Source: a bacterium
GTDB lineage: Bacteria; Zhuqueibacterota; QNDG01; JAFGCO01
Assembly (NCBI GenBank): GCA_016932575.1
Contig: JAFGCO010000001.1
Coordinates: 1 to 64,000, forward strand
DNA: 64,000 nucleotides
Direction of reading: 5' to 3'
In this document: one piece after another, positions 1 to 64,000 of the stretch
Position numbering within the stretch: position 1 is the stretch's first letter
How the letters are laid out: every line of letters starts with the position of its first letter
Position numbers and translations under genes: made by a program
The notes under the pieces: model-generated
The model's database searches: none
What the model was told of the DNA's origin: nothing
What the model saw: the letters and a program-made list of their open reading frames with translations, nothing else

Positions 1-2
1 AA

Positions 3-434
3 AAAATTACCAATAACAAGAAGCAATACCTTGATTTATTGCTATTAGCAGACGAGCAAGAGGATATGATTGACAGATATTTGGAAAGTGGCGATATGTT
101 TGCACTATACGATGATGACTTGAAGACTGTTTGTGTTGTTGTAGCAATAGACAAAGAAACCTGCGAATTGAAAAACATAGCAACATATAAAAAATATCAA
201 GGTAAAGGATATGCTAAGGCTCTAATAAAGTATGTCTCAGATTATTACAAAAACAACTATAAAACAATGCTTGTCGGAACAGGTGAAACTCCGACAATAT
301 TATCATTTTATGAAAGTTGCGGATTTGAAAAATCTCATTATATCAAGAATTTTTTTACTGATAATTATGACCACCCAATGTTTGAAGACGGAATACAACT
401 GATTGACATGGTTTATCTGAAGAAAAAATTATAA
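3..434 (+). CDS. GNAT-family N-acetyltransferase, 5' end cut by window edge
   Basis: The reading frame is open to the left edge, so the first residues lie outside the window; an internal TTG at 39 is unlikely to be the start. The acetyl-CoA binding signature is visible as [11 protein letters not shown] (Q/RxxGxG/A type), followed by the conserved C-terminal [10 protein letters not shown] segment of the GNAT fold. It should transfer an acetyl group from acetyl-CoA to an amine; the substrate cannot be read from sequence. The gene is AT-rich and ends 9 bp before an attC-like inverted repeat, as in an integron gene cassette. GNAT proteins are common cassette cargo. Confidence 0.8.
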
Positions 435-442
435 ATGCCTGC

Positions 443-574
443 TGCTAACAAATGGTATCGTGCATGCGGGTTTCATAGGTTTTCGAGGGTTTGCGGCTCG
501 TAAATAAAGTCGGTGTAAACGGATAGGTTTTCTCTTCGTAATCCCGTACGATACCATACCATAAAACGTTAGAA
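443..574 (+). repeat. attC-like (integron cassette recombination) site
   Basis: The element begins with TGCTAACAAA (443) and ends with ACGTTAGAA (to 574), like the R'' and R' ends of an attC site. Inner arms are ATGGTATCGT at 452-461 and its exact complement ACGATACCAT at 548-557, with further pairing of GCGGG to CCCGT. Unpaired bases interrupt the stem, as in attC sites. The ends do not match the strict RYYYAAC/GTTRRRY consensus at every position. It starts 9 bp after the stop of the GNAT gene and precedes another single-gene unit. No integrase or attI lies in the window. Confidence 0.55.
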
Positions 575-617
575 CAAAAATATTGAAGAAAGCACATAAC
601 CAAATTCACCTGAGAAT

Positions 618-1280
618 ATGAACATATTAAAACAAAATATAAAAATACCCCTGATTGTTGGATTGTTTATAAACTCAATCGTATTTATGTCTTCATCAAA
701 TGCAGGTGAGTTTAATGATTGGGGTATTAAATTAGGGATTTGTATTTCAAATCAGGATTTTGATTATAAATCAAAAGAATTTAATCCTGAATTTGAAAAT
801 TATTATGGCCCGAATCTTGATCTGTTCTACAATTTTATTGATCTTAAAAATGTTGAAATAATCGGTCAGTTGACATATTCAAAAAAAGGCTGTAAACATA
901 CTATTATCGGGGCATACGTTGACACGACATCACCAACCGGTTATACAGATGGCCCGGAATTAAAATTGATTAATCGTATTGATTACATATCTTTTTCATT
1001 GTTAGGAAAATTGAACAAAAAAATAAGTTCAATCCGTCCATACCTGTTTTTAGGACCCAGATTTGATTATCCCATCAAAGTTGAGGCTGACTGGTTATAT
1101 ACTCATCTTTCGAAGACCTGGGGTTTATCGGTTGGCGTTGGAACTGAATTTCACTTTATAAAATCAACAAAAATAATCATTGAGTTTCAATATAGTCCGG
1201 ATTTCACCAATATACTTAACGAAGTATGCAGGTCAGCAAAAAAAGAATCGTATGAAATCAAGATGGGATTTGTTATGTGA
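618..1280 (+). CDS. Small secreted outer-membrane beta-barrel protein (PorT/OmpW-like), unknown function
   Basis: 220 aa. An N-terminal signal peptide ends near SSSNA-GEF (about residue 29). The rest alternates short amphipathic strands rich in aromatic residues (for example YISFSLLGKL and WGLSVGVGTEFHF) and ends in a short hydrophobic strand, YEIKMGFVM, as expected of a small barrel of the OMP_b-brl type. The gene is AT-rich like the preceding GNAT gene and lies between two inverted repeats, so it may be the cargo of a second cassette. I cannot assign a substrate or partner. Confidence 0.65.
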   Translation: MNILKQNIKIPLIVGLFINSIVFMSSSNAGEFNDWGIKLGICISNQDFDYKSKEFNPEFENYYGPNLDLFYNFIDLKNVEIIGQLTYSKKGCKHTIIGAYVDTTSPTGYTDGPELKLINRIDYISFSLLGKLNKKISSIRPYLFLGPRFDYPIKVEADWLYTHLSKTWGLSVGVGTEFHFIKSTKIIIEFQYSPDFTNILNEVCRSAKKESYEIKMGFVM

Positions 1281-1756
1281 AAATTACCATTTATTCTAAA
1301 TATAAAAAGTATAACCACATAACAAGTCTGTCGATAAAGTTGTAAAATTAACCTCCGGGAGGTTTTATAAACCAAATTGCATATTGGAAATACTGAACTT
1401 ATTGAACCTCCCGAAAGTTTAAAATACAATTTACAATGGTTTTTCGACAACCCCAAAAACACAATCAGCCGGTCGCAAAAACGTATCTTTAAAAAGCATC
1501 TGGGGCTGGTTTAAATATCAGCTTCGTCAAGCAGCTTGAAATGGGTGACCTACACAAATAAATGTAGGCTTGTGCAGTGTATCAAGTGACATGACCGCAA
1601 TAAGTGCCTTGTTTTAAACAACGAATTGCGATATATTAACCTAAAGCATAAAATATGAGCGATGTGCTTTCAATATCAGTCCTTTGATAGGGCAGCCACA
1701 AACGCTTACAGGTCATGCTCCCCTCAGGAGGCTGTTTGCTCGATTTAATAAAAACC
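1281..1756. other. Intergenic stretch with large compound inverted repeat
   Basis: No convincing gene. The stretch holds a three-part imperfect inverted repeat: TGTCGA (1329-1334) with TCGACA (1444-1449), TTGTAAA (1340-1346) with TTTACAA (1430-1436), and CGGGAGG (1356-1362) with CCTCCCG (1407-1413). The inner left arm also lies in its own palindrome, AACCTCCGGGAGGTT. A smaller hairpin, CCTACA/TGTAGG, lies at 1549-1568. The large repeat could be a decayed cassette site or a terminator for the barrel gene. Base composition returns to that of the rest of the window by about 1.7 kb. Confidence 0.5.
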
Positions 1757-2353
1757 ATGGACAAAACCCTGTTTTTAACACTCAACCGGAGTGTGGCCAA
1801 TCCGGTCCTTGACGCGGTTATGCCATTTATTACAGATGTGCACAACTGGATCATTCCGATTTTATTGATCTGGCTATATCTGATGATTTTTGGCGGAAAA
1901 AAGGGCCGGATCACCGGTATCGGACTGATTTTTCTGATCACGCTCAGCGATCAGCTTTCCAGTTCTGTAATCAAACCCTTTGTGCATCGTTTTCGTCCCT
2001 GCCATCCGGATTTTTTCATTGAAGGCGGCCGGTTTTTAATCGGCATGAAAAAATCCATGTCTTTCCCGTCCAGTCACGCGACCAATATGGGCGCCATGGC
2101 GACCTATTTTTCGGTTAAATATCCGAAAACCCGATGGATTGTGATTTCAATTGCGTTGATCATCAGCTATTCTCGGGTCTATGTGGGCGTGCATTATGTC
2201 ACCGACGCATTGGCAGGTCTTTTGCTGGGCATTCTATGCGGCGGATTCATCCTGAAGTCGGAAACCTGGATCAGAAGGGCCTGGCAACACCGGAAATCGA
2301 ACAGGTCTGATCAAGAAACATCAGCAAAAACGCCATCAAAGGAAAAATTATGA
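1757..2353 (+). CDS. PAP2-superfamily membrane phosphatase
   Basis: Integral membrane phosphatase of the PAP2 (lipid phosphatase / undecaprenyl-diphosphatase BcrC-like) superfamily. From the ATG at 1757 (198 aa) the tripartite signature is present: KPFVHRFRP near residue 75, PSSH near 105, and SRVYVGVHYVTD near 140-150, whose Arg, His and Asp form the active site. Four to five hydrophobic helices are visible. The frame is open back to an ATG at 1715, but the family usually begins at MDKTLF-like sequence. Likely substrates are undecaprenyl-PP or phosphatidic acid/PGP; sequence alone does not decide. Its stop overlaps the next start (ATGA), so the two are probably translationally coupled. Confidence 0.85.
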   Translation: MDKTLFLTLNRSVANPVLDAVMPFITDVHNWIIPILLIWLYLMIFGGKKGRITGIGLIFLITLSDQLSSSVIKPFVHRFRPCHPDFFIEGGRFLIGMKKSMSFPSSHATNMGAMATYFSVKYPKTRWIVISIALIISYSRVYVGVHYVTDALAGLLLGILCGGFILKSETWIRRAWQHRKSNRSDQETSAKTPSKEKL

Positions 2354-2895
2354 AGCACAGGATGCATCAAACCGACATTGAACTGATTGACGATGATATT
2401 ACCACACTGAATGTGGATGCTATTGTGAATGCAGCCAACAGCCGACTGGCCCATGGAGGCGGTGTGGCCGGTGTCATATCCCGCAAAGGCGGTCCCGCCA
2501 TTCAGGAGGAAAGCAATATCTGGGTTAAGACACGGGGGGTCGTCCCTGCAGGTGAGGTCGCCATTACCAGTGCGGGTGATTTACCGGCCCGTTATGTGAT
2601 TCATGCAGTGGGACCCCGCCAGGGGGAAGGCATGGAAAATAAAAAACTGAAAAACGCAACCCTGAATAGTCTGAAAATGGCAGACAGCCGATTGTTAAAA
2701 TCCATCGCGCTCCCGGCTATCAGCACAGGCATCTTCGGATATCCCATGGACAAATGTGCAAAAGTGATGCTTTCAGCCGTGAAAGCTTACGTGGAAAGCG
2801 GCACCGGCCTTGAAAGAATCGTGCTTTGTCTGTTCGGCGAGCAGGCCTTCTCTGTGTTTCAAACCCGGTTTTCCAAAACTTTTCGTTTAAGCTGA
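2350..2895 (+). CDS. Macrodomain (ADP-ribose binding/hydrolase) protein
   Basis: 181 aa, a single macrodomain spanning the protein. The ADP-ribose pocket motifs are clear: VNAANSRLAHGGGVAGVI (about 27-43), with the catalytic-type Asn and glycine loop, YVIHAVGP near residue 91, and ALPAISTGIFGYP near 120. Relatives bind ADP-ribose or remove it, or O-acetyl-ADP-ribose, from targets. The start overlaps the PAP2 stop by 4 bp, so it sits second in a two-gene operon. No toxin or ADP-ribosyltransferase partner lies next to it, so a role as a DarG-type antitoxin is not supported. Confidence 0.9.
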   Translation: MKHRMHQTDIELIDDDITTLNVDAIVNAANSRLAHGGGVAGVISRKGGPAIQEESNIWVKTRGVVPAGEVAITSAGDLPARYVIHAVGPRQGEGMENKKLKNATLNSLKMADSRLLKSIALPAISTGIFGYPMDKCAKVMLSAVKAYVESGTGLERIVLCLFGEQAFSVFQTRFSKTFRLS

Positions 2896-3129
2896 CCATG
2901 TCTTCCGCAACTGCCTGCAAATAACCATACCTGCCTGAAGATAAAAACAAAACCGCGAATCGTGTCAAATTTCGAAGATCTGTCAGGGACCATGGATTTG
3001 TTAAAATTTGTCATGGTCAGCAGAACCCTGCAACATGAGGAGGATACAAATCCTATGAGAGGATGCGTGATTCTAAAAGGATCATTCAATCATCTTAATG
3101 AAAGTTGATCCGGATTGTGCAAATTCGGA

Positions 3130-6090
3130 CTACCGATCAGGAAATTCTATTTTCTCCTGCGTTTGAAAATAGCTCTCCGACGGACCCAGATAACAGGATT
3201 TTAAACCGCCGGTATTCACAACAATTTTCTGCAGTACGATGCCGGGATCAACCATCCAGTATTTCAGCACATGCTTTCCTGGCTTTTCGATTTTATGCAT
3301 TGAAGATAGAATTTTGATGCTGTTGCCGACTGCCCGATTCCACCATTCAGGATACTTCCAGTCCGGGACAGTTTCGTTTTCATGAATATTGATAATCTGA
3401 GGCTCTTCATCGTCAAAGGAAATCGCGTATCGCAATCCACCCTTATGCAGATAATCCTGCGTGGGAGATACGAACACTTGCACTTCGACATCACCGGTCG
3501 AAAACAGGTGCATGTTATACTCGAGGCAGGGACTGTCACCTCCCGGCTTTCGGCTTTTCGCGGTCACCGGCATGCAGGTCATCCCCGAAAGGGTTCTGCC
3601 CAAATCAGGGATACACTGCCATTCGATCCCGGACGTTTCCACTGCCCGTGTAAAATGTTCGGCTTCCATAGAAACCACACCGTTGCCTTCAACAAATCCC
3701 CGGATTTGATCCAGGCCGGGAAATTTCGGATTATGTACCACGACATGAACTTTAACCTGAGATCTGTCGGGGCCTTTTACGATAAAAGAGGTTCTGGAGG
3801 AACCGGCCGGTACCTTATGCCAGTCCACATCGATCCACACTCGCTGCTCCTTATCAATCTGGCCGGCTTTTTGATCGATAATCAGCCATGGTGCTTTCGA
3901 TCGAATCGTATATCCGAAAGAAATCTGACCGCGGTTAAAAATTTCAATATAATGGGCCTTTTGCTGATATTTATTAAACGCCGGCAATTGCGCCCGATTA
4001 TCCGCCCCCGGCCACCAGTTATCCGATCCTTCGACAGCCACACCCATATCCGCCCCTGGAAGCGGTTGAACGGTTTCAAGTTTTGGGAGGACGTCTTTAT
4101 CCGGCTGCTGCCAGTAAGTATACCCGATATGCGTCTGATCCATCATGTGATTCCATTTTCCACCGGCAAGCACATGATTATAATAATGCGTAATGACAGA
4201 GTCCTTTTCAAACAACGCTTTGGCTTTCTCCGCCATGTCATTGGCCGCCACCCTTCCCTGTTTGGCATAAAGCCTGTTTTTTCCGACGGTGACGTAAAGC
4301 TCATGTAAATTGGCGCAGGCACTCACAGGATGCAAAACCAGCTGATAGAAGGCGTCCCGGTAAACATCCGGCATTTTCAAAACCATCTGATTTGCTTTTT
4401 CAGCCAGTTGATTGTATTCGCGAACCACGGTTTCCGCTTCCCGGTACTGGATGAGGCTGTAGGTATCCGGCGCCAGCATTTCGGGAGTTCTGCGTCCGTT
4501 GAATTTGGTGTATTGAGTCAAAATCTCGGCAATTTCAGAAGCATGTCCGGCACCGAATTGCTGCTGTGCCCAGAGCCGCGTATATTCCGGAAGACGCTCT
4601 GCAGGCCAGGCTTCCGGATTCCAGGCATAATCCAGAAAGAACGAGATGGGAAATTCCATGGGTTTTAAATCTCCCACATTCACAATCCAGATCCGGTCCA
4701 CACCATGCCGGTAAGTTAAATGCATCTGCTCCCAGATTCGGGGAATGGGATTGGTATTCAGCCACTTGTAGCTTCTCGGACCACCCACAAAATCAAAATG
4801 ATAGTACATGCCGTACCCCCCCGATCGTGGAGAGGAATCCGATTCGGGAAGTCTTCGCACATTGCCCCAGTTGTCATCGCAGAGCAGCAGTGTCACATCT
4901 TCCGGCACCCTCATACCCCTGTTATAATAATCCTGCACTTCCTTGTACAGCGCCCAGACCTGGGGGATAATTTTAATATCCTTGCCCGTCACATTTTTCA
5001 GGATATCCCGTTGATCTTTCACGATTTTTTCCAAAAGAGCAATATTGGTGCTGTCGCTCATGGCCATGTCCCCGTCACCCCGCATGGCCAGTGTCACGAC
5101 GCTTTCATAATTGTTCATGCGCCGAATACCCTGGGTCCAGAACTGGCGCAGCACCTCTGCATTGGTTTCATAGTTCCAGTCGCCCTCTCCGGATGCCCGC
5201 CATTCTGCATGGGCGCGCATCATGGGTTCATGATGAGAAGTGCTCATTACAATCCCCAGCTCATCAGCCAGTCGCGGATTTTCCGGATCATCCGCATTAA
5301 AAGCAGCCCACCACATGGCCGGCCATAAAAAATTGCCTTTCAGCCTGAGAATCAGCTCAAACACCTTTTCATAAAACTTTGAATTAAAACCCCCGTATCT
5401 TTCCACCACCCACCGGCCCAAAGCCGGTTCTTCGTCATTCAGAAAGACACCCCGGTATTTAACCCTGGGCGGACCCTGAATATACCGCCCCGGAATAATA
5501 TACAGATTCTCCTGACGCATCGCCGGCACATCTGCCCACCAGTTCCAGGGAGATACACCAATTTGGGCAGAAAGATCGAACATCCCGTAAATGGTGCCTC
5601 GTTTATCACTCCCCGCAATCACAAGCGCCCGATCAACATGGGGCACCGGATTCTCCACAACCTGAATCAGCGTGGATTCCCATTGCCCCTCAACGTCATC
5701 CACCCGAATCTTTCCGGTCTGTATCAGTTGATCGATAATCGGGCTTCTTCCGATCGTGCCGATGAAAACGACAGATTCGATATCGTGTATATTATCAGTA
5801 TAAATCATCGGTTTTGCTCCGGTGACCTTTTCAATATCGGCCTGAAGATATCCTGCAACCCGGAGTACGCCGGGATAGTCCTGTTTGCTTACTGCCAGAG
5901 GAGCCGCACACCCCCGATATGAAAGGGAAAAGCAATCGTCCTTATGCACCTGAGTGACATACAAAATCCCTGTCAGCTCATTTCCCAAAATATCGGCAGA
6001 ACTTATGGTGTTCAATAAAAAGATAATAACAATGCAGGTTTTCATTAAACAGGATATTGCCGGAACAGGACTATTTTTAAGCATGATCAT
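3130..6090 (-). CDS. GH115 family xylan alpha-1,2-glucuronidase
   Basis: 986 aa with a signal peptide ending near SSADILG. Family GH115 enzymes remove (4-O-methyl)-glucuronic acid side chains from xylan. Recognisable blocks include GTIYGMFDLSAQIGVSPW (165-182), KYRGVFLNDEEPALGRW (211-227), KGNFLWPAMWWAAF (251-264), and STSHHEPMMRAHAEW. The C-terminal third (from about residue 690) matches the beta-sandwich C-terminal region of full-length members. The ATG at 6090 has GAGG upstream at good spacing. There is no FlgD-like sorting tail, so a periplasmic location is likely. No SusC/SusD pair or xylanase is adjacent; a secreted GH12 lies 3.4 kb upstream on the same strand. Confidence 0.93.
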   Translation of the reverse strand: MIMLKNSPVPAISCLMKTCIVIIFLLNTISSADILGNELTGILYVTQVHKDDCFSLSYRGCAAPLAVSKQDYPGVLRVAGYLQADIEKVTGAKPMIYTDNIHDIESVVFIGTIGRSPIIDQLIQTGKIRVDDVEGQWESTLIQVVENPVPHVDRALVIAGSDKRGTIYGMFDLSAQIGVSPWNWWADVPAMRQENLYIIPGRYIQGPPRVKYRGVFLNDEEPALGRWVVERYGGFNSKFYEKVFELILRLKGNFLWPAMWWAAFNADDPENPRLADELGIVMSTSHHEPMMRAHAEWRASGEGDWNYETNAEVLRQFWTQGIRRMNNYESVVTLAMRGDGDMAMSDSTNIALLEKIVKDQRDILKNVTGKDIKIIPQVWALYKEVQDYYNRGMRVPEDVTLLLCDDNWGNVRRLPESDSSPRSGGYGMYYHFDFVGGPRSYKWLNTNPIPRIWEQMHLTYRHGVDRIWIVNVGDLKPMEFPISFFLDYAWNPEAWPAERLPEYTRLWAQQQFGAGHASEIAEILTQYTKFNGRRTPEMLAPDTYSLIQYREAETVVREYNQLAEKANQMVLKMPDVYRDAFYQLVLHPVSACANLHELYVTVGKNRLYAKQGRVAANDMAEKAKALFEKDSVITHYYNHVLAGGKWNHMMDQTHIGYTYWQQPDKDVLPKLETVQPLPGADMGVAVEGSDNWWPGADNRAQLPAFNKYQQKAHYIEIFNRGQISFGYTIRSKAPWLIIDQKAGQIDKEQRVWIDVDWHKVPAGSSRTSFIVKGPDRSQVKVHVVVHNPKFPGLDQIRGFVEGNGVVSMEAEHFTRAVETSGIEWQCIPDLGRTLSGMTCMPVTAKSRKPGGDSPCLEYNMHLFSTGDVEVQVFVSPTQDYLHKGGLRYAISFDDEEPQIINIHENETVPDWKYPEWWNRAVGNSIKILSSMHKIEKPGKHVLKYWMVDPGIVLQKIVVNTGGLKSCYLGPSESYFQTQEKIEFPDR

Positions 6091-6323
6091 ATCCTCATTT
6101 ATTGATAAAAGGTTTAAAATAATTTAACAATGCAAATATAAACGACATTTTTCAGTATTTAAAGTGAATCACTGTGAATTAATCGTTATATAAGACTAAA
6201 AAGGTTTTTTCGGTGAATTGTATATTTTATCATGTCCCGTCAGTGAAAAGTGTGTCATAAACGGAAGAGATCCTTAACGATAATGGCTCTGCCTGATGAT
6301 GAAAGGCTGTGTTCTTCGCTGTA

Positions 6324-7370
6324 CTAAAAACATCTTCCGGTTTTTTTCTTCAGGCACTCCGGCTCTCGGCATTTATAGCATATTTCATTCGGCAGCTGAT
6401 CGTCTTCAAAGAAAAACCGGATGTTTTCCAAAGTAATCCTGGCAATATTGCTTAAGGCTTCATGAGTAAAAAATCCCTGATGCGAGGTGATCAGCACATT
6501 GGGAAAAGTGGTTAACCGGGCAAGCACATCATCATCGATCACCTCCTGAGAAAAATCCTCGAAAAAATACTCGGTTTCTTCCTCATATACATCTAATCCG
6601 GCGGCCCCGATTTTTCTTTCTTTTAATCCCGCAATTAAGTCTTTGGTATTGATTAACTTACCTCGCCCTGTATTGATCACCATCACACCGGTTTTCATTC
6701 TGGCAATGGATTCTGCGTTAATCATGTGAACATTATCCGGCGTCAGCGGACAATGCAATGTAATAATATCCGATTGTTCGTATAGCTTTTTCAGATCAAC
6801 ATACAACATTTTTTTTTCGCAGGCGTACTGACTGTCAGGATAAAGATCGTATGCCAGAATCCGCATGCCGAATCCGGTTAATATATCAATAACACACCTG
6901 CCGATTTTTCCGGTACCAATGACACCCGCGGTCTTGTCATGCATGTCAAAACCCAGCAGCCCGTTGATATTAAAATTATTGTCCCGTGTTCGATAGTAGG
7001 CCTTATGGGTCTTTCTGTTGAGCGTAAGCATCAACGCAACCGCATGTTCGGCCACAGCATAAGGCGAATAGGCCGGAACGCGAACCACATGTATTTTTTT
7101 ATATACGGCATGTAAGTTCACATTATTGTAACCGGCGCTTCGGAGAGCAATTAATTTCACACCGTTTCGTATTAATTCGCCGGCAATTTCCCGGGTAATG
7201 TTGTCGTTGACAAACACGCAGGCCACATCATATCCATTGGTTAAGGATACATTTTCCATGGTCAGGTGGCTTGTAATATATTTAACCGGATATTTATAGG
7301 ACTCGTTGATTCGTTCAAAAAATTCACGGTCGTAAGGTTTTGTATCAAAAAAAATGATTTTGGGTACCAT
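6324..7370 (-). CDS. D-2-hydroxyacid dehydrogenase (D-lactate dehydrogenase-like)
   Basis: 348 aa. NAD-dependent 2-hydroxyacid dehydrogenase of the LdhA type, expected to reduce pyruvate to D-lactate. The nucleotide fold starts at GVIGTGKIGR (149-158). Catalytic positions are seen as Arg236 in NTGRG, Glu263-265 in VYEEE and His297 in SHQGF; RSAGYNNVN (78-86) is the substrate-loop signature of D-LDHs. The protein ends in an unusual tail with four cysteines, C-x2-C-x4-C-x7-C (C331, C334, C339, C347), beyond the usual LdhA end. AAGGA precedes the ATG. It stands alone, about 340 bp from the next gene. Other 2-hydroxyacid substrates are possible. Confidence 0.88.
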   Translation of the reverse strand: MVPKIIFFDTKPYDREFFERINESYKYPVKYITSHLTMENVSLTNGYDVACVFVNDNITREIAGELIRNGVKLIALRSAGYNNVNLHAVYKKIHVVRVPAYSPYAVAEHAVALMLTLNRKTHKAYYRTRDNNFNINGLLGFDMHDKTAGVIGTGKIGRCVIDILTGFGMRILAYDLYPDSQYACEKKMLYVDLKKLYEQSDIITLHCPLTPDNVHMINAESIARMKTGVMVINTGRGKLINTKDLIAGLKERKIGAAGLDVYEEETEYFFEDFSQEVIDDDVLARLTTFPNVLITSHQGFFTHEALSNIARITLENIRFFFEDDQLPNEICYKCREPECLKKKTGRCF

Positions 7371-7710
7371 GGTTCATCCTTAGCCAATGACATATTGGAT
7401 GACAGGAAACTGATTTTATTGTTATATTATGAAACGCTTCAAAACCCGGCCTTGTTTCATAATGTGACTCATTTACAAATAATTCTTTATCCGGTGCCTG
7501 ACATAAAAGTGAGGTGCCTTTTCGAAAGCATGTATAATATTTGAATAATCATTTGCATAATCCGAAAATTCGGATATCCACAGAATTCACCCCTTATATG
7601 CCGACACTTCAACATTCACATTCGATGCATCACCCGTCCTGTACAGGTTTTCTTTCCATTCTTGCATGGACAAACCGGATTTAATTCAACCGGAGACTCA
7701 GACATTGCTT
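7371..7710. other. Intergenic stretch, no gene seen
   Basis: The stretch lies between the D-LDH start and the amidohydrolase stop. It is AT-rich next to D-LDH, where its promoter must lie, but no motif is strong enough to call. A short hairpin, TCCGA-AAAT-TCGGA, lies near 7560-7574. Short frames here are not convincing as genes, and I see no tRNA. Confidence 0.4.
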
Positions 7711-9081
7711 TCAGGAATCATCTGTTTTTTCACTTTCCCGAAACCATTTCGGCTGATCAATATTATGGTCTCCATAAAACTTTTTCAGTCTGGCCCGGTT
7801 TTTCCCGCCCGGAATTAATCCCAAAAACATCATCGCATTTCGCCCCAGAAAATCATTCAGATCGTCATCTGTGTAAAAGCCGGATTTTTGCATCACCCGG
7901 ATGTATTGCTTCATAAATGATCTGAAATTTTTTAACCTCCGGAGCACATGCCAGTCGCTGCCATAGAGAATTTTTTTTCTGATCCGGTCCAGACCATATG
8001 AATAGTCCCTCTGTATATTTTTATAGGCTTTAATAAAATCCGTCCGATGACCATGCGTAACGACATCATGATGTGCGACATCCGTATAGAGATTTTTATA
8101 ATCCAACATCATCCGGCATATTGTTTTCATCCAGTTCTGCCTGTGACCGTAATTACGCCCGGAAACCGGATTCCAGCCAAAATGAGCCAGATTCAGCCTC
8201 AGCCCTTTATATTCCTCCAATACAGGTTTCCATAGCTCAGCCGCTCCAAAATGGGAGCTGGCATTCGGGTACGCCTCAATGCCATTCATCATGCAATGTG
8301 CTGTAATCGGAACCCCGTTTTTTTCGCAGTATGCATAAAGTTCGCATAATACTTGATCATACAGCCGTCCATCAAATAAAAAAGACGTTTTGTCGTTACG
8401 TACAGCGACTCGTTGATGATAAAGAGCAGCCTTTTCTTTACCGTTGCCGATTGGTTTGTATCCGAGGGAATTGTATAATTTAATGCCGATAAATCCTTTT
8501 TTCTCGATGGCGGTTTTCACCAGTTCTAACGAACTCACGGTCTCTTTTTGTCCGTCCGGATTATTCAAACCATTTCGAAAGCTCAATTCCCTGGCCGGAT
8601 CAAAGGGGACAAATGCATGGAACTTTCCTCCTTGGCTGACAATGACATCTCGATACATAATATCGATCTGTTTGTCAACAGACAGATCGATCGTATTTTT
8701 AAACCAGTATTCAAAATCAAGAACCAGCGGCACAAACAAATCCACATTGTCCCATGTCTCCATAAGATCCGCGGCATTGTGACGGACAGTTTGGGTTAAT
8801 GCACTTTCCCATGATTTCATATCCTGCCCCATATACCATCCGAACGTACAAAGCAGCATAGAATAATACCATCCGATTTTACCGCCTCCCAACTGCCGGG
8901 TAACACACCGGTCCCGCATGCGTTCGGTCAGATAATGGAACATGTGGGGCCCAAAAAAATTGATAATATATTCCAGATCGCAGGGACGTTTTCTTTCAAT
9001 CCGGCGGGAAATCAGATATCCCTCCATCGGAATATCCAGCGCATTGAAAAGATGGGTATGCATATCAATAATCGGTGCCAT
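7711..9081 (-). CDS. Amidohydrolase-family (TIM-barrel) metal-dependent hydrolase
   Basis: 456 aa. The metal-binding HxH is at the N-terminus (IIDMHTHLF, H8 and H10). Later barrel ligands are suggested by ITAHCM, LAHFGW and LYGSDWHV (Asp376), the pattern of the amidohydrolase_2 (COG2159-like) group. These enzymes hydrolyse or decarboxylate cyclic or aromatic acids; I cannot name the substrate. No signal peptide is seen, so it is cytoplasmic. GGGAGGG precedes the ATG. It lies between D-LDH and a broken acetyltransferase gene on the same strand, which gives no pathway clue. Confidence 0.75.
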   Translation of the reverse strand: MAPIIDMHTHLFNALDIPMEGYLISRRIERKRPCDLEYIINFFGPHMFHYLTERMRDRCVTRQLGGGKIGWYYSMLLCTFGWYMGQDMKSWESALTQTVRHNAADLMETWDNVDLFVPLVLDFEYWFKNTIDLSVDKQIDIMYRDVIVSQGGKFHAFVPFDPARELSFRNGLNNPDGQKETVSSLELVKTAIEKKGFIGIKLYNSLGYKPIGNGKEKAALYHQRVAVRNDKTSFLFDGRLYDQVLCELYAYCEKNGVPITAHCMMNGIEAYPNASSHFGAAELWKPVLEEYKGLRLNLAHFGWNPVSGRNYGHRQNWMKTICRMMLDYKNLYTDVAHHDVVTHGHRTDFIKAYKNIQRDYSYGLDRIRKKILYGSDWHVLRRLKNFRSFMKQYIRVMQKSGFYTDDDLNDFLGRNAMMFLGLIPGGKNRARLKKFYGDHNIDQPKWFRESEKTDDS

Positions 9082-9198
9082 GATTCCCTCCCCAAAATTA
9101 TTTAATTATGACCCTGAAATCCTCGAAGATCAATGGAATTGTCAGCCGGATAAGCTGAAAATCATCAAAACTTTATTGATTCATATCATCTTCTCTTT

Positions 9199-9532
9199 TT
9201 ATTCAGGGTATTCATCGCAACCTTTCTTCATCAGTGCTGTCCCTATACCCCGCCGCTGATACTTCGTGTATACATTTATCTCATATCGATGCAGGGCGCT
9301 GTCAAGCGGCTTTTCCATTGCAAATCCCACTGGAATATTGGTCTCCATGGCTGCCCACTATAATGTTCCGTTTTTTTGGGCTTCAACCAATTCTGATACA
9401 CGGAAATCGTTTGTGCCCTGAGGTTAACAGGCAAATCCGTTAATGAAAATTGTTTCGCCGTTTCCAATTCAATTTCAGGCAAAAACAAAAGATGTTCCGG
9501 CAATGCATTAATAAATTAGTAAAGGCCATTCA
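9199..9532 (-). pseudogene. GNAT acetyltransferase pseudogene (in-frame stop, frameshift, truncated 3' end)
   Basis: Reading the minus strand from an ATG just after the GH12 stop gives MNGLY, a TAA, then FINALPEHLLFLPEIELE and DLPVNLR in the same frame. This resembles the N-terminus of a GNAT family. Around 9340-9370 the recognisable sequence moves to another frame: WAAMETNIPVGFAMEK, then EINVYTKYQRRGIGTALMKK with the acetyl-CoA loop RRGIGTAL. It ends at a TAA (9199-9201) before the usual C-terminal FYxxxGF segment. Two frames plus an in-frame stop imply a decayed gene, unless the assembly has errors. Confidence 0.65.
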
Positions 9533-10888
9533 TTATTTCAAATACAGACATCGCTTGCGAATGCAGCGGTTCTCCGACTTCAGCTGATAAGTATAAAGGC
9601 CGGAGGGCAGATCAGATGCATCAAAAGCCACACGGTAACGGCCTTTATGCAGATAACCATTTTTCAATACCACCAATTTTTCACCACGAAGGTTAAACAC
9701 CGATAAATCGATGACAGCCCCCTGATCCAGAGCAAAAACAATGTCTGTTTGGGCATTAAATGGATTGGGAAAATTCTGATCCAAAGAAAATATCTGCGGA
9801 CCAGAATCCACCAATTCGACAGAAACGGCAGGTGTTTTAAAAGTACTCGACGTGAAACATTCGGTTGTATATATGTCGTCTGTAACTTCAACAGACCACA
9901 TATATGTGCTCAGCGGCTGGAACAGCTCTGTTCCATCAAAAACAAGGCTGGTTTCCGTCAATCCGGTCAGGGTCGTGTCCACACCCGGTCCTGAAATCCG
10001 GAAAGTATATTCCAGGGGATCCATATTGGGATCCACGGCCTCGTTCCACTCAAAAATGACGATCAATGAATCAACTGTTCTCCGGTTTCTGGGATCGGTT
10101 AACAGAAACGGTAACGGGGCATAATCCGTGTCGTCAACCCCTTCCTCCACATCCGCAGAATAAAAATGCGACGTCAGCCCCTCTCCATCACGCCAGATTT
10201 CAAATCCGGCTTCCATGTTGGCAATGTACCAGGGGGTCAGCAAATATCCCCGGATCGCCGAATCATGAATAAAATCTTTCAAATCCAGCATCACACTGTC
10301 TGCAGGGCTGGTGATTTTATAAGCGATATAATTCCAGTTCAAATTGGCAAAATACACATCCCAGGTGTGTCCGCCGATATCAACCTTGTCCCGCCATGAA
10401 CCGGCGGGTCCAGCGCCGCCGTGATAATCAAGCCATATCATCAGTTCACCGCTGTAATCGCTTCCTGTCCCGGTTTCATTAAACCAGGCTTCAAAAGCTG
10501 CGTTCCATACACCATCCACACCATCGGTTTCGATGATCCATGTAAACGGAGCGCTTTCAATATGTTGAATCTCGACGGGCATAGGATTATTTTTCGTGGT
10601 GCACCACCCCCAATGGCATCCTTTGAAGATAGACGGATAGGCACAGACTTCGGCATCATCATGGGTGGACAGGCTCACCTTAAAGTATGTGCCGTCCAGA
10701 CCCACTTCCAGACATTGACTGCCGACACCTGGACCGTTCCCCCATATATTGTTCATCACATTGTATTCTCCATCCATGACAGCGGATGAGGTCCCGCCAC
10801 ACAGGTCGACAACCTGAGAATCCAGCCTCATATATAAAGACACAGCACAGAGGATAAAAAGAAACCGGAATCGGAAAAAAGAGTTCAT
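9533..10888 (-). CDS. Secreted GH12 family beta-glucanase/xyloglucanase with FlgD-like sorting tail
   Basis: 451 aa from the ATG at 10888, chosen because AAAGGAG lies 9 nt upstream and a signal peptide follows directly. The GH12 catalytic domain covers about 25-245: YNVMNNIWGN (42-51), the nucleophile Glu148 in GELMIWLDY and the acid/base Glu230 in GFEIW. GH12 enzymes cut beta-1,4-glucan or xyloglucan internally. A fibronectin-like linker (about 262-365) follows, then a C-terminal FlgD-like domain opening with NFPNPFNAQTD and ending YQLKSENRCIRKRCLYLK, the cargo tail used for T9SS-type export or cell-surface display. The GH115 downstream suggests joint hemicellulose attack. Confidence 0.9.
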   Translation of the reverse strand: MNSFFRFRFLFILCAVSLYMRLDSQVVDLCGGTSSAVMDGEYNVMNNIWGNGPGVGSQCLEVGLDGTYFKVSLSTHDDAEVCAYPSIFKGCHWGWCTTKNNPMPVEIQHIESAPFTWIIETDGVDGVWNAAFEAWFNETGTGSDYSGELMIWLDYHGGAGPAGSWRDKVDIGGHTWDVYFANLNWNYIAYKITSPADSVMLDLKDFIHDSAIRGYLLTPWYIANMEAGFEIWRDGEGLTSHFYSADVEEGVDDTDYAPLPFLLTDPRNRRTVDSLIVIFEWNEAVDPNMDPLEYTFRISGPGVDTTLTGLTETSLVFDGTELFQPLSTYMWSVEVTDDIYTTECFTSSTFKTPAVSVELVDSGPQIFSLDQNFPNPFNAQTDIVFALDQGAVIDLSVFNLRGEKLVVLKNGYLHKGRYRVAFDASDLPSGLYTYQLKSENRCIRKRCLYLK

Positions 10889-10910
10889 TTTAAAAAGCTC
10901 CTTTGAATAA

Positions 10911-10939
10911 AGAATATCATGCGTCAGTATCGATTTCAA
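10911..10939 (-). promoter_or_regulatory. Possible sigma70-type promoter for the GH12 gene
   Basis: On the minus strand TTGAAA (10939-10934), a 17-bp spacer and TATTCT (10916-10911) precede the AAAGGAG of the GH12 gene. The leader would be very short (about 16 nt). The -10 matches only four of six consensus bases. Confidence 0.3.
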
Positions 10940-10996
10940 TATAATCAATATTTTCAGTTTTTAAAAATATTAGTTCGTTCGGTTTCTTTTTCTTTA

Positions 10997-11025
10997 TTGA
11001 CAATATGCTGCAAAATGGTTAACAT
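10997..11025 (+). promoter_or_regulatory. Sigma70-type promoter for the GT-C-like membrane protein gene
   Basis: Exact TTGACA (10997-11002), a 17-bp spacer, then TAACAT (11020-11025). The start codon is 69 bp downstream. It points away from the GH12 promoter in the same divergent intergenic region. Confidence 0.45.
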
Positions 11026-11093
11026 GAAACACCGGATATTTAAAATATCTGCGTATTCATGGATCTCTTTTCAATGAAGATTGGAGTCATGCC

Positions 11094-13166
11094 ATGTCTT
11101 ACAATCAAGAAAACAAACGCGCTGTACTGCTTTTCCTGTCGCTCGCCGTGTTGAGCAGCCTGATGTTCTATCAGGTCAACAAGCCATACCGGATCGACGG
11201 GAAATACGCCGCGCCCAATATGGATACATTCTTGTATATGCAATATGCCCGCGCTTTTTCAGACGGTCATCCTTACCAGTTTAACCGGGGCGATCCTGCA
11301 ACCACGGGATGTACCAGCCATCTTTATCCAGTCATTCTGGGACTTTTCCATTGGATCGGAATTCATGATTTCGGATTACTTGAAGTTGCTTTCTGGTTGA
11401 ACGTGCTCTTTTTCCTGGCAAGCGTTGTTATGCTCTGGGGCATCCTGATACAACTGGAACCGAAAGGACGGTGGTTTGTCACCACACTGTTCACACTGAG
11501 TGGATATACGGTCATGATCTATACGGGTCTGAGTGACATGGGGCTCTTTGTCGTGCTCACATTTGCCCTCTTTTTCTCCATGATTCACGAACGTTATCTA
11601 TGGACAGGCATTATCCTGTTCTTGTTGCCCTTTACCCGGCCGGAAGGCATGATCATTACGGCTGCCTATCTCATATTGCTGCTGCTGGAACACCGGAACA
11701 CCGGAACGCTTCATAAAGCCCGCTCGAAATACCTAGTTCTTGGCGCCGGATTGCTGGCGTGTGCCGGTGTTTTTATCCTCAATGGTTTACTCACAGGCAT
11801 GATGTCCTTCGACTCTACTGCGGACAAAGGCTATTTCGGTCACATGCACCTGCTCACAGCTCTCAACTACACGCTTCGTGACGTCTTGACTTTATGGAAG
11901 GGCCTTTTGTTCGGTATGGAATCATCCTTTCGTAAATATTTCCTGATCCCGCTCATATCAGGCATGCTCATTCTCTTTGGATTCTTCTATCAAAGCGGCA
12001 AGAAAAACAATGGCTCGCCCCAAAAATCAGCAGAAACATTATGGCTGATCAGCATCATATTTTCCCTGGCCATGATTGCAGCAAGCGGCTTTCTCGGAAT
12101 ACATCATGACCGCTATATGTTATGGATGATGCCCCTGCTGCTGATTTATCTCATACGGGGCATTTTTGCACTCCCGCTGAAAAGAAATGTTCAAATTGGA
12201 TTATGCATTGTCTTCATGATTTTCCAGCTGGCGTCATATCCTTATTTTTTAAGCACCTATATCTTAAACAGCGGTAAAACACAGCCCCGAATTGAAGCGG
12301 TCCGCAAAGCAAAGGCAATACCTCCTCCGGAAACATCGATTGCCGTTTCAGGAGGCAGCGGCATCAAATATCTCAATCCCGAATGGGTCGTGATAAACCT
12401 GGGCGGAGTGACTGCCCCCTGGTTCCGGCAATGCGAAGCCAATTTGGCCATGAAAATCAAGACTTGTCAGCATTCACCGCAATTACGCTTTAAAACGTTC
12501 ATGCGTTATCCTGAAAACGATCTGCCTGTTCGTATTATGACCACGGATTCACAGGTCGTGGACATCCCCAGTCTCTTTCGTGCCCCAATGACATTTTATA
12601 ACGTTGACTGGCAATCCTTAATAATCGGGGACGTTCCACTGACAGACACACTGATGAAAAGACTCCCCCCGGACTTAAAATCGATGGATCATTTTGATGC
12701 TGCCTGGCCGGAAGATGAAAGGCGTGTTCACTTAAAAATTTACCACAGGTACGCCTACAGCAAACAAATGCCTGTGTTGACCAGCGGAAAAATCGGTGGT
12801 AAAACACTGGTGGACGCTGCGCGGCCCGTGATTGGCGGTGCCTTCTTTACCCTGAACACTGAACCCGGCAATAATCATTGGTTCGTTTTCAGGTTCGCCC
12901 TGAATGAAGATGTGATTTTCAATGATTTGGAGGGAGTACGTTCACAGAGGATCAGTACCCAAAGCGTTCAATTTTTAAATTTGAAAATATGGAACCGCTA
13001 TGATGCAAAAATTGATATGACGAATTTATCAGAAAGAGAGGATGAACATTTTGTCGAACGGATCGTCCGGATCCCCGGGAGAGTAATCACATCCGGGCTT
13101 ACTCAATTTGGCCTGATCGGTGACCACCTGCTTTGCGATGTATGGCTTTTTTCAGAGAAGAACTGA
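11094..13166 (+). CDS. Large polytopic membrane protein, GT-C glycosyltransferase-like
   Basis: 690 aa. About ten hydrophobic helices span residues 10-420, followed by a soluble C-terminal region of about 270 aa. The first extracytoplasmic loop has acidic residues (MDTFLYMQYARAF) in the place where GT-C enzymes (PMT/ArnT-like, lipid-linked sugar donors) carry their catalytic acid, and FTRPEGM lies near residue 180. This layout supports a lipid-sugar-dependent glycosyltransferase, but I do not recognise a named family. GGAG sits 8 nt before the ATG. A sigma70-like promoter lies about 70 bp upstream. The gene stands alone, facing the PutP gene. Confidence 0.55.
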   Translation: MSYNQENKRAVLLFLSLAVLSSLMFYQVNKPYRIDGKYAAPNMDTFLYMQYARAFSDGHPYQFNRGDPATTGCTSHLYPVILGLFHWIGIHDFGLLEVAFWLNVLFFLASVVMLWGILIQLEPKGRWFVTTLFTLSGYTVMIYTGLSDMGLFVVLTFALFFSMIHERYLWTGIILFLLPFTRPEGMIITAAYLILLLLEHRNTGTLHKARSKYLVLGAGLLACAGVFILNGLLTGMMSFDSTADKGYFGHMHLLTALNYTLRDVLTLWKGLLFGMESSFRKYFLIPLISGMLILFGFFYQSGKKNNGSPQKSAETLWLISIIFSLAMIAASGFLGIHHDRYMLWMMPLLLIYLIRGIFALPLKRNVQIGLCIVFMIFQLASYPYFLSTYILNSGKTQPRIEAVRKAKAIPPPETSIAVSGGSGIKYLNPEWVVINLGGVTAPWFRQCEANLAMKIKTCQHSPQLRFKTFMRYPENDLPVRIMTTDSQVVDIPSLFRAPMTFYNVDWQSLIIGDVPLTDTLMKRLPPDLKSMDHFDAAWPEDERRVHLKIYHRYAYSKQMPVLTSGKIGGKTLVDAARPVIGGAFFTLNTEPGNNHWFVFRFALNEDVIFNDLEGVRSQRISTQSVQFLNLKIWNRYDAKIDMTNLSEREDEHFVERIVRIPGRVITSGLTQFGLIGDHLLCDVWLFSEKN

Positions 13167-13309
13167 ACCGAAAGCTCATTGTCAAATATCCAGACAGCCA
13201 ATACCCATATACAATAAAATTACGAAATCAGACAAGGCTTTTGCATGACACGGCGTGGTCTGTTCCGTTCCATCGAATATATTTAACTCATTGTATTTGG
13301 TGATCTGCA

Positions 13310-14779
13310 TCATGACCGTCGCATTTTTGTACAAATTCGACCTGCTGAGCTGAACACCACTACTGCACATCCTGAAAATACAAATCCGGGCACAATCTCA
13401 TACAAATCAAACCATCCGCCATCAAGATGCTTCCAGACAAGAACTGTAATCCCCCCGGTGAGAATCCCGGCCAAAGCGCCGTTTTCCTTCATGCCGGGCC
13501 AAAAAAGCGACATCAAAATAACAGGCCCAAAAGCCGCCCCGAAACCCGCCCAGGCATAGGCCACAAGATCCAAGACACTGGCTTCTGGATTCATGGCGAT
13601 GAGAAACGCGACAACAGCAATGGCAATCACTGCCAAACGGCTGATCCAGATCAGCTCTTTCTGCGTGGCGGTTTTTCGAAAAAAGCGGTGATATAAATCT
13701 TCTGTGAATGTGGATGAAGCCACAAGCAGCTGGGAATCCGCTGTGCTCATAATAGCCGCCAGCACTGCTGCCATCAGAAAACCGGCAATCAGGGAAGGAA
13801 CCAACCGGCTCTGCATTAATTTTAAAAACACCGTCTCTGAGAGGGCCTCCGGCAGGGGCTCAGTAAAATAGGCATTGGCAAACAGACCGATCATCACGGC
13901 TCCGGACAAGCAGGCAATCACCCAAAACATCGCGATTTTCCGCGCTCTTGGGATTTCGCTGATCCGTCGAATGGCCATAAAGCGCGCTAAAATGTGCGGC
14001 TGACCAAAGTATCCGAGCCCCCAGGCACAAAGAGAAACAATACTCAGCACTGACAAGGGAGCCCCGTCTCGCTCCGTTATCGGATCAATAAGATTGGGAT
14101 TGATTTGAAAGAGTTTTTGTAAGGTCAGAATTGGACCGCCGGAAGCTTGCAGGATGAGAAACGGCACCGAAACAATTGCAATAAACATAATGGTGCCCTG
14201 AATAAAATCCGTCCAGCATACCGCAAGAAATCCACCCAGAAATATATAACTGATAATGATGAAGGCGCTTATGCAGAGCGCTTCAATATAAGAAACACCG
14301 AACACACTGCCAAAAAGTTTTGCTCCCGCCACAAAGCCCGAAGCCGTGTAAATCAGGAAAAAAATTAAAATAAACAAGGCGGAATACAAACGCAAAATCG
14401 GTAATTTTACTGAAAATCGGTTGCAAAAAAAATCGGGGAGCGTCATGGAATCGCCGAAAGCTTCTGTCTGCTGACGAAGCCTCGGCGCAACGAACTTCCA
14501 ATTCAAATATGTGCCAAAAACAAGACCAGCTGCAATCCAGCCAGCTTCCAAACCGGCCAGGTAGGCGTAACCAGGCAGTCCCAGGAGCAGCCATCCGGAC
14601 ATGTCAGAAGCCTGCGCACTAAGCGAAGTCACCCAGCTGTTTAATTGTCTTCCCCCTAACACATAGTCCGACAAATTCCTTGTTCGGTAATAAAAAAACC
14701 ATCCAATGCCAATCACACTGATAAAATAGAGAACAAACGGGAGGATCAATGTCCACGAATATGAGTGGATGTGGGTCAT
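13310..14779 (-). CDS. putP: Sodium/proline symporter
   Basis: 489 aa, a solute:sodium symporter with about 13 transmembrane helices. The stretch TSLSAQASDMSGWLLLGLPG (51-70) is the hallmark of PutP in helix 2, and LSDYVLGGR (36-44) precedes it. It should import L-proline with Na+. A pyrroline-5-carboxylate dehydrogenase lies about 4 kb upstream on the same strand, which supports proline use. Proline dehydrogenase, the enzyme between them, is not in the window. A half-size permease gene lies about 85 bp upstream on the same strand. The ATG lacks a strong ribosome site. Confidence 0.9.
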   Translation of the reverse strand: MTHIHSYSWTLILPFVLYFISVIGIGWFFYYRTRNLSDYVLGGRQLNSWVTSLSAQASDMSGWLLLGLPGYAYLAGLEAGWIAAGLVFGTYLNWKFVAPRLRQQTEAFGDSMTLPDFFCNRFSVKLPILRLYSALFILIFFLIYTASGFVAGAKLFGSVFGVSYIEALCISAFIIISYIFLGGFLAVCWTDFIQGTIMFIAIVSVPFLILQASGGPILTLQKLFQINPNLIDPITERDGAPLSVLSIVSLCAWGLGYFGQPHILARFMAIRRISEIPRARKIAMFWVIACLSGAVMIGLFANAYFTEPLPEALSETVFLKLMQSRLVPSLIAGFLMAAVLAAIMSTADSQLLVASSTFTEDLYHRFFRKTATQKELIWISRLAVIAIAVVAFLIAMNPEASVLDLVAYAWAGFGAAFGPVILMSLFWPGMKENGALAGILTGGITVLVWKHLDGGWFDLYEIVPGFVFSGCAVVVFSSAGRICTKMRRS

Positions 14780-14866
14780 ATGGCCAATAATGCGATTCAG
14801 AAATTCAATGAAAACAATATCGAACAGTAATGTTCCGGATGAACTTTATGAAAACTTTAAAGGATA

Positions 14867-15364
14867 TTAGACCTTCACTCTTGAGAAGAACAATTGCGCA
14901 ATCATGCCAGCAATGGGTGGAAAAATAAAGGTGCAACCCAGACGAATCAGTGTAAATTTCCATCCCAGAATACCGATCTCCATGGGAATCCGGTTCACGG
15001 CCCAGAGAGACCATGCGGTCAAAAACGCAACCATGGTTCCAGCACCCGCGCCTGATCTTATTAATCCGGCAACCAAAGGCAGACTGACATAGGGACCTCC
15101 GGGCGTTAAAGCGCCGGCAAATGTCCCCACAAGAATTCCTCTGAATCCCGATTCCGAACCGATCCATGTTGAAATCACTGCTTCGGGCAGCATAACTTGA
15201 ATCATCCCCGCGGCGACAAATGCGAGAAGAAGCAAAGGTAAAATCTGAAGCGTCATCTCCCAGGCTGACAGAATTCCAGTCACATGCTCACCCTGACCAC
15301 GATTGTATCCAATAACAACCAGAATCAGCGCAAGCAAAGCCATGATCGCCGTCGGAATCAGCAT
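14867..15364 (-). CDS. Half-size permease (YraQ/UPF0718-like)
   Basis: About 166 aa from the ATG at 15364; GAGGGG sits 10 nt upstream and a TTG two codons earlier is also possible. Four to five hydrophobic helices are seen, with the conserved turn GALTPGGPYVSLPLVAGLIR that resembles the repeat motif of YraQ-type predicted permeases. Those are usually about 320 aa with two such halves, so this looks like a single half that may dimerise. Substrate unknown. It is directly upstream of putP on the same strand. Confidence 0.6.
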   Translation of the reverse strand: MLIPTAIMALLALILVVIGYNRGQGEHVTGILSAWEMTLQILPLLLLAFVAAGMIQVMLPEAVISTWIGSESGFRGILVGTFAGALTPGGPYVSLPLVAGLIRSGAGAGTMVAFLTAWSLWAVNRIPMEIGILGWKFTLIRLGCTFIFPPIAGMIAQLFFSRVKV

Positions 15365-15445
15365 GTTCAATATGCCCCTCTTTTGTTGCAAATGATATCC
15401 CCGCGAAATTCAGGCGCTGTTCAAATTAATCATTTCATCCGTTTC

Positions 15446-16717
15446 TTATAAATCCAGCCCCAACTCTGTAGCGATCACCAGTCCCTTACTGCTTCCGGAA
15501 GTGATAAAGCCCCGGTTCATAATAGCCACATCCCATAGAAATCCCCCCGGCCGGATCCCGAATCCAAAAGAGGTTCCAAATCCCAACTGTCCGCCCAGTA
15601 AAACACCCATCCGCAAGGGCAGCCATTTCACTTTACGCCATTCTGTACCCACAGCAAGTTGCGGTGTGGTATTTGTCCAGGCAGTTCTGCGAAAACCCTG
15701 GGTATAGTCCGCCGTCATTACAAAGTCACCTTCTTCATACAAAGCCCCCAATCGAATCTGAACCGGCAGCCGGGTGGAAAATCGTTTTCCGTCTTCGCTC
15801 CAGGAAGAATCAGCAATTTGATCATCCTCATCATCTTCATCAAAATCAAGTACGGCAACAGAATCTGCATGGATATATCCCCTTGCACGTTCCACATCTT
15901 TGGACCATGAAAGATTGCTGAGAAGATTCGTGAAACTCATGCTCAAAGTCAGCTTCTCATTCTTCTTGGCCGCCGCTCCAACCGTGAGTCCCCATCCCAT
16001 ATTTCCGAGAGCGGTTTTGGTTTCATACTCCCCGTTTAAATTGAATCCATAATCCCGGGTAATAAACGTAAAATCCGCTTTTTCCACTTTTGCGTATCCC
16101 AGACCATAAATCAGGTTCAGGGTACCACCCACTGTAAACATCTCGGCAAATTCTACCGGAATTTGATCACCGTAAGAAAAACCGATGAGTCCTAAGCCTT
16201 CGCCACTGGCATCGATATGATTGAATCGATATGCTTTATCCAGTTCATTGCCTTTGAAAACAAGTTCAAAAATATCTTTTTCCAGATTACAATACGTGCC
16301 AAAATCACTGCCAAGCGTCATGGCAAATTTTCCTGCAGAAAATGACAGCATTCTTACGGTTCCCCTCACACCAAAACGCAATCCGCTCTCCGGTATGCTG
16401 CTTAGAATATCACTTACATCAGCGGATGAAAGCTCCTTGCCCACATACTCGTTATACATATCCTGAGTAAAACTGTTATTACTTATCTGAATCCCCACGG
16501 ATACAAAGGACATGGAAAATTTCGGATTATCCGGAAATCCCAGATTGGCCGGATTCCAGTCGGCAGCGTGGACGCCCCGGGCCAGAGCCGTATAAGCTCC
16601 CCCCATGCCCAGGGCTCGGGCGGTAATCTGACTGTAAGTAATGTTGTATATGGATAAAAACAGGAAACCTGTAATGATGCAACTTTTTATTCTGTTCTGA
16701 AGAATGGCTTTTTTCAT
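15446..16717 (-). CDS. Outer-membrane beta-barrel protein, PorV/FadL-like (DUF5723-type)
   Basis: 423 aa. A signal peptide ends near NITYSQ-ITA. The mature start, ARALGMGGAYTALARGVH followed by ADWNPANLGF, is typical of PorV/TraF-like and DUF5723 outer-membrane proteins of the FCB group. Repeated amphipathic strands fill the rest, with one acidic loop (DFDEDDEDDQ). Its start overlaps the stop of the upstream lipoprotein gene by 4 bp, so the two are coupled and may form one envelope complex. PorV itself is a T9SS shuttle component, but without other Por genes nearby I do not assign that role. Confidence 0.65.
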   Translation of the reverse strand: MKKAILQNRIKSCIITGFLFLSIYNITYSQITARALGMGGAYTALARGVHAADWNPANLGFPDNPKFSMSFVSVGIQISNNSFTQDMYNEYVGKELSSADVSDILSSIPESGLRFGVRGTVRMLSFSAGKFAMTLGSDFGTYCNLEKDIFELVFKGNELDKAYRFNHIDASGEGLGLIGFSYGDQIPVEFAEMFTVGGTLNLIYGLGYAKVEKADFTFITRDYGFNLNGEYETKTALGNMGWGLTVGAAAKKNEKLTLSMSFTNLLSNLSWSKDVERARGYIHADSVAVLDFDEDDEDDQIADSSWSEDGKRFSTRLPVQIRLGALYEEGDFVMTADYTQGFRRTAWTNTTPQLAVGTEWRKVKWLPLRMGVLLGGQLGFGTSFGFGIRPGGFLWDVAIMNRGFITSGSSKGLVIATELGLDL

Positions 16718-18372
16718 TTTTCGCCCCCTTCCTCTTCCTCGTCATCATCCTCTGGTATTTTCGTGTTCAGTTTTGCTTCAATACGTATTTTAACCCTCAG
16801 ATAATCGCTTGGAAAGACTTTGACCAGTTTGTTTGTCGGATAGAACTCGAGACGGGTGCCAATATAAACCTCGGGAGATTCAAACAATCTGACCTCTTTT
16901 TGGTTCAGTGACAAATCGATCGAATTGATTGAAGACGCCACAACGACATTCGGATCGTCTCCTGTGCCTGCCCCGCCGCCGGTCGTTCCCGATGTCAGAT
17001 CCACCTCTTTTACTATATACTCCGTAGAATCAGACTGGACATAAGTCGAATGTGACCAGGCATAAATCGTACTGTCTGCCCGTGTCTTAGAAAAAATCAG
17101 AGTCAGCCTGGCTCCGAAAGGGAAGTGGTTTTCAGCAACACCTGCAATCCCTGCGGAAATGACATTGTCCCGTATGATTTCATTCGTCTGGGGACCGCCG
17201 TTATCTTCGTCCTCTTCGCCGTTTTCCTTTTCATCATCCTCATCATTCAGGTCCAGTGTGTCCACTTCTGTTTCATTAATCCAGCCTTCCACAAATTCAA
17301 AAATCAGGGGCACATTGATTCTGGCTTTGCTTAAAAGATAGTCGTCATAATTCACGATGACCGGATTGTCTTCATCATAGCCCTGACCGATGCTGACAAC
17401 ACCCTCAAATTCAATATACTCGGGATAAAGGTTGATAATATCTGATACATTTTCAAGAGTAATTGGACTCCCCCCCGTTTGAATCTCCACCTGATCCACC
17501 ATGATCGAAACCGGCGGGTGGCCTTCCCGGATCCCGCGGATAATAAAATCCACCGCGCCCGGGATGCTTTCAAAGGAACTGAGCATCTCCAATGTTGCAT
17601 CAACAGGCCCGAATTTCATGCCGTCGAGCTCTTCCGGCAGGTCAAGGGTATCCCTCTGTGTATCCAGGTTCACAGTCAGTTCATCAAGCCCGCCCCGAAA
17701 CCGCTGCAATACCATATCTCTGATACTCAACTCAACGAACGCATCCTTATAAAAAGTAGTCTCAGAATTCGGAAGAACCGCATAAATCCCGTATTGAACC
17801 ACGTTTTTCCCGTTTTCGATTTTTGGATGAAGAAGGGCCCCTGAAAGATCAACATTCGACCTGCGGATTGTCTGGCCGGGAGCCATATTGTTTTTATGGA
17901 GGATGTAAGGCTTGTTATCGCCTGCCAAAAACAGAAAGGGCAAAATAATGGCCAGATCAATCTCTTTATTTGTCCGATTCGTCACAGCCAGATCCATGGT
18001 TCCGGATTTTAAAATGGCCGTATCCACTATCATGCTTTCATTCAGGTTTAACTCTCTCCAGGCAGTATCCTTCAACTGCGGAAAAATAGGAATATCGCCT
18101 GTGGTATCAATTTCTCCGATAGTCATAAAATCATTGATCCCCAGTTTGTCGAATTCCTGTTCCACATGGTAATAAATCGTTTGCCCCTGACCCACAAAAA
18201 AATCATCTTCATCTTCAATCAGCTCTTCCATCGTATAGGTTTCATCCATTAGCGGAACGATAAAGGGTACGGACCAGCTGGGTGCAGCCGGATCTTTGAA
18301 TGAGCATTGAAAGATAATAAACAGGAGTATCAGAAATACACATCCGTACATTGCTCCTTGTTGCTTTTTCAT
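16714..18372 (-). CDS. Large lipoprotein of unknown function paired with the downstream barrel
   Basis: 552 aa. A signal with lipobox FQC (FIIFQCSF, Cys near residue 24) predicts a lipid-anchored envelope protein. The mature part starts DPAAPSWSVPFIVPL, is rich in beta strands, and carries an acidic segment (about 385-405) and an acidic end (PEDDDEEEEGGEK) that may bind calcium. I recognise no catalytic motif. AGGAGG precedes the ATG. The ATGA overlap with the barrel gene implies a fixed ratio of the two products. Confidence 0.55.
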   Translation of the reverse strand: MKKQQGAMYGCVFLILLFIIFQCSFKDPAAPSWSVPFIVPLMDETYTMEELIEDEDDFFVGQGQTIYYHVEQEFDKLGINDFMTIGEIDTTGDIPIFPQLKDTAWRELNLNESMIVDTAILKSGTMDLAVTNRTNKEIDLAIILPFLFLAGDNKPYILHKNNMAPGQTIRRSNVDLSGALLHPKIENGKNVVQYGIYAVLPNSETTFYKDAFVELSIRDMVLQRFRGGLDELTVNLDTQRDTLDLPEELDGMKFGPVDATLEMLSSFESIPGAVDFIIRGIREGHPPVSIMVDQVEIQTGGSPITLENVSDIINLYPEYIEFEGVVSIGQGYDEDNPVIVNYDDYLLSKARINVPLIFEFVEGWINETEVDTLDLNDEDDEKENGEEDEDNGGPQTNEIIRDNVISAGIAGVAENHFPFGARLTLIFSKTRADSTIYAWSHSTYVQSDSTEYIVKEVDLTSGTTGGGAGTGDDPNVVVASSINSIDLSLNQKEVRLFESPEVYIGTRLEFYPTNKLVKVFPSDYLRVKIRIEAKLNTKIPEDDDEEEEGGEK

Positions 18373-18628
18373 ACAAACCTCCTGCCAAATTGATACTTAC
18401 TTATTTCCCTGACATGCGAATTGCGCACAAGCGATAATATTATAACAAATGATATGCCAAACCTGTTTTCCGGCTGTTGCTTTTCTATATATATTTTTTT
18501 CTGAAGCAGAGATTCCCTGTGCGGATTGTCAGTTTTCCGTTTTCTTTACCTTATGCCATAAAACAGCACCAGCCCAGAAGAAAATTTCAATTCTTGTCAA
18601 ATATTCGGTCATGGATCATCCGGATCCA

Positions 18629-20260
18629 TTATGTCTCATCCATATGGGGATACCGAAAACTCACAGGGGGTACAAAATTTTCTTTGATCGTCCGCGGAGA
18701 AACCCACCGCTGCAAATTCAGCATACTGCCGGCCTTGTCATTGGTGCCGGACGCTCTTGAACCGCCAAAGGGCTGCTGGCCGACCACAGCACCCGTGGGT
18801 TTGTCATTGATATAAAAGTTGCCTGCCGCATGCTGCAAAATATCCATTGCCTGGACAATTGCCTTGCGGTCCGTCGCAAAAATCGCTCCGGTCAATCCGT
18901 AAGGTGAGGTCCTGTCACAGAGATGCAGCATTTTCTCGTATTCCTCATCCGGATATACAAAAATGGTAAGCACCGGCCCGAAAATTTCCTCTTCCATAAG
19001 TTTATGTTTCGGATCGGTCACCTGAATCAGGGTGGGTTCGATAAAATAACCCCGGGAATCATCACTGTTGCCGCCGGCCAGAATTTCGGCGTCCTTGGAT
19101 TTTCTTGCGTGTTCGATATATCCGGTAATGGATTGAAATGCAGCAGAATCAATCACCGCGCACATAAAATTGGTAAAATCTTCCGGATCGCCCATTTTGA
19201 TTTCCGAAGCCATTTGTATTACTGTTTTTTTTAATTCCGGCCAGATCGACTTTGGAATATACGCCCTGGAAGCGGCCGAGCATTTCTGCCCCTGGTATTC
19301 AAACGCCCCCCGGGTTAAAGCGACAGCCAGAGACTGGATATCCGCGGTCCGATGTGCAAACACAAAATCCTTGCCGCCCGTCTCACCCACAATCCGGGGC
19401 CACTGCCTGTACTGACGAACGCACCGGCCCGTGGTCTTCCAAAGTTCACGAAACGTGGCTGTGGAACCGGTAAAGTGGATACCCGACAAATCCGGACTGG
19501 CCAGCACAGGATCTCCTACGTCGGCTCCGGAACCCGGCACCAGATTAATCACGCCATCCGGCAGTCCAGCAGCCTGCAGCAATTTCATAATATAATAAGC
19601 CACATACACTGTTGATGAAGCAGGTTTCCAGAGGACCACATTGCCCATCATCGCGGGTGCTGTGGGTAAATTTCCTGCTATTGAGGCAAAATTGAACGGA
19701 GTGACTGCAAATACAAATCCTTCCAGCGGACGCTGTTCTACATAATTCCAGACTCCCCGGGTTGATATCGGCTGCTGCTGATAAATTTTTTGCATATAGA
19801 AGGGATTGATTCTGAGGAAATCGATCAATTCACACGCAGAATCGATCTCTGCCTGGAAAACCGTTTTGCTTGCACTGAGCATATTGGCCGCATTGAGTGT
19901 TGCCCGCCAGGGACCGGAAAGCAATTCAGCGGCTTTGATAAATACTGCAGCACGCCCTTCCAGTGGCATGGCCGCCCACTCTTTTCGAACAGACAGGGCA
20001 GTATCAATAGCTGCCTTGATTTCCCCTTGGCCGCATTTATGATAACTTCCTAATATATGTTGATAATCATGAGGACAAACACATTGACCCGTATTTCCGG
20101 AACGTACTTCCTTTCCATCAATGATTGCCGGGATGTCAATTTTCTGGGATTTCAGCTCCTTTAATTTAATTTTTAAAACCTGTTTTTCATCGCTGCCGGG
20201 GCCGTATCGGAGCACAGGTTCGTTCTTGGGAACTGGAACATTCAAAAAGGCATTTTGCAT
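18629..20260 (-). CDS. Delta-1-pyrroline-5-carboxylate dehydrogenase
   Basis: 543 aa, a monofunctional P5C dehydrogenase of the long ALDH4A1-like type that oxidises glutamate semialdehyde to glutamate with NAD+. The catalytic Cys327 is in GQKCSAASR, the general base Glu293 in VGETGGK, and the cofactor-site segments VTPFNFASI (186-194) and FTGSTATF (263-270) are intact. AAGGAGG precedes the ATG at 6 nt. It is the second step of proline catabolism; putP lies downstream on the same strand, after an unrelated outer-membrane gene pair. No proline dehydrogenase domain is fused to it. Confidence 0.94.
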   Translation of the reverse strand: MQNAFLNVPVPKNEPVLRYGPGSDEKQVLKIKLKELKSQKIDIPAIIDGKEVRSGNTGQCVCPHDYQHILGSYHKCGQGEIKAAIDTALSVRKEWAAMPLEGRAAVFIKAAELLSGPWRATLNAANMLSASKTVFQAEIDSACELIDFLRINPFYMQKIYQQQPISTRGVWNYVEQRPLEGFVFAVTPFNFASIAGNLPTAPAMMGNVVLWKPASSTVYVAYYIMKLLQAAGLPDGVINLVPGSGADVGDPVLASPDLSGIHFTGSTATFRELWKTTGRCVRQYRQWPRIVGETGGKDFVFAHRTADIQSLAVALTRGAFEYQGQKCSAASRAYIPKSIWPELKKTVIQMASEIKMGDPEDFTNFMCAVIDSAAFQSITGYIEHARKSKDAEILAGGNSDDSRGYFIEPTLIQVTDPKHKLMEEEIFGPVLTIFVYPDEEYEKMLHLCDRTSPYGLTGAIFATDRKAIVQAMDILQHAAGNFYINDKPTGAVVGQQPFGGSRASGTNDKAGSMLNLQRWVSPRTIKENFVPPVSFRYPHMDET

Positions 20261-20487
20261 GAATTGCCTCCTTTCGGGGAATACACATGTGGGGAACGGG
20301 CTGGATTAAAATATAAAAAACATTCAGAAAATTGCTCTCCTCCAAATAAATGAACCGGCAGACCAGTGATGAAAAAAATTTTTTCTCCATAAACCGATGA
20401 ATAAAACATTATTCTCAGCCATGTTGAATGGCCCGCTATCATTATTATCCACATTCCTTTTAAGAAAATCAAGCACTTTTCACGATT

Positions 20488-22137
20488 CTAATCCGAAACT
20501 TCAAATTGCAGCCATCCCCTGTTCTTCATTCGATAGCTCCACACTTCCAGTAATGCCCACAATAAAAAGAGCAGCCCTGCTGATAAAAACCAGGTCTCCT
20601 GATTCTGATAGGCAAACAGGTGAATGAGCACAGCTGCAATCTGAAAGGGAACAATCAGTAATAAAAACGACATCCCACCGATTCTTTCACCATGCTCCCG
20701 TTTTCTGGAAAAGGGAAGGGCCCGATGACGAATCGATAAAAACGACATAAAAACCAGTCCCAGGAGCAATAGATAAACCGTATGCTGAATAGCATGAATC
20801 CATGAAAATTGAGAGCAAAATACAATGAAAAGAAGCAGATAGAACGGACTCACAACGGCTGTGAAAAGAGCAGCACGGGCACCCCTCCAGTACCGATCCG
20901 GTGATTCCAAAGGTGCGGATTGAAAAATCCATCGGGCTTCCCAATCCCGAATATAGACGGAACCGTTTATGGTCATAAATATTAAAAAAGCAATGAAAAA
21001 AGGCAACAGCTGCATACTGTTGGTTCCGCCTCCGAATGCAGGCATCATAAAAGGATCAATAATATCTGATTCGATAATCCCCCATATCAGGATAACAAAA
21101 GGCATGACCATCAGAGGAAGAAGAGTGAGCTTTACAGAACGATCTCTGCGAAGCAGTTGAAGTGCCAGGAAAAATCCTGCCCGCGTCTCAGAATGACGAA
21201 TCCGGATGTCACTGAAAAATAAATGAATGAACGATTTATCCTCTCTTGAACTTTTGCCCTTTTTAGCACTCACAGGCACAGCCTCCTGCTGTGCCACATC
21301 CTGCAGATAATTTATTGATAGATGTCGAAATCCGAGAATAAATATGACAATGGATACAGCCAGTGCAGATATGGATATCACATATATCTGAAAGGATTCG
21401 GGCCGATACACAGATTCCACCATGGCCGCAAACCACCCCGGGGGCAACCAGCGAAGCCAGGAATCCTTAAGCTGAAATTGTGTTCCATCCATTCCCCAGC
21501 TGCTGCGGGCAATCCATTGATATAAAAAAATCAGGACCAGGATAAAGAAAAACTGAATCACAGTAATCAGGGACTTCAATTTTTCAAATTGCACCAGTCT
21601 GAGCAGCAGTGTGTAAAACATCATCATCAGGGCGGCAGTAAACAGCACTGACAACAAAGCTGTTATGATAAAAATAACAGGAAACGTGCCCGATATGCCA
21701 TATAAAAAAAGGCTGACAACCGCAGGCCCGGCGCAAAGCACAGTACTGAAAATCATAATGAAAATCAGCATGTGAGTGACTCTGGCCCAAAAGAACGTGG
21801 CAGAGGACACGGGTCGATGGCTGAGTATATCCAGATCATCGGGGATCATCAGCACCTGACTGCATTCCAGAATGACTGCAAATCCGGCCATCATCATAAA
21901 ATAGGTATAGCATAAAAGGGTATACAGTATTGGAGAAGCCCGCGTGACCAGACTGGCTCCCAGGCTGAATCCCATGATCAGATAAAAAATCAGGCTGCGA
22001 AAAAAAACGGGCAGATGCCGTTTCTTTTGACTGCCCGGATTCCATTGCCGGCGCCATTCATTGATCAGGCTGATCCGAAGCAGGGTTCGAAATTGACGCC
22101 CATCGATTTTTGCATGGTTCGGAGCTTGATGAATCAT
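20488..22137 (-). CDS. ABC-type exporter membrane subunit
   Basis: 549 aa with about twelve hydrophobic helices in two sets, split by a charged cytoplasmic stretch (about 285-315). The N-terminus FRTLLRISLINEWRRQ and the large size resemble two-half ABC-2 type permeases. The start overlaps the stop of the ATPase gene by 4 bp, so the two make one transporter. No substrate motif is visible. Confidence 0.7.
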   Translation of the reverse strand: MIHQAPNHAKIDGRQFRTLLRISLINEWRRQWNPGSQKKRHLPVFFRSLIFYLIMGFSLGASLVTRASPILYTLLCYTYFMMMAGFAVILECSQVLMIPDDLDILSHRPVSSATFFWARVTHMLIFIMIFSTVLCAGPAVVSLFLYGISGTFPVIFIITALLSVLFTAALMMMFYTLLLRLVQFEKLKSLITVIQFFFILVLIFLYQWIARSSWGMDGTQFQLKDSWLRWLPPGWFAAMVESVYRPESFQIYVISISALAVSIVIFILGFRHLSINYLQDVAQQEAVPVSAKKGKSSREDKSFIHLFFSDIRIRHSETRAGFFLALQLLRRDRSVKLTLLPLMVMPFVILIWGIIESDIIDPFMMPAFGGGTNSMQLLPFFIAFLIFMTINGSVYIRDWEARWIFQSAPLESPDRYWRGARAALFTAVVSPFYLLLFIVFCSQFSWIHAIQHTVYLLLLGLVFMSFLSIRHRALPFSRKREHGERIGGMSFLLLIVPFQIAAVLIHLFAYQNQETWFLSAGLLFLLWALLEVWSYRMKNRGWLQFEVSD

Positions 22138-22913
22138 TGGGGCACACCGGTGGAGGTGATTTTTTGCGACAGGGCTTTGGCCAGTGCAATCGTGTCTTCC
22201 GATGACGTCAGTTGGCTGAAAACTCCTTCCAGAGAGGCCTGTCGGGTCATGGATTTCAAATCCCCAACCGATCCGTCCGCCACGATCCTGCCTTCATTGA
22301 TAATCACAACCCGGTCACAGAGATTCTCCACCACTTCAAGAATGTGTGAACAATAGAATACGGTTTTGCCCTGTTCGGCCAGATGACGCAGCAGTGTCTT
22401 GAGCAGAAGCGCGGCATTCGCATCCAGTCCGTTCAGGGGTTCATCAAGACAAATCACCTCCGGATTATGAAGAACAGAAGATAAAATCACCACTTTCTGT
22501 TTCATGCCCTTTGAAAAAGACTGCATGGACTCGTTTAAATGATCCCCCAGCTTGAAAAATGCCGCAAAATCATGGATGCGGTCGAGCAGTTCAGATTCAT
22601 CCATATGATGGAGCCGTCCGACAAACTGCAGATATTCCAGGGGCGTCAGGCTCTGGTAAAGAGCGCCTGATTCCGGCACGTATCCGATCTGCCGCTTCAC
22701 ATCGAGGGTCTGTTTCTGTACGTCAGAGCCGGAAATCCAAGCCGATCCTGATGTGGGCGGAAGCATGCCGGTCAGCATTTTCACCGTTGTGGTCTTACCC
22801 GCGCCATTGGGTCCCAGGTACCCGCAGATCTGGCCACCGGGTACGGTGAATGATACATGATCGACCGCAATACGGTCCCCGTAGGTTTTTGTAAGCTGCT
22901 GAAGTTTAATCAT
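22134..22913 (-). CDS. ABC transporter ATP-binding protein
   Basis: About 259 aa from the ATG at 22913 (MIKLQQLTK); an upstream ATG at 22946 would add eleven poorly conserved residues. It has Walker A GPNGAGKTT (34-42), the Q-loop region, signature FSKGMKQKV and Walker B VICLDEPLNGLDA. The SKGMKQ form of the signature is typical of ABC-2 exporters (CcmA/NatA class). It pairs with the overlapping permease downstream. No regulator is next to it. Confidence 0.9.
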   Translation of the reverse strand: MIKLQQLTKTYGDRIAVDHVSFTVPGGQICGYLGPNGAGKTTTVKMLTGMLPPTSGSAWISGSDVQKQTLDVKRQIGYVPESGALYQSLTPLEYLQFVGRLHHMDESELLDRIHDFAAFFKLGDHLNESMQSFSKGMKQKVVILSSVLHNPEVICLDEPLNGLDANAALLLKTLLRHLAEQGKTVFYCSHILEVVENLCDRVVIINEGRIVADGSVGDLKSMTRQASLEGVFSQLTSSEDTIALAKALSQKITSTGVPQ

Positions 22914-23069
22914 TATATATAATGCCCACCTTATATGCGGTCCCAATCGTCAATATCTGTCTGCTTTATAAAAAAATCTCGTGCATTATTCGCCTTTCTC
23001 CACCAGGCTTCGTTTGTTTTCCGGATTCAGCTCATTCTCCGGGTTTTAAGCTTCGAAGATTTCTTTTGA

Positions 23070-23843
23070 TTATTCGCGAGGCATGATAAACGAATGCCTC
23101 GCGGACACATGGACATTGACCTTGATTTTTTCTTCAACACTGGCATATCCGGATTTTGTCAGTACGATTGTGACCGAATCGGAAACCACAAACGTTCCCA
23201 GACTGTCTGCGGTCTCGGACATCCAGGGTATCTCCTTGCCAACCGGGATATGGTCATATGGGATTTCAAACCTACCTTGAGAATCTGTGCAAAATTTCGG
23301 CTTGCTTCCGGCCAGAGATTCGGTATCCAGCATTTGAATACACATGGTCTTCTCATCAGTAAAGCCGCCGGCTGTAAGCCGGTACGGATAAAACCCGTTG
23401 GATACCGACTGTTCCTGAGCATTTCGGCCGCTCCACAGAATCATATAACACCCTGCAGCCATCACTTCAGAGACGAGTGTGTCTACCGGTGCATAACCGG
23501 GATATTGATAGACAATGAAGGTCACATGGGACCTTTCCGCCAGATTAAATTGAATACATGTAGAGGGATTAAAGGGATTGGGATAATTCTGATATAACCG
23601 ATACTGCATGGGCACCATGACCGGCTCTTTTTCTGCGATCTCGATCCGATCGATATTTTTCCCAAGATTTCGCCAATCCACAAAAATAAAATGCACACCT
23701 GCACCACTCAATGACCGGCCGTCTTCATCCCGTACGATTCCGGATAAACAGGGCGTTTCTTCGCTGCCGCTCGGGTTTTTATCACAGGCTGCGAATAAAA
23801 ATATCAACAATAATATAATCGGTATCGTGACAGAATATTTCAT
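23070..23843 (-). CDS. Lipoprotein with FlgD-like domain nested inside a carboxypeptidase-regulatory-like domain
   Basis: 257 aa. The lipobox FAAC places the anchored Cys at residue 20. GIVRDEDGRSLSGAGVHF (about 35-52) opens a carboxypeptidase-regulatory/CnaB-like beta-sandwich. A complete FlgD-like domain follows, from QNYPNPFNPST (about 84) to about 170. The first fold then resumes with TDSQGRFEIPYDHIPVG and ends TKSGYASVEEKIKV. The FlgD-like unit is therefore internal, not the usual C-terminal sorting tail. It is probably an envelope or surface lipoprotein with a structural or binding role. Confidence 0.6.
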   Translation of the reverse strand: MKYSVTIPIILLLIFLFAACDKNPSGSEETPCLSGIVRDEDGRSLSGAGVHFIFVDWRNLGKNIDRIEIAEKEPVMVPMQYRLYQNYPNPFNPSTCIQFNLAERSHVTFIVYQYPGYAPVDTLVSEVMAAGCYMILWSGRNAQEQSVSNGFYPYRLTAGGFTDEKTMCIQMLDTESLAGSKPKFCTDSQGRFEIPYDHIPVGKEIPWMSETADSLGTFVVSDSVTIVLTKSGYASVEEKIKVNVHVSARHSFIMPRE

Positions 23844-24049
23844 TTTCTTCTCCAGTGTTATTTATTTTCAGATTTCAATATCCGGATGGCCGTTGTGATT
23901 TTACACGATTTTAAATACCTGAGGACTCTGATCCAATGGATTTTATTCTGGATACACGGCTCATGAATAATTTCCTTTCATCGGAGTTATTTACTTATAT
24001 TTTTTTTCGCCGCGCCTTGATATTGATTTTTAAATAAAACGATTTGACA

Positions 24050-25501
24050 TCACGCTTCTTCCGCGTCCAGCATGGCCTGCAGTAATTGCCGGATTACCTG
24101 GGGATTTCCTCTGCCCTTGCTTTCCTGCATGGCCTGTCCCATAAGAAATCCGAGCAGCTGGGTTTTGCCCGCCTTGTATTTTTCCACAGCATCGGGGTTT
24201 TCATCCAGCACTTTCCGGACGAGGCTGTCCAGTTCGGAAGAATCGGAAACCTGGGCGATGCCCAGTTTCTCGACAGCAGTTCGCGGATAATCCCCGGTTG
24301 AGGCGACATAGTCAAAAACTTTTTTTCCGGCCGTATGAGAAATCGTTTTTTCCCGAATCAGCTCGATAATTTCGGCCACATTCTCAGGTCGAACTTTTAA
24401 ATCAGAGAGAGGCACTTTTTCTTCATTTAACTTGCGCAGCACCTCTCCCATCACCCAATTGGCCGCCTGTTTTGGTTCCTCAACCGCTGTGGCCACAGAT
24501 TCAAAATATTCGGAAATCTCCCGGTCCTCGCTCAGCACTGAAGCGTCATAATCAGACAATCCGAAATCCGCCATCCACCGCTCTTTCCGCTTGTCCGGCA
24601 GTTCCGGCAAACGCGACTGGATATCCTGTTTCCATGCATCTTCCACAATGACCGGCACCAGATCCGGATCCGGAAAATACCGGTAATCATGGGCTTCTTC
24701 CTTGCTCCGCATGGGTGCAGCCAATCCTGCACTGTCGTCCCAAAGCAGCGTTTGCTGAACGACAATCCCGCCGTTTTGTAAAATATCCGTCTGCCGCTGC
24801 ACTTCAAATGTCAGCGCCTGTTCCACGCCCCGGATCGAGTTCATATTTTTCAGTTCGGTTTTCACGCCCAATCGTTCAGCTCCCCTGGGCCGAAGGGAGA
24901 TATTGGCATCGCAGCGCAGGCTGCCCTCCTCCATATTGCCGTCACACACACCCAGCCATCGTACAAGCTGCCGGATTTTCTGAAGATACAGATGGGCTTC
25001 CTTCGGAGAGCGGATGTCAGGCTCGCTGACAATCTCGATCAGCGGCATACCGGAACGGTTCAGATCGATCATGGTTTCATCTTCAGCCACATAAGCTTCT
25101 TCATGCACTGACTTGCCGGCATCCTCCTCCAGATGAATTCGGTGAATGCGGATTTTTTTCGTCGTCCCCCCATCCTGCTGGATTTCAACCCATCCATTCT
25201 CACAGATAGGCGCTTCGTACTGCGAAATCTGATATCCCTTTGGCATGTCCGGATAATAAAAGTTCTTACGTGCAAAGATGGATCTCGAACGAATATCACA
25301 ATGGACAGCAAGACCCATTCTGACTGCATATTCCACGGCCTTACGATTGACCACCGGCAGTACTCCCGGCATACCCAGACAAACCGGACAGGTCTGCGAA
25401 TTTGGGGCCCCTCCGAATGTGGTGCTGCATCCGCAAAACATTTTTGATTCTGTGAGAAGCTGTGCATGCACTTCCAGTCCGATGATGGCTTCATATTTCA
25501 T
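24050..25501 (-). CDS. gatB: Aspartyl/glutamyl-tRNA amidotransferase subunit B
   Basis: About 483 aa from the ATG at 25501 ([15 protein letters not shown]), where the family begins; the frame is open to 25633 but that part overlaps the upstream gene. The signatures [29 protein letters not shown] (Zn-binding cysteines) and [16 protein letters not shown] are intact, and the C-terminal helical GatB/YqeY domain is complete. With GatA and GatC it turns Glu-tRNAGln and/or Asp-tRNAAsn into the correct charged tRNA. gatA and gatC are not in the window. It is last in a minus-strand run behind lptD, ddl and an unknown envelope gene. Confidence 0.97.
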
Positions 25502-25517
25502 TTTGCTTGTTATTTCC

Positions 25518-26195
25518 TTAAATTTTAACTCCGACAATAACATTGAGAAACATCCGGGCCGGTACATCATTTTCAGAAAAACAGGTGAGCCCCGTATAAA
25601 AATAGGCATATCGAAAAACAATCGTACCGGCACCAGCCATCCACCCCAGCCCGTCGTATTTCATGTTTTTTTCCTCAAACATCACAATCAATCCGGTATA
25701 TTCATCAACTCCATACGAGGCCACTTTGGAGGATCCGTAGAACGATCCGATACCTCCCAAAAAAAATGGAATCACCCGATTTTCCCATAAACCTCTGGGA
25801 CAATCCATTTGGATGCAGGCAGCGTGAAAACTCAGGTTATATCGATGCGGGTATTTTATGCCCTCCCGAAACCACTCCCGGGGATAATCGTTGCTGTATT
25901 CATGCTGGTGGCCCCAAAATGCATATCCGAGAGAAAACCACCCCGCCTTGATAAGATTGACGCGGAATTGACTTTGTAAAAAGAATCCTTCAGATTCCAG
26001 CGGATTAATAGCCAAATAGGTTTTATCTTTGTCATGGGTCACTTTAAAATCAGGCGGATTTTCTTTTAAAATATCAACTGCCCCGACACCGATATAAATG
26101 TGGGGTGAAAACGAAATCCAGGATTTTTTCGGGACTTTGGCACATCCTGCTACCGCATATAAAGCCAATCCATACACCCATATTTTGAAATTCAC
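25518..26195 (-). CDS. Uncharacterised outer-membrane-like lipoprotein between ddl and gatB
   Basis: 225 aa. The N-terminus carries a short signal with a VAGC lipobox (Cys near residue 18). The rest alternates aromatic and glycine-rich strands (for example [16 protein letters not shown] and [13 protein letters not shown]) and ends in [10 protein letters not shown], like a small barrel. It starts 8 bp after the ddl stop and ends 16 bp before the gatB start, so it is almost surely co-transcribed with both. I do not recognise a family. Confidence 0.55.
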
Positions 26196-26203
26196 TTAAG
26201 ACC

Positions 26204-27298
26204 TCATCGGTAAAATTTTGATTGTTGAATGTCCCGATGCCGGTCGATTGCCAAATCGATCAGCCGGTCGATCAAATTCGGATACGTCAGTCCGCTAGCC
26301 TCCCACAGCTTTGTATACATACTGATCGGCGTAAATCCGGGAATCGTATTGATTTCATTAAGGCAGATCCGGTTGGTGTTCCGTTCCAACAGGAAATCCA
26401 CCCGGCTCATTCCCGAACAATCAAGTGTTCGAAATGCTGCAACTGCCCAATGCCTCACCCGGTTGGCGATCTGTAAAGGAATGTCTGCAGGAATGACGAT
26501 CTTACTGTCTTCATCCACATATTTTGCATTGTAATCATAAAATTCATTACAGGGGATGATTTCTCCGACCACAGAAGCTTCCGGATCATCATTACCCAAA
26601 ACCGCGCATTCCAGTTCACGGGCATCCACAGATTTTTCAATCAATATTTTTCGGTCATATTCACAGGCCAGGGCCACAGCCGGCGCCAGGCCCTTTTCAT
26701 CGGTCACTTTGGAAATTCCAACGCTGGATCCTGCATTGGCCGGTTTTACGAAGCAGGGATACCCGACTGCTTCCCGAACGCCCCGGACAATCGTTTCGGA
26801 TTTTTTTTGCCAGGCGCTTCGTAAAAACCAGATAAAATCGGTGGTTTCAAGGTCATTCTGTATAAAAAGCTGCTTCATCATGACCTTGTCCATGCCCAGG
26901 GCGGATCCAAGTAAACCTGCGCCCGCACATGGAATATTCGACAGGCTGGCCAGGCCCTGCACTGTTCCATCTTCGCCAAACGGACCATGCAAAACCGGAA
27001 AAATGACATCCACAGGCACAGTCATGCCACACCGCGGTCCCTCAGTAATGTAAAATCCGTTAAGAGAGGGATCTCCCAATAATATTGCGGGCCCCTGAGC
27101 GACAGACAGGGCTTCCGTGCTGTCAAGAGACGGAATGCTGTCCAAAAGCATCCAATGCCCCTCTCTGGATATTTTTACCGGAAGAACCCGGTACTTCTGC
27201 TGATGAATATTGGATAATATCCCCAGAGCGGAAACCAGTGATACATCATGTTCAGGTGACCGCCCGCCAAAAAGCAACATGACAGTTATTGGATCCAT
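26204..27298 (-). CDS. ddl: D-alanine--D-alanine ligase
   Basis: 364 aa. ATP-grasp ligase that makes D-Ala-D-Ala for peptidoglycan in the cytoplasm. The N-terminal LLFGGRSPEHDVSLVSA (about 9-25) and the C-terminal NEINTIPGFTPISMYTKLW metal/substrate-binding stretch are diagnostic; SSVGISKV and VDFLL lie where the ATP site is expected. The length is typical of the DdlA form. GGGGAAA precedes the ATG. It sits about 70 bp behind lptD and 8 bp ahead of the unknown envelope gene, so an envelope-biogenesis operon is likely. Confidence 0.96.
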   Translation of the reverse strand: MDPITVMLLFGGRSPEHDVSLVSALGILSNIHQQKYRVLPVKISREGHWMLLDSIPSLDSTEALSVAQGPAILLGDPSLNGFYITEGPRCGMTVPVDVIFPVLHGPFGEDGTVQGLASLSNIPCAGAGLLGSALGMDKVMMKQLFIQNDLETTDFIWFLRSAWQKKSETIVRGVREAVGYPCFVKPANAGSSVGISKVTDEKGLAPAVALACEYDRKILIEKSVDARELECAVLGNDDPEASVVGEIIPCNEFYDYNAKYVDEDSKIVIPADIPLQIANRVRHWAVAAFRTLDCSGMSRVDFLLERNTNRICLNEINTIPGFTPISMYTKLWEASGLTYPNLIDRLIDLAIDRHRDIQQSKFYR

Positions 27299-27369
27299 AC
27301 TTTCCCCGTGATGACCCGGTTTTAAATAAAATAGGTTTTTTTAAAAAATATATCAACGCATTTATTCTG

Positions 27370-30078
27370 TTACCTGAAATATCCTGTGCGCCCCGCACCC
27401 TTCTCAACTTTAATATCCTTTAACATGCTTGACTTGATATTGATGCGCAGATAAAAACGTTTATATCTTCCAGTGTGCCAGGTAATGTGAGCTTCCCAGC
27501 AGTGAAGGTCCCGATAAAAATTAAAATAATGGCTGGAAAACTGCTTTTCCACCCAGTCCCATTGTGTTCGCCAGCTGATTTTCCAGTGCGGGGTCAGGTT
27601 AAAATTGAGATTGATGTCCGAATAAAACCGGGCTTTATCATCAGTAATTCTTTTTTGATATCTGAATCCTGATCTGATATCCCAGGGAATACTGAAGTTG
27701 GCCATGGGCTCATTCGATTCGAACCGGTCACCGATGTCTTCCTGAAGCGGATCTTCCACATCACCATCCAGAGGATTCTCCCCTGTTTCTGTTGTTTTTG
27801 TCCCGGACTTCTGCTGGTTTCCGGTCCCTGCTTTTCCCTTTAAACTGAAATCCATATTGAAACTGATATTGGTCAGTTGCGCCAGCCTGAGTTTTTTCCA
27901 GGTTTTCATATCTGACCAGTCCACATCATCAATCCATAAAGTATTGGATTGAATCCGCCCATTCTCCTTCATTTTATAAAAAGAATACATCGCATTCATA
28001 CTGAGCCGATACTGACCAAACAGCCTCGCACTTAAAGACGAGTTGAGATTGCTCAGCCGATGGGTCTGAGCTTTCCAATTATATGATGAAGACAAACGAT
28101 ACGAAAAAAGATCGAATTTCTTTACATCTTCTCCCTGTCCTTTTTTCATCTGGAACACATTATTGACACTGAATCCCATGGACTGACTCTCGCTGCCCAG
28201 AGAAGGACTGATAACACCTCCTGAATATCGGTTTTTTTCGTAAACAGTTCCGGTCGTGTCGGCAATATCGACATAATAATGCCATTTTTCATCTGTAAAA
28301 TCAGGCTGGTAGCTGAAGCTGATTGAAGGGGTAAGCACATGGCGTATCTGTACATCGGGGATAAATCGGGACCTGAACAATCCGTAAATTTTTGTGTTGG
28401 CAGAAACACCTGTATTGAATGTGCGTACGGCAAAAAATCCCTGTTCTTCCTTTGAATCGATTTTGTTGGATTCAGGATCAAGGAAATAGCGATTCCTTCG
28501 GTCTATCCAGACTTCATCATAATTTAGATTCGGCTGTAACTGAAGCCAGCCAAAAAGCTTTGGCGAGATCAGAATACGCAGGTTGTGTTTCACACCCATA
28601 CCTTCATCTGTCTTTGTTTCTCCGTAGCCCTCGCGGTATACGGTGCGCTTCCTTTTCCCCAGAAAATTAATATTGTAGGGCACAGAAATCTTTTGATACC
28701 AGCGCTGTCGGCTCACTTGTTTGTTTCCGGTCGGAATTAAATTGCTCCAGCGATTTGAAAAGCTGATCTGGGGAATGGTTTCTGTAATATGTGGTGAGCC
28801 AGAAGCCGCGGCATCCTCCCGAATATTGCGATTCTGATTTAAATTGATACTCAGATTTCCTGAACCTCCAATACGTTTTGTTAATGTGGCATTGGACGAA
28901 ATGTTACCACGTGCGATTTCCTGCGGATTGGCGCTGGTTTCACGGTACAAATTATCTGAGCTGACCAGGGTCGCATTGACAGACAACCGGGTTGTGGGAG
29001 ATATTTCATGGCTGTGCGTCATATGCAGATCCCAGCGCCGCTCTCTGGTCCCTGAAACCTCGAAATTTTTTCGCGTGAATGAGCCCGAAATATTGCCGCG
29101 TAAGGCATAGCGTTTTTGATACCGGATGTCTCCCCGGAACAAAAATCCGGATTTTTCATAATAATTCACCGTGGCTTTCGCATCCCAGTAATTGCTGGCT
29201 GCCCAATAATACCCCAATCCCCGAATCGACCGGCCTTCCGTGGTACTCTCACCATATTTTGGCATCAGGAGACCGGAGTGCCGTCCTTTCTTGATGGGAA
29301 ACAGGGCAAAAGGCAGGGCCATCACCGGAATTTTTCCCAGATACATCACAACAGGCCTGGCCACGACTTTATCGTTAATCATAATCTTCATTTGTTTAGA
29401 CCAGAAATGAAAATGAAGATCTTCCTCCTTATCGCAGGTAGTAAACCGTGCGTCTCCCACATAGATTTGTTTACGGTCCGTCAATTTCATTGCCCGACCA
29501 TGATAGAATCCTTCATCATGCTCTGTGCGCCCCCTGAGCACAAACGCCTTTTTTGTCTTCATATTATATTTCATACGTTCGCCACGCATCACATCTCCGG
29601 CTTGTGTAAATTCAGGCAGCCCGACCAATTGTTCGGTTTGTACAGAATCTCCTGTCTCATTTGCTGTCCATACGGTATCCAACACCCCTTCAGCCACCAG
29701 CTCTCGCGTATCCCAATCCACTGTAATCTTTTCAGCCGTGAGAGTCATATTCGTATAATCCACCCTGGCTCGTCCTCTGAGGATTGTCATTTCTCTCCTG
29801 ACAAGATTTTCGATTACTTGTGCCTGATAGGTGATCGGACCTTCAAGGTCAGAAACTTTTTTTCGGGTGCTTTTGACTTGTATTGAATCTTCGGCCATCG
29901 AATCTGATAAAGCATCCACGTGCTCATGTTTCGATAGCAAGGAATCTGAATATGCTATAGTGGAGTCGGGTAAAAAGGCTTGCCGGGCAAACAAATCCAC
30001 CCCTAAAAAAAAGACAAGGATTACAGCAGTGCCGAATCCTCTCCCCTGAACGATTTGATTTTGAATCTGCTTGATAAT
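27370..30078 (-). CDS. lptD: LPS-assembly outer-membrane protein LptD (probable ATT start)
   Basis: About 902 aa. An OstA-like N-terminal domain (MTILRGRARVDYTNMTLTAE, then RMKYNMKTKKAFVLRG) leads into a large barrel. The junction FTTCDKEEDLHFHFWS, ALPFALFPIKKGRHSGLL and GLGYYWAASNYWDA is typical of FCB-group LptD, which inserts LPS in the outer leaflet. A GTG at 30000 leaves no signal peptide. In frame upstream, RGFGTAVILVFFLGVDLFA forms one, but no ATG, GTG or TTG precedes it. An ATT at 30076-30078 lies 7 nt after GAAGG and is the best start; a mutated start or an assembly error is the alternative. Confidence 0.85.
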   Translation of the reverse strand: MIKQIQNQIVQGRGFGTAVILVFFLGVDLFARQAFLPDSTIAYSDSLLSKHEHVDALSDSMAEDSIQVKSTRKKVSDLEGPITYQAQVIENLVRREMTILRGRARVDYTNMTLTAEKITVDWDTRELVAEGVLDTVWTANETGDSVQTEQLVGLPEFTQAGDVMRGERMKYNMKTKKAFVLRGRTEHDEGFYHGRAMKLTDRKQIYVGDARFTTCDKEEDLHFHFWSKQMKIMINDKVVARPVVMYLGKIPVMALPFALFPIKKGRHSGLLMPKYGESTTEGRSIRGLGYYWAASNYWDAKATVNYYEKSGFLFRGDIRYQKRYALRGNISGSFTRKNFEVSGTRERRWDLHMTHSHEISPTTRLSVNATLVSSDNLYRETSANPQEIARGNISSNATLTKRIGGSGNLSINLNQNRNIREDAAASGSPHITETIPQISFSNRWSNLIPTGNKQVSRQRWYQKISVPYNINFLGKRKRTVYREGYGETKTDEGMGVKHNLRILISPKLFGWLQLQPNLNYDEVWIDRRNRYFLDPESNKIDSKEEQGFFAVRTFNTGVSANTKIYGLFRSRFIPDVQIRHVLTPSISFSYQPDFTDEKWHYYVDIADTTGTVYEKNRYSGGVISPSLGSESQSMGFSVNNVFQMKKGQGEDVKKFDLFSYRLSSSYNWKAQTHRLSNLNSSLSARLFGQYRLSMNAMYSFYKMKENGRIQSNTLWIDDVDWSDMKTWKKLRLAQLTNISFNMDFSLKGKAGTGNQQKSGTKTTETGENPLDGDVEDPLQEDIGDRFESNEPMANFSIPWDIRSGFRYQKRITDDKARFYSDINLNFNLTPHWKISWRTQWDWVEKQFSSHYFNFYRDLHCWEAHITWHTGRYKRFYLRINIKSSMLKDIKVEKGAGRTGYFR

Positions 30079-30196
30079 TTTAAAACCTTCGCAACTGACA
30101 ATATATTGGCCCGGTTTCCAGCATATTATGACACAAAATAATTTAATTCCTGCCGATCCAAACCTTTAACCTGCTGACAGTGAACAGAAAATGGAT

Positions 30197-31132
30197 TTAG
30201 TCAATCGACCTGGCAAGATAGGCGGCACCTACCAATCCAGCGGAATTTCCCAACTGCGCTTTGACAATTTCCACGGATTCAGCCGCTTCGGGCAGCGCAT
30301 CCTTTTGAACGCGCGCTCTGGCTGCCTCCAAAATAAAGTTGCCGGCATTGGCAATTCCCCCACCCACTACAACACGCTCGATATTCAAAAGATTTGCCAC
30401 ATCTGCCAGGGCAATGCCAAGGTAGTCGCCGGCACGCTGGAAAGCCTCTATCGCCAGGGTATCCCCGTTTACGGCATCATGATAGATCTCACGCGGGGTG
30501 AGCTTTTCAACGCCCCGCAAAGAAGACTCCACTCCCGCATCCAGCGCTTCTCGAACCATACGAACAATACCTCGGATGCTGGCGTATTCTTCAATACACC
30601 CTTTTCTGCCGCACGAGCAGGTATGACCATTGCAATCGACAGTTATATGCCCGAATTCACCGGCCAAATCTCTAAATCCTCGAAAGATCCTGCCATTCAG
30701 CACGAGCCCGCCTCCAACGCCTGTCCCCAGAGTCACCATCAGCAGATGCTGACTCCCCTGACCGGCGCCATAAGCAAATTCTCCCAGTGCGGCCACATTC
30801 GCGTCATTGTCAAGCACCACCGGACATCCGAGTTTCTTTTTAATAACCGGCGTTACAGAAACATCTTTCCAGCCAGGAAGATTCGGCGCAAAATAGCATA
30901 TGCCTCTTTCCACATTAATCTGTCCGGGAATACCGATCCCCACTCCTCCGATTTCAGATCCTTCCGCAACATCTTGTATCACCTGGATAATGCGGCCGAG
31001 TACATGGGCCTGGCCCTTGTCCGCTTCTGTGGATATACTCATCTCCTTTAAAACTTTACCCTGATCCGAGACGGAACCTGCTTTGATATTCGTCCCCCCC
31101 AGATCCACACCGATAAACAGCACTTTACCCAT
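30197..31132 (-). CDS. ROK-family glucokinase/sugar kinase
   Basis: 311 aa. ROK kinase with the phosphate-binding loop GVDLGGTNIKAG (8-19), catalytic Asp110 in LDNDANVAALGE, and the zinc site made by His162 (GEFGH) and Cys172, Cys174, Cys179 in CSCGRKGC. These match ROK glucokinases, which make glucose 6-phosphate from ATP and glucose, although N-acetyl sugars or fructose are possible substrates. It lies downstream of rarA on the same strand and about 120 bp upstream of lptD. GGAG precedes the ATG. No sugar transporter is adjacent. Confidence 0.9.
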   Translation of the reverse strand: MGKVLFIGVDLGGTNIKAGSVSDQGKVLKEMSISTEADKGQAHVLGRIIQVIQDVAEGSEIGGVGIGIPGQINVERGICYFAPNLPGWKDVSVTPVIKKKLGCPVVLDNDANVAALGEFAYGAGQGSQHLLMVTLGTGVGGGLVLNGRIFRGFRDLAGEFGHITVDCNGHTCSCGRKGCIEEYASIRGIVRMVREALDAGVESSLRGVEKLTPREIYHDAVNGDTLAIEAFQRAGDYLGIALADVANLLNIERVVVGGGIANAGNFILEAARARVQKDALPEAAESVEIVKAQLGNSAGLVGAAYLARSID

Positions 31133-31299
31133 GATTTATCTCCAATTGGCTTGATTCGAGCAAAATGGACTGGACTTTTTTATCTGGAAAGCCGGTCTCA
31201 GAAATTCCCCGCTTTTTCGGAATATGCTTGTATACGTTCATGGGGTGCCATAAGGTACACAGGAATTTAACAAGAATCAATAAATTGTTCAATGTTTAT

Positions 31300-32625
31300 T
31301 CACTTTCTGTTCTTCCGTTTTCCCCACCAGTAGGCCAGCCGTTCCCGGATGATTTTTTCCGCTCCAAAATTTTTGGGACGGTAGTAAATCATGTCTTTTA
31401 ATTTGTCCGGAAGATACGTTTGATCCACAAATCCGCCGGGGTAGTCATGCGCATATTTATAATCCTTTCCGTAATCCATGTCCTTCATCAGTCCGGTCGG
31501 TGCATTACGCAAATGGAGCGGTACCGGTTCCTGCCCAAATTCAGGTAAGTCAGCCATGGCCTGGTCAATGGCCAGATAAGCCGCGTTGCTCTTGGGCGCG
31601 CTTGCCAGATAGGTGGCTGCCTGCGAAAGAATAATGCGCGCCTCCGGCATCCCGATGGCGTGAACTGCCTGAAAAGCCGCATTTGCCATGACGAGCCCCT
31701 GAGGGTCTGCATTGCCGATATCTTCGGAGGCCAGAATAATTAATCGCCGGGCGATAAACAGGGGATCTTCTCCGGCATTCAGCATACGGGCCAGATAATG
31801 CACAGCCGCATCCGGATCAGATCCGCGAACGGACTTGATGAATGCGGAAATTGTGTCATAATGCTGATCGCCTGCTTTATCGTATCGAAAGATTTTTTTC
31901 TGAAGCGCTTCCTGTAAAACGGCTTTTGTTATTTTTAGCCGGTTCTTTTTCACGGGTGCCAGTTGGATGCATATTTCCAATGTGGTCAATACCATGCGTG
32001 CGTCGCCACCGGCCATTTTTACCAAGATCGACTGGATATTTTTATCAAATCCAACCTGGATACTTTTAAGAAGAATATCTTCAGATAATGCGCGTTCCAT
32101 CAGTTGAATTAAATCATTTTCCTGCAGCGGATTCAATGTGAGTACACGGCATCTGGATAAAAGCGGTGCGATGACTTCAAACGAGGGATTTTCCGTGGTT
32201 GCCCCGATAAATGTGATGGTCCCATCCTCCACCGAGTGAAGCAATGCATCCTGCTGGGCCTTGTTGAACCTGTGAATTTCATCGATGAACAGGATCGTGG
32301 ATTTGGCAGTCCGAAGACGCTGTTTTGAAGCTTGCTCAATGATCAGACGAATGTCTTTCACCCCTGCTGTGACAGCGCTGATTGCATGAAAGAAAGCATC
32401 GCTTTCATTCGCAAGGATCCGGGCGAGCGTGGTTTTGCCTACACCGGGCGGCCCCCAGAAAATCAGGGAGAAAAACCGTCCACGCTCAACCATTGTTCGT
32501 AATATCCGTCCCGGACCGGTCAGATGCTGCTGGCCTGCCAGCTGATCCAGAATCTTCGGCCGCATGCGTTCAGCCAGAGGTGCCAGCTCAGGATTTTCCG
32601 GGATTTCCTTGTCAAATAAATCCAT
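31300..32625 (-). CDS. rarA: Replication-associated recombination protein A (AAA+ ATPase)
   Basis: 441 aa. RarA/MgsA family AAA+ protein that acts at stalled replication forks. The N-terminal PLAERMRPKILDQLAGQQHL is the family signature. Walker A is GPPGVGKTT (58-66), Walker B is ILFIDEIHRFNKAQQD, and sensor sequence FIGATTENPSFE follows. The C-terminal tetramerisation region includes DYGKDYKYAHDYPGGFVDQ-type sequence. The ATG at 32625 has no strong ribosome site. It is divergent from the secreted-protein gene upstream. Confidence 0.95.
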   Translation of the reverse strand: MDLFDKEIPENPELAPLAERMRPKILDQLAGQQHLTGPGRILRTMVERGRFFSLIFWGPPGVGKTTLARILANESDAFFHAISAVTAGVKDIRLIIEQASKQRLRTAKSTILFIDEIHRFNKAQQDALLHSVEDGTITFIGATTENPSFEVIAPLLSRCRVLTLNPLQENDLIQLMERALSEDILLKSIQVGFDKNIQSILVKMAGGDARMVLTTLEICIQLAPVKKNRLKITKAVLQEALQKKIFRYDKAGDQHYDTISAFIKSVRGSDPDAAVHYLARMLNAGEDPLFIARRLIILASEDIGNADPQGLVMANAAFQAVHAIGMPEARIILSQAATYLASAPKSNAAYLAIDQAMADLPEFGQEPVPLHLRNAPTGLMKDMDYGKDYKYAHDYPGGFVDQTYLPDKLKDMIYYRPKNFGAEKIIRERLAYWWGKRKNRK

Positions 32626-32813
32626 ATCAGAAAGTTAAAGGGACAGCCGGATAAAGTCAAGGTTACAATTGTTGAAGAGCATTGAAATTTTAGCCTGTAC
32701 ACCACTCCCCCAGTCCGATCAATAAGAAAACATGGATTCGACTCGGCATTCCGGATCCGCATGGAACGACGCTTTCCAACTGCCATTGAAAAAGTCATAT
32801 GGATAAAAACCGT

Positions 32814-32844
32814 TTGACAAAATAAAAATTATTTTCTATATAAT
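32814..32844 (+). promoter_or_regulatory. Strong sigma70-type promoter of the secreted protein gene
   Basis: TTGACA (32814-32819) is followed by 17 bp and TATATAAT (32837-32844), which offers TATATA at 17 bp or TATAAT at 19 bp. The predicted leader to the ATG at 32956 is about 105 nt and AT-rich. This is the clearest promoter in the window. Confidence 0.6.
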
Positions 32845-32955
32845 AAACATAACAGATTTCTCCATGCATTTGTCATTGCTGTTCATCTTCAATTAGCTGA
32901 AACATATCACAATTTTATCTTGAATATTATTATCACACTGAAGGGAGATAATTTC

Positions 32956-34098
32956 ATGAAAAAAGATAATGTGAAAAATCTTGATAAAAAACTCTTGGGT
33001 TACTCTCTTGCCGCTGGTGCGATTTTGGCCGGGGGCAGATCCTTCGCTGCGGTTCAGCATTCGGATCCGCCGGACATAAGCATTTATGCGTGGGGCGTAT
33101 TTCCTGTGGCATTCCCTGTAGGTACGGAGTATTTTTATTTGTACAGTTCATTTTTTTCTTCCTATTATAGCGCATTGGCCTACCCTTATAATGGTCTGGC
33201 CAATGCGGGGACGTTTCCTTACGTAAAAGCACTGAATACCGGACAACAGGTCGGACCGGGTCTCAATTTTGGTAACATTCCATTTCTCGGTTCCACTTCT
33301 GCCGGAAATTTTCCCAATGCCGGTCAAAAATGTATCGGTGTTCTGTATAATGACGTCGATGGCGTCCATTATGGCTGGATTCGTGTCTCGGTCACGCTGC
33401 CTCCCAGTCCCGGCTTCGCCAAGATTACCATACATGATTGGGCGTATGAAGATACGGCAAACCGTCCCGTTCTCGCAGGCACCCAGACTTCCTTAAACGT
33501 CCAGCTGAATCAATTTACAGCATGTCTCGAACCTGACGGCGTCAATCTGAACTGGGCCACGCAGAGTGAAATCGACAATCTGGGATTTGTTCTGGAACGC
33601 AGGGAATTGGATAACGCTGGAAATGTTATCAACGATTGGTCGGAAATCGCTTCATATCTGACCCATGTCGATCTTCAGGGTCAGGGCAATACCTCGGAAG
33701 AAACCCTGTACAGCTTTACGGATCAGAACATGGCTGAAGGCGCGATTTATGAATATCAGCTGATCGACGTGAATGTTCAGGGCAATCGAAATACAAGCCT
33801 GAGTTTGAATATCAAAATACAGGGAATCGTACCGGATGAAATGACGCTTGGTCAAAACTATCCCAATCCGTTTAATCCGAGAACCACAATCAAATTCGGC
33901 ATTCCGGAAGCAGATCGGGTCACGCTTTCTGTTTACAACCTCAAAGGTCAGACAATCGACCATCTGATCAATGAGCATTTGCCTGCAGGGTATCACGAGA
34001 TCCCGTGGGATGGCTCTCCTTTCCCGGCGGGTGTCTATTTTTATGAACTCCGGGCCGGAGACCGGCGGGAGGTCCGCAAATTGAATCTGATAAAGTAA
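32956..34098 (+). CDS. Secreted protein with C-terminal FlgD-like sorting domain
   Basis: 380 aa from the ATG at 32956, with GGGAGA 7 nt upstream. A signal-like segment, SLAAGAILAGGRSFA, ends near residue 32. The N-terminal half (about 35-180) has a beta-sandwich pattern, including CIGVLYNDVDGVHYGWIRV, as in low-homology secreted proteins of unknown role. Residues about 185-290 resemble an Ig/fibronectin-like unit (LNWATQSEIDNLGFVLER) common just before sorting tails. The tail opens with QNYPNPFNPRTTIKFG and ends VRKLNLIK. It has its own promoter and terminator, so it is monocistronic and probably well expressed. Confidence 0.7.
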   Translation: MKKDNVKNLDKKLLGYSLAAGAILAGGRSFAAVQHSDPPDISIYAWGVFPVAFPVGTEYFYLYSSFFSSYYSALAYPYNGLANAGTFPYVKALNTGQQVGPGLNFGNIPFLGSTSAGNFPNAGQKCIGVLYNDVDGVHYGWIRVSVTLPPSPGFAKITIHDWAYEDTANRPVLAGTQTSLNVQLNQFTACLEPDGVNLNWATQSEIDNLGFVLERRELDNAGNVINDWSEIASYLTHVDLQGQGNTSEETLYSFTDQNMAEGAIYEYQLIDVNVQGNRNTSLSLNIKIQGIVPDEMTLGQNYPNPFNPRTTIKFGIPEADRVTLSVYNLKGQTIDHLINEHLPAGYHEIPWDGSPFPAGVYFYELRAGDRREVRKLNLIK

Positions 34099-34132
34099 TG
34101 CTTGATTCAATACGGGACATTTTTAAAATAAC

Positions 34133-34161
34133 ATCCCCCTTCACTCAAGGGGGATTTTTTT
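34133..34161 (+). terminator. Rho-independent terminator
   Basis: ATCCCCCTT (34133-34141), loop CACTC, AAGGGGGAT (34147-34155), then a run of T residues. It follows the stop of the secreted protein gene by 35 bp. Confidence 0.9.
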
Positions 34162-34275
34162 ATGCTTTGGATATTTGATGATATTTTGTATAATTAAAAT
34201 CAGAATCAACAACTATTTTTGAATCATATATGGCTATTATCGAATCTTCATACAAATAATGTCAGGAAAATATGT

Positions 34276-34509
34276 ATGACAGATCATGCGGATCAGGAAA
34301 AGAATCCTTCTCCGGATACCAGGCCCCGGACAAAACATTATACCTCATACGAGGATTTCTACAATGACATCCCCGAAGAAGGATCCCTTGGGATCCTGGC
34401 CATGGGATTTCAGGGGGTGCTGGCCTGGCGGAGAAAAAAAGAAGAGCTGAAAGCCGCGCGGGATAAACAGAATTTTTCATTCGAAAAATCGGAGGAAAAT
34501 CATGGCTGA
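34276..34509 (+). CDS. Small 77-aa protein of unknown function, translationally coupled to the phosphodiesterase
   Basis: From the ATG at 34276 (AGGA 8 nt upstream) the product is MTDHADQEK...ENHG. Its polar N-terminus is followed by SYEDFYNDIPEEGSLGILA and a short hydrophobic stretch, LGILAMGFQGVLAW, then RRKKEE. The stretch is too short for a sure transmembrane helix. The stop overlaps the next gene's start by 8 bp, a sign of coupling. I do not recognise a family; its position suggests a partner or regulator of the downstream phosphodiesterase/TPR protein. Confidence 0.6.
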   Translation: MTDHADQEKNPSPDTRPRTKHYTSYEDFYNDIPEEGSLGILAMGFQGVLAWRRKKEELKAARDKQNFSFEKSEENHG

Positions 34510-36523
34510 ACGACCGGCCAAAAGAGTACTCCTGATTGGCTGGGATGCCGCAGACTGGAAAATCATCAATCCCCTGCTTGACGCGGGTGAAATGCCGGCC
34601 CTGGAATCTCTTGTCAACAATGGGGTGATGGGGAATCTGGCCACCCTCGATCCGCCATTATCCCCCATGATGTGGACCTCCATTGCCACAGGCATGCATG
34701 CGGACAAACACGGGATTCAAGGATTCATTGAACCCGCGCCGCAGGCTCAGGGCGTGCGTCCGGTCATGACCACTTCCAGAAAGGTCAAGGCCCTCTGGAA
34801 TATTCTCATGCAAAACGGACTGAAAACCCATGTGGTCGGCTGGTGGCCCGGGCATCCTGCCGAACCGATCAACGGGATCTATATTTCCAATCATTATCAA
34901 CGGGCGTACGCACCCATTGACAAACCCTGGCACCTTCATCCGGGAACCATTCATCCCAAAGAAATGGAATCTGTTTTTGATCAGCTTCGAATTCATCCTG
35001 CGGAACTCACAGGCGCTCATATTATGCCCTTTGTCCCGGAACTAAAAAAAATCGATCAGGAAAAAGAGAAAAAAATAGAGATGTTGGGTAAAATCATTGC
35101 CGATGCAGCAACGATTCATAATGCTGCAACCTATATCATGGAAAACGAGCCCTGGGATTTCATGGCTGTCTATTATGATGCCATCGATCATTTCTGCCAT
35201 GGATTTATCAATTTCCATCCGCCAAAGATGGAATTTGTTCCCAACGACCAGTATGAGCTTTATCAGGGTGTTGTCAACGGCGGATATCGTTTTCATGATA
35301 TGATGCTGGCGAGACTCATTGAACTCGCAGGTCCTGATACGACCATTGTCCTGGTCTCGGACCACGGATTTCACTCGGATCATCTGCGTCCAACCGGCAT
35401 CCGGAAAATTCCGGCCGGTCCCGCCGACCAGCATCGGTCATACGGCGTCATTTGTATGAAAGGCCGGAATATTCAGAAGGATGAACGGATTTACGGTGCC
35501 ACACTGCTGGATATCACTCCTACCATTCTTTCACTGTATGGATTGCCGACCGGTCGTGACATGGACGGGCATACGCTGGTACAGGCCTTTAAAAAACCAT
35601 TCGTTCCGGAAATGATCGACAGCTGGGAAAAAGTGGAAGGCGATGCCGGTATGCATCCTGTGGATTTACAGGAAGATCCCTGGGCGGCGCAGGAGGCCAT
35701 GCAGCAACTGATTGCGCTTGGCTATATTGAAAAACCGGATAAGAACAAACAAAAGGCCATTACAAAGACAACGAATGAATCCCGGTTTTATCTGGCGCGT
35801 GTCTACATGAATAAATCCATGTTTCAGGAAGCCCTGCCCATCCTGGAAAAACTTTATAAAAAAAACCCGGATGAAATACGATTTGGTCTTCAGCTGATAC
35901 GATGTCTGCTGGAATTAGGCGCGCCTGAGGCCAGCCAGAAAATACTGGATGAAATAAAAGTTCTTGCGGAAAAAAACCGGAAGAAAAAAGAAAAACAAAC
36001 GGATTATACGCCTCATCTTGATCTGCTTCAGGGAAGAATTTTTCTCGAGAAAAACAGGCCCATGCAGGCTCTGGAATCTCTTGAAAAAGCGGAAAAAATG
36101 CTTTCCAGTCATCCGGGTCTTTATTTGCAGATCGGTTCTGTTTATTCAAAACTGAAATTCTGGAACAAGGCGATTGATACATATCAAAAGGTGCTTTCTT
36201 TGGATCCGGACAATGCGCAAGCGCATCATGGACTGGCCCGTGCATATTTAAGGCAGCGCCGTTATGTCGAAGCCGCGGAAGAAGCGTTGGAAGCCATCGG
36301 ACTATTATATCATTACCCTCATGCGCATTTCAACCTTGGCCTGGCTCTTTTAAGAATCAAACGCTTCGAGCGCGCCGCAGAAGCATTTGAGGTCTGCCTG
36401 AGAATGGCACCTGACATGAATCGGGCGCGACGGCTCCTCATCCACCTGTATGAAAAACAATTGAACAACTCAGAAAAAGCGGAAGCCCATCGAAAAATGC
36501 TGGAGGATTCCGAATCCGCTTAA
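34502..36523 (+). CDS. Alkaline-phosphatase-superfamily phosphodiesterase with C-terminal TPR repeats
   Basis: 673 aa. Residues 1-380 are a type I phosphodiesterase/nucleotide pyrophosphatase-like domain: metal ligand Asp15 in IGWDAADW, nucleophile region SPMMWTSIATG (Thr59), YYDAIDHFCHG and VSDHGFHSDH with Asp/His metal ligands. Residues about 410-665 form several TPR repeats (for example AIDTYQKVLSLDPDNAQA) for protein contacts. No signal peptide is seen, so it is probably cytoplasmic, unusual for a superfamily with many exported members. It is followed at 27 bp by a sulfotransferase-like gene and then an ABC exporter, and preceded by the coupled 77-aa gene. The substrate is unknown. Confidence 0.85.
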   Translation: MAERPAKRVLLIGWDAADWKIINPLLDAGEMPALESLVNNGVMGNLATLDPPLSPMMWTSIATGMHADKHGIQGFIEPAPQAQGVRPVMTTSRKVKALWNILMQNGLKTHVVGWWPGHPAEPINGIYISNHYQRAYAPIDKPWHLHPGTIHPKEMESVFDQLRIHPAELTGAHIMPFVPELKKIDQEKEKKIEMLGKIIADAATIHNAATYIMENEPWDFMAVYYDAIDHFCHGFINFHPPKMEFVPNDQYELYQGVVNGGYRFHDMMLARLIELAGPDTTIVLVSDHGFHSDHLRPTGIRKIPAGPADQHRSYGVICMKGRNIQKDERIYGATLLDITPTILSLYGLPTGRDMDGHTLVQAFKKPFVPEMIDSWEKVEGDAGMHPVDLQEDPWAAQEAMQQLIALGYIEKPDKNKQKAITKTTNESRFYLARVYMNKSMFQEALPILEKLYKKNPDEIRFGLQLIRCLLELGAPEASQKILDEIKVLAEKNRKKKEKQTDYTPHLDLLQGRIFLEKNRPMQALESLEKAEKMLSSHPGLYLQIGSVYSKLKFWNKAIDTYQKVLSLDPDNAQAHHGLARAYLRQRRYVEAAEEALEAIGLLYHYPHAHFNLGLALLRIKRFERAAEAFEVCLRMAPDMNRARRLLIHLYEKQLNNSEKAEAHRKMLEDSESA

Positions 36524-36550
36524 AACTTTTCTGAAACAGGAGAATCTAAA

Positions 36551-37111
36551 TTGATCACCATTGTCTCTGGATTGCCGCGTTCAGGCACATCACTCATGAT
36601 GCAAATGCTGGAAAAAGGCGGTATGGAAACCCTGAAAGATAATTCCCGTATACCAGACGTGAACAATCCGCGCGGTTATTATGAATATAATAAAGCAAAA
36701 TCCCTTCAAAAGGACAATACATGGCTCAAGGACGCGGAAGGCAGGTGTGTTAAAATCATCGCCCCATTGCTCTGTTTTCTTCCGGTCCAATATGAATATA
36801 ATATTCTCTTCATGACAAGAAATATGGATGAGATGATCCAGTCGCAAACAAAAATGCTTCACAACATGCACCAGCAGGGGGCAGCGCTTGAATCTTCTGT
36901 ACTTAAGAAGACATTTCAGAAACAAACAGATAAGGTCCTCCTCCTTCTGTCAAATTTTAAAAATGTCAGGCTCCAAAAATTTTCCTACAATGAAATGATC
37001 AATAATCCGACTGCCAATGCACTGTTGGTCAATCAATTTTTAAAATCCTCTCTTTCTGTCAATGCAATGGCTTCCGCAATAGATCAATCGTTATACCACG
37101 AACGGCTCTGA
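36551..37111 (+). CDS. Short sulfotransferase-like P-loop protein (TTG start)
   Basis: 186 aa. It opens with ITIVSGLPRSGTSLMMQML, the 5'-phosphosulfate-binding loop of PAPS-dependent sulfotransferases, and NILFMTRNMDEMIQSQ fits the second, 3'-phosphate-binding element. The protein is shorter than typical sulfotransferases (250 aa or more). The start is TTG with AGGAG 8 nt upstream. It lies 27 bp behind the phosphodiesterase-TPR gene and 7 bp ahead of the ABC ATPase, so it is part of the same operon. Sulfation of an exported molecule is possible but unproven. Confidence 0.7.
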   Translation: MITIVSGLPRSGTSLMMQMLEKGGMETLKDNSRIPDVNNPRGYYEYNKAKSLQKDNTWLKDAEGRCVKIIAPLLCFLPVQYEYNILFMTRNMDEMIQSQTKMLHNMHQQGAALESSVLKKTFQKQTDKVLLLLSNFKNVRLQKFSYNEMINNPTANALLVNQFLKSSLSVNAMASAIDQSLYHERL

Positions 37112-37118
37112 GATCGTT

Positions 37119-37826
37119 ATGAAGCATTTATTAAAAATTCAAAATTGTTACCGGATTTATTTTAAGGGGACCATTCAGATTCAGGCCGTCCGGAACCTCT
37201 CCTTTTCGATGCGCTCAGGTGAACTCGTCAGTATTATAGGACGATCCGGATCCGGAAAATCAACCCTGTTGAATTTAATCGGAGGACTGGACACACCAAA
37301 TCAGGGTCATATTTGGATTCAGGATAAAGATCTCACCAGAATGAACAGAACAGAATTGGCTCGGCATCGTCGATATATGGTGGGGATGATTTTTCAATCA
37401 TTCAATTTAATTCCCTCACGCACGGCTTTGGAAAATGTTTCACTGGCGCTTGCTTTCGGTGGAAAGGGACGATCCGAAAGAGAACAAACTGCCATCAGGC
37501 TTCTTGATTCTGTCGGGCTCAAGGATCGCATGAACCACAGTCCCGGAGAACTTTCCGGCGGAGAATGCCAGCGTGTGGCCATTGCAAGGGCTCTGGCAAA
37601 TCGGCCCTTGCTTCTTCTGGCTGATGAGCCTACCGGTAATCTGGACAGTAAAACAGCGGAAGACATTCTCGATCTGCTCCGGAAATTAAACCGAAAAGGT
37701 GTATCCATCCTTATGGTGACCCATGATCAACTGGGTGCTGAAAGGATCTCTCATCGAAGGTTGCAATTAATGGACGGAACAATCATCAAAGAAGAACAGC
37801 TCCGGAGTCTTCATGAAACCGGATGA
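37119..37826 (+). CDS. MacB/LolD-type ABC transporter ATP-binding protein
   Basis: 235 aa. Walker A GRSGSGKST (41-49), Q-loop region GMIFQSFNLIPSRTALENV, signature LSGGECQRVAIARAL, Walker B LLLLADEPTGNLDSKT and the H-loop region MVTHD mark the MacB/LolD/FtsE class, which drives export or extraction across the inner membrane. It starts 7 bp after the sulfotransferase-like gene, and its end overlaps the permease gene by 14 bp. Confidence 0.93.
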   Translation: MKHLLKIQNCYRIYFKGTIQIQAVRNLSFSMRSGELVSIIGRSGSGKSTLLNLIGGLDTPNQGHIWIQDKDLTRMNRTELARHRRYMVGMIFQSFNLIPSRTALENVSLALAFGGKGRSEREQTAIRLLDSVGLKDRMNHSPGELSGGECQRVAIARALANRPLLLLADEPTGNLDSKTAEDILDLLRKLNRKGVSILMVTHDQLGAERISHRRLQLMDGTIIKEEQLRSLHETG

Positions 37827-39234
37827 ATTAACACGTATAGCATTGGGCAATCTTTGGCGGACAAAATTGCGCACTTTTTTAACCACGCTTGGTGTGATTA
37901 TCGGAATCGGCGCCCTGGTCTCTATGGTTTCTTTTGGCATAGGCATGCAAAAAAATGTTACTGCTGCATTTTATGAAAACGACTTGTTTACCAGCATGCT
38001 GGTTTCACCGCAGCAAATCGATGTAAATAAAGCGATATCCGGTGATATGGAAGGCATGGTTAACGCTTTATACGAGCCACCGCCTCCACTGGTTGATTCC
38101 ACACTTTCTTGCTTCCAGACTTTCAGCGGTGTCGTAATTTCCTTCCCGGAAATCCGATTTCCGGTAAAAATCCGATTTGCAGGCAATGAAACCCGGATAA
38201 ATATCCGGGCCATGCCCGCTTCCATGGGTCAGTACAAACCGTTTAACGATCTGCTGGCAGGCAGTTTTTTTAAGAGCGACTCCCAGAACACCATTATCCT
38301 GAGCCAGAATATTTTAAAGGATCTTAATGTCAAATTGAAAAACAGGCATATTCACCACCTGACTTTGGAGGATTCGTTAAAAAGCACTGTTTTAATTGAA
38401 GCGGACTCGATGATTGGCGATTCTCTGGATGTCATTACGTCCGTTGTCGATGTGACAAAAATGACCGGATTTCCTGGATTTTCCATAAAGGGCCACAGAA
38501 GAATGCTGTTTAAGGAGATAATCAATCCTTTTCAGATAGGGGGAATACAGAAAGCAGGCAGCGGCTTTGAAGCTCCCAGCATGATATCCGGCGCCATCAT
38601 CCCCATTCAGACAGCAGAGATGTTGCCAAGAGTGGGATTCAACAATATCTGGGATGTGCTTGGTGGCAAACATGATCATGAAGGGTATGGCTCAGCGATC
38701 GTCCGGGTAAAACACATCGATCATGTCAAAGCCGTCCAGGACAGCATTGAGTCGATGGGTTACTCGGTGTTTTCAATCATGGATCAGCTGAGTGAAATGA
38801 AAAAAGGCTTTTTAATCTTTGATATGGGCCTCGGAGCCATTGGAACAATTGCTTTAATTGTAGCGGCTCTGGGAATTATCAATACCATGGTTATGTCGAT
38901 TCTTGAGCGAACCCGTGAAATTGGCATTATGAAGGCCATTGGAGGCAGCGAGGGGGAAATTCGCACGATTTTCTTTGTAGAAGCCGGTATGATTGGTTTA
39001 ATTGGCGGAATTTTCGGACTACTGTTAGGATGGCTTGTAACAAAAATCGCTAATGCTGTAGCGAATATGATTTTTCTGAAAGAAATGGATTTTTCTGTGA
39101 ATTTCTTTCACATTCCATTCTGGCTTATTTTAAGCGCTATCGCATTCTCTATCGGAATCAGCCTGCTGGCGGGAATCTACCCTGCTGCAAGGGCAGCCGC
39201 TGTAAATCCTGTGGAAGCATTGCGGCATGACTAA
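37813..39234 (+). CDS. MacB-like ABC transporter permease (FtsX domain)
   Basis: 473 aa. An N-terminal helix (LRTFLTTLGVIIGIGALVSM) and a large periplasmic MacB-type domain (about 45-320) are followed by the FtsX domain with three helices. The conserved stretch SILERTREIGIMKAIGGSEG and the end YPAARAAAVNPVEALRHD are diagnostic. It pairs with the overlapping ATPase. Its substrate may be linked to the upstream phosphodiesterase/sulfotransferase genes. Its stop overlaps the convergent histidine kinase by 4 bp. Confidence 0.9.
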   Translation: MKPDELTRIALGNLWRTKLRTFLTTLGVIIGIGALVSMVSFGIGMQKNVTAAFYENDLFTSMLVSPQQIDVNKAISGDMEGMVNALYEPPPPLVDSTLSCFQTFSGVVISFPEIRFPVKIRFAGNETRINIRAMPASMGQYKPFNDLLAGSFFKSDSQNTIILSQNILKDLNVKLKNRHIHHLTLEDSLKSTVLIEADSMIGDSLDVITSVVDVTKMTGFPGFSIKGHRRMLFKEIINPFQIGGIQKAGSGFEAPSMISGAIIPIQTAEMLPRVGFNNIWDVLGGKHDHEGYGSAIVRVKHIDHVKAVQDSIESMGYSVFSIMDQLSEMKKGFLIFDMGLGAIGTIALIVAALGIINTMVMSILERTREIGIMKAIGGSEGEIRTIFFVEAGMIGLIGGIFGLLLGWLVTKIANAVANMIFLKEMDFSVNFFHIPFWLILSAIAFSIGISLLAGIYPAARAAAVNPVEALRHD

Positions 39235-41105
39235 TAAATCAATACTGTCGCATTATCCATCGATTCTGAACATCCCGGTGAAATTTCTGTAATGTCTTCC
39301 AGTAAATATCGGATTTTCCTGTTAAGACTTTCCGGTGAATAAGGCTTTTGCAAAAAGTGGGTATCCGGATGCAGTAGCAGTTGCTCGCTGACCATATTAT
39401 CTGTAAATCCTGAAGCAAACAGTACTTTCATGTCCGTGCGTTCGTTCATTAAAATTTTCGCCAGATCCTGACCGCCAACAAACGGAATGATCAGATCAGA
39501 GATAAGCAAATCGATTGAAGGCTCCCATTCACGGCTGAGCGTAAGCGCCTGATGACCGTCTTTGGCCTGTATTACCCGGTATCCCTGATCTTCCAAAAGT
39601 CTGGCTGTTGTGTGACGAATGCGATCATCATTCTCTACCAACAGAATGGTTTCTGTATAGATAATGGCAGAAGACACCACCGGCTGTATTGAATCAACCG
39701 CTTCAGAATCTGCCATTTTCGGGAAATAGATATGAAACGTTGTCCCCTGACCTGCTTCACTGGTGACAAAAATATCCCCTTTACTCTGTTTGACAATACC
39801 ATACACCGTCGACAATCCAAGGCCCGTACCCTTGCCTTTTTCTTTTGTTGTGAAGAAGGGTTCAAAAATCTTTGAACGTGTCTCCTCATCCATGCCGGAC
39901 CCGGTGTCTCTGCATGTAAGCATTACATATTCTCCCGGGGGTATGGACAGACCCTGATCCTGGCAACAGACCGGCTTTAAATAAGCCATCTTCGTCGCAA
40001 GAATGCATTGGCCGCCATCTGGCATGGCATCTCTGGCATTCACCACCAGATTCAGTACAATTTGTTCCAGCTGAACTGGGTCTGCTACAATCAGACCGAG
40101 TTTTTCAGAAGGTTCGATTTTTAATTCTACTTTGTCGCCTACCAGATACTGCAGCATTTTATCAACATCACAAACCACATGATTTAAATTGATACACTCC
40201 GGAGACAGCACCTGTTTTCGGCTAAATGCTAAAAGCTGCTTGACCAAATTGGTGGCTTTCTTCCCAATACGGCTGATCATCTCGACATCTTCCCGGAAGG
40301 AATTGTTTGAAGGCAGTGAATGAAGCATCATTTCTGAGATGCCCAAAATGCCGGCCAGGATATTATTAAAATCGTGAGCAATACCTCCGGCAAGCTGACC
40401 GACCACCGCCAGCCGCTCCGACTGTAACATTTTCTGGGTTCGTTCCTGCACCTGCTGTTCCAGATTATTTGCGTGGGTTTTGATTTGCTGATGAGCGGAC
40501 TGAAGCCGGCGACGGGAATGCCACTGATTTTTTTGATGAATAAAATTAAAACGGGATCCTGAAAAAGAGATTATCATGGTCGCAAGCAGAAAAAAATTGT
40601 TGTTGACAAAAATAGGAATCTCATGAGCCTGTACAACCCAGACATTGGGCAAAAAATAAAAAAACCAGATCAATCCAAATGCCGCCCCCAATTCAATAAT
40701 GGTCAGGGGCATCATAATACCAAAAGCAAGTACAGGTAAATTAATGCCTGCATAATAAGGATCAATCGGCCCCTGATCCAGATGACACATCAGTGTGATA
40801 CCGCCACTGACAGTTAACAGTTGGACAACTGCCAATGTATAGGTATATTTAATGCCTCTGACAGATCGTGAAATGAAATAAATGCCAATGGAAATGACTG
40901 TTACAGAAAGTCTAAGAATTAAAAATGTACCAAGCCATTCCGGTTTTAAAATCATATCTAAAATTGAAAAAAGGGGAATAATAATGGCACTTAATAAAGC
41001 GCCGACAGCAACAGCCTGATTCACAATACGCAGTCTGACACGATCGAATTCTTCTGATAAGAGATGCGGAGTAAATACTGGTTTTAGCTGTTCGAAAATA
41101 CCCAT
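39231..41105 (-). CDS. Hybrid sensor histidine kinase with C-terminal receiver domain
   Basis: 624 aa. Six or so membrane helices (about 28-185) form the sensor, then a coiled stretch leads to the HisKA domain with phospho-His244 in QLAGGIAHDFNNILA. The HATPase domain has the N-box NLVVNARDAMPDGG and the G-boxes GTGLGLSTVYGIV. A receiver domain from about 485 carries phospho-Asp537 in LLISDLIIP and Lys in LQKPYSP. No DNA-binding output is fused or adjacent, so its partner lies elsewhere. It converges on the ABC permease with a 4-bp overlap of stops. Confidence 0.92.
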   Translation of the reverse strand: MGIFEQLKPVFTPHLLSEEFDRVRLRIVNQAVAVGALLSAIIIPLFSILDMILKPEWLGTFLILRLSVTVISIGIYFISRSVRGIKYTYTLAVVQLLTVSGGITLMCHLDQGPIDPYYAGINLPVLAFGIMMPLTIIELGAAFGLIWFFYFLPNVWVVQAHEIPIFVNNNFFLLATMIISFSGSRFNFIHQKNQWHSRRRLQSAHQQIKTHANNLEQQVQERTQKMLQSERLAVVGQLAGGIAHDFNNILAGILGISEMMLHSLPSNNSFREDVEMISRIGKKATNLVKQLLAFSRKQVLSPECINLNHVVCDVDKMLQYLVGDKVELKIEPSEKLGLIVADPVQLEQIVLNLVVNARDAMPDGGQCILATKMAYLKPVCCQDQGLSIPPGEYVMLTCRDTGSGMDEETRSKIFEPFFTTKEKGKGTGLGLSTVYGIVKQSKGDIFVTSEAGQGTTFHIYFPKMADSEAVDSIQPVVSSAIIYTETILLVENDDRIRHTTARLLEDQGYRVIQAKDGHQALTLSREWEPSIDLLISDLIIPFVGGQDLAKILMNERTDMKVLFASGFTDNMVSEQLLLHPDTHFLQKPYSPESLNRKIRYLLEDITEISPGCSESMDNATVLIY

Positions 41106-41178
41106 GTTTTATCTAAACCATTAATATATGTTGATAAAATTTTGAAAAATGTGAACAAAAGTCTTGTAAAGCGTCATC

Positions 41179-41200
41179 ATTGTGACAAATTCGTCATAAT
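41179..41200. promoter_or_regulatory. Operator-like inverted repeat in the divergent kinase/arfB region
   Basis: ATTGTGAC (41179-41186) and GTCATAAT (41193-41200) are near-perfect complements (7 of 8) with a 6-bp spacer. It lies between the start of the histidine kinase and the arfB promoter. A regulator is not known. Confidence 0.25.
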
Positions 41201-41241
41201 GGGAAGCAAATGTTGTACCAGTATTTCTTCTACATTTTCAC

Positions 41242-41270
41242 TTGAAATTGAGAGATTAGTTCATTATTAT
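41242..41270 (+). promoter_or_regulatory. Sigma70-type promoter of arfB
   Basis: TTGAAA (41242-41247), a 17-bp spacer and TATTAT (41265-41270). The predicted leader to the ATG at 41307 is about 30 nt. Confidence 0.45.
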
Positions 41271-41306
41271 TAATAACATTTGGTTTTTATTTTTAAAAGA
41301 GATAGC

Positions 41307-41729
41307 ATGTATTGCAGAAGTGATATTGTGATAAATCCAAATGACCTTCATTGGGAATTTGTACGATCTTCGGGGCTAGGTGGTCAAAATGTGAACAAAG
41401 TGTCGACGGCCGTTCAATTGCGCTTTGATGTCAAATCGTGTGACTCATTGTCAGTGAATACAAAGGCAAGATTAAAAAAATTGGCTGGCAAACGGATGAC
41501 CCGAAAAGGAGAAATTATTATTATCGCCCAAAAATATCGCACTCAGCGCCAAAATCGTGAAGACGCACTGTCAAGATTGATACTGCTAATTCATAAAGCC
41601 ATGCAAAAACCCAAACCGCGGAAAAGAACCTGCCCGAGTCAGATCGTCCGACAAAGACGATTGGAAGCCAAACGCCGGCATAGTGAAAAGAAAAAGAACC
41701 GACAGACCACTCAGGTGGAACAAAAATAA
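41307..41729 (+). CDS. arfB: Peptidyl-tRNA hydrolase ArfB / release-factor-like ribosome rescue protein
   Basis: 140 aa from the ATG at 41307; the frame opens nine codons earlier. The RF-1 domain has FVRSSGLGGQNVNKVSTAVQLRF with the catalytic GGQ at 25-27, then a basic C-terminal tail (QRRLEAKRRHSEKKKNR) that in ArfB enters the empty mRNA channel. It frees nascent chains from ribosomes stalled without a stop codon. Leu replaces the more usual Pro or Ala before GGQ. It begins a 4-kb stretch with two other translation-related genes. Confidence 0.92.
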   Translation: MYCRSDIVINPNDLHWEFVRSSGLGGQNVNKVSTAVQLRFDVKSCDSLSVNTKARLKKLAGKRMTRKGEIIIIAQKYRTQRQNREDALSRLILLIHKAMQKPKPRKRTCPSQIVRQRRLEAKRRHSEKKKNRQTTQVEQK

Positions 41730-41838
41730 CATGAGCCAATTGATAATTCATAAATCAGAAATGTCATTGACGGCCTGTTGAATGCCGGCATATAAACCAT
41801 CAGAGACAATAACAGATTAACGGGAGTGATAATATTTT

Positions 41839-43137
41839 ATGCGACGCAATATCGTTCATGAAGGCGCTGAACAACTCACTTATGAAATCAGGGAAATAGT
41901 TGCTGTTGCTGATCAGTTGAAAGATATGGGCATAAACATTACCTGGGAGAATATCGGAGATCCCATTCAAAAAGGCGAACAACTGCCCCCATGGATGAAA
42001 AAGATTATCAAAGATTTGGTATCAGATGACAAAACTTACAGGTATGCTGCGACCAAAGGTGTACCGGAAACCCGGGCTTTTTTAGCAAACCTCGTAAATG
42101 CGCGTGGCGGATGCCAAATCACCCTTGAAGATATTATCTTTTTCAATGGTCTGGGCGATGCAGTAGCGAAGATTTTCGGATTTCTGAAACGGGAAGCCAG
42201 AGTCATTGGACCTTCACCTGCATACTCAACGCACAGTTCCGCTGAAGCAGCACATTCCGGATATGAGCATTTGACTTATGAGCTTGATCCAAAAAACAAT
42301 TGGATGCCGGACTTGACAGACCTCGAAAACAAGGTGAAATATAACGATTCCATTGCCGGTATTCTGCTGATCAACCCGGATAATCCAACCGGTACGGTTT
42401 ATTCAAAATCCTTGCTGGAAGACATTATCAGGATCGCCCGTAAATACCGACTTTTTGTTGTTTGTGATGAAATTTACGCTCACATTGTTTTTAATGGCGC
42501 CCGAACTGTCCACCTGAGTGAGGTAATCAGAACTGTGCCAGGCATGGCCCTGCGCGGTATATCAAAAGAATATCCGTGGCCCGGTTCCCGCTGCGGCTGG
42601 ATCGAAGTTTTTAATCAGAACCGGCACCCCATGTTTAAAAGATACATTAGCAGCCTTGTCAATGCAAAAATGCTGGAAGTCTGTTCAACCAGTCTGCCCC
42701 AGTATTCCATTCCCAGAGTAATGGGAGATCCACGATATATCCCTCATTTAAACAAGCGAAAAAAGGTTTTTGAACACCGGGCCAATGAGGCCTATAAAAT
42801 TTTTTCCCGAGTAGAGGGAATTCATGTGGTCCGTCCGCAGGGAGCATTTTATATGTCGATTCTTTTTGAACCGGGCGTACTATCCAATAGCCAGAAACTG
42901 CCGATCGATAATCGAAACGCACGGAATTATATTGAGGCTCTGGTGAAAAATGTTGCACCTGACAAACGGTTTGTCTATTATTTACTGGGTTCCACAGGGA
43001 TCTGTGTTGTTCCACTGACAGGATTCTGCTGCAACCGCTATGGATTTCGAATTACAATGCTGGAATGTGATGACAGCAAACGGAAATGGACATGGAATAT
43101 GATCACTGAAAGCATCGGTCATTATTTAAAATCTTAA
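41839..43137 (+). CDS. Class I/II PLP-dependent aminotransferase
   Basis: 432 aa. Fold-type I aminotransferase. The PLP Lys243 is in RGISKEYPWPGSRCGW; INPDNPTG (178-185) and VVCDEIYAH (207-215, Asp210 and Tyr213) are the cofactor-binding motifs. The EYPWPG form near the lysine marks a subgroup close to, but apart from, AlaA/AspC aminotransferases. Substrates are probably an amino acid and 2-oxoglutarate or pyruvate. GGGAG precedes the ATG. The neighbours (ArfB, DUF4380) do not point to one pathway. Confidence 0.9.
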   Translation: MRRNIVHEGAEQLTYEIREIVAVADQLKDMGINITWENIGDPIQKGEQLPPWMKKIIKDLVSDDKTYRYAATKGVPETRAFLANLVNARGGCQITLEDIIFFNGLGDAVAKIFGFLKREARVIGPSPAYSTHSSAEAAHSGYEHLTYELDPKNNWMPDLTDLENKVKYNDSIAGILLINPDNPTGTVYSKSLLEDIIRIARKYRLFVVCDEIYAHIVFNGARTVHLSEVIRTVPGMALRGISKEYPWPGSRCGWIEVFNQNRHPMFKRYISSLVNAKMLEVCSTSLPQYSIPRVMGDPRYIPHLNKRKKVFEHRANEAYKIFSRVEGIHVVRPQGAFYMSILFEPGVLSNSQKLPIDNRNARNYIEALVKNVAPDKRFVYYLLGSTGICVVPLTGFCCNRYGFRITMLECDDSKRKWTWNMITESIGHYLKS

Positions 43138-43255
43138 ATTGAACTTTATTATTATGTGGAGCCATAACAATTCATATTTTTTTCAACGGAATAACAATGG
43201 CTGTCTTTATAGCGATTAATATTTCATACTGACTTGCCTGATAGGAGTTGATACA

Positions 43256-44467
43256 ATGTCTCTCAGCGTAAAAAAAGTCAAAAATTACAGGCAGTGGGGA
43301 TGCGATGCCTGGATCTTGAAAAATGATTTGGTATCTCTGGCCATCGTCCCGTCCCTTGGGGGACGCATTATGGAGTTTGCACTGGGCCGGTCTTCTTTAA
43401 TTTTTTCAAATCCGGATATTTCCAGTAAAATTGTTGCCCCCGGGAAAAACCAGGATTGGCCAAATTACGGAGGCAATAAAATCTGGCCAGCTCCTCAAAA
43501 TACCTGGAAATGGCCTCCACCGCCGACGCTGGATCACGGAAAGTATGAATTGACCAAAACACATGAATCCAACGAGGCAATCACAATACTTTTGAGAAGC
43601 CCGGTGGAAAAGTGGGAAGCTCCGGGTATTCGTTTTGAAAGGCACATCACGTTAAAACACAACAGCACAAAGGCATTTCTGAAAGAAACACTGATAAACG
43701 AGGGAGATACGGATGTATCATGGGGCATCTGGAACATCACCCAGCAGATTGTCAATCATCCCGGTAAAAATGACTATGAACATTTTTGGGCATATTTTCC
43801 TGTCAATTCTAAAAGTCGGTACGGTGCTCCAGGTGTCTATTTCACAAAAGATTCTGAAGGCTGGAAAGGGGAGGTGGCTCCGGGCATCTATGGCGTTCAG
43901 TATACTCCTGATGGTCAAAAAATATTTGCCGATTCCCATGAGGGATGGATTGGTTTCACAGACCGTCAAAAACAGATTGTCAACACAAAAACCTTTCCAA
44001 ATTATCATGGCAAAACTTATCCGGACAACGATGCCCGTTTAGCAGTTTACATGAATCAAAAAGAGCTTCCCTACCTGGAAATCGAAGTGATGGGACCGAT
44101 TGTTGAATTGGCGCCGGGAGAGGCCACCTCTTTTTCCATAGACTGGGGAATGGCGCAGGCTCAGGGACCGATTCTGGATGTCAATGACGTTGGTATCGTT
44201 ACCCGGCATCTCACCGAAAGCAAGGGAAAATTGGAAGGAAAATACGGCGTATTTTATAAAGGCAGTATTTACATGGTTTTTCGTGATATGCGTGGTGTAA
44301 TGCTGAAAAAAACACTGCCCCAGAATGTCTCGCCCTCAAAACCGGCGCAAATCAACCAGGCAATCAATATCGATCCGGACGTCAGGCTCATCGAAGTCCA
44401 ATTCAATAACGAGGAGGGGCATACATTGGGCGTATTGGATTCTTTGGAAATTATCCCGGAAAAGTAA
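43256..44467 (+). CDS. DUF4380-type protein with galactose-mutarotase-like fold
   Basis: 403 aa. No signal peptide. The N-terminal motif VSLAIVPSLGGRIMEFALG (about 25-43), with GGNKIWPAPQ near residue 80, is typical of DUF4380 proteins, which have the aldose epimerase/galactose mutarotase beta-sandwich. SWGIWNITQQI near 160 fits the same family. Members are thought to bind sugars, but no activity can be read here. AGGAG precedes the ATG at 8 nt. Confidence 0.65.
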   Translation: MSLSVKKVKNYRQWGCDAWILKNDLVSLAIVPSLGGRIMEFALGRSSLIFSNPDISSKIVAPGKNQDWPNYGGNKIWPAPQNTWKWPPPPTLDHGKYELTKTHESNEAITILLRSPVEKWEAPGIRFERHITLKHNSTKAFLKETLINEGDTDVSWGIWNITQQIVNHPGKNDYEHFWAYFPVNSKSRYGAPGVYFTKDSEGWKGEVAPGIYGVQYTPDGQKIFADSHEGWIGFTDRQKQIVNTKTFPNYHGKTYPDNDARLAVYMNQKELPYLEIEVMGPIVELAPGEATSFSIDWGMAQAQGPILDVNDVGIVTRHLTESKGKLEGKYGVFYKGSIYMVFRDMRGVMLKKTLPQNVSPSKPAQINQAINIDPDVRLIEVQFNNEEGHTLGVLDSLEIIPEK

Positions 44468-44565
44468 CGCTTTCATCATTCCGGATTTCCATATTGCATG
44501 AATTCACAGAAGCCGGATCATCTTTTATTAATCACAAAAAAAGAATGGATTAAATTAACACCCAG

Positions 44566-44949
44566 ATGGATAATATCAATTTACACCGCTATCCGCTTTC
44601 TGATGGCTGGACAATTCTTGCCGGAAAATCCGATAGGGATAATGACATGCTCAGCACGAGGATTGCCCGGCAAAATGATTACTGGTTTCATGTCAAAGGA
44701 TTGTCCGGCAGCCATGTCATTCTTCATTCAGACATGAATGACACACCCGATCAAACCTTGTTAAAAACCGCTGCGTCGGTTGCTGCCTGGCACAGCAAGG
44801 CACGGGCCTGTGGCAGAGTGGCGGTTTCCTGCGTTCAGGCCAGATATGTCACCAAGCCCAAAACAGCCAAACCAGGAACAGTTCGGATTCGAAATGAACG
44901 CGTGCTGAGAGTCAAACCCGCTCTTCCTGAAATAATCAATCATACATGA
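44566..44949 (+). CDS. Stand-alone NFACT-R (DUF814) RNA-binding domain protein
   Basis: 127 aa, an NFACT-R domain without the N-terminal NFACT-N and coiled coil found in RqcH/Rqc2/FbpA. The characteristic order is seen: ILAGKSDRDNDMLSTRIARQ, then NDYWFHVKGLSGSHVIL, AAWHSKARACGRVAV and a basic VRIRNERVLRVKP end. In RqcH this domain contacts tRNA and RNA during ribosome quality control. Its stop overlaps the SUI1 gene start (ATGA), so the two are coupled. The upstream ribosome site is weak. Confidence 0.85.
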   Translation: MDNINLHRYPLSDGWTILAGKSDRDNDMLSTRIARQNDYWFHVKGLSGSHVILHSDMNDTPDQTLLKTAASVAAWHSKARACGRVAVSCVQARYVTKPKTAKPGTVRIRNERVLRVKPALPEIINHT

Positions 44950-45314
44950 AACATTCATTACAGAAAAATAGTCGTCTGGTTTATTCGACAGACCAAATCG
45001 AAAATAACGATCCGCGTTGCGATGAACCAAAATCCTTATACGACTGTCAAAAAGACACCTCTTTATCGAAGACCGATGGGATTGTTAGGGTGCGTCGGGA
45101 AGTCAAGGGGCGCAAAGGCAAAACCGTCACAACCATCTCCGGCTTTCCGTTGCCTTCGGAGCAGCTGAACCGACTGGCCTCTGAACTGAAACAATCCTGC
45201 GGAACCGGCGGATCTGTAAAAGCGGGAATTATCATAATTCAAGGAGATCACAGGAAAAAAATCATTCCCTGGCTTGAAAAAAAGGGGTATAAAGTCAAAC
45301 TGGCAGGGGGATAA
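44946..45314 (+). CDS. SUI1/eIF1-like translation factor (YciH family)
   Basis: 122 aa. The C-terminal half is a SUI1 domain: VRREVKGRKGKTVTTISGF, LASELKQSCGTGGSVK and IIIQGDHRKKIIPWLEKKGY, matching bacterial YciH and eukaryotic eIF1. It is thought to act in start-site fidelity or stress-dependent inhibition of initiation. The first 55 aa are poorly conserved and polar. It is coupled by a 4-bp overlap to the NFACT-R gene, a strong sign that the two act in one translation-related process. Confidence 0.92.
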   Translation: MKHSLQKNSRLVYSTDQIENNDPRCDEPKSLYDCQKDTSLSKTDGIVRVRREVKGRKGKTVTTISGFPLPSEQLNRLASELKQSCGTGGSVKAGIIIIQGDHRKKIIPWLEKKGYKVKLAGG

Positions 45315-45467
45315 TCATACCGTTCAAATCCTTATTTTTTACATTTTATATTTGCTTTTTTCAAATTCATTCATCTAATTTAAAAAAGTCTGTATTAACC
45401 TGATAAAACACTGTCCGGGTTTTATTCAGTATGATGACCTTATTGATAAAGTACGGGAGAAAATATT

Positions 45468-46859
45468 ATGAGATACAAAATCATGCCTCTTTTCCCTTTC
45501 TGCCTATGGATGATAATGGGATGCGCCGCATCGCATTATTCTCTGGGTAAAAAGCATCTCAACAATGAAGCGTATGCACAGGCACTGGCAGAATTTGAAC
45601 TGGCAAAGCAGGAAAATCCCAATGACCCGAAAGTATTTCGAGAAATGGGAATTGCCTACTATCAACAGTTGGATTTTAAAAACGCTATCCAGCATCTGCT
45701 CCAGGCATTTCTTCAGGATTCTGCAGATGGACGGACTCTTTTCTATCTTGGCACCGCATTCGAAATTACCAAACAACCGGATATGGCCATGGATATCTAC
45801 AGCCGGTACGTGGATGTAAGTCCTACATCCGGGATTCGAAGCAGCATTGAAGGTCGGCTTGAAAAACTGATGCGCCAAAAGACGGAAGACGCCGTTAAAA
45901 AGGCGCTGGCTGATGAAAATCAACTGGATGTAAATGCCATCCCGGACAGTACGATCGCTGTTCTATATTTTCAAAACATGGGAGACAACCGGGATCTGGA
46001 TCCCATCCAAAAAGGTCTGGCAGACATGATAATTACCGACCTTTCAAAAGTAAAGAAACTTCATGTTATAGAACGGCTCCAAATGCAAAAACTCTTCGAA
46101 GAGATGGGACTGGGTATGACCGGTTTGGTGGATGAAAAAACGGCACCGCGGGTGGGCAAATTGCTGGGTGCATCACGATTGGTGAAAGGCGGCTTCGTCG
46201 ATCTCAGCGGAAATAAACTTCGCATTAATGCCAGTCTGATCCCTGTAAAATCCAAGGTGCGATACAGAACGAACCGGGAGATTGACCAATTAGACAATCT
46301 CTTTAAAATGGAAAAAAATCTGGTGTTCGGATTAATCAGCCGAATGGGCATTCAATTAACACAGGAAGAGAGGGATGCCATTGAAATCATACCCACTGAA
46401 AATATTTTGGCATTTATGGCCTACTGCAACGCACTGGACTATGAGGACCGCGGCATGTTTGAACAGTCTGCTGAATTCTATCATGAAGCCGTGATGCTGG
46501 ATCCTGGTTTCGTCCGGGCGCAGCAAGGGCTGACAGTCAGTGAAAAACTGTCGGCCGGCAAGATGGATGTATCACAACTGGAGCAACAATATGTTACCAG
46601 CGAGGTTGAAACGGAGACATCTGAATCTGCATCAGCGGAAGGAGACACCGGAGAAGAAGCTGAAGGAGAAGAAGCCGCTGAAACCGTGGCCGAAGCGCCC
46701 TCTGCAAATGTTGTAAACCAAATGATTCACAGCGGTGGTGTTTTGGATCAGGTGTTCCTTCCGGGCGTCGAATCACGCGAACCTGCCCAGGAAAGAAATG
46801 CCTCCACATTTGGCAGTGATGCAACTTTTGATATCCATGTTGATATTCCACAGGATTAG
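45468..46859 (+). CDS. TPR lipoprotein with CsgG/FlgO-like domain
   Basis: 463 aa. The lipobox MGC places the anchored Cys at residue 19. Residues about 22-130 hold TPR-like helical repeats (AYAQALAEFELAKQENPNDP, then DFKNAIQHLLQAFLQD). Residues about 158-300 match the CsgG-like alpha/beta domain: IAVLYFQNMGDNRDLDPIQK, HVIERLQMQKLFEEMG and RLVKGGFVDLSGNKLRI. A further TPR-like part precedes an acidic, low-complexity Glu/Ala stretch (about 380-415). CsgG forms outer-membrane export channels. The barrel and lipoprotein genes that follow are probably co-transcribed, as their gaps are 13 and 3 bp. Confidence 0.75.
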   Translation: MRYKIMPLFPFCLWMIMGCAASHYSLGKKHLNNEAYAQALAEFELAKQENPNDPKVFREMGIAYYQQLDFKNAIQHLLQAFLQDSADGRTLFYLGTAFEITKQPDMAMDIYSRYVDVSPTSGIRSSIEGRLEKLMRQKTEDAVKKALADENQLDVNAIPDSTIAVLYFQNMGDNRDLDPIQKGLADMIITDLSKVKKLHVIERLQMQKLFEEMGLGMTGLVDEKTAPRVGKLLGASRLVKGGFVDLSGNKLRINASLIPVKSKVRYRTNREIDQLDNLFKMEKNLVFGLISRMGIQLTQEERDAIEIIPTENILAFMAYCNALDYEDRGMFEQSAEFYHEAVMLDPGFVRAQQGLTVSEKLSAGKMDVSQLEQQYVTSEVETETSESASAEGDTGEEAEGEEAAETVAEAPSANVVNQMIHSGGVLDQVFLPGVESREPAQERNASTFGSDATFDIHVDIPQD

Positions 46860-46872
46860 AGAGGGGGTTATC

Positions 46873-47997
46873 ATGGCTCAATTAAAAACAAGACAGTTAA
46901 TAACACTGGTTTGCCTGTTACTCGGACAATCGCTTATGTCGCAGCCGCCCCGTCTGCAATCCGAACAATTTGGCAGGGCCGGCGCCAGTTTTGATTACTG
47001 GCATGCCAACGATCAGTCCATTACACAATTCGCCTTGCCCATGATGTATGTTTATCCGTTTTCGGACAAGGTACGAATATATGCGGTCACATCTCCGGCT
47101 TTCTCCTCCTGGCATACCGGAGACGCTGACTTTCATCTGAACGGCCTTTCTGATATTAAAATTGGGGGGCATGTTCTTACACTTAATGATGAAGTATTGG
47201 TCACATGGGGGATTAATATCCCCACCGGAAAAGAGCAGCTGACCATAAAAGAGTACGCTGTAGCAAGCCAGGTAACAGATCCGGCATTTGATTTCCGTGT
47301 TCCCAGCCTCGGACAGGGTACAGACATACAGATCGGCGCAAATACTGCCTGGGAACTGGGCGATTTTATTGTCGGTTATGGTATCAACCTCTATCTTAAG
47401 GGATCCTACCGCCCTCAAAAAAGTTACGAATCCATTCGTTATGAGCCGGGCAATGAACTGTCTGTGACATGGGGGATCTATCGGGAAACAAGACTCTTCG
47501 ATCGTGATATGAAAATCTCTGCCGATATGCTTTATTCCGGATACGGAAGTGACGAATTTGCTGATTCAACCTTTTTCTCTTCAGGAAACCGAATGGTCAT
47601 TCAAGCGATGTCGCAATTTAAGCAAGGTTCAATGGACATCGTATTGCTGCTTCGCAACCGTATCAAAGGCAAAAATGAATGGTTTCACCAAAAACACTAT
47701 GATGGCAGCCACGGCAATCAATTTGAAATCCAGGCCCTGGGTTCTTACCCGATGAATCCGGATTTAACAATCAGAGGTCTTATTGATATTAAATTATACG
47801 GTAACAATGATTCTGATCTGGGCGGTGCCAATATCTTCGGTTTGGGTGGAGGCGCATATAAAAAAATAAATCAGCGGCTGACTGCCAATGGTGAAGCACG
47901 ATTCTATTTTGGCCGATTGAAACCCGGATCGGACTGGGCAGGTGTGTTCGGAATGCGTTATTACGCCGGCATTATTTATACTTTTCAAGGGAGATAA
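46873..47997 (+). CDS. Outer-membrane beta-barrel protein, unknown
   Basis: About 374 aa from the ATG at 46873, with GAGGGGG 6 nt upstream; the frame is open further back but overlaps the lipoprotein gene. A signal peptide ends near SLMSQ. About 14-16 amphipathic strands follow, ending in the aromatic strand MRYYAGIIYTFQGR, as in outer-membrane barrels. It resembles transporter- or meta-pathway-like barrels, but no family is certain. It sits between the CsgG/TPR lipoprotein and another lipoprotein in one operon. Confidence 0.65.
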   Translation: MAQLKTRQLITLVCLLLGQSLMSQPPRLQSEQFGRAGASFDYWHANDQSITQFALPMMYVYPFSDKVRIYAVTSPAFSSWHTGDADFHLNGLSDIKIGGHVLTLNDEVLVTWGINIPTGKEQLTIKEYAVASQVTDPAFDFRVPSLGQGTDIQIGANTAWELGDFIVGYGINLYLKGSYRPQKSYESIRYEPGNELSVTWGIYRETRLFDRDMKISADMLYSGYGSDEFADSTFFSSGNRMVIQAMSQFKQGSMDIVLLLRNRIKGKNEWFHQKHYDGSHGNQFEIQALGSYPMNPDLTIRGLIDIKLYGNNDSDLGGANIFGLGGGAYKKINQRLTANGEARFYFGRLKPGSDWAGVFGMRYYAGIIYTFQGR

Positions 47998-48000
47998 TCC

Positions 48001-49464
48001 ATGAAAACTCTAAAATATATCATATTAATCGGATGCATTCAATTTCTCCTTGTTCTGGGATGCAGCCTGTTCCCCTCTGCTCCGGATTCCGAACAACCCC
48101 GGTTCAGCTTTATCATGAAATTCGGCAAACTACCCTCGCCCAATTATGCTGGGGTAAACCAACATTCGGAAACGCTCAATAAAATCACATTTCCTGATGC
48201 AGTAGACAAAGCCCGGGTGATGGTCATTGACAATTCATCCTATGTCATGTTTGAAGAATTAACAGCCACAAGCGAATGGGAAGCCTATGAAAAGGACAAG
48301 TTTGCCTGGAAAGGGGATTTGGGATTGTGGAATGAATGGGTGGATCTGATCGGCGGTCATTTTCCAATTGTCACCAATACAACGCTTGATATTGAAGGCA
48401 CGCATGCCACAGGTACAATAAAAGGTGTGCTCGGACTGAACAGTTTTATTGTCGGACTCGAAGACGGCGGTCGTATCCGTTACTGGGGAGAGGCACAGAA
48501 AAACGGTTTTGCTGATTCAACACAAACTGTTTATATCTATGTTGATCCGCATAACTATTTTGAGGGTGGCATGCCTGATACCTCTGCACAGCAGCTGAGT
48601 GTCGACAGCATCGCTGTCATTCCGAAAGAGGTTACTTTACAAAACAATGAGGCGCAGGCTTTTACCTGCCGGATCCATTATTCGGACGGTACTTACTGGG
48701 AAACAAATTACGCCCCCCTATGGTCGACTTCGCCAGGAATGGCCGGAACCATCTCTACGACCGGCTACTTTGTCGCAGATGGTACTGCGACCGGTACAGA
48801 AACTGTAACGGCCACCTATTCGACAGATAATATGACATATACTGATCAATCCATAGTAACAGTAATCAATGGAGTGGCACAGCCTTTCGATACCACAGGG
48901 CACACAGTCCTCTATCAGGAGGACTTTGAAGGTTATGACGACGGAATGTATCCGGATGGTTGGAATATAATATACAACGGCGTGAGCGGAGCAGTCTCAT
49001 CTCAGCAGGCTGCTTCGGGTCAGCTCAGTTTCCGGCAGGAATCCAATCCCAATTCGGGACGCCGTGATGAAATTCCGATTGCATCCCCGCCGTTGCGCAT
49101 CTCATATGAGCTCAATGTGATGCTCAGGGAAACGGATAAGGGAACGGTTATCGGTCTTCACGATGCAGACGGCGGTCCCTGGGGCATGTTATATGCTTAT
49201 GTCGAATTTCTGGGAGACGGACGGCTGACAGCAGGGGAGAACCGTATGGAATTGCTCAACTACAATCCGGATACCTGGTACCATATCAAAGTGCTTGCCG
49301 ATTTAGACAATGGGTTGATGGATGTCTATCTGGATGGTGAACTGGTATATTCCGACGTCGGACAGAGCAATATCTCATACGATTCTTTTGCTCTTGGGTA
49401 TAAAAATTTTACGAGCGGCACGTCAGTACAATACTATGACGATATCCGGATAACAACCTGGTAA
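48001..49464 (+). CDS. Lipoprotein with Ig-like and concanavalin/LamG-like domains
   Basis: 487 aa. The lipobox VLGC puts the lipidated Cys at residue 21. An N-terminal beta domain (about 30-185) is followed by an Ig-like unit (Big_2 type, VIPKEVTLQNNEAQAFTC, about 205-295), then a C-terminal beta-sandwich from YQEDFEGYDDGMYPDGWNI to YYDDIRITTW. This last part resembles LamG/DUF1080-like sugar- or surface-binding domains. It begins 3 bp after the barrel gene's stop. It may bind polysaccharide or a surface partner. Confidence 0.65.
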   Translation: MKTLKYIILIGCIQFLLVLGCSLFPSAPDSEQPRFSFIMKFGKLPSPNYAGVNQHSETLNKITFPDAVDKARVMVIDNSSYVMFEELTATSEWEAYEKDKFAWKGDLGLWNEWVDLIGGHFPIVTNTTLDIEGTHATGTIKGVLGLNSFIVGLEDGGRIRYWGEAQKNGFADSTQTVYIYVDPHNYFEGGMPDTSAQQLSVDSIAVIPKEVTLQNNEAQAFTCRIHYSDGTYWETNYAPLWSTSPGMAGTISTTGYFVADGTATGTETVTATYSTDNMTYTDQSIVTVINGVAQPFDTTGHTVLYQEDFEGYDDGMYPDGWNIIYNGVSGAVSSQQAASGQLSFRQESNPNSGRRDEIPIASPPLRISYELNVMLRETDKGTVIGLHDADGGPWGMLYAYVEFLGDGRLTAGENRMELLNYNPDTWYHIKVLADLDNGLMDVYLDGELVYSDVGQSNISYDSFALGYKNFTSGTSVQYYDDIRITTW

Positions 49465-49540
49465 TCAAGATAACTTCACCTTTGAATGTCGCTGAAAATT
49501 TCATAATAGGATTGCATCAGAAGTTATGCCCTTAGTAAAA

Positions 49541-49554
49541 TGTTCAGCTGAACA
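49541..49554. promoter_or_regulatory. Perfect 14-bp palindrome
   Basis: TGTTCAGCTGAACA, an exact inverted repeat about 75 bp after the lipoprotein gene and about 150 bp before the next start. The size fits a dimeric repressor operator; no regulator gene is nearby. Confidence 0.3.
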
Positions 49555-49701
49555 CAACGTTTAGCCATGTCAGGGCCGCGATATACTGTGCACTTTTTCA
49601 TTAATGTTTTTTTTCCTTCAATAGCGTGTGCCTTGAGACCAACGAGGAGCTGACTGTCTTGAAAAATGACTTCTCTTGCAACCCTGTCGGGTAATCAATT
49701 C

Positions 49702-50907
49702 ATGAAAAAGCCATATCTGCTCGTTCTTGTTATCTGCTCTTTGGTATTACGTTTCATCTTCATTCTCCGGACACCAATAACGTGGGATCCCTCTTCAACG
49801 GAGGTTCAGGCATTCAATGACGAGCCGGCCCATGTCAACTATGTTCGGTACCTGATGGAAAAGGGATCTCTGCCTGTACAGAAACATCACGCCCAGGAAA
49901 AAGATGCTTTTATTATTAATCAGTTTGAATATTATCAGCCTCCATTGGCCTATATTGCGACCGGTCTTTTGGCCCGGATTGTCTCAGTATCATCGCAAAG
50001 TCATGCATTGACTTATTTCTGCAGAATCGTGATTTGTATTACAGGGATTACGGGGATTGTTCTTTTCTTTCATCTCTCATTGAAAATTTTTTCTATGAAA
50101 TTGGGTTTTTATCTCACTTTGCTGTATGCTTTCCTGCCTGTGCACTGGCGCCATACATCTTCATTCAGCAACGATGCTTTTTTATGGATTTTCATGATCC
50201 TTTTATTGTTTATAATCCGGAAAAAATGGCATCATTCATATCAAATAAGGGATTGCCTGGTTGAAGGATGTCTCATGGGTCTCGGTCTGTGGACGAAATC
50301 CTCCATGATGACTGTTGTGGCCGCCTATCTGGTTCTAAGCATATTCGATCGAAAACACAGGAAACACTGGATACTTCCAGCTGTATTTGGACTCGTCATT
50401 GCCTCTCCGTATTTTATCCGTAACTATCTGCTCTATCATGAAGTATTCGGCCTTCATTCCAGTCATGGTCCAGTTCAGGAGGCTTTGAACACATTGTCCC
50501 CGGAAATTCTTTCTCGGTTTATCCGTGGATTTCTGATCACATTCGCATTTCCGTTTGACACCCTTGATATCCCAATTTATATCAAACTGCCTGCATATTT
50601 ACTCTGGGCATTTATTTTCAGTGTGTTTATCATTCAATTCCTGGGTTGTAATATCCATACGATTAAAAATCACTGTTTAACACTTCATGGCATATTAAGT
50701 ATTATTGTCATCAGCACGGCAGTCTCTGTGATCATTTATAATTGGAAATATCTGCAAACAGAATTCCGCAATATTTTTTACATCATGCCGATGCTGCTTA
50801 TCATGGCAGGTCAGTATCTATTAAAAAGGGACCATTTGAGGTGGTTCTGGTTTTTATTGATATCAGAGTTCTATCCGCTTATTTTGGTTTTATGTAAAAT
50901 TTTTTAA
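49702..50907 (+). CDS. GT-C-like membrane glycosyltransferase (PMT/ArnT-type)
   Basis: About 401 aa from the ATG at 49702 (MKKPYLLV); a start at 49666 would add 12 residues. About nine hydrophobic helices. The first extracytoplasmic loop has the acidic pair in FNDEPAHVNYVRYLME, as in PMT/ArnT-family enzymes that use lipid-linked sugars, and NQFEYYQPPLAYI follows, resembling their ExxxHPPL-type stretch. The acceptor is unknown. It lies upstream of another membrane gene with a 16-bp gap. Confidence 0.65.
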   Translation: MKKPYLLVLVICSLVLRFIFILRTPITWDPSSTEVQAFNDEPAHVNYVRYLMEKGSLPVQKHHAQEKDAFIINQFEYYQPPLAYIATGLLARIVSVSSQSHALTYFCRIVICITGITGIVLFFHLSLKIFSMKLGFYLTLLYAFLPVHWRHTSSFSNDAFLWIFMILLLFIIRKKWHHSYQIRDCLVEGCLMGLGLWTKSSMMTVVAAYLVLSIFDRKHRKHWILPAVFGLVIASPYFIRNYLLYHEVFGLHSSHGPVQEALNTLSPEILSRFIRGFLITFAFPFDTLDIPIYIKLPAYLLWAFIFSVFIIQFLGCNIHTIKNHCLTLHGILSIIVISTAVSVIIYNWKYLQTEFRNIFYIMPMLLIMAGQYLLKRDHLRWFWFLLISEFYPLILVLCKIF

Positions 50908-50923
50908 ATTGGAGAAAAGAGCA

Positions 50924-51631
50924 ATGAAGACAAATCGGATTGTACTTATGGTAAGCGGATCCCTGGCATTAATCATTTCAATCATGCTTTCGCGGTCCCA
51001 TACGCTTCTGACGGTCTGGACCGTTGAAGATGGGCCAATGGAATATCTAAGTGCCCTGTTCTGGCTGACCGGCGCTGTGATGTGCTTTCGATTTTTTTGG
51101 TGCACGCGAGGAAGTCTGAAATGGATTTATATTGTTTTAACACTGTTCTATTTTGTCTGTTTCGGAGAAGAAATCAGCTGGGGACAACGCATTTTCGGAT
51201 TTAATGTTCAGTCCGTGGAATCCAAAAGCCATCAGGAAGAATTTAACCTGCACAATCTGGAATTCTTCAGCAAAGACAGTTTTTATGATCAGATGCAGGA
51301 AGGCCGCTTCAATCCTGTGCTGCTTTTTAATACACAGAACCTTTTTCGCTTGGGCTTTCTTGCCCTGTATGGATTTTTTCCGGTGTTGCTCTGGATAGGC
51401 AGGCCCAAAAAATGGCGCATGCAAATCAAAGAGACGCCGCCCTTTCCAACGTATCTGATTGCTGCCTGGAGTGTTCACTTCTACATCTGGATTGTTCGAT
51501 TTTTAATGGAATCGGAATATCGCGAATATATGAACGAGGTGGAAGAACTTTGGTCCGCCTGGTTTGCCATGCTGTTTGTATGGGTTATTCTTCGGCCTAT
51601 ACCGGCAAAACATACCAACGAATCCAGATAA
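50924..51631 (+). CDS. Uncharacterised integral membrane protein
   Basis: About 235 aa from the ATG at 50924, with GGAG 9 nt upstream. Five to six hydrophobic helices. The segment CFGEEISWGQRIFG (about 80-93), followed by FNLHNLEFF, is typical of a widespread family of unknown membrane proteins with a paired Glu at a membrane edge. It starts 16 bp after the GT-C-like gene and ends 15 bp before the propeller gene, so the three are probably one operon. Confidence 0.6.
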   Translation: MKTNRIVLMVSGSLALIISIMLSRSHTLLTVWTVEDGPMEYLSALFWLTGAVMCFRFFWCTRGSLKWIYIVLTLFYFVCFGEEISWGQRIFGFNVQSVESKSHQEEFNLHNLEFFSKDSFYDQMQEGRFNPVLLFNTQNLFRLGFLALYGFFPVLLWIGRPKKWRMQIKETPPFPTYLIAAWSVHFYIWIVRFLMESEYREYMNEVEELWSAWFAMLFVWVILRPIPAKHTNESR

Positions 51632-51646
51632 ACGAAGGATATTCAG

Positions 51647-53263
51647 ATGATCAAATGTAAACGGATAATGATCTTAATGTTTGGTGCCGTTTTACTGACA
51701 GCTCAGGCTGATTTACCTGAACGCCTCCTTCATTACCGTCCTGGAGACTGGATCAGTTATCCGGTTCTGCGATATGTGTCTTCAGCAGCCCTGGGCGATG
51801 AGTTCGTTTATTTCGGAACCACAGGCGGTATTCTGCGATATCAGTTTTTCGAGAGAACCTGGTACTGGCCGTTCACTGAAAGCGACGGCCTTCAAAATGG
51901 TCGCATACAAAATTTAATTTATGATTTCAATACCGGTTTCCTTTGGTGCGCCACAGAAACAGGTATCATCAGTTTTCGTGAGCCTTCATCAGAATACTGG
52001 CGCAATATCTCTAATGCAATGCAGGGAGAAATCCGCCGTCTTGGTATTGGAAATAAATATATATGGGCAGAAGACCAAACAGGATACCATAGCATCGACC
52101 GGACAAGCGGCTCGGTTTGGCCCGTTTCCGCGGCGGAAATGCGGAAAGATCAGGTCAGATGGGCAGAAAAAAACGGAAGCGGAATCGACAGCCGGTTCTT
52201 TGTGGATCCCGCCTACATGATTCTGGAAAACGGGATTCAGGATGCAAATTTTCGGGAATATCCCTTTACAGATGCCGTTCAGGATCAATATAACCACCGA
52301 TGGCTGGGCACATGGGGACTGGGCACCGCTATTGCTGAAATGGACATGCTGACACTTACTTTTCACCAGATCGGACCCTATGCATCGGATATTCAGGTCA
52401 TGGCCTGGGACGAACACGGCATGTGGATGGGCGGCTTGCCGGATTCAGAAACTCCTCACGGCATTACTTACTGGGATATGGCCGACAATACCTGGCGTTA
52501 TTATGAATCAGTGTTGCTTTCCGGCCTGCGAAGCGACGCAGTGAATTCAATCGCAGTAGACGGGATCCATGTCTGGTTCGGCACCCTGAATGGTCTGGCA
52601 AAATATGATTCGGACAGAGATACATGGAAAACCTATTCACAGCAGAACAATTTGTGGGATGAAAGAATCACCTGTCTGGCACTGGACGATTCAACATTAT
52701 GGGTGGGAACGGTATATGGAATTAATCGGATTGACCTCAACAGCAATCGCATTAAAAAAATCACGGACGAACGGCTGGTTCACAGCCATATTTTTGAGAT
52801 GGATGTAGATCCCGAAGGGGCTTGGGCAGCCACGGACAGAGGTATCTATCGATACCTCTCCATGGAAAATCGCTGGCAGTTCATGGAGGGCTACGGCGGT
52901 ATGCTCACCTATACTGTCACGGCCGTTGCTGTGTACGGTCCTGAAGTCTGGTTTGGCACAGATGACGGTGTGGAAATCTATAACAAAGAATCCAAACAAT
53001 GGACCGGATTTCCATCTGTCCATTATCCTACAGGTTCCCATATTCATACCATCCTGCCGGATGACACTGCCGTCTGGTTCGGTACTGACCAGGGTGTTCT
53101 GAAATATATCCGGGAAGAAGACCGCTGGCACGCCTACACCACGGATGACGGGTTGTTGGACAATGATGTTCGCTGGATATTGCTGGATGGCGATGATATC
53201 TGGTTCGGCACGGCACGGGGTCTCACCAAATTCTTCTGGAACGCCCCGTATCGGATCGATTGA
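51647..53263 (+). CDS. Secreted beta-propeller with two-component-sensor-type repeats, no kinase
   Basis: 538 aa. A signal peptide ends near LLTAQA. The rest is built of repeats such as VYFGTTGGILRY, VWFGTLNGLAKYD, VWFGTDDGVEIYN and VWFGTDQGVLKYI, the Reg_prop repeat of periplasmic sensor domains of hybrid two-component systems. Those usually carry a Y_Y_Y domain, a helix and a kinase; here the protein stops after the propeller, with no anchor or FlgD tail. It is probably a periplasmic binding protein. The upstream partners are two membrane proteins. Confidence 0.75.
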   Translation: MIKCKRIMILMFGAVLLTAQADLPERLLHYRPGDWISYPVLRYVSSAALGDEFVYFGTTGGILRYQFFERTWYWPFTESDGLQNGRIQNLIYDFNTGFLWCATETGIISFREPSSEYWRNISNAMQGEIRRLGIGNKYIWAEDQTGYHSIDRTSGSVWPVSAAEMRKDQVRWAEKNGSGIDSRFFVDPAYMILENGIQDANFREYPFTDAVQDQYNHRWLGTWGLGTAIAEMDMLTLTFHQIGPYASDIQVMAWDEHGMWMGGLPDSETPHGITYWDMADNTWRYYESVLLSGLRSDAVNSIAVDGIHVWFGTLNGLAKYDSDRDTWKTYSQQNNLWDERITCLALDDSTLWVGTVYGINRIDLNSNRIKKITDERLVHSHIFEMDVDPEGAWAATDRGIYRYLSMENRWQFMEGYGGMLTYTVTAVAVYGPEVWFGTDDGVEIYNKESKQWTGFPSVHYPTGSHIHTILPDDTAVWFGTDQGVLKYIREEDRWHAYTTDDGLLDNDVRWILLDGDDIWFGTARGLTKFFWNAPYRID

Positions 53264-53314
53264 TCTTCATTTAATCCCAGAAATTCAACGATCAATATAA
53301 AACACAAACACTCG

Positions 53315-53617
53315 CTATTGTTTTAATCTGATATCTTTTTGTTTCTCCCATTCCGCAATACCCACTGCCAGACATCCGGCTGCGATATCCAACCAGGTAT
53401 CCAGCCTCACCCACCAACGAACTGGATCTCTGAGGGCCCAATCGGCTGTTTCCCACACTTCAATGCCGAAAATCAAAATCAGTCCCCACTGCCACTTGAT
53501 CCCGCTCCATCTCGAAAGTACGTAGAAGATGATAAAGTGAATGATCCAGGAAATCCAGTCCGTATGTAAAATTGTTTTAATAAAAAGTAAGAAAACCATT
53601 GCGGCTCTCGATGTCAT
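53315..53617 (-). CDS. Small membrane protein of unknown function
   Basis: 100 aa with three hydrophobic helices and a conserved-looking polar set in the second half (GIEVWETADWALRD, then RLDTWLDIAAGCLAVG) that suggests acidic residues facing the membrane. It starts 6 bp after the metallophosphoesterase stop on the same strand, so it is the last gene of that operon. The start may be at 53617 or at the ATG six codons later. Confidence 0.6.
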   Translation of the reverse strand: MTSRAAMVFLLFIKTILHTDWISWIIHFIIFYVLSRWSGIKWQWGLILIFGIEVWETADWALRDPVRWWVRLDTWLDIAAGCLAVGIAEWEKQKDIRLKQ

Positions 53618-53623
53618 TCAAAT

Positions 53624-54844
53624 TCAGGACAACTTTCCTTCAAGGCTGATCCATTCCATGCCGTCTGCATGTATCAGTTGAACACCGGCATTCACACCAT
53701 TTGATTGCTGATTATCAGATCGAAGCCATCCCCCTGTGTTTGATATCGAAAATTCCAAACCTTGAATTTCTACCGGCTCGGGTTTCTGAGTGGGCTGATG
53801 CGTATGACCGAACACAAATGAAAACGGTTTGGGGATATCCGCATCCACAGGTAAAAAGTACTCCCTCGCCTTGCCTTTCTGATAACGATTCAGCACATAC
53901 TTTTCAATGTAATGCGCAATCCGGCCGATCATTTTATCATCCAGCGGCATTTGAAACAGATCTCCTTTTTTATTCAGTGAGTATAGCGGAACTTGCTTGA
54001 ATATAAAACCTAAAACACATTTAACGATAAGTGACTTCCACCAGCGAAGATGCATGGCTTCCATTAACACTTTCTGAATCTCCTTGAATATCTGACGTAC
54101 AGTCTGCTGAGCTTTATATCCCCCTTCCTGCCAGATCCTCTCCATTTCATAGATACGCTCAGACATTCTGCCCGCATGGCCCAAATCATAATCAAATGCT
54201 TCCAGCCAGACATTATTGAATGCTTCCAGTTCTTCCAAATGTGCAGGTTCAATAATAAAGTTAATGGGTTTGAAAAGCGGCTCTAAAAAATGGCCATGTG
54301 TGAAAAAATAATATGTAGGCACTTTTCTCTGATTTGGAACAGCAAAAAGATGATGCGGATATTTTATGACAAACTCCGGCACCTCGTGATTATCCGGCCA
54401 TAAGTGCGGTAAAACGGCTTCACATGGCTCATGCGTTTCATGAGAAGAAAAACGGACATCCACAAAACAATACGGATACATTTCATTGCTGGGAGGGGAT
54501 CCACCATGAATCATGCGCCCTGTTATATTGGTCTGCTCCACCAGCATACGCCAAAAATGATGATCATGATTTCCAGGAATATAGATAATTTTTTGATACG
54601 GTCCACCTTCAGAAAGTATGCCGAAAAATGATTTCAAGTCTTCATAAACATCATCCCAGCCAGCCAAAGACAATTCCATTAAATCCCCGTTTAAAATCAG
54701 CTGATCCTGGGGGCCCAGCTTACGCAGCATTTCTATTACAGCCTCACGGTTTTTATCATAAGCCGGATCGGAAACATGTAAATAATTTTCCGGTTTTCCA
54801 AGATGTAAATCAGACATCGCGATGACAGATGTACATTTTCTCAT
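53624..54844 (-). CDS. Calcineurin-like metallophosphoesterase
   Basis: 406 aa. The dimetal phosphoesterase motifs are complete: DLH (12-14), NGD (52-54), GNHDHHF (91-97), THGH and GHTH near residue 350. A long helical insert (about 215-300) is unusual and may give membrane or partner contacts. No signal peptide, so cytoplasmic. The substrate is unknown; UDP-diacylglucosamine hydrolases (LpxH) and cyclic nucleotide phosphodiesterases share the fold but are shorter. It is third in the DUF362 - CPBP-like - phosphoesterase - small membrane protein operon. Confidence 0.85.
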   Translation of the reverse strand: MRKCTSVIAMSDLHLGKPENYLHVSDPAYDKNREAVIEMLRKLGPQDQLILNGDLMELSLAGWDDVYEDLKSFFGILSEGGPYQKIIYIPGNHDHHFWRMLVEQTNITGRMIHGGSPPSNEMYPYCFVDVRFSSHETHEPCEAVLPHLWPDNHEVPEFVIKYPHHLFAVPNQRKVPTYYFFTHGHFLEPLFKPINFIIEPAHLEELEAFNNVWLEAFDYDLGHAGRMSERIYEMERIWQEGGYKAQQTVRQIFKEIQKVLMEAMHLRWWKSLIVKCVLGFIFKQVPLYSLNKKGDLFQMPLDDKMIGRIAHYIEKYVLNRYQKGKAREYFLPVDADIPKPFSFVFGHTHQPTQKPEPVEIQGLEFSISNTGGWLRSDNQQSNGVNAGVQLIHADGMEWISLEGKLS

Positions 54845-54912
54845 AACTGGACCTCAAAATAAACATCCAAAGTTAAACTTGACACCTTTTAAAACCCGAC
54901 ATGCCATGTTAT

Positions 54913-55830
54913 TTAAAAAACTGAACGTACGCATTCTTCAATCTGTTTATGCCATCCTCTCCAGATAATAAAATCCAAAAAAACATTATAGAGCCAGTGA
55001 GCAATGATAATTGGCCAGAGAGACCGTATTCGAAGTGCAATCGCCGCCACACCAACACCCCAAAAGACCGTACCTACAATTTCAGGGACAGGTTTGCCAT
55101 AATGCCAGGTCGTATAAGCCAGCATTTGAATGAGAATAGAATATAATCCGAACCGGAACAGCGGCCAGTGCCTTTCTGTGGACCGTACGGATTTTATTTG
55201 TATTGAGTAAAGTCCGAATAATAGATACCCTCGAAAAGCAAATTCAATCGTAATAAAGAAAAACAAATAAATCAGCTCATAGATCAGAAACTCCCAGCCA
55301 TGGGAGATTGTGTAGGCCAATGTACCGTCCGCATTCCATTTTTGAAATAAAGGATATTCTTTTTGCATTCCCTTGTCAACAGAAGAGGAAATAACAAAAA
55401 TGGATGTAAAAATCAGCAAGGTAGAAAATGCCACCCAAGCTTTGTGACGATTTTTACGGTTCGGCCATCCCAAACCATATTCTCTTAAATTTGACTTAAA
55501 CCAGACTTTAATAATAATACAGGGAATAACGACAACCAAAAAAAAGCCCGCCACATAAGAGACCAGCTGCTCTCCCCAACCCAGACCGAAAGTGACTTTT
55601 CGGATCCAGCTCGATCCGAAGAACTGCCGGATCACTTCCATATTGCCATGGAACCCCCACAACAGGAGCATAAGAAAACTTGACCACAAAATGATCGCGG
55701 CTTTGTCTGTTAATTTTTTTACTGTTGTCCAGATAATCGCCCAGATATCGGCTGCATCAAATCGGCCATCTTCGATACGATTCTGGGCTTCAGGACTGAT
55801 ATCCGGCTTGTTCGGCATATGAAATTTCAT
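54913..55830 (-). CDS. CPBP (CAAX-protease-like) membrane protein lacking the first catalytic Glu
   Basis: 305 aa with about eight helices. The CPBP/Abi motifs are recognisable: motif 1 at 195-200 reads IEFAFR instead of EExxxR, motif 2 ends in TTWH (His243), and motif 3 is HWLYN (His278, Asn282). The first Glu of motif 1, needed in Rce1-type proteases, is Ile195. The protein may therefore be catalytically altered or a membrane chaperone/receptor. It starts 15 bp after the DUF362 gene stop and precedes the metallophosphoesterase by about 70 bp. Confidence 0.75.
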   Translation of the reverse strand: MKFHMPNKPDISPEAQNRIEDGRFDAADIWAIIWTTVKKLTDKAAIILWSSFLMLLLWGFHGNMEVIRQFFGSSWIRKVTFGLGWGEQLVSYVAGFFLVVVIPCIIIKVWFKSNLREYGLGWPNRKNRHKAWVAFSTLLIFTSIFVISSSVDKGMQKEYPLFQKWNADGTLAYTISHGWEFLIYELIYLFFFITIEFAFRGYLLFGLYSIQIKSVRSTERHWPLFRFGLYSILIQMLAYTTWHYGKPVPEIVGTVFWGVGVAAIALRIRSLWPIIIAHWLYNVFLDFIIWRGWHKQIEECVRSVF

Positions 55831-55845
55831 GGTTGGCTCATTCGT

Positions 55846-56964
55846 TTAACGATGACGTTTATAGAGTTTTTTATACCATTTGCATCCTTTGAAAATTCCA
55901 TACATCTTTTTGGTAAACCATACACCAAATCTTGAAAAAATATTTTTAGGAGGAAACATTGAATAATCAATAAACCGTGCGGCTGGTTTCATGTTGATAA
56001 ATGCCCAGGCAACATAGACTTCTTCAATAATATCGATCGCATTCACCATTTGGTCTGTGACGTTCTGCCATGGCATAAGATCTGAAAACAGGGTGTTTTG
56101 ATCACCGGCCACTGTATATTCCGGATAATCACTCGAGCCACCATGGATTTGTTGAACAACCCGTTTTAAAATGCGGGATTTTTTATAATCCAATCCGGCC
56201 CGCCTGAAAGTTTCCATATCAACAGCCACAGCATCCCGGCCTCCAAAAAGCATTTTCAAAGGCCGCGGGCTGGGTAATTTATAACCCTGAAATCCATCAG
56301 ATGCTACCCAGGCATCTATAAAAGCAAAGTGCACAGGAAAATTTCGGTAAGACCGGCCTGTCACGTCCCATACCTCATCTTTCATATGATATTCACACAC
56401 CTTATTGGGATTCGGAAAGCACCCGTAAATATTCTTCACAGACAGGGTCATATAATCGTGCTCATGGGTTTTACACTTTGCAAATGAAATCCTGAAATCC
56501 GCATCTCGCCAGGATTTCCCTGCGGTATGCCTCCAGACTTTCTTTTTTCCGCTAAAATGCACATAATGATATTGGTGCGGCACAGACTCATTGGTCAGGT
56601 CAACGATCCGGTAGCTGCCATTCGGATTGTATCCAATCTTTCTGGCTACAAATTGCACGGTGTGATTTTTAAACATACGTCCTACATCGTTCTGTGCTTC
56701 TACGACTGAAATATTTATGTAACCCAGATCTCGAATATGTTCGATAAGCCGTTCAACAAGATACTTGTCGGTTACAACCACCTCGTGATCTTTCGGATTG
56801 ATATAAACCATCATGTTTGGCTTGATCACGATAGAAAAATCCGTTTTCGACTTTTCCGATCTTGAAAACTGCTCATGAAGGATGCCATCAAATTCCGTGA
56901 TTGATAATAATTTTTGAAATGTTTTAATTTTTTCACCGCCCTGTAGGACACCGACAATATTCAT
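55846..56964 (-). CDS. DUF362 domain protein
   Basis: 372 aa, no signal peptide and no ferredoxin-type CxxCxxC cluster at the end, unlike many DUF362 proteins. The DUF362 core is visible as FSIVIKPNMMVYINPKDHEVV (44-64, 21 residues in the protein, read here as IKPNMM followed by a proline-rich turn), VVEAQNDVGRMF, and DADFRISFAKCKTHEHDYMT with NIYGCFPNP. Function unknown; the family has been linked to metal or radical chemistry only loosely. It is the first gene of a four-gene minus-strand operon. The basic C-terminus (KKLYKRHR) could contact membrane or nucleic acid. Confidence 0.75.
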   Translation of the reverse strand: MNIVGVLQGGEKIKTFQKLLSITEFDGILHEQFSRSEKSKTDFSIVIKPNMMVYINPKDHEVVVTDKYLVERLIEHIRDLGYINISVVEAQNDVGRMFKNHTVQFVARKIGYNPNGSYRIVDLTNESVPHQYHYVHFSGKKKVWRHTAGKSWRDADFRISFAKCKTHEHDYMTLSVKNIYGCFPNPNKVCEYHMKDEVWDVTGRSYRNFPVHFAFIDAWVASDGFQGYKLPSPRPLKMLFGGRDAVAVDMETFRRAGLDYKKSRILKRVVQQIHGGSSDYPEYTVAGDQNTLFSDLMPWQNVTDQMVNAIDIIEEVYVAWAFINMKPAARFIDYSMFPPKNIFSRFGVWFTKKMYGIFKGCKWYKKLYKRHR

Positions 56965-57365
56965 AAAACCTCCCCAAATGACTGATAAGGCAGTTTAAGT
57001 GTATATCTGTTGTTCTTATACAAAATCATAAAAAAAGAATAATATTAAAAACAGTTTAAAAAAACCGGCGTAAAAGTCAAGAAAAATTATGAATTTATTT
57101 TAAAAACAAATGTATCGGACAAAAACAATTCGATTATTATTTATTTTGCCAAACATCCAATTATTTTTACATCTTAGACAAGTCACGTTGAAAGGCACAG
57201 TGTTTGCCATATGTATTTTTGTAATGGATAATAGCCGTTATTCTCAATATGAAATATTTGTCATATATATGAAGACAATTTAAAAAAACGGCATTTCATT
57301 TTGCAATTGTCCGGTATTTTTCAGGCGAATTCCGGAAATAAAAATACGCCTGGGGGGATGGATTA
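56965..57365. other. AT-rich divergent intergenic region with possible promoter
   Basis: No gene. The 400-bp region separates the DUF362 operon from the large vWA gene and must hold promoters for both. A candidate for the plus strand is TTGTCA (57258-57263), 17 bp, TAAAAA (57281-57286), giving a leader of about 75 nt to the TTG start. I saw no clear promoter for the minus strand and no repeat. Confidence 0.35.
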
Positions 57366-60300
57366 TTGATTTTAAAATACAGGTTCATATTCAGAGATAT
57401 TATCCATACTGTATTATCTCGTGCTGCAGGTGTTCATAAAGGGATCCTGTCTTTCTGTTTGATACTTGTTGCTGTCCCTGTATTGTCACAGGTCAAAGGG
57501 ATAAAAATTCAGTTTCTGGACATCGGCATCACTGATACGACCATGTATAATAATCTGCCCGCAGATTTTCCCTATCCTGTTCTTTCATTGATTCAGATCC
57601 AGGATGAAGCCCATCATTATATACACGGTCTGGCTGCCACGGATGAATGGATAGGACCAGACGATATTGCTGAAATCGGCCTTCCCGTCAATGATATATG
57701 GATAAAAATCAACGAAAGACATGCATGGAAAAATTATCCGGCAAATCAGAATGTAAAAGACATGGAACCCAGCTTCATGGTGTCGGAATTAACTCAAGTA
57801 GCAGGTTATGGCGTATCTATGGCTTTGGCCATGGATTACAGCGGAAGCATGCGAAACGGTATTTTGGATGCAGAAGAAGCAGCAAAACTGTTGGTCCGCA
57901 GAATCAATAAAAACGATAAGATTGCCATTATTAAAATTACAAAAGACATTAAAATGTATCAGGATTTTACTAACGACACCACTTTGCTCATGGATGCAAT
58001 TGTCACTCGAACGCCGGATCGGACCGGCACGGCCCTGAATCAGGGGATTTATGAGGCTGTAAATGCCTGTGCCAATATCAGCGGCCGACGCAGCGTGGTG
58101 GTTTATACGGATGGATTGAATGACATGGCCGGCCCCACCGCAACAGAAATAATTAACCTGGCCAATGAGTTGGGTGTTATGATATTTACGATCGGACTGG
58201 GTGATGAAATTGACGAAAAAGATTTGGGTAAAATCGCAGTGGAAACCGGAGGATATTACCGCCGGACACCCAATCCAGGCAGTCTTGGATTGATTTACGA
58301 ACGTATCTATCACTATATCAACGGATTTTACGCAATGGCCCACACAAGCACGGATCCATATTACAATGGCACGTTGAGACGGGTGGATATTGATGTTCAG
58401 GTGGAAAAACTGACGGGTCACGGCTGGGGAACATATTATGTTCCCTTCCTGCCTCGCAATGTTCGAATTCAAAATCGGGTGGTTTCGGATTCTATGCTGG
58501 TCTCTCAGGGGGACACGCTATACTTCGCCACATCAGACGATACGGTATCCTATACACTCACCATCGACTGTGACGGCCCCGGTATCGCTCATGATATTGT
58601 CGTTAAAAATGTGCCTGATCAGCATGTGATTCCGTTCTCCTATGACTTGCCGCCGGACACAACCATTGGCGATACATTATTTTGGTATATTGAACGCATG
58701 GAAGGTGAAACACGGAACAGCATCCATTATAATGCCAAAGTCTCCACATATCTGCCCATGCACACCATCGAATTAAAAAACCACGCATTCATAAATTGTC
58801 CGTTTGACTCTATTGCTGAAGACAATGAAGCCACATCGATATTGCTGGCAAAAGGCCATCCTGATTTTCTGGTTCGCTGCCTTTCAAACGGGGGCCTTGC
58901 CTCTCCCGGACATCCATTAACTCTGTCTGCCTTTCTCAGCAATTACGGAAATGCCAACGCGGAAGTTCCTGTTAATGTTCGATTTTATCTGAAATCAACG
59001 AACGGTCAGCTGATTGACGAATTGTCTGTGCCTTCTCTCAACTTATCGGATTCAACAAAGATAACCGGTGTATGGAAAAATCCGGTCAGCGGCACCTATA
59101 ATATCTATATTGTTGCGGATCAGGAGGACATAATTAAGGAATTGCGCGAGGACAATAATCAAGACTCCTGTATCATTCAGGTCGGAATCAATGACTTGTC
59201 AGCGCAAATCAGCGAAATCAATTATCGAAATCCGGTTCGGGATAAACAGGCAGGATTTCCTGTTCCCATATTGACGAAAATCAATGTCCTTGATCAAAAT
59301 CTCCATACCGTTTTTGGCCTTGCAGATGCAAATGATTGGATCGATCATTCCCAAACCGCAGAGAGCGGTGAATCTGTAAAAAACCATTGGACCGGATTAA
59401 ACGAATCACCATGGGGATGCACACCGTCAAGATGCGGGACAAGTGTTATTGAGGAAATTCAGGTCACTGAAATACGTCGGGACTCTTTGTCGGTTGTTTT
59501 TGTTGCTGAAATCTCAAACAGCATGAATGGCTGGCGACAACAGGTGCAGAGGGATATATTAGGGATTCTCAATCCTGAAATTAATGATTGGGGCGCTGTC
59601 GTTGGTCTTGGCAATACTGTCCAAACCCTGCAGACATTTACTCAGGATACTTCACTGCTGTTTGGATCATTGCAGTCCAGCGGCAATACCAGCAAACGGT
59701 TGATCTATGACGGCTGCATTCAGGGATTGGATCTGGCAATTTCCCGAAATAACCGTCGAGGCGTTGTCGTCTTGGTATCCGGTAAGGAGCAAGGGGGAAC
59801 GCAATCCTTACAGCAGGTGATTGAAACTGTCCAAAATCGTAGTGTCCCAATATATCTGGTGCAAATCGGAAACAGTCCTTATAATCAAGATTTTGAAATT
59901 CTGGCGGATACTACCGGTGGATGGTATTTTCAGGTAAGCCACCAGGATCAGTCTGAATCGACAGCCGGTTTGCTTGAAGACATGCTTCGAAATTATTATT
60001 GCCTCTCATTTGCCTCACCGGATACCCTGCGCGATGAAACACTGCGTGTAGTAGATGTTGAGGTGACCGCTTATCAACAATCCGCATGTGATGCAGGCGT
60101 ATATCGCGCACCGGCCGGCTTCGCGGATCTCGAGATAATTAAAACGGGCCGGGCCATCAGTCAGTATCTCACCCAGACAGATCCGGCAGAACAACGGGTA
60201 CAGCCGGGGGACAGTATTACTTATACGTTATCAATTAAAAATACAGGTCATTATGATATCGACCAAATTTTGATTCGGGACCAGCTGCCGGATAATTTAA

Positions 60301-61550
60301 AAATCGCGGAATCTTCTATACCATACACCCAATCAAGTTCACAACATCTCCGGTGGATGATTGACTCGTTATCCGTGTATCAATCGGCACAAATCCTCTA
60401 TACCTGTTTTGTGGATACTGTTGATGCCGCAACTGAATTTCCACTGATCAATCAGGCTTCGCTTATTCATTCAAGAGATGAAATCACGGAGAATAATACC
60501 AGCCGTGACATCATTATCCTTGTACCGCTTAAAGGGCCCGATTTAAACATTATTAAAACCGGCCGGGCAGATTCTTCTGTTGTATTCCAACAGGATACAA
60601 TCTGGATAGCCGATCCCGGTGACACAGTCAGTTATACCATAGAAATCATCAACGAGGGGGAAATGATCTGTCGGGATATCACACTAAGCGATACGCTTTC
60701 TAAATGGCTGACACTGGTATCTGTTCCTGAGAATGCTGAAGTCGAAGACAATGTCATACACTGGTCCATTCATCCGCTCGCATCAAGAGGAGGAACAGAA
60801 ACGCTCATATATACATGCGCTGTGGATACATTCGTACCCCCCTGGGATGAAATGATTCTGAACAATGCGATAGTCACCGCACCTAAAGACACGCTGCTTA
60901 ATAATAACTGTGTGACGGACACGCTTTGGATCGTGGGCCTCCAACCGCCCGGACCTCAAATTCAAATCTCTAAAAACCAGATCCAGCCGGGAGACAGTAT
61001 CACGGTTTCCGCAATGTCTCCGATCATCATTGAGAGTTGGGATTTAGTTATTTTTTATGAAGACGGCTCCATGTTATATGACTTTGGAGATGATTTTATC
61101 AAATCGAATCCTTTAACTCCTGGACAATGGATCACTGTTTCCAATGAATTCAACGACACTTATATGCGAACGGGTCAAAAACAGGAACAGGTGGGATTTG
61201 TGATTGAAACCACAGATATTTGGGGAAGCGTTAGATCGGACACGGCCTTTGTCACCATTCGCTCCTCAGACGCGTTTTCCCTGGATCGCAATGTCTTTAG
61301 ACCGAATTATGATTCTTATTTAACATTGAAATTCAAACTCAGTTCGAATCGACACGCAACCATTCAAATCTTTGATCTTTCGGGCCATCGTATTAAAAAT
61401 TTGGCCAGCCAATCCTTCCTGGCAGGCTGGAACAGTCTTCAATGGGATGGTCTGGACAATCACGGCAGAACCGTGGGCAGCGGTGTGTATCTCGCTTTAC
61501 TGAATGCCGGTGAATATACAAAAGCTCACAAATTCATTCTGGTGCGATAG
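57366..61550 (+). CDS. Giant secreted surface protein: two vWA modules, CARDB, two DUF11 repeats and FlgD-like tail (TTG start)
   Basis: 1394 aa. The TTG at 57366 follows GGGGGG; a signal peptide ends near VPVLSQ (about 41). Module 1 has a 90-aa lead domain (FPYPVLSL at 68), then a vWA domain with an intact MIDAS, DYSGSM (157-162). A CARDB-like domain lies near 505-610. Module 2 repeats the lead domain (FPVPILTK near 630) and vWA, but its MIDAS reads EISNSM near 714. Two DUF11 repeats begin near 918 and 1057 (IIKTGRA in both). The FlgD-like tail (about 1305-1394) supports export to the surface. Adhesion is the likely role. AT-rich divergent DNA precedes it. Confidence 0.85.
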   Translation: MILKYRFIFRDIIHTVLSRAAGVHKGILSFCLILVAVPVLSQVKGIKIQFLDIGITDTTMYNNLPADFPYPVLSLIQIQDEAHHYIHGLAATDEWIGPDDIAEIGLPVNDIWIKINERHAWKNYPANQNVKDMEPSFMVSELTQVAGYGVSMALAMDYSGSMRNGILDAEEAAKLLVRRINKNDKIAIIKITKDIKMYQDFTNDTTLLMDAIVTRTPDRTGTALNQGIYEAVNACANISGRRSVVVYTDGLNDMAGPTATEIINLANELGVMIFTIGLGDEIDEKDLGKIAVETGGYYRRTPNPGSLGLIYERIYHYINGFYAMAHTSTDPYYNGTLRRVDIDVQVEKLTGHGWGTYYVPFLPRNVRIQNRVVSDSMLVSQGDTLYFATSDDTVSYTLTIDCDGPGIAHDIVVKNVPDQHVIPFSYDLPPDTTIGDTLFWYIERMEGETRNSIHYNAKVSTYLPMHTIELKNHAFINCPFDSIAEDNEATSILLAKGHPDFLVRCLSNGGLASPGHPLTLSAFLSNYGNANAEVPVNVRFYLKSTNGQLIDELSVPSLNLSDSTKITGVWKNPVSGTYNIYIVADQEDIIKELREDNNQDSCIIQVGINDLSAQISEINYRNPVRDKQAGFPVPILTKINVLDQNLHTVFGLADANDWIDHSQTAESGESVKNHWTGLNESPWGCTPSRCGTSVIEEIQVTEIRRDSLSVVFVAEISNSMNGWRQQVQRDILGILNPEINDWGAVVGLGNTVQTLQTFTQDTSLLFGSLQSSGNTSKRLIYDGCIQGLDLAISRNNRRGVVVLVSGKEQGGTQSLQQVIETVQNRSVPIYLVQIGNSPYNQDFEILADTTGGWYFQVSHQDQSESTAGLLEDMLRNYYCLSFASPDTLRDETLRVVDVEVTAYQQSACDAGVYRAPAGFADLEIIKTGRAISQYLTQTDPAEQRVQPGDSITYTLSIKNTGHYDIDQILIRDQLPDNLKIAESSIPYTQSSSQHLRWMIDSLSVYQSAQILYTCFVDTVDAATEFPLINQASLIHSRDEITENNTSRDIIILVPLKGPDLNIIKTGRADSSVVFQQDTIWIADPGDTVSYTIEIINEGEMICRDITLSDTLSKWLTLVSVPENAEVEDNVIHWSIHPLASRGGTETLIYTCAVDTFVPPWDEMILNNAIVTAPKDTLLNNNCVTDTLWIVGLQPPGPQIQISKNQIQPGDSITVSAMSPIIIESWDLVIFYEDGSMLYDFGDDFIKSNPLTPGQWITVSNEFNDTYMRTGQKQEQVGFVIETTDIWGSVRSDTAFVTIRSSDAFSLDRNVFRPNYDSYLTLKFKLSSNRHATIQIFDLSGHRIKNLASQSFLAGWNSLQWDGLDNHGRTVGSGVYLALLNAGEYTKAHKFILVR

Positions 61551-61690
61551 ATCTGCTCATTCCCCCACGATGATCAATCAATTTTCTTCAATTCTGCTGT
61601 CCGCTGAATAGGGCAAAAGAAGTGTTTTTATCTTTCCTTTCAGGCAGGTTCCGGCATGCTTTCAGCCGTAAGGAGATCCTCGGCATAGTA

Positions 61691-61727
61691 AAACCTACGA
61701 GGTCTCAAAGACCTCGTAGGTTTTTTT
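61691..61727. terminator. Bidirectional terminator formed by the CCTACGAGGTC palindrome
   Basis: Arms AAACCTACGAGGTC (61691-61704) and GACCTCGTAGGTTT (61710-61723) pair perfectly over 14 bp around the loop TCAAA, followed by T residues on the plus strand and four T on the minus strand. It lies between two convergent genes. A second copy is at 63303-63337. Confidence 0.85.
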
Positions 61728-61811
61728 AAAGCTGGAAGAGCGGTGTTCTCCCCTCGAGGCATGCCCGTCAATCTTTTTAGCTGGATCTGATATATCCCGA
61801 TTCAGACCGCA

Positions 61812-63056
61812 TCAAATAGTCTTTTCCAGGGCAGTCAACCGTTTAAGCAGCTCGACGTTCTGTTTTTGCAATGCTTTAATTTGATTGTTCTGTTCAATCA
61901 GGTAAAGGGTTAGCTCTTCAATTTTCTTTAAATGCATAGACTGCATTTCACCTACAGGTACTGAGACCATCTCAAATGACTTGGCGGAAGGTATGTCCGG
62001 TAAATGTTTTTCAATATCTATAAATTCTTCGACCTCCTCAATTGAACGCAAAGGATAGTCATCATCAAATACATAATCGGGGATACTCTGTTTGACTTCT
62101 ATCTCCTCTGCACCGATTATACCATTGACCGCGAGTTGATATATCCCTGGATATTTTATCCCAATAGCTACCTTGCCTGTTGGATCGATTGATATAATTG
62201 CATCGGTATCTTGAGAATCCTGATTCGGTGAAGCAGGTTTGATATAAAGACGGCCATTGACACCACTGACAATCGACCATTCCTGATCGGTGTTCAACTT
62301 CTTCAAATAGATATTCGGCCTGTTATTCCCTGTAAAGGTCAGGCCCTTATTATACGATCCATGTATATGTAATTGACCATCAGGAATAATACCAATACCC
62401 ACTTTTCCTCCAAAATATGTATTGCCACCTTCATTTTGAATCCTCAGCACACTGTCATCATCATCATAGATATAATCTGTATATAAAGAATTATTGTCTT
62501 TAATGTAAATATCACCATCCACATACAAACTCGCTTTGCCAGGGGAAGCACTTATGCCAAATGTAACATCACCACCATTGTATTGAACCCCCCCTTCTCC
62601 TGGCCAATTTGTATCATCTAAATGCCAGTCACCGATTCTTAAATATTCATTCACCCTAATCCTCCCGTTCACATCCAATTCAAAGGACGGATTTGCAGTA
62701 TTGATACCGACATAACCATTTTGTTTGATATAAAATGGTGAATCCCAATCCACAAGACCGTCTGTCACATTACCAATTTCAAATCCTGCAGAAACGCCAG
62801 ATACAACCTGCCATGTAACGCCTGAAGACGTGTTCAGCAAGTTCAATTCAGCACCTCCGTCACTTTCAATTTTAATATCTCCCATAACATGTAAAAATTG
62901 ATTCGGACTGTCCGTACCGATTCCCACATTATTGTTCTCACTTATGCCGATGCTACTAGTACCGTTTGGAAGAAACAACTCCTCTTGACCAGTTAATGAT
63001 AAATTGGTGATTAAGATTGCGATACCTATCATCTTTATTTTATTTTTAGAACTCAT
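61812..63056 (-). CDS. Secreted tail-fibre-like protein with C-terminal coiled coil
   Basis: 414 aa. A signal peptide (about 1-23) precedes repeated beta units of the type VGIGTDSPNQFLHVMGD, VGINTANPSFELDVNGRI and VGIGIIPDGQLHIHG, common in FCB-group tail-fibre or adhesin-like proteins. The end has the group's conserved layout: IPDYVFDDDYPL, then IEEVEEFIDIEKHLPDIPSA, then a coiled coil (KKIEELTLYLIEQNNQIKAL). It resembles endosialidase-chaperone-like tails but lacks the full intramolecular chaperone. Probably trimeric at the surface; no phage genes surround it. Confidence 0.75.
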   Translation of the reverse strand: MSSKNKIKMIGIAILITNLSLTGQEELFLPNGTSSIGISENNNVGIGTDSPNQFLHVMGDIKIESDGGAELNLLNTSSGVTWQVVSGVSAGFEIGNVTDGLVDWDSPFYIKQNGYVGINTANPSFELDVNGRIRVNEYLRIGDWHLDDTNWPGEGGVQYNGGDVTFGISASPGKASLYVDGDIYIKDNNSLYTDYIYDDDDSVLRIQNEGGNTYFGGKVGIGIIPDGQLHIHGSYNKGLTFTGNNRPNIYLKKLNTDQEWSIVSGVNGRLYIKPASPNQDSQDTDAIISIDPTGKVAIGIKYPGIYQLAVNGIIGAEEIEVKQSIPDYVFDDDYPLRSIEEVEEFIDIEKHLPDIPSAKSFEMVSVPVGEMQSMHLKKIEELTLYLIEQNNQIKALQKQNVELLKRLTALEKTI

Positions 63057-63302
63057 AGACGTCCCCTTAAAATTTCAAGTTCGACTGATCATTTCATTAT
63101 TCTTGCCTGAATGATTTTGTCGGTAACCCACCCGATACTCATCGAAAATCAATTTAAAATGAATATTCGAAAGAAAAATGATTAGCAGGGTAGTTTTAAG
63201 CATATCCCAACAACGATTCAATCCATTACAATGTTCTCAGGAAAATTCTTGATTCGAACCCGCCTTCCAACCTCAATCCCCTGGATCCCGGTGGCATTCC
63301 TG

Positions 63303-63337
63303 AAAACCTACGAGGTCTTGAAGACCTCGCAGATTTT
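63303..63337. repeat. Second copy of the CCTACGAGGTC palindrome (terminator-like)
   Basis: Arms AAAACCTACGAGGTCTT (63303-63319) and AAGACCTCGCAGATTTT (63321-63337) match at 15 of 17 positions, with a single-base centre. It starts just after the stop of the coathanger-stack gene on the minus strand and probably ends its transcript. It shares its core with the hairpin at 61691. Confidence 0.75.
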
Positions 63338-63339
63338 CA

Positions 63340-63999
63340 CTACCGCAGCAACACCATCTTCCGCGTTTTCACAAATTCACCTGCTTCAATAAGGCATATA
63401 TATACACCACTCGACAACACCTGTCCCCGGTCATCACAGCAATCCCAATTCACCTGCCAAAATCCCGCCTCTTTAGTTTCATCCACCAGGGTGCGTACTT
63501 TCTGCCCCATCATGTTATAAATGACCAGCCTCACACATCTCGCTTCAGGCAAGGCATAAGGAATGACCGTGATAGGATTGAATGGATTGGGTCGGTTGCA
63601 TGAAAGAGAAAACTGAGTGGGAATTTCCTGATCAACTCCATTTTGTTCCGTTGATTTAATATCCAAATCCTTCAGATCTTGAGACTGATCTGAAATTATA
63701 TTTGCACAGGCAGATCGCTTACCCAACGGCGGCGGATTATTTAATTGTGGATCGACTGTGGCATAAAATTCACATCCGTTTTTTGCATGAAAACCGTCCT
63801 GAAGTGTGATCGTATTTCCTGAAACAAAAATCATGTGAGCATTATTTTCTATTGTATATGCCGGACCGGTAGTTATTGTGTTTGCAGCAAAATGGACATT
63901 GTCTGTTATAACCGTTTGATTTTGAAGTGCCAAATCACTTTCAATTGGAGCGCTTTCCTGAACAGGGTCTGTCATAAACACCGGCGTTGTCGGTGCATT
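63340..63999 (-). CDS. Secreted protein with 3-coathanger stack and FlgD-like tail, 5' end cut by window edge
   Basis: The frame is open to the right edge (a GTG at 63981 is internal), so only the C-terminal about 220 aa are seen. NQTVITDNVHFAANTITTGP and ITLQDGFHAKNGCEFYATVD match the 3-coathanger-stack repeat used as a linker before sorting tails. The last 85 aa are a FlgD-like domain: RPNPFNPITVIPYALPEA, VNWDCCDDRGQVLSSGVY and the end KTRKMVLLR. The catalytic or binding part lies outside the window. Confidence 0.75.
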   Translation of the reverse strand, partial: NAPTTPVFMTDPVQESAPIESDLALQNQTVITDNVHFAANTITTGPAYTIENNAHMIFVSGNTITLQDGFHAKNGCEFYATVDPQLNNPPPLGKRSACANIISDQSQDLKDLDIKSTEQNGVDQEIPTQFSLSCNRPNPFNPITVIPYALPEARCVRLVIYNMMGQKVRTLVDETKEAGFWQVNWDCCDDRGQVLSSGVYICLIEAGEFVKTRKMVLLR

Positions 64000-64000
64000 G

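Follow-up and report, generated by a model that had tools for sequence, protein, structure and literature searches.

What does a tightly packed row of genes encoding a small protein, a phosphodiesterase, a sulfotransferase and an exporter do, and which of these genes belong together? The question arose from a 64,000-nucleotide stretch of bacterial DNA (contig JAFGCO010000001.1 of assembly GCA_016932575.1, positions 1 to 64,000; hereafter the window), in which the initial annotation had proposed five genes as a possible undescribed system for making or modifying, and exporting, a sulfated or phosphodiester-linked molecule.

Extent of the cassette

All five open reading frames of the row at 34276-39234 lie on the plus strand, with spacings of -8, +27, +7 and -14 nt, and the overlaps or gaps of under 30 bp that had been described are thus borne out by the coordinates (Table 1). 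The proposed extent of the module stood in part: the 77-aa protein, the phosphodiesterase with TPR repeats (PDE-TPR) and the sulfotransferase belong together, an upstream gene at 32956-34098 had been missed, and the ABC pair falls outside. The cassette is 32956-37111 and comprises the secreted YGW protein, the 77-aa protein, PDE-TPR and the sulfotransferase. The hairpin following the YGW gene suggests that its transcript is separate from that of the enzyme genes.

Table 1. Features of the cassette and its flanks in the window.
Feature	Coordinates	Strand	Remark
RarA/MgsA-type AAA ATPase, left flank of cassette	31300..32625	-	adjoins ABC pair in relatives lacking the cassette
Secreted YGW protein, 380 aa, presumed substrate	32956..34098	+	commonest neighbour of PDE-TPR
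Hairpin, intrinsic terminator-like, after YGW gene	34133..34162	+	9-bp stem, then T-run
Stand-alone tail protein, 77 aa	34276..34509	+	homologous to the tail that YGW proteins elsewhere carry in cis at the C-terminus
PDE-TPR, 673 aa, cytoplasmic	34502..36523	+	alkaline-phosphatase (AP)-superfamily phosphodiesterase domain and TPR repeats
PAPS-type sulfotransferase, 186 aa	36551..37111	+	TTG start after AGGAG
ABC ATPase (LolD/MacB type), 235 aa, outside module	37119..37826	+	ancestral neighbour
MacB/FtsX-type permease, 473 aa, outside module	37813..39234	+	ancestral neighbour

The MacB-like ABC pair (ABC ATPase and MacB_PCD/FtsX matches in Pfam/NCBIfam) is an ancestral neighbour and not a cassette member. 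It directly adjoins rarA in related genomes lacking the enzyme; in the window, the cassette occupies precisely the space between these neighbours. Orthologues of the pair are present in KSB1 genomes without PDE-TPR, and in the genome that has both, the two are on different contigs. No MacB/Lol-type exporter was found amongst the recurrent neighbour families of 80 PDE-TPR loci; the joint recurrence of the small protein, sulfotransferase and ABC genes, proposed as a check, therefore fails for the ABC genes. A MacB exporter as partner was rejected on the grounds of synteny and phylogenetic distribution.

The 77-aa protein and the PDE occur again in a second, paralogous locus of the window's genome (L013) and, together with the sulfotransferase, in another KSB1-phylum genome (L017/L018). 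With the 80 loci, these cases uphold the suggestion of an undescribed, recurring link between the small protein, PDE-TPR and the sulfotransferase. A defence or phage origin was rejected after PADLOC and PHROG gave no match except to TPRs.

Linkage across genomes

The 80 loci with PDE-TPR relatives span about ten phyla. In 57 of them the sulfotransferase, a separate gene in the window, forms the C-terminal part of a fusion with PDE-TPR; amongst the 72 loci that could be judged it is fused or adjacent in 62 and was not seen in ten, some of which are broken or partial. YGW is the commonest neighbour family (44/80 PDE loci) and is encoded somewhere in the genome in 24 of 29 PDE genomes. A survey of 297 Planctomycetia genomes found both families in 23, PDE-TPR only in two, YGW only in eight and neither in 264, a co-occurrence that may be inflated since the YGW profile was made from PDE-linked members. 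A same-strand YGW gene lies no more than 1.5 kb upstream of 31 of the 38 PDE copies in this class. Amongst 119 genomes around that of the window, YGW was present only in G000 and G002, which are also the only two with a close PDE-TPR. Two loci (L023 and L091) contain the PDE with neither YGW nor an exosortase. Altogether, these observations are strong evidence that YGW and PDE-TPR, with or without the sulfotransferase, are linked and stay together from phylum to phylum.

Predicted activities of the enzymes

Pfam/NCBIfam searches placed the PDE domain in PF01663 (1.8e-27) and detected the TPRs. Residues D15, D229, H233, D287, H288 and H311 are invariant in 39 sequences, and S54, aligned by hand to the nucleophile of NPPs, is also invariant; the window PDE thus carries the two-metal ligands and Ser/Thr nucleophile of PF01663. 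Thr59 was rejected as the nucleophile, its column varying between T, N and S while the invariant Ser54 lies ten residues before TG, as in NPPs. By sequence, the closest solved structure is phosphonoacetate hydrolase (3szy/3t02, E 1.4e-6). Phosphonoacetate hydrolase and NPPs share the catalytic domain family with PDE-TPR, which differs from them in its TPR extension, sulfotransferase fusion, gene partners and a Ser in the position that aligns with the nucleophile.

The 186-aa protein matched Sulfotransfer_3 at 4.2e-6, barely above the cut-off of that family in Pfam/NCBIfam. Both PAPS-binding motifs are present in it, and the 5'-PSB GLPRSGTS and 3'-PB R90/S98 are invariant in 40 homologues, so that the P-loop is conserved, as the initial annotation required. 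The genome likewise contains PAPS synthesis genes (sat, cysC and a cysQ-like gene), the other check that had been proposed. A Wzz-type polysaccharide gene adjoins them. Like SULT1A1 and TPST, both of whose structures are matched by its profile, the protein combines the GLPRSGTS 5'-PSB with the Arg...Ser spacing of the 3'-PB; it has about 186 aa, compared with about 270-400 residues in the PDB chains, and is usually fused behind PDE-TPR. Judged from these motifs, PAPS-dependent sulfate transfer is its putative activity.

The YGW protein and its tail

The YGW protein of the window has an N-terminal signal region (LdkkLLGYSLAAGAILAG), an all-beta core with HYGW and WAYEDTANRPVLAG, an FnIII-like domain and, as in T9SS cargo, a C-terminal Por_Secre_tail (TIGR04183, 1.4e-8, above cut-off). 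Structure search with the first YGW model gave matches confined to the FnIII/T9SS part, and the core alone had no Foldseek match below E 0.29. VIA-align of the core to 3h8t (Z 6.5, rmsd 3.5, 119 aligned) and 6eu8 (Z 5.7) provided a weak lead towards an HmuY-like, haem-binding type of fold.

The C-terminus of most YGW proteins is a PEP-CTERM-like tail, and 29 of 46 proteins match Pfam PEP-CTERM. The 77-aa protein carries IPEEGSLGILAMGFQGVLAWRRKK, its hydropathy peak being the tail itself, followed by about 24 more residues; no Pfam match, including to PEP-CTERM, and no N-terminal signal or hydrophobic N-terminus was seen. Several small proteins matched a YGW tail profile, built without them, at about 1e-8, and the small-protein profile scored YGW tails at a median of 23 vs about 3 for other PEP-CTERM tails, namely the six in L023. 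The PEP-CTERM-like tail is a stand-alone, signal-less protein in one enzyme clade that includes the window, and is built into YGW in most other genomes. Many independent detachments of the tail were rejected, as the small-protein loci occupy one clade of the PDE tree (two changes) with one reversal; an independent-pairs test had too few pairs.

In ten genomes the small protein is encoded once per PDE copy and nowhere else, and at 7 of 11 loci, window included, its gene runs 8 nt into the start of the PDE gene. The 19-residue Kyte-Doolittle peaks of the small proteins are 0.83-1.46 and their longest charge-free runs 9-17 residues. The Pro-Glu-Pro motif is absent from all 12 small proteins, with IPEEG in that of the window. 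Tyrosine sulfation of the 77-aa protein, suggested by its acidic HYTSYEDFYND stretch, was rejected, since no tyrosine column is conserved amongst the 12.

Exosortase was lacking from 8 of the 9 small-protein genomes that were scored, against 17 of 18 cis-tail genomes that possess one, a contrast that rests on one or two events because the small-protein loci form one PDE clade, and for which the Fisher test value is not corrected for relatedness. The exceptions are L041, with a small protein and an exosortase, and L027, with a cis tail and no exosortase found; a match in L030 fell below cut-off and was left out of the count. Exosortase PF09721 was absent from G000 and G002, and at 94.5% genome completeness a miss is possible but unlikely.

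The tail resembles those of the PEP-CTERM/exosortase system (EpsH, PF09721) in combining a hydrophobic stretch and a basic cluster at the C-terminus of exported proteins. According to PMC3237569, a signal peptide is found on every PEP-CTERM protein and an exosortase in every species that has them, whereas the window tail is a separate protein with neither signal region nor PEP motif, in a genome without a detected exosortase, and its putative partner is a cytoplasmic enzyme. Exosortase cleavage as the purpose of the small protein was rejected for the same three absences.

Proposed function and alternatives

The enzymes have a family of secreted proteins as their conserved partner, and the C-terminal tail of that family is what the small protein matches; neither observation supports a pathway that makes and exports a sulfated or phosphodiester-linked small molecule. 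We give close to an even chance to the cassette being a dedicated maturation system for one exported protein family. The cytoplasmic enzyme would recognise the GxLGxLAxGxxGxxxWR tail, perhaps via its TPR repeats. Where an exosortase is available to remove the tail later, the YGW precursor would carry it in cis; without exosortase, the tail would act on its own as a small adaptor or a subunit of the enzyme. YGW would then exit by T9SS at the window, at the second locus of its genome and at the loci of Flavobacteriales and Marinimicrobia. PDE (Ser nucleophile, two-metal site) and sulfotransferase (PAPS) may modify YGW before export, the simplest chemistry being sulfation plus phosphoryl or phosphodiester transfer or hydrolysis; in other words, the enzyme would modify or license YGW proteins ahead of export. 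The wider proposal is tentative and somewhat short of even: an undescribed cross-phylum modification system, in which a cytoplasmic PDE-TPR-sulfotransferase is directed to an exported family by a C-terminal tag, either in cis and removed by exosortase, or in trans as a tiny translationally coupled adaptor.

Alternatively, the tail, in cis or in trans, may be a membrane-recruitment or anchoring device, with the small protein docking PDE-TPR(-sulfotransferase) at the inner membrane and a lipid or soluble nucleotide, not YGW, as substrate. Lipids and nucleotides are frequent substrates of the AP superfamily (PF01663), the tail resembles sorting tails in its hydrophobic-plus-basic layout, and the small protein is coupled to the PDE, one per enzyme. 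We nevertheless consider this unlikely, given that the hydrophobic stretch is short and that both the tail within YGW elsewhere and the co-occurrence with YGW would be left unexplained.

Closest to the earlier idea, and rather more doubtful, is an enzyme that builds or sulfates a surface glycan to which YGW binds as a surface partner, the linkage then reflecting a shared surface structure and not modification. Glycans are common sulfotransferase acceptors, the PAPS genes of the window's genome stand beside the Wzz-type gene, and PMC9850573 ties PEP-CTERM proteins to exopolysaccharide and floc formation. Amongst the 80 PDE loci, however, no glycosyltransferase or polysaccharide gene is a recurrent neighbour family, and a tail peptide in trans would have no explanation.

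Regulation of secretion offers a further, improbable, account, with PDE-TPR acting like PorX and the tail peptide as its input. PorX, a T9SS response regulator with a cytoplasmic phosphodiesterase as its AP-superfamily domain (PMC11320123), is a precedent for such an enzyme in secretion control; the two share the D/T/D/H/D/H/H metal-site layout, and the YGW protein of the window ends in a T9SS tail. Unlike PorX, PDE-TPR has TPRs and a sulfotransferase, the fusion of which would be unexplained, showed no receiver domain in Pfam/NCBIfam scans and occurs together with secretion and tails of both the exosortase and the T9SS type. A chance operon of unrelated genes without common function, true of the ABC half of the noted row, is contradicted by cross-phylum recurrence, fusion, 1:1 copy number and co-occurrence, and is highly improbable.

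Comparison with known systems and significance

The window shares with RaxX-RaxST-RaxAB of Xanthomonas (PMC6637879) a PAPS sulfotransferase gene next to that of a short protein, here also beside an ABC transporter. It differs in that PDE-TPR has no known counterpart in Rax, the 77-aa family has no conserved acceptor tyrosine, and the window ABC genes lie outside the module as an ancestral pair of MacB/FtsX type, not as a cognate exporter. The literature searched, subscription journals excepted, held no description of PEP-CTERM/exosortase paired with a sulfotransferase, phosphodiesterase or TPR. We claim novelty at the level of the system only; the component domains are already known, and the function is putative.

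The C-terminal sorting tags known to date (LPXTG, PEP-CTERM, GlyGly-CTERM) have membrane sorting enzymes or proteases as their readers. In the present case, genomes with no detectable exosortase conserve a PEP-CTERM-like tail as a protein of its own, matched one-to-one with a cytoplasmic enzyme. Should the tail recruit this enzyme, a second, cytoplasmic message would reside in some 'PEP-CTERM' tails, and a new modification of exported proteins involving PAPS would exist in Planctomycetes, Verrucomicrobia, Cyanobacteria, Proteobacteria, Bacteroidetes and KSB1. Hosts in culture include Bythopirellula polymerisocia and Thiohalocapsa halophila, which makes the system open to testing.

Gene content and boundaries of the cassette

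The existence and order of the five genes named by the initial annotation (a 77-aa protein, a phosphodiesterase-TPR enzyme, a small sulfotransferase and a two-gene MacB-like exporter) were confirmed in the window, but the gene for a secreted protein immediately upstream, here termed YGW, had been overlooked. In searches of Pfam and NCBIfam, the enzyme (PDE-TPR) showed TPR repeats C-terminal to a phosphodiesterase domain (PF01663), and the 186-aa protein matched Sulfotransfer_3 weakly; the final two genes of the reported row encode an ATPase of the ABC type and a permease of the MacB/FtsX type, and the 77-aa protein matched no family in Pfam. Due to the terminator-like hairpin after the YGW gene, this gene and the enzyme genes are probably transcribed separately.

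The exporter, proposed at first as part of the system, was ruled out by its distribution and synteny. Several members of the phylum in whose genomes PDE-TPR was not found carry orthologues of the ABC pair (50-62% identity), and rarA directly adjoins the pair in the four relatives with a readable left flank (L111, L112, L113 and L115, the ATPase ORF of L115 having been missed by a simple gene caller). In longer stretches of those relatives, the pair also lies near orthologues of the ROK kinase, LptD-like or Ddl genes of window 26-32.6 kb. The four-gene cassette of the window occupies precisely the interval that separates rarA from the ABC ATPase, and in G002, a KSB1 relative having both, cassette and ABC pair are on separate contigs. 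The simplest reading is that the cassette was inserted between rarA and the ABC pair.

Coordinates of the cassette, its flanking genes and other loci discussed (L, locus; G, genome; C, contig; G000, the window's genome)
Locus	Feature	Position	Strand	Remarks
Window	rarA	31300-32625	-	
Window	YGW protein	32956-34098	+	380 aa, secreted; signal region LDKKLLGYSLAAGAILAG; core ends HYGWIRVSVT...WAYEDTANRPVLAG; T9SS sorting tail
Window	Intrinsic-terminator-like hairpin	34133-34162		3' of YGW gene
Window	Small stand-alone tail protein	34276-34509	+	77 aa
Window	PDE-TPR	34502-36523	+	
Window	Sulfotransferase	36551-37111	+	186 aa
Window	ABC ATPase	37119-37826	+	
Window	MacB/FtsX-type permease	37813-39234	+	
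Window	Hybrid histidine kinase	39231-41105	-	Response-regulator-like C-terminus (from translation); convergent with ABC permease
L013 (G000:C37:9000-25000)	Second copy in the window's genome	5489-8893	-	Small tail protein, PDE-TPR, T9SS-tailed YGW
L022	Very large PDE-adjacent protein	12113-15775		
L025	Very large PDE-adjacent protein	11759-14182		
L028	Very large PDE-adjacent protein	1-8349	-	
L023	Six tandem classical PEP-CTERM proteins	269-8524		Non-YGW; directly upstream of PDE-TPR-sulfotransferase
L027	Tail-like sequence	8163-8327	-	PAEPTSLGLLAMGHTGIADRQRR
L044	Two PDE copies, three YGW genes	8923-11544, 13650-14240, 14378-16825		Flavobacteriales
L061	At least five tandem YGW proteins	1812-7827		Candidatus Halobeggiatoa; upstream of one PDE; tails nearly identical
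L099 (G000:C18:76000-88000)	sat, SLC13-type transporter, cysC, cysQ-like genes			Adjoin UbiA-like and Wzz-type polysaccharide genes
G000:C39	Cluster of other PF01663-type phosphodiesterase genes	43430-49699		Distinct from PDE-TPR
G000:C23	Cluster of other PF01663-type phosphodiesterase genes	15160-21792		Distinct from PDE-TPR
G106:C112	Distant PDE-TPR-like match	10319-11560		1.7e-92

The PDE-TPR(-sulfotransferase) family

One scan with three PDE-TPR query sequences identified relatives at 80 or more loci, those listed coming from KSB1, Planctomycetes, Verrucomicrobia, Acidobacteria, Proteobacteria, Cyanobacteria, Flavobacteriales, Marinimicrobia, Chloroflexi and others. Among 80 listed loci, 57 encode PDE-TPR with the sulfotransferase domain as a C-terminal fusion and five have it as a separate nearby gene; it was not found in ten (two to four of them broken or partial), and eight could not be judged. 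All 39 sequences compared share the PDE metal ligands (D15, D229, H233, D287, H288 and H311), and S54, which a manual alignment places at the NPP nucleophile position, is also invariant. Across 40 sulfotransferase domains, the 5'-PSB GLPRSGTS, Arg90 and Ser98 of the 3'-PB, and D30, R33, N39, E45 and K68 are likewise invariant, and matches of the domain profile to solved structures include SULT1A1 and tyrosylprotein sulfotransferases. Absence of PAPS synthesis combined with an unconserved P-loop, which the initial annotation named as grounds for refutation, was not observed: besides the invariant GLPRSGTS, one cluster in the window's genome contains genes for ATP sulfurylase and APS kinase along with a cysQ-like member of the inositol-phosphatase family.

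YGW proteins as partners of PDE-TPR

In an all-against-all comparison of the genes of the 80 listed loci, YGW, found in 44 loci, was surpassed among gene families only by PDE/sulfotransferase, and the third-ranked family occurred in eight. With non-adjacent cases included, YGW genes were present in 24 of 29 PDE-bearing genomes. Among 297 Planctomycetia genomes, PDE-TPR was found in 25 and YGW in 31, 23 having both and 264 neither (Fisher 1.9e-25, a value that ignores relatedness and uses a YGW profile built from PDE-linked members); a same-strand YGW gene lay ≤1.5 kb upstream of 31 of the 38 PDE copies. A survey of 119 genomes around the window's placed YGW in G000 and G002 alone, and no others have a close PDE-TPR; a third, G106, from another group outside the window's phylum, has a distant PDE-TPR-like match (1.7e-92) and no detected YGW gene.

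Apart from their C-terminal tails, YGW proteins matched no Pfam or NCBIfam domain; the core is predicted to be all-beta, with a weak resemblance to HmuY as the sole lead from a fold search. The very large proteins of L022, L025 and L028, one of them >2,700 aa, grouped with YGW, and that of L028 contains a YGW-like domain (8e-29).

The tail in cis or as a stand-alone protein

The C-terminus of most YGW proteins is a PEP-CTERM-like tail, EPGSLGLLALGAxGLxxWRRRR. The same motif is central in 13 stand-alone proteins of 50-88 residues encoded immediately 5' of the PDE gene (the window, L013, L018, L019, L021, L022, L025, L028, L030, L038, L041 and, twice, L044), most of which were detected, at up to ~1e-8, by a YGW profile built without them. 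G36, G39, L41, A42, G44, G47 and W51 are invariant in 12 of these proteins, and L38 and R52 nearly so. In the reverse comparison, against a profile of the small proteins, YGW tails scored far above other PEP-CTERM tails of the same loci, with few genuine controls. Across ten small-protein genomes, every small protein counted was one encoded beside a PDE-TPR gene (two each in G000 and G125, one in each of the others), and the motif was found on no other protein. In seven of 11 loci checked, the small ORF and the beginning of the PDE gene share exactly 8 nt, which speaks for translational coupling of the two and for a complex of the small protein with PDE-TPR.

Exosortase (PF09721) was scored in 37 genomes. 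It was absent from eight of nine stand-alone-tail genomes scored, including the window's (exception, L041; L030 was omitted, its match being below the cut-off), and present in 17 of 18 cis-tail genomes (exception, L027). In the PDE tree, stand-alone tails form a single clade that includes one reversal: L020/L039 have a cis tail together with exosortase. As this amounts to one or two evolutionary events, the correlation between tail form and exosortase is suggestive, not proven. The tail is kept across several phyla without detected exosortase and therefore serves another job. The further tail-like sequence of L027, an Acidobacteria MAG without detected exosortase, lies away from the PDE.

Proposed mechanism and relation to known systems

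YGW, the tail and PDE-TPR(-sulfotransferase) share a dedicated genetic linkage with both catalytic sites intact, and a functional linkage among them is very probable. The tail would recruit the cytoplasmic enzyme either as part of the YGW precursor (in cis) or as a separate adaptor (in trans); the enzyme would then modify the YGW protein ahead of export, which may proceed through Sec, followed by sorting via exosortase or the T9SS. We regard this mechanism as a whole as tentative, at slightly below even chances, and placement of sulfate on the YGW polypeptide itself as somewhat less likely still.

No description of this combination was found in the literature searched. The cassette lacks three defining features of PEP-CTERM/exosortase systems, namely exosortase, a signal peptide on the tagged protein and the PEP motif (PMC3237569), and departs from RaxX-RaxST in two of the features compared (PMC6637879). 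PorX (PMC11320123) provides a precedent for control of secretion by a cytoplasmic phosphodiesterase of the AP superfamily, although its architecture differs.

Variant loci

Exosortase was not detected in the MAG from which L023 derives. At L013, the YGW gene is downstream of the PDE and there is no sulfotransferase. L044 carries one fused sulfotransferase domain without a P-loop, and an intact separate sulfotransferase gene lies nearby.
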